Shown here: positions 1 through 40,013 of the stretch, piece after piece
How the letters are laid out: each line of letters starts with the position of its first letter
Position numbering within the stretch: the first letter of the stretch is position 1
Assembly: GCA_016838885.1 (NCBI GenBank)
Contig: JAEKNW010000272.1
Coordinates: 1-40,013, forward strand
From: Candidatus Cloacimonadota bacterium
GTDB lineage: Bacteria; Cloacimonadota; Cloacimonadia; Cloacimonadales; JAFGVF01
DNA length: 40,013 nt
Direction of reading: 5' to 3'
Notes under the pieces: model-generated
Database searches by the model: none
What the model was told of the DNA's origin: nothing
Seen by the model: the letters and a program-made list of their open reading frames with translations, nothing else
Program-made: the position numbers and the translations under genes

Positions 1-62
1 CATAATTTTCATGAATATATATGTTATATGCCTTCAAATTCTGTAACTTATTTTGCTAGAAG

Positions 63-161
63 AATCTGCACTCTTCCCTAAAGTTCTACTGCATCATTCG
101 GGATAATCTGAAAGGAAAATCTGCACTCTTCCCTAAAGCTCTACTGCATCATTCGGGATAA
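63..161 (+). repeat. Two direct copies of a dispersed 44-bp intergenic repeat
   Basis: Bases 63-106 and 118-161 are the same 44-bp sequence with one difference (T/C at 84 and 139), separated by 11 bp. Each runs from aatctgcactcttc to cattcgggataa. Related copies occur at 22415-22454, 22464-22503 and 18765-18805, with a fragment at 39868-39882, so this is a family. The rest of 1-257 shows no gene; it holds these copies and the terminator at 204-239. Confidence 0.9.
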
Positions 162-203
162 ACTCTTATTCTTCTTCTTTCTTATCGGTGCTTTCGGTGG
201 CTA

Positions 204-239
204 ATAAAAAAGAGACACTCTCAATAAGGAGAATGTCTC
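204..239 (-). terminator. Rho-independent terminator of the cupin-M42 operon
   Basis: On the minus strand an 11-bp stem (bases 229-239 pair with 212-222, one mismatch or wobble) with a 6-nt loop is followed by six T residues and TATTA. It lies 19 nt beyond the stop codon of the M42 aminopeptidase. Confidence 0.9.
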
Positions 240-257
240 AGTGTATCTTTACTTGGT

Positions 258-1331
258 TTAGTTAAGATGGAAAGGATATAAGTCAATATCCTCATCAATC
301 TTTTTCACAAATTCAAAGATTAATTTAGCAGTATTCTCAAGATCTTTGAGAGAGATTACTTCATTTGGGGAATGCATATAGCGATTAGGGATACTAATAA
401 CAGCTGTGGCAATACCGCCATTTAGTTTGAAGAAAGAATCTGCATCAGTTCCTGTTCTATTAGGGTCCACAGTAACTTGATATGGGATTTTCTTTTCTTT
501 AGCTGTTTCAATGAGCATCTTCCAAACTTTTGGATTTAAGGAACTTCCCATAGCGATAACAGGACCTCCACCAATTTTCACATCACCAAATATTCTCTTA
601 TCAACGCCGGGATGATCAGAAGAGAAAGTAACATCGACAGCGATTCCGATGGTTGGTTTAAGGGTATCTGCAATAGTGTAAGCACCTTTACCATTAGATT
701 CTTCGCAGACAGTTGAGACGCTGTGCACAGTTGGAATAATTTGCTCTTTTTCTTTGTCAAGATAGTATTGGACAAGAGCAGCAACAAAAACACCGGTTTT
801 ATTATCTGCAGCTTTACTAACCACGATGTCATCAGTGAGTTCTTCATAACCCGGGGTAAAAGTAGCAAAGTCGCCAATTGAGACTCTTTTTTCAGCATCT
901 TCTTTATCTTTAGCTCCAATATCTAACCACAGCTCTTCTATCTTGTCGGGGGCTTTATCACCACTTTTGACCATGTGAGCAGCTTTCTTACCAAAAATAG
1001 CTCTTACGATTTGTCCTTCGTGAACAATACTGATTCTTAATCCCGGTAAAAGGGTAACATCAAGTCCACCTAATACTCTTACATAAACATATCCTTCAGC
1101 ATCAATATGGTTAACTATAAAGCCAATTTCATCGCCATGTCCGGCTATCATCACAGAAAAATCTGTTTTTCCTTTTGTAGTGGCTACAACATTTCCATTG
1201 ATATCTGATTCTACTTGGTCAGCATAATCCTTAACAAAATCATAATATGCTTTCTGTCCTGCATACTCAAATCCCGATGGACCTTGAGCAGTAACTAAGT
1301 CTTTATAGAACTCTTTTAATTTTTTATTCAT
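258..1331 (-). CDS. M42 family metallo-aminopeptidase (glutamyl aminopeptidase / FrvX-like)
   Basis: A 357-residue cytosolic aminopeptidase of the M42 family, the usual family length (about 350). Members form tetrahedral dodecamers that trim peptides using two metal ions. The metal-site pattern is visible: GHGDEIGF (His65, Asp67), the bridging Asp in AADNKTGVF, the catalytic Glu pair in CEESNGKGA, an Asp in VDVTFSSDHPG, and the final His in NRYMHSPNEV. M42 enzymes more often have AHMDE at the first motif, so GHGDE is a mild variant. It follows the cupin gene by 18 nt and ends at a clear terminator, so the two form an operon. The peptide specificity cannot be read from sequence. No signal peptide is present. 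Confidence 0.92.
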   Translation of the reverse strand: MNKKLKEFYKDLVTAQGPSGFEYAGQKAYYDFVKDYADQVESDINGNVVATTKGKTDFSVMIAGHGDEIGFIVNHIDAEGYVYVRVLGGLDVTLLPGLRISIVHEGQIVRAIFGKKAAHMVKSGDKAPDKIEELWLDIGAKDKEDAEKRVSIGDFATFTPGYEELTDDIVVSKAADNKTGVFVAALVQYYLDKEKEQIIPTVHSVSTVCEESNGKGAYTIADTLKPTIGIAVDVTFSSDHPGVDKRIFGDVKIGGGPVIAMGSSLNPKVWKMLIETAKEKKIPYQVTVDPNRTGTDADSFFKLNGGIATAVISIPNRYMHSPNEVISLKDLENTAKLIFEFVKKIDEDIDLYPFHLN

Positions 1332-1349
1332 TATTTTTCTCCAAAGTTA

Positions 1350-1760
1350 TTAGCAATTATTAGCAGTACCGGCAGCGAATGGGTTACCGCTACTTTCTTC
1401 TCTCATCTTCTTTTTAGGGGCATCTTCATGAGGAACAATACAGAGGAATTTCATGACTGTTTCCCCGGTATTTTTAAACTGGTGGAATATTTCCGGATCT
1501 ACATAGATAACATCATATCTTTTGAAAGGTTTCTTTTCTCCGGCAAGGACTAATTCACCTTGACCCTCGAGAACAAAAACTTCGTGTTCCCAAGCATGAC
1601 TGTGAAAAGGAGTCATCCCATTTGGTTGAACTTCAAACATTCTTAGAGCGAAGTTTGGAGCATCATCTTTCTGTGAGATTAACCATCTAATCTTAGTTCC
1701 GACAGCACCTTCTACATTTACATCTTCTAATTTGACATCAGCAAAAGAGACTAATTTCAT
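1350..1760 (-). CDS. Small single-domain cupin protein
   Basis: A 136-residue protein made of one cupin beta-barrel. Motif 1 reads FHSHAWEHEVFVLEG, giving two His and a Glu as metal ligands, and motif 2 contains VDPEIFHQFKN with the last His. A longer frame begins at 1772, but the sequence there (ATGGAGGTAAAGATG) places a Shine-Dalgarno GGAGGT over those codons, so the ATG at 1760 is the start. The C-terminal tail (about residues 115-136) is Lys/Arg-rich, then Gly/Ala/Asn-rich, and ends in Cys. Cupins of this type bind metal and small ligands; the substrate is unknown. It is the first gene of an operon with the M42 aminopeptidase, under the promoter at 1793-1821. Confidence 0.85.
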   Translation of the reverse strand: MKLVSFADVKLEDVNVEGAVGTKIRWLISQKDDAPNFALRMFEVQPNGMTPFHSHAWEHEVFVLEGQGELVLAGEKKPFKRYDVIYVDPEIFHQFKNTGETVMKFLCIVPHEDAPKKKMREESSGNPFAAGTANNC

Positions 1761-1792
1761 CTTTACCTCCATTAGGTTTCATAATTTTAGTT

Positions 1793-1821
1793 ATAATAAT
1801 ATTTTTTAGTCCTAGTGTCAA
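1793..1821 (-). promoter_or_regulatory. Sigma-70-type promoter for cupin-M42 operon
   Basis: On the minus strand, TTGACA (1821-1816) and TATTAT (1798-1793) are separated by 17 nt, close to the housekeeping consensus. The start codon of the cupin gene is 33 nt below the -10 box. Confidence 0.75.
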
Positions 1822-1871
1822 ATAAAATTATTAAATACAAGTCTTTTTTTTGTTTATATCCTCTTGGTGAG

Positions 1872-3530
1872 TTAAAAACTTGTTTCCACTCCGAAGTGGA
1901 TTAACCCATCATAGAGAGAGTTCCATCCGTCATTATAGCCAAGTCCATACTCAAAGGTGAGATTACCTAATCTGGTGGCAATTCTCATTCCTAATCCGGT
2001 AGAGTAGAGATGTCCTTGTTTGGTTATGATATCTGCTTTAGAGTTTTCCAGATAACCTGTGTCAGCAAAGAAGAAGAGGTTATTGTCTTGTCCAAAGAGA
2101 TAGCGCAATTCTGAGTTACTCCAAGCTGTTAAATATCCGGAAAATTGCTCTTCTTGGAATCCTCTTAAGGAAGAGAAGCCTCCCAGCTTAAAATCATTGT
2201 AGGAGGAGAGATTTTTTTTCGTCGAATAGTTGGTATTAAGTTTGTTAAATAATACAAAATTATTGTTAAATGAGTGGGCATAAGCAAAAGAAGCTTTGGT
2301 GATGTTATAGTTGGAATCATCCAGAGAACTCATATTATAGTCAATGGAGATACGGGCCTGATAGCCGGACCTGGGATTATTCAGGTGGTCGAAATAATTC
2401 TGATGCCAAAAAACACCAATAGCATTAATCTCTTCCGGTTCTTCAAGAGAAGTGGAGGCAAGAATATCATATTTTGTGTAACGACTATATAAGCCAATAT
2501 CCTGATTAATGAAGTCATAATTAAGGGCAAGATAAAGTTCTGAGAGAGTAGCAAGAGTATCATATTCGGTTCTTTTAACCTCAATATCAGCTGAAAAATA
2601 GTAATTTCTCAAACCAGAATCATGATAAGAGAGGGCTAGATCTGTTCTATTTTCTTGTAATTTATTCCATCTGAATCCCAAAGCTCTATCACTACCAAAG
2701 AGATTCTTAAAGGCAAAATCAAGAAAACCATTAAAAGGATAATCTTCATTTTTACTATTATAGCCAACAATCCCGGAAATGGTAGTCATCTTACCTTCTT
2801 TAACATCAATAAGCAAAGTTTCATAATCAAGAGGGTTGATTGAGCATTCTGTGATATAGCTTTTTGCTAAGAGCCTTGTCCTAGCTTGGGCCAGAAGAGA
2901 GGGTGTTAGGGTAGATCTTCTGTCTAATCTGGAAATTTTAATTAGTGAGAAATCTTTACTAACTCTATTGCCACGAAAGAGAAAGTAGTTATGATTAAAG
3001 GGTTTATTTTCATTAATCAGAAAGTTAATCTCAGCTCCTACATCAGTTTGAATCATCTTATCGATATTAACTTCTGTAAAAAAATAACCTCGGAGAGCGT
3101 ATTGATCCAGGATAAGTTGTTTAATTTTGGGAATATCATCAGTATTAAAATCACTATTACTTATTAGTTCAGAAAAGATGAGATCTTTGATGGCATAATT
3201 ACCTGTAAAAGTCATGTTTGCAATATAATTTAGGGGTGATTCCTGAATAGTAATAATTATTTTCACACGATTAACATCAATGGGAAGGGCTTCTAAGGGC
3301 TTGATTTCAACAAATCGATAGCCCTCGGAACGATAGAGGTCATAAATTCTTGAAATTGATTGATTAGCTATCTCATAATCAAAATCATCACCATTTTGAA
3401 AACTTAGAACTCTGTATAGTTCTTTATTAGAGACTTCTTTATTGCCAATAAATTCAGTCTCAGCAATAGTTATTGCCTGAACTCTTGAAGATAAAAAGAT
3501 AAAGATTAAGATCTTTAAAACTTTAAGCAT
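1872..3530 (-). CDS. Omp85/TamA-like outer-membrane protein with POTRA domains
   Basis: A 552-residue outer-membrane protein. It has an N-terminal signal peptide (MLKVLKILIFIFLSS...), about three POTRA domains (roughly residues 20-240; for example IAETEFIGNKEVSNKEL and MTFTGNYAIKDLIF) and a C-terminal 16-strand-type barrel. The barrel carries the Omp85 signature GGFSSLRGFQ and ends in Phe, typical of Bam substrates. It is shorter than BamA (about 800 residues, five POTRAs) and nearer TamA in size and plan, so a role in inserting or exporting outer-membrane proteins is likely, but its clients are unknown. The ATG at 3530 lies in ATGCTTAA, overlapping the ispG stop by 8 nt, which suggests translational coupling. 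An upstream TTG at 3545 is possible but less likely. Confidence 0.85.
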   Translation of the reverse strand: MLKVLKILIFIFLSSRVQAITIAETEFIGNKEVSNKELYRVLSFQNGDDFDYEIANQSISRIYDLYRSEGYRFVEIKPLEALPIDVNRVKIIITIQESPLNYIANMTFTGNYAIKDLIFSELISNSDFNTDDIPKIKQLILDQYALRGYFFTEVNIDKMIQTDVGAEINFLINENKPFNHNYFLFRGNRVSKDFSLIKISRLDRRSTLTPSLLAQARTRLLAKSYITECSINPLDYETLLIDVKEGKMTTISGIVGYNSKNEDYPFNGFLDFAFKNLFGSDRALGFRWNKLQENRTDLALSYHDSGLRNYYFSADIEVKRTEYDTLATLSELYLALNYDFINQDIGLYSRYTKYDILASTSLEEPEEINAIGVFWHQNYFDHLNNPRSGYQARISIDYNMSSLDDSNYNITKASFAYAHSFNNNFVLFNKLNTNYSTKKNLSSYNDFKLGGFSSLRGFQEEQFSGYLTAWSNSELRYLFGQDNNLFFFADTGYLENSKADIITKQGHLYSTGLGMRIATRLGNLTFEYGLGYNDGWNSLYDGLIHFGVETSF

Positions 3531-4587
3531 CTGGGAAATCAGCAACTATTAATTGATAAAGCTCTTCAACTAAATGTGATTCAGGGACTTTTTTAATAAT
3601 TTCACCCTTCTTAAAAAGTAATCCTTCCTTGGTTCCACCTGCAATCCCATAATCTGCTTCTCTAGCTTCACCTGGTCCATTAACAATACAACCCATGACT
3701 GCTACACTTATTGCTTTATCTTTAAAAGAGACTAGTCTCTCTTCAACTTTTTCCGCTAAAGTTATCAAATCAATCTTGGTTCTCCCACAGGTTGGACAAG
3801 AGATGATTTCCATACCTGTTTTAAGACCTAAAGCAAGAAGTATTTCGCGTGCTACTAATACTTCATCTACTGGCGAAGAAGTAAGAGAAACCCTAATGGT
3901 ATCACCAATTCCTTGATAAAGTAGCATACCTATTCCCATAGCAGATTTAATAGTTCCACGCGTGTATGTCCCTGCTTCAGTAACTCCTAAATGAAGAGGG
4001 TAATCAACTTTACTGCTTAAGTTTTCATAGCATTTAATCATTAAATCAAGATTAGAGGATTTCACAGAGATTTTTATATTTGTAAAGTTATTATCTTCAA
4101 GAATATGTACGTGCTCCAAAGCTGATTGAACAATGGCTTCCTCACCAAATCCGTATTTCTTAATAATCTTCATAGATAAGGACCCGCCATTTACCCCAAT
4201 TCTGATAGGAATGGAGTTTTCTTGAGCTGCTCTAATTACTTCTCTAACCTTCCACTCACTCCCAATATTACCTGGATTTAATCTTAATCCATCAATCCCA
4301 CTTTCAATTGAAGCCAAAGCAAGTTTATAGTCAAAATGGATGTCAGCAATTGTGGGAATGGAGACTTGAGGGAGAATAAGTTTTAAGGCTTTTGCAGACT
4401 CTTCATCTGGGACAGCTAAACGGATTATCTGGCAGCCTGCTTCTTCGAGTTGGTGGATCTGAGCCACAGTAGCTTGAACATCTGCAGTATTTGTATTTGT
4501 CATTGACTGAATGGAAATAGGAGCATTTCCCCCAATAAATATCTTACCCAGCTTTATTTGTCTTGTCTTTTTTCTAATTATCACCAT
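3523..4587 (-). CDS. ispG: 4-hydroxy-3-methylbut-2-enyl diphosphate synthase (flavodoxin/ferredoxin)
   Basis: IspG (GcpE) makes HMBPP from methylerythritol cyclodiphosphate, the penultimate step of the non-mevalonate isoprenoid pathway. The protein is 354 residues, the short bacterial form without the extra central domain. The TIM-barrel start is QSMTNTNTADV; the 4Fe-4S ligands are Cys264 and Cys267 (SCPTCGRT) and Cys300 (VMGCIVNGPGEA), with the conserved Glu at 307. AGGAGG lies only 2 nt from the ATG at 4587 but 5 nt from the next codon, GTG, so translation may begin one codon later at 4584. The gene sits between a VWA membrane protein (57 nt gap) and the TamA-like gene (8 nt overlap). Confidence 0.96.
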   Translation of the reverse strand: MVIIRKKTRQIKLGKIFIGGNAPISIQSMTNTNTADVQATVAQIHQLEEAGCQIIRLAVPDEESAKALKLILPQVSIPTIADIHFDYKLALASIESGIDGLRLNPGNIGSEWKVREVIRAAQENSIPIRIGVNGGSLSMKIIKKYGFGEEAIVQSALEHVHILEDNNFTNIKISVKSSNLDLMIKCYENLSSKVDYPLHLGVTEAGTYTRGTIKSAMGIGMLLYQGIGDTIRVSLTSSPVDEVLVAREILLALGLKTGMEIISCPTCGRTKIDLITLAEKVEERLVSFKDKAISVAVMGCIVNGPGEAREADYGIAGGTKEGLLFKKGEIIKKVPESHLVEELYQLIVADFPDA

Positions 4588-4645
4588 ATCCTCCTATAAC
4601 TTTTTTAAGTAAGAAAGTAACTAAAACCTAGTTGATTCAAAGGTG

Positions 4646-6625
4646 TTAAAGCAGTCCCCAGCGACGTCTAAAGTATAACTCAAGGGCAAAACTTAAAATC
4701 ACTAATAATAAGAAATAGTTGTTATAAAGAATTTTGAACTCATGATAAAGATTAGTGGGAATTCTTTCTCTTACCAGTTTCTCTTTGATGGTATTAATAT
4801 CTTCACTATCATATACTTGACCTGAAGTAACTGAGGCAATTTCATGCAGTGCAACATTGTTAAAATCTAGATGAGATTGTTCAAGAGAATTATCGAAGAC
4901 GACCAGATTACCCTCTTTTTGCTGCTTACTATCACTATCTGTAACAACATATCTGTAGTTACCTGGAGATAAATCAGCTAATTCATAAGTGTATCTATCA
5001 CTCTTCCAAAGTAAGAAGTCTGAGATAATAAGCTCACCATCAGCATTAGTAACTTGAAGATTTAATTTCTTCTGGGAAACAAAATCACCTTTTTCATCTA
5101 AGAGAGAGGCATTAAATAAAATTCTTTGGCCAAAGTAATAGCCATCTTTATCAGTTGATACAAGGAAGTTTTCACCACTTTTTGAACTAAGCCATTGGGC
5201 GATATTGAGAATTAACTCTTGGTATTTCCGACTATCATGACGCATGGCAAATCTCCAAAAATCAGAAAAACCAAAATGAAGAATCTTAGCCTGGTTCAAC
5301 TGGTGATAAGTAATTGCCGGAGAACGCTCCATATTATCTAAAGTAGCAATCTCTTGACCAGAATTCTTGAGAGCATAATAGTTATACTTTACCGGAGGTA
5401 GATCCTGAAACCCCTTCAAATAAGCATCAAAAGTTGAAAAACTCTTAGCTGCTAAGCCAGGGATAATCTTTCCTTCATAATCTCTATTTATATCAGTTTT
5501 ATTTACAGGATAATATTCATCAAGACCATTTATGATATTTCCAATCAAGAACAAGCTTAATCCATTATCTATCTTATTAGAAATAAAGTTACTATCATTG
5601 GAGTTGAGGATTAGCCTATTTTCATTATTAAGAATTAGAAGCTGACACTCTTCAAGGGCATCCTTGAGAGAAATCTCTTTCTCACCTTCCCAAAATGTCC
5701 TGTCTTTAGCGATTATATACTTGTATTTAAGGCGCGTATCAAGTTTAATAGCATCTTTAATATATTTAATATCCCAATCCGGAGAATCTGTCAATATCAC
5801 AACATTATTCTTATCATCACTAACTTTAATTACTAGCTTTGCCGTGTCATACTCTTGATTAGTATCTTTTAAGCTGATAGTTAGTTCATACAAACCCACC
5901 TCATCAAACTTCAACCTGAATATGTCCTTGGAAATATCATCATCTTTTGTATCTAGTTTCTGGGATAAAAGAGTTGTTTCCTTATCTTTAATCTCAATAT
6001 ATAAGCCCTTATTTCCATGAGAATTTGAAGTTATCTCGATAGGGGTAGGGTCATTAAGAAAAGTTGAACGATTACTTCTTATATTTAACAACTTAGGCTC
6101 TGTTTCAACTTCTTGATTAGAAAACTTAAAAGTGTTAATCTTATAGGGATAATTCTTTAATTTTGAAAATTCGCTATTACTAAAATAACCATCAGAAAAC
6201 AAAAATATCTCAGTTTGCTTGCCACTGCTTAAAGAGTATAACTCTTCAATACTCTTGAGTAAATTACTATCATTACTTTTTCCATTTAGAGAAGCAGCAA
6301 AATTATTATAGTCAACTTCAAAATTGTCTTCTAAATCGTCCTCAATATCATCTAGAAAAGCCTGAACAATATCCGATTTAGCTTGGTTCTCTTGGAGTAA
6401 ATCCATACTTTGAGAGGTGTCTATTAATACTATTGCCTCTGGCTTGACTGATGAGATTCTTGTTACTTTATATATAGGAATCAACAAAAAGGAGAGAATA
6501 ATCCAAAGCGTAATTAGCCTGAGAAAGAAGAGAAGAACTCTCTTTTTCTGACTTATCTCAGGATAGGTCTTCCAGTAAAGAATAAAAGAAAATAATGCTG
6601 CTAAGCTAAGTGATAAAAAAATCAT
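4646..6625 (-). CDS. Membrane-anchored VWA-domain protein (BatA-like N-terminus)
   Basis: A 659-residue inner-membrane protein. Two transmembrane helices (about 2-18 and 30-50) are followed by a von Willebrand A domain with the metal-site motif DTSQS (Asp69, Ser71, Ser73) and a second conserved element near FLFSDG. A long extracytoplasmic region (about 190-620) of beta-rich and glutamine-amidotransferase-like character follows, and a last helix (about 637-652) ends in RRRWGLL. This matches the family of large BatA/VWA membrane proteins of the FCB group whose function is not established. It starts 10 nt after the barrel-protein gene and is likely co-transcribed with it. I cannot name a partner or substrate. 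Confidence 0.75.
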   Translation of the reverse strand: MIFLSLSLAALFSFILYWKTYPEISQKKRVLLFFLRLITLWIILSFLLIPIYKVTRISSVKPEAIVLIDTSQSMDLLQENQAKSDIVQAFLDDIEDDLEDNFEVDYNNFAASLNGKSNDSNLLKSIEELYSLSSGKQTEIFLFSDGYFSNSEFSKLKNYPYKINTFKFSNQEVETEPKLLNIRSNRSTFLNDPTPIEITSNSHGNKGLYIEIKDKETTLLSQKLDTKDDDISKDIFRLKFDEVGLYELTISLKDTNQEYDTAKLVIKVSDDKNNVVILTDSPDWDIKYIKDAIKLDTRLKYKYIIAKDRTFWEGEKEISLKDALEECQLLILNNENRLILNSNDSNFISNKIDNGLSLFLIGNIINGLDEYYPVNKTDINRDYEGKIIPGLAAKSFSTFDAYLKGFQDLPPVKYNYYALKNSGQEIATLDNMERSPAITYHQLNQAKILHFGFSDFWRFAMRHDSRKYQELILNIAQWLSSKSGENFLVSTDKDGYYFGQRILFNASLLDEKGDFVSQKKLNLQVTNADGELIISDFLLWKSDRYTYELADLSPGNYRYVVTDSDSKQQKEGNLVVFDNSLEQSHLDFNNVALHEIASVTSGQVYDSEDINTIKEKLVRERIPTNLYHEFKILYNNYFLLLVILSFALELYFRRRWGLL

Positions 6626-6635
6626 TCTCTATTTA

Positions 6636-7904
6636 TTAATTTAAACTAATTTGGCTGTGAATACCAAATGAAAGAGATTTAGAACTGTTACCCGGTAAAA
6701 TACTATCTGCTACCTGCAAAGAAAAACCAGCTTGGAAATAACTGCCCTCATAAGAAATCCCATAAGCAGTGGTTATAGCATTATCACCATCACCAAATTT
6801 GAATCCTATATTAAAAGGGACTTTCTCAATCCACTTAAACTCTGAAGCAATAGACAGGCTATTTCTACCTAAATTATAGTTATTATCACAGAAAGTATGG
6901 GCATAATCTAATGAAAGGTCTATCTCACCAAAATCATAAAGCGTCCCTAGACGATAAATTAGAGGTAGATTCGTAGTATATCCATCAATATCATTTAGAT
7001 CATCTTCATCGGAAAGAATATCTTCATCTAAATCAGAAATATATACATCCTCAATCCAATATCTGTTTTCACGAACTCTTGTCTTACCTGTCCAAGTGAT
7101 AAAACCTAAAATATTGTCAAATCCCATTCCTGCTGAGAAATTCTCATTAATCTGAGAATTAAAGGATAAATTGAATTTCAAACCAAAACCGCCAAAAGCT
7201 TCCTTTTGCTTTAAATGAGCTTCAGTATTTAAACCTTGGTCCATATTGGATACATAATCTGCAGAAAAACTCGCTGATTTAATATTGGCAATCCCTGTTA
7301 AAACACTGGCTGAAACACCATACTCTATCTCTGGAATGCTTGTTTTATCTAAGGCAGGAATTATCTTCTGGAGCTTTAATCCACCCATCCCACCAGTTAT
7401 ATCTGTATAAGTTAATAAATTATAGTCTAAATCACTCTTGTTAAAATGATAATTATCAGACTCTGTTCCATAAAGACTAATCCTTATAAACTCCTCTGAA
7501 ATCTTAGATGTTGTTAAAATGTTTAAGCCTAAACTAAAAGCCAAATTCTTATCTGACATCCCAAAAATTAAACTTCTTATTGTTCCATCAACAACAAAAC
7601 TACCATCTATTTCCTTAAGAAGCTTCTCTTTATCCTTATCTGTTAAATATTTCCCTGAAATACCATTCATATCAAGATTAAACAAGTTGTTAGAAAGATT
7701 GATATTTGTATTAAGTATAGGTAATTGCATGTAAGCTTCATCGCCTATGTTGGCCGGATTCCAATGAAGTGCTGTAGATGACTTAGCTCGAGAAAAATAA
7801 CTATCCGCAAATCCCATAGAATGAGCATCTGTGAGAGCTTCAATGTTTCCCACAAAAGTAACTAACATTAGTGCTAAAATTATTAATATCTGATATCTTT
7901 TCAT
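6636..7904 (-). CDS. Outer-membrane beta-barrel protein, DUF5723-like
   Basis: A 422-residue exported protein. The signal peptide is followed by AHSMGFADSYFSRAKSSTAL and HWNPANIG, the N-terminal signature of FadL/PorV-like and DUF5723-like barrels in the FCB group. Alternating hydrophobic strands with Asn/Asp turns run through the rest. The start was set at the ATG at 7904, one base after the stop of the upstream lipoprotein gene (TAACATG); a TTG at 7913 would overlap that gene. It is probably co-expressed with the lipoprotein and the VWA protein and may form an envelope complex with them, but its cargo or role is unknown. Confidence 0.7.
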   Translation of the reverse strand: MKRYQILIILALMLVTFVGNIEALTDAHSMGFADSYFSRAKSSTALHWNPANIGDEAYMQLPILNTNINLSNNLFNLDMNGISGKYLTDKDKEKLLKEIDGSFVVDGTIRSLIFGMSDKNLAFSLGLNILTTSKISEEFIRISLYGTESDNYHFNKSDLDYNLLTYTDITGGMGGLKLQKIIPALDKTSIPEIEYGVSASVLTGIANIKSASFSADYVSNMDQGLNTEAHLKQKEAFGGFGLKFNLSFNSQINENFSAGMGFDNILGFITWTGKTRVRENRYWIEDVYISDLDEDILSDEDDLNDIDGYTTNLPLIYRLGTLYDFGEIDLSLDYAHTFCDNNYNLGRNSLSIASEFKWIEKVPFNIGFKFGDGDNAITTAYGISYEGSYFQAGFSLQVADSILPGNSSKSLSFGIHSQISLN

Positions 7905-7905
7905 G

Positions 7906-9429
7906 TTAATCAACCTTTATTGAAATGTTAAGTTGGCCTTTTACACTTAAGTTATCCTCAAGTAAAATAGCTACAAATCCATCACTATTAAAGAATCTAA
8001 CCCTGGTTCTCATAAATACTTTTTCATTTAAAAATAGATTAAAATCTTCTTTGCTCAATTCAATTTCATAACTTTGATTTAACTCACTCACTTGAATATC
8101 ATAACCCAAAAATTGAAGTTCAGCTAAAGCAAGTGAATCAGCATCAGCAGATAACTCTTGAGAAGAGACAAAAAGATCTAAAACACCACCCATTGGGAAG
8201 TCATTCAAGACTTCTACTTCAATACTGGCATTATTGACTCTTTCATCAATCAAATCTTGGTTATCTTCACTAATCTCAACTTCATAGACTTGATCCGGAT
8301 AGATTAGAAAATCATCATGAAAGGAAGCTCTTAGTGGAATTTCAATCCTATAATCACTTCTTATAGTATGTTGATTAGAAACAAAGCCGGGGACATTCTC
8401 ATCCAAATTAGAAACTTTATATGTTGGATTCAAGAAAGCTATGTTATCAGGCATCTTTCTTAACATCTGATTTACTCTTTCATTATCTATGATTTCAATA
8501 TGTGTTAAAGCTTCTGCACTATCAGGATGACAGGCATGGATAGAAAAATCTACATCAGCTAAATCATTATCAGGACCATCTGTTATCTTGATAGTATCAA
8601 TTGCTACCCCATCTCGATAAGCAACTAGATCTCCCATTAATTCAAATTCAAAGCCAATTTTGTTATAAACATCAAAATACATGGATATCTCTGCTAAAAT
8701 TACAGCATTCTCTATATTGCTGGGATACTCGATCTCGACATCTGTTTCACTATCTAAAGTTTGAACATCATCTATAAATCCTGTAAATTCACTGAAGAAT
8801 AACTCATCGTCTATAGTTAATTGAACAGCTCCCAGGTCTTCACCAATCCCACCACTGGTTTCTGCTTCAACTTCTATATCAATTAACCAGAACTCTCCAT
8901 CTATCTCTTGATCAATAAGAGTAAGTCCAGCAAGTTCTATGATATAAAGATTATCTGTAAAATCATTAGGTTTAAGGGCTAATGTAAATATTTCATCCTC
9001 TTCAGTAATTAATTGATTAAAGACTATATGTAAGACTTGGAAATCATTAACTTCACCCGTATATTCTACATTCATTTGGCCTGATTCAAAAGAACCTTCA
9101 ATAATCCTAAAGGATGTGTTAGTATTGATAGACTGGATTTCGAATCGAATCTCTACCGGGATGTTACTAAGAACAGGCACGATAGGAGTTGAATCTACAA
9201 TAATTTTTGACAGTTCCGGAGTAGTTTCTTCTAGCTGGTCTTCCACTAGAGCTATAAGATTACCATCCTCGATAATAATGTTTTCGCCTTCTAAATCAGA
9301 GGCAGGGAAGTCCTCATTCATTAATGGGATACTAGTTAACTCTACATCCCAAGAAGGCATCTCAAAATCAGTTATCCCGCAAGAAACCAAAAGAAGTGTA
9401 AGAAATAAGATTATAATTATTTTTTTCAT
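7906..9429 (-). CDS. Predicted lipoprotein of unknown function
   Basis: A 507-residue protein with a type II signal peptide: a hydrophobic helix ending in LLLVSC, with Cys17 as the lipid-attached residue. The residues after Cys are Gly-Ile-Thr, with no Asp at +2, so outer-membrane targeting is possible. The rest is acidic, rich in Glu, Asp, Ile and Leu, and looks like a series of beta-sandwich units; no enzyme motif is visible. An AGAGAGG site 4 nt before the ATG supports the start. The gene is 10 nt after the radical SAM gene and 1 nt before the barrel-protein gene, which suggests a surface or periplasmic partner of that barrel. I do not recognise the family. Confidence 0.7.
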   Translation of the reverse strand: MKKIIIILFLTLLLVSCGITDFEMPSWDVELTSIPLMNEDFPASDLEGENIIIEDGNLIALVEDQLEETTPELSKIIVDSTPIVPVLSNIPVEIRFEIQSINTNTSFRIIEGSFESGQMNVEYTGEVNDFQVLHIVFNQLITEEDEIFTLALKPNDFTDNLYIIELAGLTLIDQEIDGEFWLIDIEVEAETSGGIGEDLGAVQLTIDDELFFSEFTGFIDDVQTLDSETDVEIEYPSNIENAVILAEISMYFDVYNKIGFEFELMGDLVAYRDGVAIDTIKITDGPDNDLADVDFSIHACHPDSAEALTHIEIIDNERVNQMLRKMPDNIAFLNPTYKVSNLDENVPGFVSNQHTIRSDYRIEIPLRASFHDDFLIYPDQVYEVEISEDNQDLIDERVNNASIEVEVLNDFPMGGVLDLFVSSQELSADADSLALAELQFLGYDIQVSELNQSYEIELSKEDFNLFLNEKVFMRTRVRFFNSDGFVAILLEDNLSVKGQLNISIKVD

Positions 9430-9439
9430 CTTGCCTCTC

Positions 9440-10420
9440 TTATTTTGAATTTATTCTAATTATAGATTTTGTTGCAGTAGTGTCAACTGTTAATTTAAAT
9501 ATTTTATCCTGATGTATTTGCTTAAGGAGATTTAGTCCATAATTAGCGTGTCCGGTAAGTTTTGAAATATCTTGTTTTGAAGCAATAATCTCAAGTTTAG
9601 AAGCAGTTTGAGGAATTTGCTTGCTTAATTTATGGATTAGTAAATGAGACTTTACCAGTTCTCCAAAAGCTTTATGATATGGACCGGCAACGACAGCATT
9701 ACTATCTAGTGTATCTATTTGGACACCCATCTTAATAACAATAATATTTGAAGCAGTAAATTGTTGAAATAAATCAACACATATTGATATTGCTTCCTTT
9801 AATTCTAAGGGTTTGTAAGCGCCTTCTTGATACAAATCAGCTAATTTAGTAGCTCTCAGGACAAGTGTCGGATATATTCTCACAAAGTCAGGTTTTAAGT
9901 CTAAGATTAGCTTAGTTGTTTCTGCTAAACTTTGTGGAGAAAAGCCCGGTAATCCCGGCATTATCTGTATTCCTAGTTTGAAGTTATGATCCTTAATCAG
10001 CTTGCAGGCTTTGATAGCAGTAGCTTGATTATATCCTCTGTAACTTTGGCTTAGAACTTGATCAGAAAAGTCTTGAATTCCCAGTTCTATAGTTCTTACT
10101 CCTGATTCTTTGGCTAATAATAAATCAGCTTCTGTGATACAGTCTGGTCTGGTAGAATAACGAATACCTGTTTTATCATCAAGGAAGGGGGATAACTTAG
10201 CGAATTGTTCTCCTTGCCAATCTAGGTCAAGAGCTGTAAAGGTACCTCCGAAGAAGGCTATCTCTTTCTCATCACTAGAGTGAAGCTTGCAAAAGGCAGC
10301 TATATCATTGAGATGCTCATCAAGATTGAAGTGGTCAGACCCGGTAATGAGGTATTGATCACAATAGATACATCGAAAAGGGCATCCTTTAAGGGGCAGG
10401 AAAACTGGGTAGATGTGCAT
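9440..10420 (-). CDS. Radical SAM protein, Elp3-type catalytic core without acetyltransferase domain
   Basis: A 326-residue radical SAM enzyme. The cluster motif is KGCPFRCIYCDQ (Cys13, Cys17, Cys20). GGTFTALD and the SAM-binding strands fit the Elp3/COG1243-like group, but the protein stops before any GNAT domain would start. The ATG at 10420 shares its A with the rnc stop codon (TAATG), a typical coupled overlap; the longer frame from 10444 is rejected because it begins inside rnc with a non-ATG codon. Proteins of this group are often next to rnc in Firmicutes, which supports the family call. The substrate, perhaps a tRNA, is unknown. Confidence 0.8.
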   Translation of the reverse strand: MHIYPVFLPLKGCPFRCIYCDQYLITGSDHFNLDEHLNDIAAFCKLHSSDEKEIAFFGGTFTALDLDWQGEQFAKLSPFLDDKTGIRYSTRPDCITEADLLLAKESGVRTIELGIQDFSDQVLSQSYRGYNQATAIKACKLIKDHNFKLGIQIMPGLPGFSPQSLAETTKLILDLKPDFVRIYPTLVLRATKLADLYQEGAYKPLELKEAISICVDLFQQFTASNIIVIKMGVQIDTLDSNAVVAGPYHKAFGELVKSHLLIHKLSKQIPQTASKLEIIASKQDISKLTGHANYGLNLLKQIHQDKIFKLTVDTTATKSIIRINSK

Positions 10421-11187
10421 TATTGAATCTTTAAGATCTCGCAAGCAACCTTAGCAGCTTGTTGTTGAGCACTTTTCTTATTAGCTCCACTACCTTTCCC
10501 ATAAGAATTATTATTGACAAATACTTCAACAATAAATTCCTTAAGATGATCAGGTCCATGTTCTGAAACTACTTTATAGATAGGGGGTTTTTGAAATTTT
10601 CCTTGAGTATATTCTTGCAAAATACTCTTATAATTAATAAGCTCTTCTCTATTTACATAGTCTTCAAACTTGTTCAAGATAAACTTTTTAATGAATTTTC
10701 TAGCAGCAGGCATTCCTCCGTCTAAATAGATAGCGCATATTAGTGATTCCATGGAGTCAGAGACGATTGAGGGTTTCAGTCTGCCTCCACTTCTTGCTTC
10801 TTCCGAGCTGAGGAGGAGATAATCACCTAAATTTATTTCATTAGATCTCATGGTTAGAAACTTTTCAGAGACGATTTTAGATTTTAGTTTAGAGAGATTT
10901 CCTTCATGTTTTTTTGGAAAGAGAACAAAAAGTTCTTGAGCAATCACAAGTCCCAGAACAGAATCCCCTAAGAATTCCATACGTTCAAAGGGAGATATTT
11001 CAGTATTTACACGTTCTTCTTTTTTATAGAAGGAATCATGAGTTAAGGCGTTTTTTAGTAGTATAGTGTTTTTAAACTTAAATTGAATAATTGATTGTAG
11101 TTCTTCTAATTTTTTATCCCAACCGGCAATAGTAGTTTTATCTACTTTAACAAAATGGTCAATTAATGATTTAATTAATTGTTTCAT
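10420..11187 (-). CDS. rnc: Ribonuclease III
   Basis: RNase III cleaves double-stranded RNA, including rRNA precursors and structured leaders. The 255-residue protein has an N-terminal extension of about 25 residues compared with the E. coli enzyme, then the RNase III domain with the signature ERMEFLGDSVLG (Glu71, Asp75), the second acidic site in MESLICAIYLDGG, and a C-terminal double-stranded-RNA-binding domain (about 185-255) with the GSGANKKSAQQQAA motif. AAGGAG lies just ahead of the ATG. It follows fabF by 96 nt, with a terminator between them, and is overlapped by the radical SAM gene. No convincing promoter is visible in the gap, so read-through from the fab operon may supply it. Confidence 0.95.
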   Translation of the reverse strand: MKQLIKSLIDHFVKVDKTTIAGWDKKLEELQSIIQFKFKNTILLKNALTHDSFYKKEERVNTEISPFERMEFLGDSVLGLVIAQELFVLFPKKHEGNLSKLKSKIVSEKFLTMRSNEINLGDYLLLSSEEARSGGRLKPSIVSDSMESLICAIYLDGGMPAARKFIKKFILNKFEDYVNREELINYKSILQEYTQGKFQKPPIYKVVSEHGPDHLKEFIVEVFVNNNSYGKGSGANKKSAQQQAAKVACEILKIQ

Positions 11188-11214
11188 AGAGCTCCTTAAA
11201 ACTAAAGAAACTCT

Positions 11215-11235
11215 GAAAAAAGTAGTTAAGCTACT
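11215..11235 (-). terminator. Weak second stem-loop with T tract in the fabF-rnc gap
   Basis: Bases 11221-11225 and 11231-11235 form a 5-bp stem (AGTAG/CTACT), and on the minus strand it is followed by a T run. It sits 20 nt downstream of the stronger terminator. The stem is short, so it may be only an auxiliary pause site. Confidence 0.35.
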
Positions 11236-11254
11236 CTTTTCACAGTATCTTAAG

Positions 11255-11277
11255 AAAAAGGGGGAAGTGAATCCCCC
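11255..11277 (-). terminator. Rho-independent terminator after fabF
   Basis: On the minus strand, GGGGGA (11277-11272) pairs with TCCCCC (11265-11260) across a 6-nt loop and is followed by five T residues. It begins 7 nt after the fabF stop, at the end of the fatty-acid operon and ahead of rnc. Confidence 0.8.
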
Positions 11278-11283
11278 GCTATA

Positions 11284-12525
11284 TTATTTTACAAATTTTT
11301 TAATTACGATGGCAGAGTTATGTCCTCCAAAGCCTAGAGAATTACTAACAGCTGCTCGAACTTCTTTATCAATAGTATTTTTTGGGGTGTAGTTCAAATC
11401 ACAATCAGGATCAGGGTTTTCATAATTCAAAGTTTGATGAACTTTACTGTCTCTGATTGATAAACAACAAACAATAGCTTCAATACCTGCAGCTGCACCT
11501 AACATGTGTCCAACCATGGATTTAGTTGAATTAATAGCTAGGTTAGAGGTGTGAGCACCAAAAACTGTCTTGATAGCAGAAGTCTCATTCTTATCATTAA
11601 GAGGAGTTGAGGTACCATGAGCATTGATATAATCAATATCTTGAGGTGTTAAACCACCATCTTTGATAGCAAAATCTATTGCTCTGGCGCTACCTTCACC
11701 ACCTTCAGCCGGAGCTGTAACGTGGAAGGCATCGCAGGAAGCTCCGTAACCAACCAACTCACCATAAATATTGGCACCACGAGCTAAAGCATGCTCTAAC
11801 TCTTCTAATACTAACATGCCAGCACCTTCAGACATCACGAATCCATCACGTTCTTGGTCAAAAGGTCTACTAGCTCTAGTTGGTTCTTCATTTCTGGTAC
11901 TAAGAGCTTTCATAGCACAGAATCCAGCCATAGCCATAGGATTAACAGCACCTTCGGCACCACCTGAGATAATAATATCTGCATCACCGTATTGAATAGA
12001 TCTAAATGAAGTACCAATAGCATGATTTGCACTAGCACAGGCACTTACAACATTAAAGTTAATAGCTTTGAGATTATTCTCGATAGCTATGTGTCCTGCT
12101 GCGATATTTGAAATCATTTTAGGGATGAAGAATGGTCCAACTCTTTTAGCTCCTTTATTGAAGAATTTCTCTGTTTCCTCTTGGAAGGTCCATATTCCAC
12201 CGATTCCGGCACCCATAATACAGCCGGCTCGATTAGGATCAAAAGAACCTGGAGTTAAGTTAGCATCTTTCATAGCTTCTCTAGCTGCCACGAGGGCAAA
12301 CTGAGTATATAGGTCTAATTTCTTAATTTCTTTCTTTTCAAAGTATTCTTCAGGGTTAAAGTTTTTAATTTCACCAGCTATTTTTGAAGTAAAATCGGTT
12401 GTATCAAATTTCTCAATTAAACTGATTCCTGACTTACCTGCCAGCAAGTTTTCCCATAAACTTGCTACATTCAACCCTACAGGAGTAACAGCGCCCAGTC
12501 CCGTAATTACAACTCTTCTTTTCAT
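11284..12525 (-). CDS. fabF: 3-oxoacyl-ACP synthase II
   Basis: FabF condenses malonyl-ACP with growing acyl-ACP in type II fatty-acid synthesis. At 413 residues it has the normal length. The Cys-His-His triad is present: Cys163 in SACASANHAIG, His303 in NAHGTSTPLND and His340 in VGHMLGAAAG. AAGGAAAATTT before the ATG supports the start. It is the last gene of the fab operon; a stem-loop lies between it and acpP, and a terminator follows it. Confidence 0.97.
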   Translation of the reverse strand: MKRRVVITGLGAVTPVGLNVASLWENLLAGKSGISLIEKFDTTDFTSKIAGEIKNFNPEEYFEKKEIKKLDLYTQFALVAAREAMKDANLTPGSFDPNRAGCIMGAGIGGIWTFQEETEKFFNKGAKRVGPFFIPKMISNIAAGHIAIENNLKAINFNVVSACASANHAIGTSFRSIQYGDADIIISGGAEGAVNPMAMAGFCAMKALSTRNEEPTRASRPFDQERDGFVMSEGAGMLVLEELEHALARGANIYGELVGYGASCDAFHVTAPAEGGEGSARAIDFAIKDGGLTPQDIDYINAHGTSTPLNDKNETSAIKTVFGAHTSNLAINSTKSMVGHMLGAAAGIEAIVCCLSIRDSKVHQTLNYENPDPDCDLNYTPKNTIDKEVRAAVSNSLGFGGHNSAIVIKKFVK

Positions 12526-12552
12526 AAATTTTCCTTAGATTTTTTTAAACAA

Positions 12553-12594
12553 TTTGAGTTAAGCCTTCTCTTTTCAGAAAAGCCTTAACTCAAA
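12553..12594 (-). promoter_or_regulatory. Long stem-loop between acpP and fabF
   Basis: Bases 12553-12563 (TTTGAGTTAAG) and 12584-12594 are perfect 11-bp inverted repeats around a 20-nt loop that itself contains CTTTT/AAAAG. It starts 12 nt after the acpP stop. No long T run follows on the minus strand, so it is a weak terminator at best. A role in stabilising or processing the acpP end of the transcript, giving more ACP than FabF, is inferred. Confidence 0.6.
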
Positions 12595-12606
12595 GTAATC
12601 ATACTA

Positions 12607-12843
12607 TTATTCAGCTAATCTTTGTGTTAGATAATTAATAGCTTCACCAACTGATCTCAATTTCTCTTGATCTTCGTCTGGAATCTCGATATCGAATTCT
12701 TCTTCAAACTTCATTACAAGTTCTACTGTGTCTAATGAATCAGCACCTAAATCTTCAATAAATTTAGCGTCATTAGTTACTTGACTCTCTTCAACACTCA
12801 ATTCGTCAACAATAATTTGTTTTACTTTTGCTTCAATATCCAT
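12607..12843 (-). CDS. acpP: Acyl carrier protein
   Basis: A 78-residue acidic carrier protein of the usual length and four-helix plan. The phosphopantetheine attachment site is Ser36 in the motif [13 protein letters not shown] longer frame begins at 12855 (ATGGAGGAAATAATG), but those codons contain the Shine-Dalgarno GGAGG, so the ATG at 12843 is the start. ACP carries intermediates for the FabH, FabD, FabG and FabF enzymes encoded beside it and for PlsX. It is followed by a strong stem-loop before fabF. Confidence 0.97.
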
Positions 12844-12882
12844 TATTTCCTCCATGGTTATTTTTCTTGTTCTTATAACTAT

Positions 12883-13617
12883 TTACATTATTAGTCCACC
12901 ATCAACATTGATGGTTTGACCAGTTATATATTTAGCTTCATCAGAAGCTAAGAATAAGCATAAATTAGCGATGTCTTCAGCTTGTCCCATTTTACCGAGA
13001 GGGATAGCTTTGGCATAGCTTTCAACAACTTCAGGGCTTAAAGAAGCGGTCATATCTGTTTCGATAAATCCTGGAGCAATAGCATTAGCTCTAATGTTTC
13101 TAGAAGCCAGCTCTTTAGCAGTGGATTTAGTTAAGGCGATTATTCCACCTTTAGATGCAGCGTAGTTCGCTTGTCCGGCATTGCCCATGATTCCGATAAC
13201 AGAGGCGATATTAATGATAACTCCGCTTTTTTGTTTCATCATATAGCGACAAATCTTTTGTGTGCAGTTATAGGTTCCTTTGAGATTAACATTGATAACT
13301 GCATCCCATTCAGATTCTTTCATTCTCATGAGAAGGTTATCTTTAGTGATACCTGCATTGTTAATTAGAACATCTAAGCTACCTAAATCTTGATTAATCT
13401 GTTTAAGAACTGTTTCGACTAAATCAGAATTAGTAACATCTAAAGCATAGCCGTAAGCCATAAGATCTAGTTTCTTCAATTCATCAACTGCTTTATCAAC
13501 AATCTCTTGGTTAATATCCAGGATAACAGTTTTAGCTTGCATTTCAGCAAACTTCTGAGCAATCCCGAATCCGATTCCACGACCTGAACCGGTTATTAAA
13601 ACAACTTTATCTTTCAT
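12883..13617 (-). CDS. fabG: 3-oxoacyl-ACP reductase
   Basis: FabG reduces 3-oxoacyl-ACP with NADPH. The 244-residue short-chain dehydrogenase has the cofactor motif TGSGRGIG near residue 10, NNAG near 87, and the catalytic Ser139, Tyr152 and Lys156 (NYAASKGG). The chosen ATG (13617) is one base after the fabD stop and gives the usual MKDKVVLITG start; an ATG three codons upstream (13626) overlaps fabD and cannot be excluded. The end, TGQTINVDGGLIM, is the normal FabG C-terminus. Confidence 0.96.
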   Translation of the reverse strand: MKDKVVLITGSGRGIGFGIAQKFAEMQAKTVILDINQEIVDKAVDELKKLDLMAYGYALDVTNSDLVETVLKQINQDLGSLDVLINNAGITKDNLLMRMKESEWDAVINVNLKGTYNCTQKICRYMMKQKSGVIINIASVIGIMGNAGQANYAASKGGIIALTKSTAKELASRNIRANAIAPGFIETDMTASLSPEVVESYAKAIPLGKMGQAEDIANLCLFLASDEAKYITGQTINVDGGLIM

Positions 13618-13618
13618 A

Positions 13619-14566
13619 TTATACATAATCTTTAATTACCTCGATAGCATTTTCAATATCTTCAAGTTTATCAATATTTACAACAGAGATATTTTTGTCA
13701 ATCTTCTTTATCATTCCACTAAGAACTTTTTGTGGTCCGAACTCAACGAAAAGCTCTATCCCCTTGTCTATCATGTATTCTACAGACTCAATCCATCTTA
13801 CAGAAGAGGTAACTTGTTTAGCTAAATTTTCTTTAATTTTCTCAGCTGAGGTATGGGGGAGAGCATCAACATTCGATATGAGGGGGATGTTAGTATCTTC
13901 AAAAGATAGTTTTTGCATTTCTTCTTTTAGCCAAAGACCTGCTTTTTCGATAAGAGGAGAGTGGAAAGGTCCTCCTACATTGAGTGGAATAGCTCTTTTT
14001 GCGCCTTTACTTTTGGCAAGCTCCATAGCTTTCTCTACTCCTGCTTTACTTCCGGAAATAACAGTCTGCACAGGTGAATTAAAGTTAGCAGGGATAACAA
14101 TGCCTGCATTTTCAGCTTCTTTACAAATTTCTGTAACAGTTTGGCTATCGATACCCATAATAGCAGCCATTGCGAAGGGTTTGCCCTCGTTGGCTTCAAT
14201 CATAAATTGTCCTCTACGATGTACAAGATACATAGCATCACTGAGAGTTAAAACACCATTAGCGACTAAAGAAGTAAACTCTCCTAAGGAGTGTCCTGCG
14301 ACAAACTTAGGAGTAATGTCAAGTTTGGCTGTTAGAGTTTTCCAGGCAGCAATAGAGTGGAAGAGAATAGCAGGTTGGGTGAATTTAGTATCAGTCAGCT
14401 CAGAATCTGGTCCTTGAGCCATAATTCTAAATAATTCAACTCCATTATCTTGATCAAATTTATTTAAAATCTCTTTTAACTCCGGTTCTTGTTCAACAAA
14501 ATCCATTGCCATACCGACGTATTGAGCGCCTTGACCGGGAAAAACAAAAGCAATTTTATCATTCAT
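13619..14566 (-). CDS. fabD: Malonyl-CoA:ACP transacylase
   Basis: FabD loads malonyl groups onto ACP. The 315-residue protein opens with FVFPGQGAQYVGM, has the nucleophile Ser93 in GHSLGEF and the catalytic His202 in GPFHSPL. The start was placed at 14566, where AAAGGAG lies 8 nt upstream; the frame extends further to 14593 without a ribosome site. The 125-nt gap to fabH is the largest in the operon and holds a promoter candidate. Confidence 0.96.
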   Translation of the reverse strand: MNDKIAFVFPGQGAQYVGMAMDFVEQEPELKEILNKFDQDNGVELFRIMAQGPDSELTDTKFTQPAILFHSIAAWKTLTAKLDITPKFVAGHSLGEFTSLVANGVLTLSDAMYLVHRRGQFMIEANEGKPFAMAAIMGIDSQTVTEICKEAENAGIVIPANFNSPVQTVISGSKAGVEKAMELAKSKGAKRAIPLNVGGPFHSPLIEKAGLWLKEEMQKLSFEDTNIPLISNVDALPHTSAEKIKENLAKQVTSSVRWIESVEYMIDKGIELFVEFGPQKVLSGMIKKIDKNISVVNIDKLEDIENAIEVIKDYV

Positions 14567-14608
14567 AATTTTAACTCCTTTAAATTTAATCATAAAAAAT
14601 TTCTGATA

Positions 14609-14637
14609 TCTATAAAAATAAATATAAATGAATTCAA
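14609..14637 (-). promoter_or_regulatory. Candidate internal promoter for fabD-fabG-acpP-fabF
   Basis: On the minus strand, TTGAAT (14637-14632) and TATAGA (14614-14609) are 17 nt apart within a very AT-rich gap. The surrounding AT content makes chance matches likely, so this is a candidate only. Confidence 0.4.
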
Positions 14638-14691
14638 TGTTAAAATATATTTATAATTGAATATAATTCATTTTCAGATAAAAAAAATAAC

Positions 14692-15681
14692 TTAGTATCT
14701 AATTAAAGCACTTCCCCAGGTTAGACCTGCTCCAAAAGAGACCAATAATAGCATATCTCCTCTTTTGATTTTTCCTGTCTCAATTGCTTCAGAAATAGCA
14801 ATTGGAATAGTGGCAGCTGAAGTGTTAGCGTATTTTTCAATATTAACAATCACGTGATCAGAGTCAATCTTTAGTTTCTTACCAAGTGCCTCAATGATTC
14901 TCATATTTGCTTGGTGGGAGATTAACCAATCTATATCTGTAATTCTTATATTATTTCTTTTAATGAGGGTTTCGCATGAAGATTGCATGGATTTCACAGC
15001 AAGTTTAAAGACCTTGTTACCATCCATGTGAACAGTATGCAGATGGTTTTTAACTGTTTCTTCAGAAGCTGGCATAGCAGAGCCGCCGGCCGGTTGAACA
15101 AGAATATCATCTTGACTTCCATCAGCTTCCAAATCTCCGTCAATGAACTCGGAAATATCACCTCGTTCATTACGTGATACTATTGCAGATCCTGCACCAT
15201 CTCCGAAGAGAACGCAAGTATTTCTATCTTCCCAGTTCAGGAAACGGGAGAGTAGTTCTACACCTACTACTAGAATATGTTTATAAGTACCATTTTCGAT
15301 AAATTGCTTAGCTATATTGATTCCATAAATGAAACCTGTACATCCGGCAGATACATCGAAAGCAGGAATACCTTTAAGACCCAATTTTTTCTGGACTAAG
15401 CAAGATGTTGATGGGTAAGAATGATCTCCTGAAATAGTAGCCACGATAATAAGTTCAATATCTTTATATTTAACAGAAGATTTTTCAATAGCGTTCATAG
15501 CTGCGTTATAGGCTAAATCACTAGTATTTTCTCCTTTAGCAGCATATCTTCTTTCAAACATCCCAGTTCTTGTTCTGATCCATTCATCAGAAGTATCAAC
15601 AATCTTTTCTAGATCGAAGTTATTGACCACTTTTTTAGGAACATAATGTCCAAAAGAGCTAATTTTAGCTTTGTACTTCAT
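14692..15681 (-). CDS. fabH: 3-oxoacyl-ACP synthase III
   Basis: FabH starts fatty-acid synthesis by condensing an acyl-CoA primer with malonyl-ACP. The 329-residue protein has Cys114 (SAGCTGFIYG), His256 (SHQANMRI) and Asn286 (EKYANTSAA), the complete catalytic triad. The ATG at 15681 follows GAGAGGAAAAAAG and overlaps the plsX end by 17 nt; an upstream in-frame start at 15717 would lie deeper in plsX and lacks such a site. Confidence 0.97.
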   Translation of the reverse strand: MKYKAKISSFGHYVPKKVVNNFDLEKIVDTSDEWIRTRTGMFERRYAAKGENTSDLAYNAAMNAIEKSSVKYKDIELIIVATISGDHSYPSTSCLVQKKLGLKGIPAFDVSAGCTGFIYGINIAKQFIENGTYKHILVVGVELLSRFLNWEDRNTCVLFGDGAGSAIVSRNERGDISEFIDGDLEADGSQDDILVQPAGGSAMPASEETVKNHLHTVHMDGNKVFKLAVKSMQSSCETLIKRNNIRITDIDWLISHQANMRIIEALGKKLKIDSDHVIVNIEKYANTSAATIPIAISEAIETGKIKRGDMLLLVSFGAGLTWGSALIRY

Positions 15682-16678
15682 CTTTTTTCCTCTCAAAATA
15701 GAAACTTGATTGCTCAATAAAGTCGGTATTAGCTAATTTACTTGCTAATTTAATAGCGTTTTTGATAGCTTTCCCGTTGGATCTTCCATGAGATACGATA
15801 GGAATACCTTTTAAACCGATAAGGAGGGCTCCACCGTATTCTGTATGGTCTAATTTCTTTTTAAGATAGTTAAACACAGGCAGGGATAGGAGTGCTCCAA
15901 TTTTAGCAACCCAGTCTTTTGCAAATTGTTCTTTTAAAATTTCGAAGATAGCTAGGGCAGCCCCTTCGACGGTTTTCAGCATAACATTCCCTGTAAAGCC
16001 ATCACAAACAATAACATCTGTAATGCCTTTGAGAACGTCTTTGCCTTCGATATTTCCGATAAAATTAATATTAGAGTGGACAACTAAAAGTTTATGAACT
16101 TCTTTAGTTAGTTCATTTCCTTTTTTATCCTCTTCACCAATATTTAATAGTGAAACTCGGGGGTTTTCAATTTTATTTATGAATTGAGAATACATACTTC
16201 CCAATTCAGCAAATTGGACTAATTGCGCCGGATCGCAGTCTGCATTAGCTCCAACATCGAGAATAATTTCACTACCTGATTTAGTAGGGAAAGTGATCGC
16301 GATAGCAGGTCTGAGCACACCTTTAATGCGTCCTAGAACAATAAGAGAAGCAGCCATCATAGCACCGGAATTACCGGCACTGACAATCCCGTCTGCTAAT
16401 CCGTCTTTATGGAGACGAATAGCTTTAACCATGGAGGAATCTTTTTTCTTTCGAGCAGCCTCGGCAGGGATATCAGTCATTTCAATTACTTGAGAAGCAT
16501 GAATAATTTCAATTCTCTTCTTATCGTAATAGTATTTAGCTAATTCAGCTTGTAAAATACTCTCATCACCAACTAAGAGAACCTTTTCACAGAGATTTTC
16601 TTTAATGGCTAACACAGCACCTTCCACTTCCGGGAAAGGTGCTTTGTCACTACCAAAAGCGTCTAAAGCTATTCGCAT
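15665..16678 (-). CDS. plsX: Phosphate acyltransferase PlsX
   Basis: PlsX makes acyl-phosphate from acyl-ACP for phospholipid synthesis and is a peripheral membrane protein. The 337-residue protein has the family opening RIALDAFGSDKAP, the central SAGNSGAMMAAS and the DGFTGNVMLKT segment. Its ATG directly follows the rpmF stop (TAAATG), and its last 17 nt overlap fabH. The order rpmF-plsX-fabH-fabD-fabG-acpP is conserved in many bacteria. Confidence 0.96.
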   Translation of the reverse strand: MRIALDAFGSDKAPFPEVEGAVLAIKENLCEKVLLVGDESILQAELAKYYYDKKRIEIIHASQVIEMTDIPAEAARKKKDSSMVKAIRLHKDGLADGIVSAGNSGAMMAASLIVLGRIKGVLRPAIAITFPTKSGSEIILDVGANADCDPAQLVQFAELGSMYSQFINKIENPRVSLLNIGEEDKKGNELTKEVHKLLVVHSNINFIGNIEGKDVLKGITDVIVCDGFTGNVMLKTVEGAALAIFEILKEQFAKDWVAKIGALLSLPVFNYLKKKLDHTEYGGALLIGLKGIPIVSHGRSNGKAIKNAIKLASKLANTDFIEQSSFYFERKKDEVQS

Positions 16679-16855
16679 TTATTCAACTACAATTACTTCT
16701 CTTTTATTGTAATTTCCGCATTTCTTACAAATATGGTGTGGTCGAGTAGGTTCACCACAGCTTGAACATGTTGTCCAAGTTGGCATTACTGCCTTGTAAT
16801 GAGTTCTTCTTTTATCTCTATTACACTTTGATGTTTTTCGTTTAGGTACCGGCAT
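16679..16855 (-). CDS. rpmF: 50S ribosomal protein L32
   Basis: A 58-residue protein found by direct translation. It begins MPVPKRKTSKCNRDKRR, the classic L32 start, and has a zinc-ribbon with two Cys pairs (CSSCG and CKKCG). AAAGGAGC lies 6 nt before the ATG. It is the first gene of the fatty-acid operon, with two candidate promoters upstream. The yceD/DUF177 gene that often precedes rpmF is absent from the 183-nt gap. Confidence 0.97.
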   Translation of the reverse strand: MPVPKRKTSKCNRDKRRTHYKAVMPTWTTCSSCGEPTRPHHICKKCGNYNKREVIVVE

Positions 16856-16917
16856 TTTAAGCTCCTTTATCTATTTAATTTAATATCATTATATATATAT
16901 TTTTCTTCTGAAATGAC

Positions 16918-16945
16918 AAATTATTTTCATTTATGATAGTGTCAA
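16918..16945 (-). promoter_or_regulatory. Candidate proximal promoter of the rpmF-fab operon
   Basis: On the minus strand, TTGACA (16945-16940) and TAATTT (16923-16918) are 16 nt apart. The -35 is perfect and the -10 is moderate. It lies about 60 nt before rpmF. Confidence 0.45.
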
Positions 16946-17009
16946 GAACATTCTTAGGACCTATCACTGTAACTAGTTAATTCTGATATCAAAAAAACAA
17001 TTTTAAGTC

Positions 17010-17037
17010 ATAATATGTTGATTGAAAGAGTTGTCAA
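17010..17037 (-). promoter_or_regulatory. Candidate distal promoter of the rpmF-fab operon
   Basis: On the minus strand, TTGACA (17037-17032) and TATTAT (17015-17010) are 16 nt apart, just past the stop of the nucleoside phosphorylase gene. It gives a leader of about 145 nt before rpmF. Confidence 0.6.
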
Positions 17038-17038
17038 A

Positions 17039-18343
17039 CTATATTTCCCATTGATCTAAGATAATCTCTTCTTTTTCTATTTTATCTGTTGAGATAAGGT
17101 ATGATTCAATAATTCTCTTGATAGTTAAATCAATCAAAGAATCATCATCACAGTGTAAGTAACCTATGACTTCTCCTGCTTGGACTTCATCCCCAACTTT
17201 CTTGAATAATTCGGCTCCGGTTGCATAGTTGAGTTGGTCTTCTAACTTCTTTCTTCCAGCTCCGATTCCCACTAAGGCATAGCCAATACTTTTGCTATCG
17301 ATAGCTTGAACAAAACCAGATCTTTTACTCTTAATCTCAGTAATTTTCCGGGTGTGAGGTAATAGGTCATAATCATCAATAATTCTGCTATCTCCACCTT
17401 GCATCTCTATAAATTTCCTAAAATAATCCAGAGCTTTTCCACTAGAAAGAGAATCTTCAATCATTGCTAAGGCTTCTTCTTTAGTAGAGGCACCTTTGCT
17501 CATGAGAACCATATTAACAGCTAAGGCTTTGGTAATAGCATCGATGTCAGGGAGATTAGCACCCTTCAAATATTCGATAGTCTCTTTGATTTCAATAGCA
17601 TTTCCAATAGCATGTCCTAAAGGACTATTCATATTGGTAAAAGTTATAGCAACTTTCTGTCCAAAGGCTTCTCCGGTAAGTTTAAGATATTTAGCTAATT
17701 CGCGGGCATTGTCTAGATTTTTCATGAAGGCACCTGAACCAACTTTAAGATCAACAGCAAGATTCTGGGCACCTTCGGCAATCTTCTTACTCATGATACT
17801 AGCGGTGATGAGGGGGTAACTTTCAACAGTCCCGCTTACATCACGCATGGCATAAATAATCTTATCTGCAGGAACTAACTCTTTGCTCTGCTGAATAATA
17901 CATAAATTGCTCTCATTAACCATTTTCTTGAATTCAGAACTGTTAAAGTCTGTTCTAAAATTTGGAATAGATTCTAATTTATCTAAAGTTCCTCCGGTGT
18001 GTCCTAATCCTCTTCCTGATATCATAGGAACCTTAACCCCTAGAGAAGCAACCAGAGGGGCTAACATGAGGGTTATCTTATCTCCAACGCCACCTGTTGA
18101 ATGCTTATCAACAGTATTCATCTCTTGAGGGAAAGTTACTTTTGCCCCACTGTTGATATAAACATCAGTTAAGCTCACGATTTCATCTGTTTCCATTCCT
18201 TGGAAAAAGATTGCCATCAAGAGGGCAGACATCTGATAATCAGGGATTTTACCATCAATATAAGCTTTTACAAAAAGGCTCATTTCTTCTCTACTTAGCT
18301 CTATTCCATCTCTTTTTTTTATTATAAGTTCAACAGGATTCAT
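17039..18343 (-). CDS. deoA: Thymidine / pyrimidine-nucleoside phosphorylase
   Basis: This enzyme splits thymidine or uridine with phosphate for pyrimidine salvage. The 434-residue protein, the normal length, has KHSTGGVGDKITL (phosphate site), ISGRGLGHTGGTLDKLE (the family signature) and DLKVGSGAFMK. The C-terminal domain contains GYLHCDDD. The start at 18343 has AAAGGAG 7 nt upstream and gives MNPVELIIKKRDG; a longer frame from 18409 has no ribosome site and includes the promoter -10 region. Sequence alone does not separate thymidine phosphorylase (DeoA) from the broader Pdp enzyme, so the symbol is provisional. Confidence 0.93.
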   Translation of the reverse strand: MNPVELIIKKRDGIELSREEMSLFVKAYIDGKIPDYQMSALLMAIFFQGMETDEIVSLTDVYINSGAKVTFPQEMNTVDKHSTGGVGDKITLMLAPLVASLGVKVPMISGRGLGHTGGTLDKLESIPNFRTDFNSSEFKKMVNESNLCIIQQSKELVPADKIIYAMRDVSGTVESYPLITASIMSKKIAEGAQNLAVDLKVGSGAFMKNLDNARELAKYLKLTGEAFGQKVAITFTNMNSPLGHAIGNAIEIKETIEYLKGANLPDIDAITKALAVNMVLMSKGASTKEEALAMIEDSLSSGKALDYFRKFIEMQGGDSRIIDDYDLLPHTRKITEIKSKRSGFVQAIDSKSIGYALVGIGAGRKKLEDQLNYATGAELFKKVGDEVQAGEVIGYLHCDDDSLIDLTIKRIIESYLISTDKIEKEEIILDQWEI

Positions 18344-18391
18344 AATTTCTCCTTTATCTTTTACTATCCATATTCTATTTAAGTATTTTTC

Positions 18392-18419
18392 ATTATATTT
18401 TTTGACCAAATTAAGTCAA
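18392..18419 (-). promoter_or_regulatory. Sigma-70-type promoter of the nucleoside phosphorylase gene
   Basis: On the minus strand, TTGACT (18419-18414) and a perfect TATAAT (18397-18392) are 16 nt apart, 49 nt before the chosen start codon. Confidence 0.75.
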
Positions 18420-18803
18420 CAATCTTTTTTGGCTCTCTCTCAAGTGGAGTGGTAAGCAAATTGGAGGGCCCAAGAAAAACGAAAAAATCATTTAATATTG
18501 TAAATAGTATTATCAGAAAAGTTATCAAAATCTAACTTTGTTCTTTATGTGGAGGCAGGCTAAATTCCACATTTTTCTAAGTGCCACAAATAGGCATTCC
18601 AAAGGGTTTTCCTAGTGATGCCTTTAAGTATCTCGATGAATCATCGGGATTTCATCGAGATACAGTAAGGAATGACTAAGGTTTCCCTAAGATGAGACTA
18701 AGGACTATGATATCATTATTGTAAATCATATTACAAAAAAACTAAGGTATTTTTATGGTTCAAGTTAAACCCAAATAATGCTGTAGAACTTTAGAGAATA
18801 GCA
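18420..18803. other. Gene-free region with hairpins and repeat
   Basis: About 380 bp between the promoter at 18392-18419 and the end of the propeller/barrel gene. No reading frame with a ribosome site was seen. It holds a 7-bp inverted repeat (18547-18553/18566-18572) followed on the plus strand by TTTTTC, a perfect 13-bp hairpin (18628-18663) and a copy of the dispersed repeat (18765-18805). Confidence 0.7.
18628..18663. repeat. Perfect 13-bp inverted repeat
   Basis: Bases 18628-18640 (GTATCTCGATGAA) and 18651-18663 are exact reverse complements around a 10-nt loop. No T run follows on either strand, so it is not a standard terminator. It resembles a REP-type palindromic element or a protein-binding site. 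Confidence 0.8.
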
Positions 18804-18805
18804 CT
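18765..18805 (+). repeat. Copy of the dispersed intergenic repeat
   Basis: Reads TTAAACCCAAATAATG through AGAGAATAGCACT and matches the copies at 22415-22503 and the reverse complement of 63-161. Its last two bases overlap the stop codon of the propeller/barrel gene. Confidence 0.8.
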
Positions 18806-21569
18806 AGAATTTAGTAAAGGGGATAAAGAGGTCAAACTGGTGCTTATGGCCTCTATTGAAGGCATGGGTATAGCGAAATCCCAGTTTAAATTCTATGCTA
18901 TCGAGCAGATTGTAGTCGAAGATTAGTTCATTCCCCAGGGTGTTTTGCTCGTGGTAAGTGGTCATATTATCGGAAGAAAGGGCGGACTTGCTATAGCCTG
19001 CCAGTAGGGCGGTATAGATTCTTTTGAGGAAAATGACGTTATCAATCCCTTTTTCAGGATAGAAAAGAGGGAGATAGTATTTAAAGGAAGTCTTATAGAT
19101 TCTATCAGATTGATGCCAATCATCATAGCCATAGAGACTGTTGATCATATTTCCAAATAAATATCTGTTAGTACTATTTTCAGCTAGGAATGAATTTTCT
19201 AAGAGAATAGAATCACTATTACGAAATCCGGGCAGAGAATAATCAGCCATGGCGTAGAATTGCTGAGCATATCTGTTATCAATAGATTTTTTATAACTAA
19301 GCAGATAGTTTTGTCCGAAAGGAGAGTAGAAGTGATTTTTAGCTCTTACTTTGGAATAATTAAAACTTAGGTCTGTTTTAAGATAATTAAGTTTGAGGTC
19401 AGCACCATCAATGAAGTTAAGAATACGTCTAGATTTATAGCGATCGAGGTGGTAGATACCAAGATTGAGATTAACATAACCGGCATACTTTCCTGTAGAG
19501 AAATAATATGGCAATTTAATACTAGATCCATAGGTGATTTCTTCAAATTTATCACTAGAGAAGTTGGAGTTAGCGTGAGATATTTCCGATAAAATGTTAG
19601 GATAGTGTTTAGACATAATATTTGAAATGGTAGTCTTCACACCTTGATTAGTGAAGTTAAACTGAGTTTTAGCATGAATGGTAAAAGTTCTCATGGGATT
19701 CTGAGAAACTGAATAGATGAAGACTTCTTTTTGGTCGTAGCTAAGTCTTAATCTTTTGAAATTTATAAGTTTATAGAAGGGATTAAGTTTATTTGTTGTC
19801 AAGTTATCATTATTTTCTAAACTTAAGATAGCGGAACACTCCTTGGATAAATCATCATAATCATTCCAAAGAATAGGGGTCCAAAATTCTTTTTCCAGAT
19901 CGATTATCCTCAACTGTTTACCCCAATATCTGTTAGAAGTTAAGATCATTCTATTGCCCTTGATAGTAGGTTGACCGGCACTAACTTCAGAGTAGAAAGT
20001 TTGATAAGCTAATGAATCATCGAGGGCGAGAGAGCAGATGTTATAGATATTATTAACAGGATAAGAAAAGTAGATTAATCCATTTTCAACAATTAAATCT
20101 TTTATCGGGTCGATAGAATAGGGGGTGATTCTCTCTTGAAGTTTAGAAGTAAGGTTAAATTTATAGATTGCTGTTTGACCAAGGAAGTTTTCGGCAATAT
20201 AGATTAGGATGTTCTGATCAAGCCAAGTTAGGTCGTGAAAGCTGTAACAATTAGGGTTTGCAAGAGAATAAAGAGGGTTTCCGGTAGGAAAATCTAAGAG
20301 TAAGATCTCTTGTTCAAAATTATCATTATAAGAGACCACACTCAGGATATCTTGTTGAGGAGAAAGAGTTGGTTTAAGATAGAGTTTGTTATTACCAAGA
20401 TAAGAAGTTTTATTATTTTCTAAATTATAAACAGCAATGCGAGAATAGTTAAAATTGTTAAAGTTAGGATAGGCAAAGTTCTGATTCCAGAGAACATAAG
20501 GCTCATTAACATCGACATTCTCAGAGTTAGTAAAACCCATTTTAGTTAATTTCTTAATCTGGTGTAAAGTATCTATTTTTATAATGGTAGGGGATTCTTC
20601 AAAGCTGGAATAGACGGCAATGACTTCATTGTTTGAAAGAAAATGAGGGTGGGAATATGATCTGTTTTTAATGATTATATCTTCAGCGAAAAAGGGCTTG
20701 CTCACATCAGGGGGGAGAGAAGCTACATCATTCTGAAAAATCTCTTGATAATAGGCGTGTGAATCTCGATAGAATTGGCTGAGTGTAAGTCCTGTATGTT
20801 TTTTAAAAGCACTCGAATAAGGGAAAAATATTTTATCAAAATACTCAACATCCTTTACTATTTTTTCCCAATTATCCAAACCGAATTCAATCATAAAGTA
20901 ATCCTGGGCTAAAATCCCAAGATAGATGGGGTCGGGCTGTTTACGGAGATAGGAGCTGTTAAGCAGTTGATTAGTGGTGAAATTTCGATTATTAATAGCA
21001 AAATCGCGATAGTTATCATAGGCATTCAATTCAATTCTTCTCTCAAAAGCGTTAAGGAGATCCAAAGTTTGACCATTTTCGCTAGGATTTTCAAACCAAT
21101 CGGGATAAAGAACTTTCTTGGCACCTTGTAAGGAAGTGCCGCGTGTGAGGTTATAAGTATACTGCAGAAAATCCTTTTTAAAGATATTAAAATCTAGAGA
21201 GAGGGGAATATCTGTTAACTGCTGTAAGTTATTCAAAGTAATAGGGTCGTAGTCCAGTTTGCTATGATTCTCTTTTAGGAAATTATTCTCAACAAAACTA
21301 TAAAAATCAAAATTTAGATTATCAGACATAAAACTAGCATCAATAATAATTCTATCACTCTTAAGAAGATTCTTCATTTCCGGTTCTTCTTTGACAATGA
21401 AAGTAAGAAATGAAGCAACTAATTTAGCTCTTTGTTCATAACTTTTATCGTAAATTATTTGGGTGCCATCAACCTCAATATATTCCCATTTAGGAAGATA
21501 AAATAATTTGGTTTGGCTGGCAAGAAAAGAAGAATAGCAGATCAGGATTACTATTAATAATTTTCTCAT
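18804..21569 (-). CDS. Outer-membrane protein: degenerate peptidase-MA-like domain, PD40 propeller, C-terminal barrel
   Basis: A 921-residue exported protein. After the signal peptide (residues 1-18) comes a region to about 285 that resembles peptidase-MA-like proteins: PDWFENPSENGQT where the family has a WF-x-EG motif, then helical repeats ending KKHTGLTLSQFYRD. No HExxH zinc motif is present, so catalysis is unlikely. Residues about 300-600 form a TolB/PD40-like beta-propeller (strand patterns such as ILSVVSYND and ILTSNRYWG), and about 640-921 look like outer-membrane strands, ending in Phe. Proteins with this layout occur in FCB bacteria with no fixed function. It starts 7 nt after the Wza-like gene and shares its promoter at 22355-22383, suggesting a role in polysaccharide export or surface anchoring. 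Confidence 0.65.
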   Translation of the reverse strand: MRKLLIVILICYSSFLASQTKLFYLPKWEYIEVDGTQIIYDKSYEQRAKLVASFLTFIVKEEPEMKNLLKSDRIIIDASFMSDNLNFDFYSFVENNFLKENHSKLDYDPITLNNLQQLTDIPLSLDFNIFKKDFLQYTYNLTRGTSLQGAKKVLYPDWFENPSENGQTLDLLNAFERRIELNAYDNYRDFAINNRNFTTNQLLNSSYLRKQPDPIYLGILAQDYFMIEFGLDNWEKIVKDVEYFDKIFFPYSSAFKKHTGLTLSQFYRDSHAYYQEIFQNDVASLPPDVSKPFFAEDIIIKNRSYSHPHFLSNNEVIAVYSSFEESPTIIKIDTLHQIKKLTKMGFTNSENVDVNEPYVLWNQNFAYPNFNNFNYSRIAVYNLENNKTSYLGNNKLYLKPTLSPQQDILSVVSYNDNFEQEILLLDFPTGNPLYSLANPNCYSFHDLTWLDQNILIYIAENFLGQTAIYKFNLTSKLQERITPYSIDPIKDLIVENGLIYFSYPVNNIYNICSLALDDSLAYQTFYSEVSAGQPTIKGNRMILTSNRYWGKQLRIIDLEKEFWTPILWNDYDDLSKECSAILSLENNDNLTTNKLNPFYKLINFKRLRLSYDQKEVFIYSVSQNPMRTFTIHAKTQFNFTNQGVKTTISNIMSKHYPNILSEISHANSNFSSDKFEEITYGSSIKLPYYFSTGKYAGYVNLNLGIYHLDRYKSRRILNFIDGADLKLNYLKTDLSFNYSKVRAKNHFYSPFGQNYLLSYKKSIDNRYAQQFYAMADYSLPGFRNSDSILLENSFLAENSTNRYLFGNMINSLYGYDDWHQSDRIYKTSFKYYLPLFYPEKGIDNVIFLKRIYTALLAGYSKSALSSDNMTTYHEQNTLGNELIFDYNLLDSIEFKLGFRYTHAFNRGHKHQFDLFIPFTKF

Positions 21570-21576
21570 TTCAGAC

Positions 21577-22326
21577 TTATTTTGTCATAGAATAAACATT
21601 AATGGCCAAGGAAATAGTAGCCAGTATCGCTGTATAAATATGCCAAGGAAATTCGCGAGGAGGAGGAACAACTAGTGTATCACCCTCAAAAATTAGGAGT
21701 TGGTCTTCAGATGCTTCAACCGTGTTAGAAAACCATAAATCTTTAATCTCTACATCAAAAATCTCTCCATTTTTTCTAATCAAACGTATCTCTTTTACAT
21801 CTCTAATATTTCTAATTCCTCTTGCTAAGGCTAAAGCATCAGTAAGTTTCAAAGGTTCATAGATTTGATATTCACCCGGACTGGTAACATAGCCGATTAT
21901 GTTAACTTTATGTCCATATATTTTTTCCACATAGATGGTTACAACTGGTATCGTAACGTAGGGGAGAAGTCTCTTTTCTATTATCTTTCGTAAGGAGGAT
22001 ACATTCATTCCCTCAGCTCTGATATTTCCCAGCAAAGGATATTCAATCCCGCCATCAGGTAAAACTCGGATAGATTGCTTAGTAAATTCAGGATGCCCCA
22101 TAACCACAATAGAGATAATATCTCCTTTTTTAAGAATATATTGCTCTGTTTCAACAACAGACAGAGAATCCTGTGGCTCCATATCTGAGGCAGTTAAATC
22201 ACGGGCAATATCCTCACGAGTAATCAAAGGAACCCCATCATAATCATCAGTCTGGGCAAAGCCATTAGCTACTAATAGCATTATAACTAGAGAAAGAATT
22301 AGTCTTAGTCTCTTCATATCAGTCAC
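21577..22326 (-). CDS. Wza-like polysaccharide export protein (Poly_export + SLBB)
   Basis: A 249-residue exporter subunit. After a signal peptide without a lipobox Cys, residues about 60-140 form the polysaccharide-export domain (YILKKGDIISIVVMGHPE), then an SLBB domain (GYVTSPGEYQIYEPLKLTDAL) and a hydrophobic C-terminal helix (about 226-246), which in Wza forms the outer-membrane pore. It is shorter than Wza (about 360 residues) and has one SLBB domain. AGGAG lies 4 nt before the GTG at 22326, so that start is preferred; the ATG at 22317 is the alternative. It has its own strong promoter, separate from the upstream motor-Wzc genes. Confidence 0.88.
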   Translation of the reverse strand: MTDMKRLRLILSLVIMLLVANGFAQTDDYDGVPLITREDIARDLTASDMEPQDSLSVVETEQYILKKGDIISIVVMGHPEFTKQSIRVLPDGGIEYPLLGNIRAEGMNVSSLRKIIEKRLLPYVTIPVVTIYVEKIYGHKVNIIGYVTSPGEYQIYEPLKLTDALALARGIRNIRDVKEIRLIRKNGEIFDVEIKDLWFSNTVEASEDQLLIFEGDTLVVPPPREFPWHIYTAILATISLAINVYSMTK

Positions 22327-22354
22327 TTATCTCCTACTATTTATTATAAAATTC

Positions 22355-22383
22355 ATTATATCCTTATTACTAAATTCAGTCAA
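22355..22383 (-). promoter_or_regulatory. Sigma-70-type promoter for the wza-like gene
   Basis: On the minus strand, TTGACT (22383-22378) and a perfect TATAAT (22360-22355) are 17 nt apart, 28 nt before the GTG start. It lies between the dispersed-repeat palindrome and the gene. Confidence 0.8.
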
Positions 22384-22411
22384 TTACTTATTTGGATTTA
22401 CTAGTGCATTT

Positions 22412-22503
22412 CTTTTAACCCGAATGGTGCAGTAGAGCTTTAGAGAAGAGTGCAAAAGAATATAGTGCTATTCTCAAAGATCTACTGCATTATTTGGGTT
22501 TAA
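22412..22503. repeat. Palindromic pair of dispersed repeats overlapping a gene end
   Basis: One repeat copy reads forward at 22415-22454 and another reads in reverse at 22464-22503, so the pair can fold into a hairpin of about 37 bp with several G-U pairs. The right arm covers the last ten codons region of the SLBB-LCP gene; the repeat itself encodes its final residues LNPNNAVDL and stop. Confidence 0.85.
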
Positions 22504-23592
22504 TTCTAATACTTTCTGTTGATACTCTTGAAGCTTAGTTTCCCAATAGACTTTGCCATTTATGGTTTTATGAATTCCCGGGAAAGTAAAATATTCAATT
22601 TTCCTATTCTTCATTCCCTTGACCTTAATAGCAATAGGGACAGCATTTTGGACTGTGAAGTTAGTCTCTGCTTCATCTAGAATTTGCTTACCCATGTTGG
22701 TTGAAACAAAGAAATCATGATTAATAAATTTCTTATATAGCTCTAGCATGAAGGCTTTTTGACGGCTCATTCTATTTAGTGAACCTGTCTGGAAATCTAT
22801 TTTTCTCATATCTTTAGAAATATAAGTTATGTAAAGCCAGGAAGTGTAACCATCTATTACATGAGGACCTGAATTAACCCGATATTGCTTAGCGAAACTA
22901 TCAGGAATATCAACTTTAACCCCACCTAAATAATCTATAAACTTAATCCAGGAAGGCCTATCTTGACAGAAATAATAATCAATTTTTTTATTAGTAATCA
23001 TTTGGACACCACTTACTAAATCACTAGTTCCTCCATAGAGATAGGTTTCATAAAGGGTTTTAGTTCCGTTAATGGCGTCTGGAATAGCTGTAAACCAAGG
23101 GAGATGACTGGCAAATAAAAGCTCCTGTTTAGGATATATTGTGATTAGAATGAAAGTTCGTGGAAGCCCTGCATAAATGATGTTGATTTCCTCCAGTTTA
23201 TCAAGTTTAGGCATTTCAGGAATATCTACTTGGATCTCTGGGGCTTGAACCGGAATATCAAGTTCTACAGGTTGCTTGCAGGGAATACAATAGACTTCCC
23301 AAGCTTGAACTTCACTATCAAGGTCTAATTTAGAAAAATCTGCATTTTGCTTAGCTCCCTTAGCACTCATAACTAAATCAAAGAGAGAGGCTCGCGATGT
23401 GATAGGATAAACGCCCGGATCCTGAACACAGCCTCCTATCCCGGCATATATTAAATCTTTCTTAGGTGAACAAGTTCGCAAAGATAATAGAATCAATACT
23501 ATTATCACAATCAACATAATGAATGATATTAAGTAGGAAACTAATTTGCCAGGTGATATAGGTTCTCTTTGAATACTTCTATGATTCTTCAT
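22474..23592 (-). CDS. Membrane protein fusing an SLBB domain to an LCP (LytR-CpsA-Psr) domain
   Basis: A 372-residue inner-membrane protein. One transmembrane helix (about 22-41) precedes an extracytoplasmic SLBB domain (GGCVQDPGVYPITSRASLFDL) and an LCP-type domain (about 130-330) recognisable by KKIDYYFCQDRPSWIKFIDYLGGVKV and RMSRQKAFMLELYKKF. LCP enzymes transfer polymers from lipid carriers to acceptors and are rare in diderms. Several active-site residues look changed: the usual PRD after the first strands is PWF here, and the paired Arg before the final RQ are missing. It may bind rather than transfer. It overlaps the Wzc-like gene by 14 nt. The ATG at 23592 was chosen; upstream starts (23604, 23601) are possible. 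Confidence 0.7.
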   Translation of the reverse strand: MKNHRSIQREPISPGKLVSYLISFIMLIVIIVLILLSLRTCSPKKDLIYAGIGGCVQDPGVYPITSRASLFDLVMSAKGAKQNADFSKLDLDSEVQAWEVYCIPCKQPVELDIPVQAPEIQVDIPEMPKLDKLEEINIIYAGLPRTFILITIYPKQELLFASHLPWFTAIPDAINGTKTLYETYLYGGTSDLVSGVQMITNKKIDYYFCQDRPSWIKFIDYLGGVKVDIPDSFAKQYRVNSGPHVIDGYTSWLYITYISKDMRKIDFQTGSLNRMSRQKAFMLELYKKFINHDFFVSTNMGKQILDEAETNFTVQNAVPIAIKVKGMKNRKIEYFTFPGIHKTINGKVYWETKLQEYQQKVLELNPNNAVDL

Positions 23593-26293
23593 AATCATCA
23601 TCTTCAATGTCAATATAATCAGACAGACCTAAAAATTCTTTAAAAGCATCCTTTGTTTTAGTAAATACACCCTTTTTCTTAACATTCTTATAAGTTTTTT
23701 TAGTGGGAAGTCCCTTTATGTTTGGTGAATCTAAAGAATTTTCTTCATTATAATCATCAGGTTTTGTCTTAACTCTTTTCTTCTTCTTCTTTGATCCATC
23801 TTCTAAAGTATAGTAATAGTATTCATAACCATAGGAATAATAATCATAGTAAGCTGTATCAAAGATGTCATTCAAAACCCCATTTGCTATGAAACCGGAG
23901 CAATTTGAATTAATCATATTCAATTTTTTGAATACTCTGTTAATACTTTTAAGAGTGGTAATATTGATCTTTGCAGTTAATAAATTGTAATCAAGATGAC
24001 TTATGAGCACTAAAGTCTCAGGGAAATACATATAAGCAGGAGTATCGATAATAACAATATCTGCACAAGCTTTAATTGATTTAATATAATCTCCGAATTT
24101 ATCACTGTGATAAAGCTTATTCACACTTGGAGGAAGCTTTCCTGAAGGCAATATAGAGAGATTTTCGAAGCGGGTCTGGATAATTGCATCTTCTAGGTCG
24201 ATTTGTTCGGTTACTACTTCAGAAAACCCGGGCACTCGATTATAATCATAATAGCGAGATACACGAGGATTATAGGAATCAGCATCCACAAGTAGGACCT
24301 TCGTGTTATTTCTAGCTAAAGCTACTGCTAAATAATTAGAAATAGTAGACTTTCCTTCCCCTTTAACTGAGCTAATAATGCCGACTAAGTTATGCTCTTT
24401 ATTCATTATTAAATACTTGAAATTTAGGGCAATTTCATTGAAGATAGCTAGAATACTATCCTTTAAGAGATTATTATCTTTAGTGTCTTTTTGAGTTAGA
24501 ACATCCAACTCCATAGGACTGAAATCAAGCCTTGGAACAGTTCCAACGATGGGAATATTAGGATAGTTATTAACTAAAGTCTTGACATTTCGAATTTTAT
24601 TATCGAACATGTTGAGAAGCATTGCCAAACCAAAGCCTAAACCTAATCCAAGTATAACACCGATTAGAAGATTCAACTTCATCTTGTTATTTGAAGGTTT
24701 AGAAGGAACAACTGCTTGCTCTAACTGGACTATCCTATGAGAATCTACACTAGAACTTAAGCGCATCTCACTAAGCTGTGATTGAAGGTTAATAATAATA
24801 GCATTCATGGCATTTTTTCGTCTATGGAAATCATTTAAAATTGAAGTAACTTCAGGATTTAATTCCATAGCATCAATTACCCTGGCTAGAGCTATCTTTC
24901 TCTGATTTAAAGAGATAACCTTTGTTTCAGATTTGATTAAATCTGATAAAATTTGTTGTTTAAGTGGATTATTCCCCACACTTTTTAGCTGAATATTTTG
25001 TTCTGCCCCTTCTTCAATGAGCTTGGTGATGTTGGTTATGTTCTGCTTGATACCAATGACCTTAGGATGATTATCTCCATAAGAAGTCAGGGCTCTAGCT
25101 AAATCAACTTCCAGATTAAGAAGCTTCATTTTCAAGGGCTCACTATAGGTTGTTTCTGTAGTATATTCAGAATCCTCTTCTTTAAGTCTGCTCTTTAAAG
25201 CTCTAATATTGGCATTCTCAGACTCTAATTCTACTTCTGTGTTTGATAAAATATCTTTGAAACTGCTTAATCTCTTAAAATTATCTTCCAGATCACCTGA
25301 GTAGCCTTTATAGTTATGTTGGGCATAAACCTTCTCAATTTCAGCATTCAATGAATCAAGATTATTGTTGTTCTTTGCTAATTGTTCTTCTAAATATCTG
25401 ATTGTTTTAGCATAATTATCATTCCGCAATGACATATCATGATCATTAACAGCCAGATAATAAGTATTGGCTATTTCAGCTGCGATGTTGGGGTTAGGAT
25501 GAGATGAAGTTAGAGTAAGAATACGTTCTGAATCCCTTTGTGAGGTGCATTCAATTGAACCCCTAATTGCTCCGGGAGATACCTTGCCTTCCATGAGTTT
25601 AGAAACAATCTGAGCTACATCTGTTGATTCAATTATTTGAATCCATTCGTTCAGTTTCATCTGCTCTTTAAAAACAGGCTTCTGATTTATAATCTTAAGT
25701 TCGATTAAATCATTGTTAATAAGTAACTTTGTTGATGATTTATAAATTGGAGTTTGATTTATAGAATAGACATAAGCCGCCAGAATCAAGGCAATTGTTA
25801 TCAACAAAATCATGAACTTATAACGATAGGCTATCTCTAAATAATCCATTATATTGATTTCATCTTCGAAGATATTCTTTTTAGGAGAAGCTTGAGAATA
25901 TTTATCATAGCCATAAGCGGACTCTGCTTGATAATTTTCATTATTTTGATGAATATGATGAGGTACTTGTGCTTGTTTCTCAACCCCATAATTATATGAG
26001 GATTCTCTTGGATTATCATTTATTTGAACACTATTTTTTTGTTGAGGTTCTTTTTCACTTTCAATCTTAGATGCAGTTTCATGATTATTAATTTTATCAC
26101 TAACTACTTGTGAGTTATTATTTGCATGCTGTTTGGCTAACTCTGCCTTTTGTGCTTCGCTACGGTTAACAAATACAGATTTCTTGTCAGAAGTCGTTAC
26201 AGACTTATCCTCACTTTGTGGACTTGAGTCTGTACCATTTGAAGCAGCTCTCATCTTTCTTAATTCAGCAATAGAAATCTTTTTATCTGTCAT
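23579..26293 (-). CDS. Wzc-like polysaccharide co-polymerase with BY-kinase domain
   Basis: A 904-residue inner-membrane protein. Residues 1-150 are a polar, Asn/Gln/Ser-rich cytoplasmic extension not usual in Wzc. A Wzz domain follows (first helix about 159-176; second near 535-560, LLIGVILGLGLGFGLAMLL), with coiled coil between. The C-terminal kinase has Walker A (GEGKST, near 647), A' (VLLVDAD) and B (IVIIDTP), and a Tyr cluster at about 810-830 (YYDYYSYGYEYYYY), the usual autophosphorylation tail. A further tail of about 70 residues, rich in Lys then Asp/Glu, follows the cluster. Such proteins set polysaccharide chain length and gate export. The gene starts 4 nt after the ATPase gene and overlaps the SLBB-LCP gene. 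Confidence 0.92.
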   Translation of the reverse strand: MTDKKISIAELRKMRAASNGTDSSPQSEDKSVTTSDKKSVFVNRSEAQKAELAKQHANNNSQVVSDKINNHETASKIESEKEPQQKNSVQINDNPRESSYNYGVEKQAQVPHHIHQNNENYQAESAYGYDKYSQASPKKNIFEDEINIMDYLEIAYRYKFMILLITIALILAAYVYSINQTPIYKSSTKLLINNDLIELKIINQKPVFKEQMKLNEWIQIIESTDVAQIVSKLMEGKVSPGAIRGSIECTSQRDSERILTLTSSHPNPNIAAEIANTYYLAVNDHDMSLRNDNYAKTIRYLEEQLAKNNNNLDSLNAEIEKVYAQHNYKGYSGDLEDNFKRLSSFKDILSNTEVELESENANIRALKSRLKEEDSEYTTETTYSEPLKMKLLNLEVDLARALTSYGDNHPKVIGIKQNITNITKLIEEGAEQNIQLKSVGNNPLKQQILSDLIKSETKVISLNQRKIALARVIDAMELNPEVTSILNDFHRRKNAMNAIIINLQSQLSEMRLSSSVDSHRIVQLEQAVVPSKPSNNKMKLNLLIGVILGLGLGFGLAMLLNMFDNKIRNVKTLVNNYPNIPIVGTVPRLDFSPMELDVLTQKDTKDNNLLKDSILAIFNEIALNFKYLIMNKEHNLVGIISSVKGEGKSTISNYLAVALARNNTKVLLVDADSYNPRVSRYYDYNRVPGFSEVVTEQIDLEDAIIQTRFENLSILPSGKLPPSVNKLYHSDKFGDYIKSIKACADIVIIDTPAYMYFPETLVLISHLDYNLLTAKINITTLKSINRVFKKLNMINSNCSGFIANGVLNDIFDTAYYDYYSYGYEYYYYTLEDGSKKKKKRVKTKPDDYNEENSLDSPNIKGLPTKKTYKNVKKKGVFTKTKDAFKEFLGLSDYIDIEDDDYEES

Positions 26294-26297
26294 GTAA

Positions 26298-27131
26298 TTA
26301 TTGTCCGTTGTTTTCTAAATCTTGGAAAACAATAGTAACTAAATCTTGATCAATTAACTTTATTCTTTCCATGGAAGCAATATCCATAGAAATCTTACAA
26401 ACTCGATTTATTTCTCGTGGAATTCCATTAGTTTTGGAGTGTATTAACTCGCAAGCTTCTTGAGAAAATACTTCTTGAGATGCTCCGGCAATCATTAATC
26501 TATGTTTAATATATTTGACAGTTTCTTCCTGTGATAGATGGGTTAGATGATATCTCATACCAATTCTTTGATTTACTTGAGGCAACTTCTCTACATTCTT
26601 GATTAAGCTAGGCTGGCCAATCAGAATTATTATTATGGGGCTGTCATATCCAAAAGTAATATTAGTTAAATCTTTGAGATAATCTAAATCACGTGATGCT
26701 ATCTTCTGAGCTTCATCAAATAATAAAAAGAGACGATTATTTGATTTATCAATTTTATTTTCTAAAAACTTTCTTAGTTTTATCTCTAAGGAGTAGCGTC
26801 TTGAAGGAAGATTATCCGGCTCTATACCTGTTAACTGATACAAAACCTCCTTCATTATCTCAGCATAACTATATGAAGTTGAATTAATATTGACTATCAT
26901 GTTTCTAGCGTTTGCTTTTAATAGAGATTCCATCAATACAAGCTTGGTTATGGTTTTACCAGTTCCTACTTCTCCACTTAACATCCCCATATTCATGGAT
27001 CCAGACTCAGTTACATAGTGAAGACGCTCTAAAGCTTCTAAATGATCACTGCTCTTATAGTAAAAGACTGGATCATTATTGTCTTGAAAAGGGGCACGAT
27101 TCAAATCCCAAAATGAATAATAATCTATCAT
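26298..27131 (-). CDS. AAA ATPase of the GspA/ExeA and XrtA-associated type
   Basis: A 277-residue ATPase. It begins SFWDLNRAPFQDNNDPVFYY, the characteristic opening of ExeA/GspA-like and exopolysaccharide-locus (XrtA-associated) ATPases, and has Walker A GEVGTGKT and Walker B FLLFDEAQ. No transmembrane helix or peptidoglycan-binding domain is present, unlike ExeA. Its start overlaps the MotB-like stop (TGATG) with GGAG 7 nt upstream, so translation is coupled. Homologues sit in polysaccharide clusters with Wzc and Wza, as here; the mechanism is not known. Its place between the stator and Wzc genes suggests it links the two modules. Confidence 0.85.
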   Translation of the reverse strand: MIDYYSFWDLNRAPFQDNNDPVFYYKSSDHLEALERLHYVTESGSMNMGMLSGEVGTGKTITKLVLMESLLKANARNMIVNINSTSYSYAEIMKEVLYQLTGIEPDNLPSRRYSLEIKLRKFLENKIDKSNNRLFLLFDEAQKIASRDLDYLKDLTNITFGYDSPIIIILIGQPSLIKNVEKLPQVNQRIGMRYHLTHLSQEETVKYIKHRLMIAGASQEVFSQEACELIHSKTNGIPREINRVCKISMDIASMERIKLIDQDLVTIVFQDLENNGQ

Positions 27132-27826
27132 CAGATCTCCTCTTTTCTCTGTTTACTTAGTTTGATTTCAACTCTTCTATTTCTTTCTCTATTCTCTTTT
27201 GTATCATTTGGTGATATCGGCTTAAATTCACCATATCCCATAATCTGAAGCTGGTCAGGACTAAAATAATTATTGCGTAAAAAGAACTTAACAATACTCA
27301 AAGCTCTGGCCGTGGATAACTCCCAGTTTGATGAATAACGAGAGGTAGAAATCGGAACATTATCTGTATGTCCCTCAATCCTAATACTCCAATTATCACC
27401 ATCACTGATTATCTTCTCAATATCTTCGGCTATTTCAAGTAAAGTGGCTTGAGAACTCCATTTTAAGTCAGCATCACCACTCTCAAACAAAATCTCACCA
27501 GGTATAGATATTACTTTCTCATTCAAATCGGCTACTTGCTCATATAGAGTAGAATCAACAGCTACTTCATTCTCCGAAAGCATCTTCTTTGATTGCTCCT
27601 CAGAAACATTCTGCCAGCCTAATTCTGTATCCTTAATAAGATAGAAAAAAACAAAGAATATCAAAAGTAGGGTCATCATATCAGAATAGGGAACTAAACT
27701 GACATAGAAGCCTGAAAAATCACTTTCAGGACTATCAAATTCACGACCTTGCTGACTTTGATTTTCCTCAGCAATATCATATTTGCTTACTTTGCTCTTT
27801 CTTCTGTTTTGGAAAGAATTAAACAT
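27131..27826 (-). CDS. MotB-like stator protein with OmpA domain
   Basis: A 231-residue protein. A polar N-terminus of about 40 residues leads to the single transmembrane helix SDMMTLLLIFFVFFYLI with an Asp at position 49, equivalent to the ion-binding Asp32 of E. coli MotB. The periplasmic part ends in an OmpA/MotB peptidoglycan-binding domain (IEGHTDNVPI, NWELSTARA, GYGEFKP, NRRVEIKL). The start ATG at 27826 overlaps the motA-like end (stop at 27821-27819); a TTG at 27838 is less likely. MotB anchors the stator to the cell wall and, with MotA, converts ion flow to torque. There is no flagellar gene nearby other than the FliF-FliG fusion. Confidence 0.9.
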   Translation of the reverse strand: MFNSFQNRRKSKVSKYDIAEENQSQQGREFDSPESDFSGFYVSLVPYSDMMTLLLIFFVFFYLIKDTELGWQNVSEEQSKKMLSENEVAVDSTLYEQVADLNEKVISIPGEILFESGDADLKWSSQATLLEIAEDIEKIISDGDNWSIRIEGHTDNVPISTSRYSSNWELSTARALSIVKFFLRNNYFSPDQLQIMGYGEFKPISPNDTKENRERNRRVEIKLSKQRKEEI

Positions 27827-28556
27827 AAATCTTTTCAAGACCTGCTTTTATTAATTCAGAATTCTTTTTATTCATAATGCCTACTACACCTTCAATGATA
27901 ATCTTTCTGCTCATAAAAGTGTATTCTGCTTTGGTGGCTAATTTACCGGCCATGGGTCTAAAAATAACCACTGAAGTAATTAATCCATAGAGTGTTGTAA
28001 CTAGAGCAAGACTCATAGCTTTAGGAATAACTTCAGGATTAGCCATATTCCCTAACATGGCGATTAAACCTATCACGGTACCTATCATTCCAAAAAGAGG
28101 GGCAATATTACTGGCTACAGAAAATATCTTTGCTGAATTCTTATGTTTATTCAATATTGAATAACTCTCTTTTTCTAATAACACCGGTATCTCTTCAGCA
28201 GGTAAATTATCTGTAATTAATTTTAAAGCATTTTTAAAGAAGGGAAATTTCTGAACTTCATCATAATCCATAATCTCTTTCACTGTTACAGAACGGGAGT
28301 CTTTGCTAATTGTAACAATAGTATCAACTAAATCAGCATGACTATACCTATCCTCAGGAGAATTATAAAAGAAGTCCTTCATTGCTTTGATCAGAGACGT
28401 GGCAGAATAGGTACTTATTAAAGACGTAATAGTTCCTCCCAATGTTACTAACAAGGCAATAGGGTCTAAATAAGAACTTAAATCTCCTTTGTTATTAATA
28501 GCTATAAATAGAATTAAAATACAAAGAAATCCACCGACAATTGTCGAAATTTTCAT
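27819..28556 (-). CDS. MotA-like stator protein
   Basis: A 245-residue inner-membrane protein with four helices (about 4-20, 31-49, 146-169, 182-200). It has the MotA signature PLFGMIGTVIGLIAML with Pro153 and a second Pro201, positions matching the functional prolines of E. coli MotA. The cytoplasmic loop has Arg88 in KDSRS, aligning with Arg90 that contacts FliG; the partner acidic residue is not at the same spacing, but Glu94 is close. It is not a ZorA, because it lacks the long C-terminal tail. AAGGAT lies 7 nt before the ATG, and the gene follows the FliF-FliG gene by 9 nt. Confidence 0.9.
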   Translation of the reverse strand: MKISTIVGGFLCILILFIAINNKGDLSSYLDPIALLVTLGGTITSLISTYSATSLIKAMKDFFYNSPEDRYSHADLVDTIVTISKDSRSVTVKEIMDYDEVQKFPFFKNALKLITDNLPAEEIPVLLEKESYSILNKHKNSAKIFSVASNIAPLFGMIGTVIGLIAMLGNMANPEVIPKAMSLALVTTLYGLITSVVIFRPMAGKLATKAEYTFMSRKIIIEGVVGIMNKKNSELIKAGLEKIYV

Positions 28557-28565
28557 AAAATATCC

Positions 28566-29948
28566 TTAATAATTTAGTAGATAACGTATTTTTTGTAATG
28601 AGTGATTAATAATTTTCTCTGCTTCTTCGTCTGGTATCTCTCCAATAATTTCCATATCTTCTTTTAAGATAATAACGGCTCTTTCAGATAGCTGAGAGAA
28701 GAACTTCTGTCGAATTTCATCAGGGACACACTTCAGGAATTGAACCATCTCACGATGAGTGAATTCACTGTTGATTTGTTCAATTTGAACATTCTTAAGC
28801 TTTAAAATATCCTCTATGAGGAATATCTTTTTCTGGACCTCTTGAGCTAATTCAGGATTAAGTTCTTTTAGTCTGTCAAACAATTTCTGAGCAACAGATA
28901 GTGAAGAATTATTTATGAAGTTAATCATTATTTTAACATTATTAATCTTGAGGGGATTCTTATCCAAAGCTTCTAAATACTTCTGATACATGCCAACAAC
29001 CATAATCTTCATATCTAACTGCAGGATGTTTTCCATATTTAGGAGGTGCTGAATTACTTCATCAATTGAGCCATCATAGAATTTAAAGAAGTAATCTACT
29101 TTTTCTGCTTCGACTTGAGTTAGAATCAAGGCAATCTCTTTAGGATTTTCTGATTTAATTATTGATAAGAAGTTACTATTTGATAGCTCATTTAAGAAGT
29201 CTAAGTTATTATCACTTTTAGCTTCATCGTCTTTCAGGATTTTCACTTGAAGAGGCTTGCCTGAATTTGATATAAAAGAATGGTTCTCCCCTGAGTTAGG
29301 GTTAGAATACATTTTGAAATCTCTACTTTCAGTCCCTTTCAATTGGTCTAGATTAGATATCTTGATTCTTCTTAATGATTTGGCGATGATTTTAGTACTA
29401 TTTCTGATATTATTTATAATTATCATAATCACAAAAAGGGTTAGGAGAATCAGAAAATTACGGAAATTAAAGATAGAGTTACTACTATCTTTAACAACTG
29501 GTAAATCGGGAGTAATCAAGAGTTCATCGCCTCTTAATAAGTCAATAGAAATGGTATTAGAGACTACTTCTTCGAGCTCTTTCAATAAATCTTCACCAAC
29601 ATTTTCAGGGACTCGTACCCTTATTCTCATCTTAGTAATCTCTGTTGGGGCATAGTCTGTCAAATCAATATTTGGTACAGAACTATCAGTTTTACCAACT
29701 GGTAATCCGGGTAAGCTAAGCTTTTGGTCGATTTTTAAATCTCCAGATGACGGATTAAACAGATTATACTTAAGATCTAAATCAACAAAGACTATTGATT
29801 TTTCGACAAAGTTACTCAGGTTATTCTCAATTCTTTGTGCCAGTTCATTTTCTGCTTTAATCTCACCTAGTGAGTTTCTTATAGGATAAGCAAGCATTGT
29901 GTTCGTGAAAAGGAACAGAGCCCATAATAAAACTAAATAAGATTTCAT
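28566..29948 (-). CDS. FliF-FliG fusion: MS-ring C-terminal domain + membrane helix + C-ring torque domain
   Basis: A 460-residue protein. After a signal peptide (1-20), residues about 30-150 match the C-terminal ring-building domain of FliF (ENELAQRIENNLSNFVEK and VFVDLDLKYN, then RIRVRVPENVGEDL and LLRGDELLITP). One transmembrane helix (about 164-179) follows, then a basic linker and FliG middle and C-terminal domains (about 250-460): SENPKEIALIL in place of the EHPQ motif, KKIFLIEDIL in place of MFVFEDI. Lys406, Arg423, Glu430 and Asp431 align without gaps with E. coli FliG Lys264, Arg281, Asp288 and Asp289; Arg297 is replaced by Pro439. The FliG N-terminal domain, which binds FliF, is absent, as expected for a fusion. 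GAGGT 6 nt upstream supports the start. It is first in the motor operon. Confidence 0.85.
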   Translation of the reverse strand: MKSYLVLLWALFLFTNTMLAYPIRNSLGEIKAENELAQRIENNLSNFVEKSIVFVDLDLKYNLFNPSSGDLKIDQKLSLPGLPVGKTDSSVPNIDLTDYAPTEITKMRIRVRVPENVGEDLLKELEEVVSNTISIDLLRGDELLITPDLPVVKDSSNSIFNFRNFLILLTLFVIMIIINNIRNSTKIIAKSLRRIKISNLDQLKGTESRDFKMYSNPNSGENHSFISNSGKPLQVKILKDDEAKSDNNLDFLNELSNSNFLSIIKSENPKEIALILTQVEAEKVDYFFKFYDGSIDEVIQHLLNMENILQLDMKIMVVGMYQKYLEALDKNPLKINNVKIMINFINNSSLSVAQKLFDRLKELNPELAQEVQKKIFLIEDILKLKNVQIEQINSEFTHREMVQFLKCVPDEIRQKFFSQLSERAVIILKEDMEIIGEIPDEEAEKIINHSLQKIRYLLNY

Positions 29949-30022
29949 TAATTTACCTCTATTTGAGCCAATTTTGGGAATTAGTCTATAATTGGCAAGT
30001 AATTTTTTATTATATTTTTTTA

Positions 30023-30050
30023 TTGACTATAATGTTAGACTAAATAATAT
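30023..30050 (+). promoter_or_regulatory. Candidate promoter of the adhesin/PorV-like genes
   Basis: TTGACT (30023-30028) and TAATAT (30045-30050) are 16 nt apart, 27 nt before the start codon. The 129-nt divergent gap also holds a 7-bp inverted repeat GCCAATT/AATTGGC (29967-29973 and 29990-29996) beside the motor gene, a possible operator. No clear minus-strand promoter for the motor operon was found. Confidence 0.6.
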
Positions 30051-30077
30051 CATCTTCAAGAATAATAGGAGCATAAG

Positions 30078-33000
30078 ATGAGACTTTTATTTAAGAGAAA
30101 TCACACTTTTTTTATGGTATTATTTTGGATATTATTCGTTAATATCCTTAATGGAGAGAAGCAATTTGACTTGAATAAATGGCAAGGAAACTATTCTATC
30201 AAGGGTAAGAATGCTTTTGACCAGTTTGGTTATCAAATCGCTTCGGGAGATATTAATGGAGATGGTATAAGTGATATTATTATTTCAAGTCCTTCTGCTG
30301 ATCCTTTAGGAAGAAATTCTGCCGGAGAAGTGTATATTTTCTGGGGAGAAGAAGAAGCTGAGCAAAGTATAGATTTAGATTTAAACATGGATGCAGCTGA
30401 TGTAACAATCTATGGGGCCCAAAGTGGAGATAAGTTGGGTTATAGTTTAGTTGTGGGTTCATTCAATGGAGACAACTATGCTGATTTCGCTATATCTGCT
30501 CCTTATAGCAATAATGGTAATACATTACAAGCCGGTAGAGTTTATCTTTTTTATGGAGCTCCCAATTTACCAGCACTTATAGACTTAAATAGTGATTCAG
30601 CTAATCATCAATTTATTGGAGAGATGACAAATGATGTTTTAGGTCAATCTCTTTTGTTTACTGATTTAAATAATGATAGCATGGATGAATTAGTAATTGG
30701 AGCTCCGGAAGCAGATAAGTCTGAACTCAGCAATTGCGGTAAAGTCTATCTTATCTGGTCGCATGAGACTTATTCGTCGAGTGTTTATTTATCAGAGGCT
30801 GGTAATGTTACTTATTTTGCAGGTAGTGCTATCAACGACAACTTTGGTAAGTCTTTTGCTTCAGCAAATATCAATAATGACACATTTGATGATTTAATAG
30901 TTGGAAGCCCTGGTTTTGATGAAGGGGCTTTGATAAACAATGGCGCTGTATACATCATCAGGGGGAGAACATTTTATCCTTATGGAGAGATAAGTCTAAC
31001 TAATTCAACATATATTAATAATCAAATAAAGGGAGCATATCACTCTTCTCGTTTGGGTAGAGCTATTGCCGGGGGAGATGTGAATGGAGATGGTTTTGGT
31101 GATTTGCTGATTACAGATTTTTCTAATCAAAGCTCATCAAACATAGTTTTTCTTCTTTTGGGAAGTAATAGTTTAGCTGAAGAGATTAGTTTAAATAGTG
31201 AGAATTCTAATTCTAGGATAATTAATCAAACCATAACAGATAACGAATTTGGTAAGACACTTCTAATAGGAAATTTGAAATCTGATACTCCGGCAGATAT
31301 CATTATTGCTTCTCCAATGGCTTATTCAAGTAATGGAAGTCAAAGTGGATTAGTTCATGTTTTGTATGGTAGGACTCAATTCCAGGCTAACTATGATTTT
31401 GGCTTAATTGAATTTGATGAAGTTTATCATGGAGAATCTGTAAATGCAAAGTTAGGTAATTCAATAAATATTGCAGATTTCAATAATGATAATAAGCAAG
31501 ATATTTGGTTAGGTTCAATTGAAGCCGGTAATAATAAGGGGAAGGTGTATTCAATCTATGGAGGTATTCCATGGGTCTGGAATCTCTTGCCTACTGATGG
31601 GGCAACTAATGTTGACATTGACCAAGCTATTGCTTTTTCTTTATCTGATGACCAACTGATTGACTTGAGTTCTTTGAGTGTCAATATAGCCGGGACAAGT
31701 TATGATATGGACAGTAATAATCTTTCTTATAGTGGAAGCGGTAATTTTTATAGAGTTACCATAGCTCCGGAAAGTTATTTTGGATATAACCAAATTATTA
31801 ATATAGCCATTGAGGCAACAGATGATGATGGTTGGCAGATACCAACTACAAATTATAGATTCTTTACTCGAGAAGATACTGATCCTCCTTTTACCAATCA
31901 ATGGGAACCTGCTCCAAATGAACAGGGAGTACCTGTTGATACCAATATTGAATTTAATGTTTATGATTTAGGAGAAGGGGTAAATATCTCTTCTGTAGTT
32001 GTTAATGTAAATGGAACAAACTACTATTCAGGAAGTCCTTATTTTTCGTATCTAGGACAAGCCAACAATTATCCCATAATTATTAATCCCCCAGACAACT
32101 TCTCTTTTAATGAAGAGGTTTTTGTTTCGATAGATTGTGAAGATTTAGCACCGAATCCCAATGTTATGGCTACCTTCAATTACTCTTTTATCTGTGGTCA
32201 GGACACATCTTCACCTAGTATAATAATCATAGAACCTGCTTATGGGGAAGAGGTTGCCAGAACGAATCCTGTCTTTGTAGAAGTCGTTGACAGTGAATCT
32301 GCACTTAATCAAAATTCCTTAGTATTTACTTTGGATGGTGTTAATTTACTTCCTCAATCGGAGATTACTCAGCTTCCAAATGGCAGACTTAGGGTCTATT
32401 ATAATCCATTAGAACACAATCTTTTAAGTTATGGTGAAAGGGAGCTTTATTTTTATATTGAAGATGCTTCGAGTAATAGTAACAGCATTGATACTACTTC
32501 TGTATTCACTGTAATCCCGGATAATCAAGCACCATATACAGCTAATCATTTTCCTGCCAAGTTTAGTATAGATAATGCTACAAACACGCAGTTCAAAGTC
32601 GATGTTTTTGATTTACTGAGTGGTGTTGATGGTTCCACTCTTTCCATATTAATTAATGGGAATGAGATTGTGGGAAGTGAATCTATATCTATCAGCAGTT
32701 TGAATAATGGTTACCGGGTGATCTATAATCCTCCTGATAGGTTGGTGGGAGAAGTTTCAGTGGAAATAGTAGTTAGTGATTTAGAAGTACCGGCAAATAC
32801 CATGCCCATTGAGAGTTACACCTTTACTACTTCATTAGATACAGAAGCGCCTTATATAGCAGATTTATATCCTGCTGAAGGGGCTATCAATATCCCTGTT
32901 GATGCTAATCTTAGTTTTAAGATATTTGATACAAAAACAGGTGTTGATCGAAACTCCTTGCAAGTAACTATTGATGATATTGATGTTTCTGAGGCACTAA

Positions 33001-34742
33001 ATATAGCCCCTATTACCCAGGGTTTTGATGTTCTTTATCTGTTAGAGTATCCTTATGAATTTGATCAGCTGGTGAATGTTTATATAATCTGTTCTGATTT
33101 GGAAGAACCTGCAAACATGTATGAGAATAACTATTATTTTAGAATTACTCCTGATTTAGAAGCACCTTATCTTGTTAATTTTAATCCTGAACCCAATTCT
33201 CAAGCAGTTCCGGTGAATAGTGGTATTTACTTTGAGATTTATGATAATGGGATTGGTGTTGATATTGAGAGTTTGGAGATGAAGGTGAATAATCAAATAG
33301 TTGAACCGGAAACAAGTCTTATTCCCGAGACTCTTTTTTATGAAGTCAGTTATTCAGGTCTTGATTTTGCCTATGGAGAACAAGTAAATGTTGTGGTGAG
33401 TGTTAGTGATTTAGCGTCTTCACCGAATACCCTAACTAACTATAACTACTCTTTTACGGTAGTTGATGATGATCAAGAGCCTCCATTTTTTACAGGATTA
33501 CAGCCTTCAGAGGATAGTACAGATATTCCAATAAATACAGGGATTTCGCTAATGATATTGGACAGAGAATCAGGGGTTGATGCAAATTCTATTATTTTCA
33601 AGGTAAATAATATTACCATATCCGACTATGAATTGCAGGAGATTGGCAATGAAGAAGGAAGTGGTTTCAGATTGAGCTATGAACCTCAAGAAAGCTTTGG
33701 TTTTGGAGAGATAGTGAGGATTCAGATTTATGCTATGGACACTTCAAGCAACAATAATACAGCTAATAAATCTTATTCTTTTACTACAGAAAATGATACT
33801 GAACCACCATATTTAGAGCTTGCATCTCCCGGAGATGGTGGTTCAGGCTATGCCAATTCCCATCTTTATATATCACTAAAAGATGATCTTTCCGGTATTG
33901 ATAAAGCTAGTTTTTCTTTGAAAATTAATGGAAATTATGTTACAACTTATCAGGATTCATTAAGGGATAAGAGATTGGAGGTCTGGTATAGCACAGCCGG
34001 ATTTTATGAAAGTGAGAGTGTAAATGTGGAGTTAAGTGTCTCTGATATGGTGGGTAATATTTACCAAGACTCTTATAGTTTCAGTATTATACCTGATGAG
34101 TTTCCACCTTATTTTGTCTGGCTTAATCCTGCCTTAAGTAATGAAATTGACTTAGGTGATTATCTGAAAGTTGCTATTTTAGATAAGGGGGTAGGGATTG
34201 AGGAAGAGACAATCAGCTTCATTTTAAATGGACGTCAGATTGAGAATTATAATTTAGATAGAACAAGCTATAACAGTAATCCTGATTCCTTGGGAGTAAT
34301 ACTTCAGTATCAACTTGATGAGACTTATTATCCGGGAGAGTCTTTAGTGATAACCTTATCAGCTAAGGATAAGAATCAGCCTCTTCCTCTTGAGAGAAGC
34401 CAGCAGTATAATTTCTTCATTAAGAGAGCTTTAGAGAAGAACAAGGTGGAAGTTATCCCCAACATAATTTCTCTTAATTTTGATGGAATAAATGATCATA
34501 GTAGAATAATCATCCCGACTATAGATAGGGTTAAGTGCCAGATTTTTAGTCGGTCAGGAAAGGAGATTGTTGATCTTTCTTCTACCTTAATCGCTCAAGA
34601 GGATGAGTTAGGAGTAAAGTATCAAGTAGCAATATGGGATGGTTTTAATAGCGATAAGAAACCAGTGAATGCCGGGATATATATATGTCAGGTAACCTAC
34701 GGTGATAATGTTCATCGTAACACTATTACAGTAGCTAAGTAG
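30078..34742 (+). CDS. Giant secreted protein: seven FG-GAP blades, nine Ig-like repeats, type IX/gliding-like C-terminus
   Basis: A 1554-residue exported protein. The signal peptide (about 1-27) precedes seven FG-GAP repeats to about residue 490, forming one integrin-like beta-propeller; most have the calcium loop DxNxDxxxD (SGDINGDGISDIIISSP, TDLNNDSMDELVIGAP). Nine Ig-like units of about 100 residues follow, each opening with a hinge like DTEPPY or DLEAPY and containing a GVD or GVN turn. The last 100 residues resemble the gliding-associated/type IX B sorting domain: NFDGINDHSRI, IFSRSGKE, WDG, then PVNAGIYICQV. This points to a surface adhesin exported by a type IX-like route. AGGAG 6 nt before the ATG supports the start. 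It is divergent from the motor operon, and the PorV-like gene follows by 10 nt. Confidence 0.85.
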   Translation: MRLLFKRNHTFFMVLFWILFVNILNGEKQFDLNKWQGNYSIKGKNAFDQFGYQIASGDINGDGISDIIISSPSADPLGRNSAGEVYIFWGEEEAEQSIDLDLNMDAADVTIYGAQSGDKLGYSLVVGSFNGDNYADFAISAPYSNNGNTLQAGRVYLFYGAPNLPALIDLNSDSANHQFIGEMTNDVLGQSLLFTDLNNDSMDELVIGAPEADKSELSNCGKVYLIWSHETYSSSVYLSEAGNVTYFAGSAINDNFGKSFASANINNDTFDDLIVGSPGFDEGALINNGAVYIIRGRTFYPYGEISLTNSTYINNQIKGAYHSSRLGRAIAGGDVNGDGFGDLLITDFSNQSSSNIVFLLLGSNSLAEEISLNSENSNSRIINQTITDNEFGKTLLIGNLKSDTPADIIIASPMAYSSNGSQSGLVHVLYGRTQFQANYDFGLIEFDEVYHGESVNAKLGNSINIADFNNDNKQDIWLGSIEAGNNKGKVYSIYGGIPWVWNLLPTDGATNVDIDQAIAFSLSDDQLIDLSSLSVNIAGTSYDMDSNNLSYSGSGNFYRVTIAPESYFGYNQIINIAIEATDDDGWQIPTTNYRFFTREDTDPPFTNQWEPAPNEQGVPVDTNIEFNVYDLGEGVNISSVVVNVNGTNYYSGSPYFSYLGQANNYPIIINPPDNFSFNEEVFVSIDCEDLAPNPNVMATFNYSFICGQDTSSPSIIIIEPAYGEEVARTNPVFVEVVDSESALNQNSLVFTLDGVNLLPQSEITQLPNGRLRVYYNPLEHNLLSYGERELYFYIEDASSNSNSIDTTSVFTVIPDNQAPYTANHFPAKFSIDNATNTQFKVDVFDLLSGVDGSTLSILINGNEIVGSESISISSLNNGYRVIYNPPDRLVGEVSVEIVVSDLEVPANTMPIESYTFTTSLDTEAPYIADLYPAEGAINIPVDANLSFKIFDTKTGVDRNSLQVTIDDIDVSEALNIAPITQGFDVLYLLEYPYEFDQLVNVYIICSDLEEPANMYENNYYFRITPDLEAPYLVNFNPEPNSQAVPVNSGIYFEIYDNGIGVDIESLEMKVNNQIVEPETSLIPETLFYEVSYSGLDFAYGEQVNVVVSVSDLASSPNTLTNYNYSFTVVDDDQEPPFFTGLQPSEDSTDIPINTGISLMILDRESGVDANSIIFKVNNITISDYELQEIGNEEGSGFRLSYEPQESFGFGEIVRIQIYAMDTSSNNNTANKSYSFTTENDTEPPYLELASPGDGGSGYANSHLYISLKDDLSGIDKASFSLKINGNYVTTYQDSLRDKRLEVWYSTAGFYESESVNVELSVSDMVGNIYQDSYSFSIIPDEFPPYFVWLNPALSNEIDLGDYLKVAILDKGVGIEEETISFILNGRQIENYNLDRTSYNSNPDSLGVILQYQLDETYYPGESLVITLSAKDKNQPLPLERSQQYNFFIKRALEKNKVEVIPNIISLNFDGINDHSRIIIPTIDRVKCQIFSRSGKEIVDLSSTLIAQEDELGVKYQVAIWDGFNSDKKPVNAGIYICQVTYGDNVHRNTITVAK

Positions 34743-34752
34743 GGGTAGCAAG

Positions 34753-36231
34753 ATGAACAGATTAAAATTAATAATATTTGGACTTGTAATATTTCTACTG
34801 AATGTAGGCACATTGAGAAGCTTTGATTTTGAGCAAGGTGGGATTAGAAACTTCAGTTTGGGCAGGACAGGTATTGCTTCATCAGAAGATTTATCAGCTA
34901 CAGTGTATAATCCTTCCCTCTTAGCTTATAGGCAAATAGAAGTTCTGACAGATTCGCGTATCTATCTTTATGATTTAGAGAATGATGATTTGAGTTTTAA
35001 CTATTTTGCTTTTAGTTTTCCCTTGGCTTCATTGGGGACTACAGCTATTTCTGCTGATGTATTCTCTGCCAATATTTATCAAGAGTTACGGGCAGGCTTG
35101 CATTGGGGAAGTTCAATCTTCAATAATATGATGAATTTGGGAGCAAATCTCAACTATTATCAAGTTGGTTATCAGAACAATGAATTCACCCATAACGACC
35201 CACTATTTATGAATAACTCTAATAATCAATCAGGATTAGATTTGGATATAGGTGCAAGTTTCAAGATTAACGATGATGTCCGGGTTGGTTTGATAGCAAA
35301 GAACATCTTAGGAGCTGATTTGGCACTTGATTCTGCTAATGAAGAGAGGCTAAATCGGGAATATGGGCTTGGATTTAATCTTAATTTCTCTCCTCGGGTA
35401 ACTTTGATGCTAGATTCTAAGCTTATTCAGAACTCAACTCTGGAAGAGAATGAATATTTCTATGCTTTTGGTAGTGAGTATCTTCCTTTAGATAGTTTCG
35501 CCCTCAGAGCAGGCTTAAATAATAATGATATAACTTGTGGATTTGGCTTTAGATTAGTAGAGAAGAATTATGTAAAATCATATAGGAACCCTTTTAATTC
35601 CAAGCGGATGATTGAGAGTAAAAGTCTTAGATTATCCCTTGACTATGGCTTTAGTTATCCTGTTTTTAATGATTTAGAGATCCCTTATGGTAATCATTTC
35701 TTAGGTTTGAGTTTTCAGTTAGGATCTTCGAACTCTTGGGAAGAAGATTTAAAAAATCATGTTCAACCTAGGATTGAATCTTCTATCATTGAGCTTCCTG
35801 TTAGAGCAAGTCTAGAGAGAGCAAATCCTCAGATTATGATTGATACTGTTTATGTAGAGAGATTAGTTAGGGATACTGTTTATGTGATTGATACCTTGGA
35901 AGTTATGGTTGGAGTGTCAGAATCTGATTATATCAAGAAGCTAGAAGAGCTTGATGTTGCTAAAACAAAGATTGAGACTTATAAAACTAATAATCAAGCC
36001 TTGATTCATCTGATGAATGCTACTAACTTTTTCTATAACAGTGAATTAGAAGATGCTGCTGAAGAGTGTAGAAAAGCAATTAGGCTTGCTCCAGATATGG
36101 CTTTAGCTTATATTAAACTGGGATCAATCTATTATCGGCAAGGAAAACAAGATTTAGCAGTTCGTAATTGGCGTAAAGCCAAAGAGCTAGACCCTAATAA
36201 TCCTGAACTCAAGGCTATCTTCAAGGAATAG
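34753..36231 (+). CDS. PorV/PorQ-like outer-membrane barrel with C-terminal TPRs
   Basis: A 492-residue protein. After a signal peptide (to about 23), residues about 24-340 form a FadL/PorV-like barrel with the opening GGIRNFSLGRTGIASSEDLSA and the VYNPSLLAY motif. A linker with two DTVYV repeats (about 367-385) and a short coiled coil lead to two to three TPR units (about 415-492, for example AEECRKAIRLAPDMALAYIKLG). PorV shuttles type IX cargo; the adjacent gene encodes a likely cargo, which supports that role. The TPR tail is not part of PorV and may bind peptidoglycan-side or motor proteins. It starts 10 nt after the adhesin gene. Confidence 0.75.
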   Translation: MNRLKLIIFGLVIFLLNVGTLRSFDFEQGGIRNFSLGRTGIASSEDLSATVYNPSLLAYRQIEVLTDSRIYLYDLENDDLSFNYFAFSFPLASLGTTAISADVFSANIYQELRAGLHWGSSIFNNMMNLGANLNYYQVGYQNNEFTHNDPLFMNNSNNQSGLDLDIGASFKINDDVRVGLIAKNILGADLALDSANEERLNREYGLGFNLNFSPRVTLMLDSKLIQNSTLEENEYFYAFGSEYLPLDSFALRAGLNNNDITCGFGFRLVEKNYVKSYRNPFNSKRMIESKSLRLSLDYGFSYPVFNDLEIPYGNHFLGLSFQLGSSNSWEEDLKNHVQPRIESSIIELPVRASLERANPQIMIDTVYVERLVRDTVYVIDTLEVMVGVSESDYIKKLEELDVAKTKIETYKTNNQALIHLMNATNFFYNSELEDAAEECRKAIRLAPDMALAYIKLGSIYYRQGKQDLAVRNWRKAKELDPNNPELKAIFKE

Positions 36232-36350
36232 TTTATCCAATAAAGTCAGATGGAGAGAAGAAAAATATGGACAAAAATACCAATAATCAATATATATGGT
36301 TGCTTGGGAATGCTATTCTCGGTAAAAATAATCAAGGCATAGGTAAGTAG

Positions 36351-39300
36351 ATGAAGTATCTTATTATTACCCTTCTTTTAGTGATGAGTTTATCAACTTT
36401 CGCTTTTAACAATGGTGTAGAAATTGAGCTATCTGTAGCAGAACAAGAGTATTTAAAGCAATTAGGAAGCATCAAGATGGGAGTTGATCCTGATTGGTAT
36501 CCCTTGGAGTATGTTGACCAGAAGGGTAATTATAATGGGATTATACCTGAAATTCTTAAGCTTCTGGAAGAAAGACTGGGTATAACATTTGAACTTGTTA
36601 AGACTCAAGATTGGACAGAGACTCTTGCTAGATCACGTCAAGGAGACTTTCCTCTTATTCCTGCTCTAAATAAGACAGAATATCGTGATGAATGGTTATA
36701 TTTCACTGATCCAATCATGATCGAACCTAATGTGGCTGTTACCAAAAATAATTTTCCTCCTATTAGTGATATTACTAAGTTAAAAGATAAAACTCTTGTA
36801 ACCATTCCTAATACTATGGTAGATGAATGGGCACGTAGAGACTTTCATAACCTAAAAATAATCTATCGGGATACAGAATTAGAATGCCTACAAGCTGTTG
36901 ATTCAGGACAAGCAGATTTAACAATTAGATCGCAACTTATGACTGCTTATTTGATTAGAAAAGAAGGATTTGCTAATCTTAAAATTAATAACCAAGTTCC
37001 CGGCTATTCCAATCATATTAGGATGGGTGTGCTTAAATCTGAACCAATCCTTGTAGATATCCTTAATAAGGGTATTCGGACAATCACCTTCCATGAAAAA
37101 GAAGCAATTATTAATAAGTTTGTTTCACTCAATATGGAAACTCCTCTTAACTATCCTCTCATTATTACTATCTCTTCATTAGTACTTCTAATAACTCTTG
37201 CCCTCTATTTTTGGAACAGGAAACTGAGAAAACTTAATGCTGTAATCAAAGCAGGGGAAGAGAAACAGCGAGCTATCATTCAGGCAATTCCGGACGGTTT
37301 GTCTATCTCTGATTTAAACGGAATGATTACCTATGTTTCCAAAGAGTCAATTCAAATGTGGGGTTATTCTTCCAAGAATGAGATTATTGGCAAGAACATC
37401 CTCAATTTTGTTCATCCTTCTCATCATGAAAAAGCTATGAATAACATCAAACTTATGATGGAAGGGACTTTGACAGGATTTGCAGAATACAAAATGGTTC
37501 GTAGAAGTGGTAGATCCTTCTATTCTGAATCAAATGCAGAGATTATAAAAGATAATGAGGGTAATCCTTACGCAATTCTTTACGTGAACCGAGATATTTC
37601 TGATAAAAAGAGAACAGAACTTCAGCTCAAAAAAGCTATTGGGCGTTATGAAGCTATCATGAATCAGAGCAGAACTATCAATTGGGAAATTGATGCAGAT
37701 GGTCTATATACTTATATTAGCCCTAATGTTAAGAAGATTCTAGGTTATGATAAAGAGGAGATTGCTGGTAAGAAACACTTCTATGATTTATTCCCTGAAG
37801 AAAAACGAGAAAAACTTACAGAAGAAGTATTTTCTATAATTAGAGAACAAAAAACACTTTCAAATTATGAAAATCTCATTTTACATAAAGATGGACAAGC
37901 TATCTGGTTTCTTACCAGTGGTTTACCAAAAGTGAATGAAGATGGTCAGGTGATAGGTTTTCAAGGTAGCGGTACGGATATTACCCTACGGAAAAATGCC
38001 GAACTTAGAGTGCATTATCAAAATCAATTCCAACAAGCTATTGCCCATATTTCAGCCAATCTTATCGATGTAAATCTTACCAATTATCAAGCTAAATTCC
38101 AAATGATGCTGGAAAAGTTAGGAGAGCAACTTAGTGCTGACCATACCTTTATCTTAGAATTTTCAGAAAATAAAGATTACTTAAGCTATTCTTATGAATG
38201 GTGCGCTTCGGGTATAATCTCTTCTAAAGATGTTCTTAATCAGGTTAACATAAAGGAGTTCCCTTTTGCTACACAAATTATTGCAAATCGAGAAAAATTC
38301 CATGTTAAAGATGTTGAAAACTTAGAGCCTGGTTCACCTGAACGGAAATTCTTCGATAATCTCAACCTGAAATCTGGCTTATATATGCCCATCATTAGAA
38401 ATAATAATTTGTTTGGTTACTTTGGCTTTGATTCTACTAAATGGACTCTTCACCTGCCTGATGAAGATATTGAACTGCTTCAAATAGTTGCTAACATTAT
38501 TGGTGATATCTATATTAGAAATGAAATCGAAGCTGAGAAAAACAGGGTGCAAGATTCACTTCGTGAGGCTACTATTCAAGCTAAACAAGCCAGTCAGGCT
38601 AAATCCGAATTCTTAGCTAATATGAGCCACGAAATTAGAACCCCTCTTAATGGGGTTATTGGTTTTACTGACCTCTTACTAAGTAGCAATCTCAACTCAG
38701 AACAACAGCAATATGCTCATAATACTAATGTTTCAGGCAAAGCTCTACTTGCCATTATAAATGATATTCTGGATTTCTCAAAAATTGAAGCAGGTAAACT
38801 GGAACTGGATATTCTTTTCACTGATATTCATACAATTATCCAAGAGACTACGGATATTCTCAAATATCAAGCCCAAAAGAAAAATATTAAATTTACTCTC
38901 GATATTGATTCTCAACTACCAAATGCTATTAAGACTGACCCTACCAGGCTTAAACAAGTGCTGATTAACCTTCTTAATAACGCTATCAAATTTACTGAGA
39001 AAGGCCATGTTAAACTAAAAGTAGATTTCACTTCTATCGATGAAAACTCAGGAAAAATTAATTTCTCAGTTATCGATACAGGGATCGGAATCCCACTTAA
39101 TCATCAAGAGAAACTCTTCTCTGCCTTCTCTCAAGCTGATAGCTCTATCACTAGAAAATACGGTGGTACCGGACTCGGACTTACCATCTCAAACCTCCTC
39201 CTTCATAAAATGGGAAGCAAAATTGACATAGAGAGTACTCCTGGTCAGGGAAGCGCATTCTCTTTCACCATTACTACCGAATATCAAAATTATAAAGTTG

Positions 39301-39740
39301 ACTCAACTTCTTCTAAAATAAATCAATTTAATCTTATAGCTAACCTTGCTCATAAGGGAACTCAAAAAATTCTTATTGCAGAAGATGTCGAAATAAACCT
39401 AGTCTTGATCAAAACCATTATTAAGAAAATTATCCCTAATGCACTTGTTTCTTCTGTGGCTAATGGACAAGAAGCTGTCGCTCTTTGCCATCAAGAAAAC
39501 TTCAATCTTATCCTCATGGATGTCCAAATGCCTGTTATGGACGGCTTGGAAGCTACTCGTATAATCCGACGTCACGAAGAAAGTAGCGATCATTATACTC
39601 CTATCATCGCCCTCACCGCTGGTGCTACTAAAGAGGAAACACAAAAATGTATTGATGCCGGGATTAATGATTTTATAACTAAACCTATCGATCAAGAAAG
39701 ACTATTTTCTCTCCTTGATTTCTATCTGGAAAAAGAATAA
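36351..39740 (+). CDS. Hybrid histidine kinase with periplasmic solute-binding sensor
   Basis: A 1129-residue membrane kinase. After a signal peptide, a family-3 solute-binding domain (about 30-255; GVDPDWYPLEYVD) senses a periplasmic ligand, as in BvgS. One helix (about 263-283) leads to two PAS domains with PAC motifs (about 300-420, 430-545), a GAF domain (about 560-735), HisKA with His760 in SHEIRTPLNG, an ATPase domain (LLNNAIKF, DTGIGIP, GTGLGL) and a receiver with Asp1057 in LMDVQMPVMDG and the Lys in ITKPID. There is no HPt or output domain, and no separate regulator gene in the window, so the partner lies elsewhere. It follows the PorV-like gene by 119 nt; whether it controls these genes is unknown. 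Confidence 0.92.
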   Translation: MKYLIITLLLVMSLSTFAFNNGVEIELSVAEQEYLKQLGSIKMGVDPDWYPLEYVDQKGNYNGIIPEILKLLEERLGITFELVKTQDWTETLARSRQGDFPLIPALNKTEYRDEWLYFTDPIMIEPNVAVTKNNFPPISDITKLKDKTLVTIPNTMVDEWARRDFHNLKIIYRDTELECLQAVDSGQADLTIRSQLMTAYLIRKEGFANLKINNQVPGYSNHIRMGVLKSEPILVDILNKGIRTITFHEKEAIINKFVSLNMETPLNYPLIITISSLVLLITLALYFWNRKLRKLNAVIKAGEEKQRAIIQAIPDGLSISDLNGMITYVSKESIQMWGYSSKNEIIGKNILNFVHPSHHEKAMNNIKLMMEGTLTGFAEYKMVRRSGRSFYSESNAEIIKDNEGNPYAILYVNRDISDKKRTELQLKKAIGRYEAIMNQSRTINWEIDADGLYTYISPNVKKILGYDKEEIAGKKHFYDLFPEEKREKLTEEVFSIIREQKTLSNYENLILHKDGQAIWFLTSGLPKVNEDGQVIGFQGSGTDITLRKNAELRVHYQNQFQQAIAHISANLIDVNLTNYQAKFQMMLEKLGEQLSADHTFILEFSENKDYLSYSYEWCASGIISSKDVLNQVNIKEFPFATQIIANREKFHVKDVENLEPGSPERKFFDNLNLKSGLYMPIIRNNNLFGYFGFDSTKWTLHLPDEDIELLQIVANIIGDIYIRNEIEAEKNRVQDSLREATIQAKQASQAKSEFLANMSHEIRTPLNGVIGFTDLLLSSNLNSEQQQYAHNTNVSGKALLAIINDILDFSKIEAGKLELDILFTDIHTIIQETTDILKYQAQKKNIKFTLDIDSQLPNAIKTDPTRLKQVLINLLNNAIKFTEKGHVKLKVDFTSIDENSGKINFSVIDTGIGIPLNHQEKLFSAFSQADSSITRKYGGTGLGLTISNLLLHKMGSKIDIESTPGQGSAFSFTITTEYQNYKVDSTSSKINQFNLIANLAHKGTQKILIAEDVEINLVLIKTIIKKIIPNALVSSVANGQEAVALCHQENFNLILMDVQMPVMDGLEATRIIRRHEESSDHYTPIIALTAGATKEETQKCIDAGINDFITKPIDQERLFSLLDFYLEKE

Positions 39741-40013
39741 CAAGCAGGAAGCCAAGCCTCTAAACGGAAAAAGCTTTCAGGGATATATGATGAATTACTA
39801 TATTAGTGAAATATTCTCATTTTCCTATATTTTTTCCACCAGACTTGAACTCGATCCTTATGAATAATGCATTATTTGGGTTAAACCCGTAGTGGCGGTC
39901 TGGGATTGCAACATGCTGCCAGCTATCAGCTTGGTTATTCATTACAATTTCCAAGCTTCGCTTAAGGCGGAGAGAATCTCCACCGTCCGACAGAAGAATC
40001 TTACATCAAATAT
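39741..40013. other. Gene-free end with repeat fragment and hairpins
   Basis: No supported gene. It holds a 15-bp fragment of the dispersed repeat (39868-39882, TGCATTATTTGGGTT) and a hairpin-forming sequence at 39966-39984 (GGCGGAGA/TCTCCACC, one mismatch, 3-nt loop). The base composition from about 39885 is more GC-rich than the neighbouring genes. Confidence 0.5.

Follow-up and report, generated by a model that had tools for sequence, protein, structure and literature searches.

In the gliding apparatus of Bacteroidota (SprB, SprF, the GldJ/GldK track, GldLM and the SprA type IX secretion system, T9SS), the type B adhesin SprB remains attached to SprF, its carrier, and a periplasmic C-terminal tail links SprF to a motor-driven track (PMC12635249). 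In Myxococcus, the Agl-Glt and Agl-Nfs systems couple a stator of the proton-motor family to outer membrane (OM) adhesin or polymer machinery, and Agl-Nfs moves the spore-coat polymer (PMC3858216). MotAB-like stators outside flagella form the GIT class, described in a paper (PMC12505986) in which FliG comes up once only, in connection with the flagellar motor, and Cloacimonadota are not mentioned. The literature searched for FliG in combination with gliding, polysaccharide, Cloacimonadota or Marinimicrobia, subscription papers and preprints being outside the scope, described no system like the one reported below. To our knowledge, and in the literature searched, a FliG-type rotor was previously known only from flagella, and we know of none in the Agl systems. 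Here we report a motor from a flagellum-less member of the Cloacimonadota whose probable task is to move cell-surface adhesins. We found no description of such a machine.

The window, which is the whole stretch of 40,013 nucleotides analysed, contains a minus-strand run of motor and polysaccharide genes, and divergent from it the plus-strand genes for an adhesin and its carrier. The following features were predicted from the sequence.

28566-29948, minus strand: 460-aa fusion of FliF and FliG, the rotor (FliG_C 5e-18; 9e-19 by phmmer against FliG of solved structure)
29499-29870, minus strand: FliF RBM3-like periplasmic ring-building domain of the fusion, aa 27-150 (AlphaFold secondary structure and Foldseek)
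29364-29462, minus strand: transmembrane (TM) helix between the two halves of the fusion, aa 163-195 (helical in the model, hydrophobic in sequence)
28575-29201, minus strand: FliG middle and C-terminal (torque) domains, aa 250-458
27819-28556, minus strand: MotA stator subunit (MotA_ExbB 1e-23; weak MotA_N)
27131-27838, minus strand: MotB stator subunit with ion-binding Asp53 and a peptidoglycan-binding OmpA domain (OmpA 5e-20; MotB_plug 3e-7)
26298-27131, minus strand: GspA/ExeA-like ATPase, accessory, polysaccharide module (AAA_22 7e-15; TIGR03015 3.5e-44)
23579-26293, minus strand: Wzc-type chain-length protein with BY-kinase-like ATPase, accessory (Wzz 4e-8, AAA_31 3e-12, eps_fam 1e-31)
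22474-23613, minus strand: SLBB-LCP protein, accessory (LCP 2e-11; SLBB weak, 0.005)
21577-22326, minus strand: Wza-like OM polysaccharide exporter, accessory (Poly_export 3e-19, SLBB_2 1e-7)
18804-21569, minus strand: 921-aa protein with a signal peptide, candidate member of the system (no match in Pfam or NCBIfam)
30078-34742, plus strand: giant surface adhesin with FG-GAP repeats and an Ig domain (FG-GAP 5e-43, Big_5 7e-8, CHU_C 4e-6)
about 34455-34706, plus strand: C-terminal CHU_C type IX (type B) signal of the adhesin
34753-36231, plus strand: PorV/PorP-SprF-like OM carrier barrel (PorV_fam 3e-11; Foldseek to T9SS PorV 8gl6_F and FadL)
about 35926-36225, plus strand: C-terminal TPR domain of the carrier, probably periplasmic
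36351-39740, plus strand: hybrid sensor kinase SBP-PAS-GAF-HisKA-REC, a possible regulator, weakly tied to the system

An earlier note, made from the sequence alone, had listed the minus-strand genes in the order fusion, MotA, MotB, GspA-like ATPase, Wzc, SLBB-LCP and Wza-like, and all were found where it had placed them. Successive gaps from the fusion gene through the Wza-like gene are 9, -20, -1, 4, -35 and 147 nt; its description of the genes down to SLBB-LCP as overlapping or at most 9 nt apart holds. Its propeller/barrel label for the gene at 18804-21569 is putative, as that protein matches no Pfam or NCBIfam family. It overlooked the genes of adhesin and carrier, which lie at 30078-36231.

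The FliF domain was not found by a Pfam search of the window's fusion protein. FliF was assigned because of the AlphaFold model, the fold search and a split homologue in which YscJ_FliF_C matches at 1.1e-3. In the model a signal peptide is followed by alpha-beta-[insert]-beta-alpha-beta, the TM helix and FliG M+C. The insert lies between strands 1 and 2 of the RBM3-like domain, an arrangement shared with the FliF collar. By Foldseek the N-terminal half resembles the FliF RBM3/S-ring structures 6scn, 7cg7 and 8zdt (E 2e-4 to 1e-3), and the C-terminal half resembles FliG (E 8e-9). The rotor model and its fold matches show that the fusion is real. The AlphaFold models of rotor and carrier are of modest confidence (mean pLDDT 69-71), which weighs against the motor reading. 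Full-length homologues were identified in about 25 other genomes. Since the fusion recurs there with MotA and MotB, the set is not due to chance.

Fusion residue R423 corresponds to E. coli FliG R281, and the acidic E-D that follows corresponds to D288/D289. Both the R281 equivalent and the acidic 288/289 positions are kept in 25/25 motors; in a third form of the system, which has no MotAB nearby, the FliG torque residues are lost. The MotB Asp and OmpA domain are kept in nearly all motors compared, and the R90 position of MotA is basic in each of the 15 sequences aligned. MotA E98, the partner of FliG R281, is replaced by a hydrophobic residue in most of these MotAs. The stator-rotor contact would therefore be unlike that of E. 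coli, which weighs against the motor reading.

Rotor (RBM3, FliG M/C), stator and torque residues are thus homologous to those of the flagellar motor, MotA E98 excepted. The differences are that FliF is cut to RBM3 and fused to a FliG that has lost its N domain, that the partner is an adhesin carrier, and that neither FliM/N nor FlhA nor any other gene of the flagellum is nearby. The earlier note had claimed the absence of flagellar genes for the window only. It extends genome-wide for the markers tested, as the genome (99% complete) has a single FliG and neither FlhA nor FliM/FliN was found in it. FlhA and FliM/FliN are each missing from 17/19 fusion genomes, this one included.

The most conserved partners of the motor are the adhesin and its carrier. 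An adhesin gene adjoins the motor in 23/24 genomes of the class, the partner being a type IX adhesin with a PorP/SprF-like carrier, and the carrier gene adjoins FliF-FliG in relatives. In about 18 genomes adhesin, carrier, FliFG, MotA and MotB form an operon in which the gaps are mostly -11 to 27 nt. The set is complete but rearranged in L151, L056 and L141+L142. The adhesin repeats vary among relatives (FG-GAP, cadherin, PKD, Big), and CHU_C terminates most of the proteins. An adhesin with a C-terminal CHU_C signal beside a PorP/SprF- or PorV-like barrel has the makeup of a type B type IX pair. The TPR is the best-conserved part of the carrier in both operon types. The Cys-X-Cys tail of SprF was absent from the 22 carriers checked, which have the TPR instead; this lack of an SprF-like tail weighs against the adhesin-moving motor. 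Paralogous fusion-MotAB copies without adhesin or carrier occur in L042 and L146, so the motor may serve other loads.

Compared with Bacteroidota gliding, this system shares a type B type IX adhesin, a FadL/PorV-like carrier of its own that has a periplasmic tail, the SprA translocon and an ion-driven motor of the 5:2 family. It differs in that MotAB and a FliF-FliG rotor are present, GldM and GldN being undetected in searches that had no positive control, in that the carrier ends in a TPR where SprF ends in Cys-X-Cys, and in that motor and adhesin are encoded in one operon. The Agl systems share the stator family and an association with polysaccharide (PMC3858216), but here there is a ring-building rotor, and the OM partners are unrelated in name. 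The FliG rotor in the operon also sets the locus apart from the GIT-class MotABs. The earlier note's analogy to AglRQS and GldLM was apt. Because of the carrier and adhesin, SprB-SprF is a much closer comparison than the slime or export gating it had also offered.

On balance we favour a non-flagellar rotary motor, driven by ions, with a surface adhesin as its load. From these parts we infer that MotA5-MotB2 stators, fixed to the peptidoglycan through MotB, would turn a ring of FliF-FliG fusions by way of the FliG torque helix, with the FliF part, reduced to its RBM3 ring-building domain, in the periplasm. The SprA translocon would export the giant adhesin, and the FadL/PorV/SprF-like barrel would carry it in the OM. 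The C-terminal TPR of the carrier may reach into the periplasm and couple there to the turning ring, which would drag or rotate carrier and adhesin, resulting in gliding or in active attachment to surfaces. The lineage of the window has an added Wzc/Wza/LCP exopolysaccharide module, which probably supplies slime or a track. We know of no rod or bushing to pass the rotation on through the periplasm, which weighs against the motor reading. If the adhesin-moving motor is real, it would be a third engine of surface motility beside GldLM and Agl, and it would suggest a power source for type IX surface adhesins in phyla without detectable GldM/GldN. Surface motility is a further prediction, for uncultured, flagellum-less lineages of Cloacimonadota and Fidelibacterota.

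Alternatively, the motor might power secretion: it would stand in for GldLM as the energy source by which the SprA translocon exports the adhesin, and the carrier would be a PorV-like shuttle. SprA was identified in this genome (PF14349, G000:C119, a 2127-aa frame), in 13/14 tested fusion genomes including this one, and in 28/30 genomes overall. Profiles for GldM and GldN matched 0/29 and 0/30 genomes respectively, this one included, in searches run without a positive-control genome, which limits the weight of these negatives. Adhesin and carrier are themselves type IX-like. However, the Cloacimonadota genomes G006, G009 and G011 have SprA without any FliF-FliG, and SprA can therefore do without this motor; each operon has its own adhesin, as expected of a dedicated load. 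We regard a secretion motor as unlikely.

In the core idea of the earlier note, the motor would act on the Wzc-Wza exporter, rotating or gating it, and so drive the extrusion of slime or the winding of polymer round the cell. Agl-Nfs provides a precedent (PMC3858216). The parts of a Wza-Wzc module are present, Wza (Poly_export/SLBB) and Wzc (Wzz plus BY-kinase-like ATPase), and export is predicted from them. Wzc/Wza/LCP genes adjoin the motor in four genomes of three phyla, which rules out a one-off: the window, G354/L144 (another Cloacimonadota family), L056 (a Fidelibacterota MAG) and L142+L141 (a "Gemmatimonadetes" MAG). Wzc is linked in L056, L142 and L144, and L056 has a homologue of the GspA/ExeA-like ATPase upstream of Wzc. 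The L056 contig may reflect transfer or misbinning, because its motor genes resemble those of Cloacimonadota G334 (38-68% identity); G354, of the same class, and G060 support the link independently of it. SLBB-LCP co-occurs with the linked form. Among 24 other genomes its strong homologues are in G059 and G060 only, with further ones in G354/L144, and among those tested it is found only in polysaccharide-linked genomes, save one weak match. About 22/26 motor genomes are without the link, SLBB-LCP is absent from them where tested, and adhesin and carrier persist in genomes that have lost the exporter. Within the window the locus has no adjacent glycosyltransferase, Wzx or Wzy. The link is recurrent yet optional, because only these four genomes have it, and an exporter drive is improbable. 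Of the earlier interpretation, two elements stood, the rotor-stator machine outside the flagellum and the repeated polysaccharide link; its own yardstick, FliF-FliG always next to Wzc/Wza, did not (4/26). Neither outcome that the note had named as refuting its idea was observed: the gene set is not unique to this genome, since it recurs in relatives, and the motor genes lie away from flagellar genes.

We give still less credence to a mechanosensor or attachment device in which the adhesin load is felt by stator and rotor and signalled through adjacent receiver or kinase genes or an MscS-like channel. A stand-alone receiver gene is directly upstream of FliF-FliG in L056 and L145, the hybrid kinase lies beside the carrier in the window, and an MscS-like gene follows MotB in one subgroup. 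These regulators are not universal, however, and a direction switch explains them equally well.

Relatives of the same order have flagella, but a decaying remnant of a lost flagellum is hardly credible and is ruled out by the FliG tree and residue conservation, as the reading frames are intact, torque and ion residues are conserved in a tight operon of their own, the fusions branch apart from same-phylum flagellar FliG, and fusion and FlhA coexist in G013 and G060.

If adhesin and carrier do work with this rotor and stator, the core of the flagellar motor would prove to be a module that can stand apart, with a direct bearing on its role before or besides filament turning. Three non-flagellar forms were distinguished: fused, split and MotAB-less. 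It is conceivable, though we think it a long shot, that these machines of Cloacimonadota, Fidelibacterota and relatives are several old rotor-stator branches, at least one older than the flagellum, and that the flagellar motor began as an adhesin mover, later gaining type III export and a filament. In the FliG trees every non-flagellar form falls outside the flagellar clade. 24/25 fusion rows form one group (100/99), and the remaining row, L062, is also outside the flagellar group. The split cousin, in the order carrier-MotA-MotB-FliF-FliG, recurs in Fidelibacterota, a second phylum with the same carrier type.

The window contig belongs to a 3.3 Mb genome, 99.3% complete, whose relatives are Candidatus Cloacimonadota. 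The motor genes (FliF-FliG fusion, MotA and MotB) lead a minus-strand run, and 129 nt separate them from a plus-strand adhesin and carrier pair.

29948 to 21577, minus strand: FliF-FliG fusion, MotA, MotB, GspA/ExeA-like ATPase, Wzc, SLBB-LCP and Wza-like genes, in this order
30078-34742, plus strand, divergent from the motor: adhesin, 1554 aa, FG-GAP/Ig, with a CHU_C type IX signal at its end
34753-36231, plus strand, with the adhesin: carrier, 492 aa, PorV-family barrel with C-terminal TPRs

Successive minus-strand genes are spaced 9, -20, -1, 4, -35 and 147 nt apart.

The fusion (460 aa) starts with a signal peptide and a single ring-building fold, which a transmembrane helix joins to the FliG middle and C-terminal domains. 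Pfam matched only the FliG part and found no FliF domain. The AlphaFold model (mean pLDDT 70.5) has an alpha-beta-beta-alpha-beta order with an insert following the first strand. In Foldseek, the FliG half gave a best match of E 8e-9 to FliG, and the ring-building half matched FliF RBM3/S-ring structures at E 2e-4 to 1e-3. A split homologue from another phylum matches YscJ_FliF_C directly (1.1e-3). FliF RBM1, FliF RBM2 and FliG N were not evident in the fusion, and the fused state would dispense with the usual FliF-FliG N contact.

Residues were compared, with roles taken as cited in PMC12505986. The position of E. coli FliG R281 is arginine in 25/25 fusions and positions 288/289 are acidic in 25/25. 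Among aligned MotAs the R90 position is basic in 15/15, while E98 is not conserved. Every MotB keeps the OmpA domain, and nearly all keep the aspartate, with one Asn (locus L031). A third FliF-FliG form, found without MotAB nearby (L094-L097), has lost the torque residues, which provides an internal control. This form, 509-533 aa and followed by two TPR/PorV-like proteins, is perhaps a static scaffold.

The window genome has one FliG and neither FlhA nor FliM/N. FlhA was absent in 17/19 fusion genomes tested and FliM/N likewise in 17/19; in the exceptions, G013 and G060, flagellar markers and motor coexist. The motor system did not classify as a member of the bacterial flagellum. The phylum Fidelibacterota has a split operon of the order carrier-MotA-MotB-FliF-FliG, with a 310-aa FliG, complete in 7/7 inspected loci on long enough contigs (L098-L102, L104, L106). 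It is often preceded by a TPR gene, and its host genomes mostly lack FlhA, which exceeded the cut-off in only 3/35 tested genomes of the phylum. It is apparently a second, widespread non-flagellar FliG system. A tree of FliG M-C domains built by maximum likelihood keeps fusions, split form, third form and flagellar FliGs apart; being unrooted and having long branches, it gives no direction.

The fusion was found in about 24 of 125 Cloacimonadota genomes searched. Together with one Fidelibacterota MAG (L056) and one 'Gemmatimonadetes' MAG (G060), this gave 26 motor genomes. Partners were counted by hand from locus tables in 24, omitting G341 and G342, where only a second-copy-like or cut-off locus was seen; for G060 the count used two contigs that join end to end at the motor. 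The motor is adjoined by an adhesin gene in 23/24 genomes and by a carrier in 22/24, the exceptions being G334, with a contig cut short, and G354. The commonest order is adhesin-carrier-FliFG-MotA-MotB with gaps mostly of -11 to 27 nt; the pair lies downstream of MotB in L151, L056 and G060. Adhesin repeats differ (FG-GAP, cadherin, PKD, Big), and most adhesins have a CHU_C end. The carrier model shows a β-barrel, a linker and a well-predicted TPR. Its barrel matched FadL and T9SS PorV (8gl6_F, 6h3i_F) by Foldseek, and the G060 carrier matched PorP_SprF above cut-off. Carrier conservation is strongest in the TPR, even across fused and split systems.

Second-copy fusion loci without adhesin or carrier occur in L042, L043 and L146. 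L042 and L146 are FliFG-MotA-MotB followed by a 376-aa gene, TPR/YfiO-like in L042; L043 ends at a contig edge. One subgroup (L032, L033, L034, L036, L045) has a ~300-aa gene after MotB, an MscS-like mechanosensitive channel in L032.

In Flavobacterium, the type B adhesin SprB remains on a dedicated carrier, SprF, and the periplasmic tail of SprF is attached to a track that the GldLM motor moves (PMC12635249). This logic fits the type B adhesin and dedicated carrier found here. The motor probably moves the adhesin via the carrier. The proposed chain would run from adhesin through carrier, periplasmic TPR, periplasmic RBM3 ring and FliG to MotAB. The sequences show the parts, how they are linked, the conserved residues and the missing flagellar markers; that the ring rotates, touches the carrier and moves it is inferred. 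No description of such a machine was found in open papers. Its parts are known already and the machine made of them is not, so it is counted as new, with a predicted function.

That the motor instead drives secretion is rather unlikely. The SprA translocon family occurs in 28/30 genomes, including the window genome, and also in relatives without the motor, so SprA does not generally depend on it. GldM (0/29) and GldN (0/30) were not detected in a search that had no T9SS control genome, which is a lead only.

The earlier note joined the motor to polysaccharide export and did not count the adhesin and carrier. Four genomes have homologues of Wzc, LCP and Wza next to the motor: the window genome, G354 (another family of its class), L056 and G060. 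L056 has ATPase-Wzc-LCP-Wza-receiver genes-FliFG-MotA-MotB-adhesin-carrier on a single strand, and G060 has Wza-Wzc-FliFG, then MotA-MotB-adhesin-carrier-LCP. Strong matches to the window SLBB-LCP protein were limited to G059 and G060 when 24 other genomes were searched, with none in 11 motor-bearing Cloacimonadota of adhesin-only type. The link is therefore recurrent and specific, yet optional; in L056 it might be due to transfer or misbinning. That the motor drives the exporter is improbable, and a sensing role for the machine even more so.

In L056 (9519-9890) and L145 (8666-9034), the gene immediately upstream of FliF-FliG encodes a single CheY-like receiver domain, and a hybrid kinase adjoins the window carrier (36351-39740); direction control without FliM is possible. 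Close to the motor locus, both the window (10420-16678) and G060, from another phylum (L142:4279-8530), have the fab-rnc cluster. Three large consecutive ORFs, of 659, 425 and 507 aa, occupy window positions 4646-9429, adjoining ispG (GcpE) and an Omp85 protein; Pfam gave them no convincing match.
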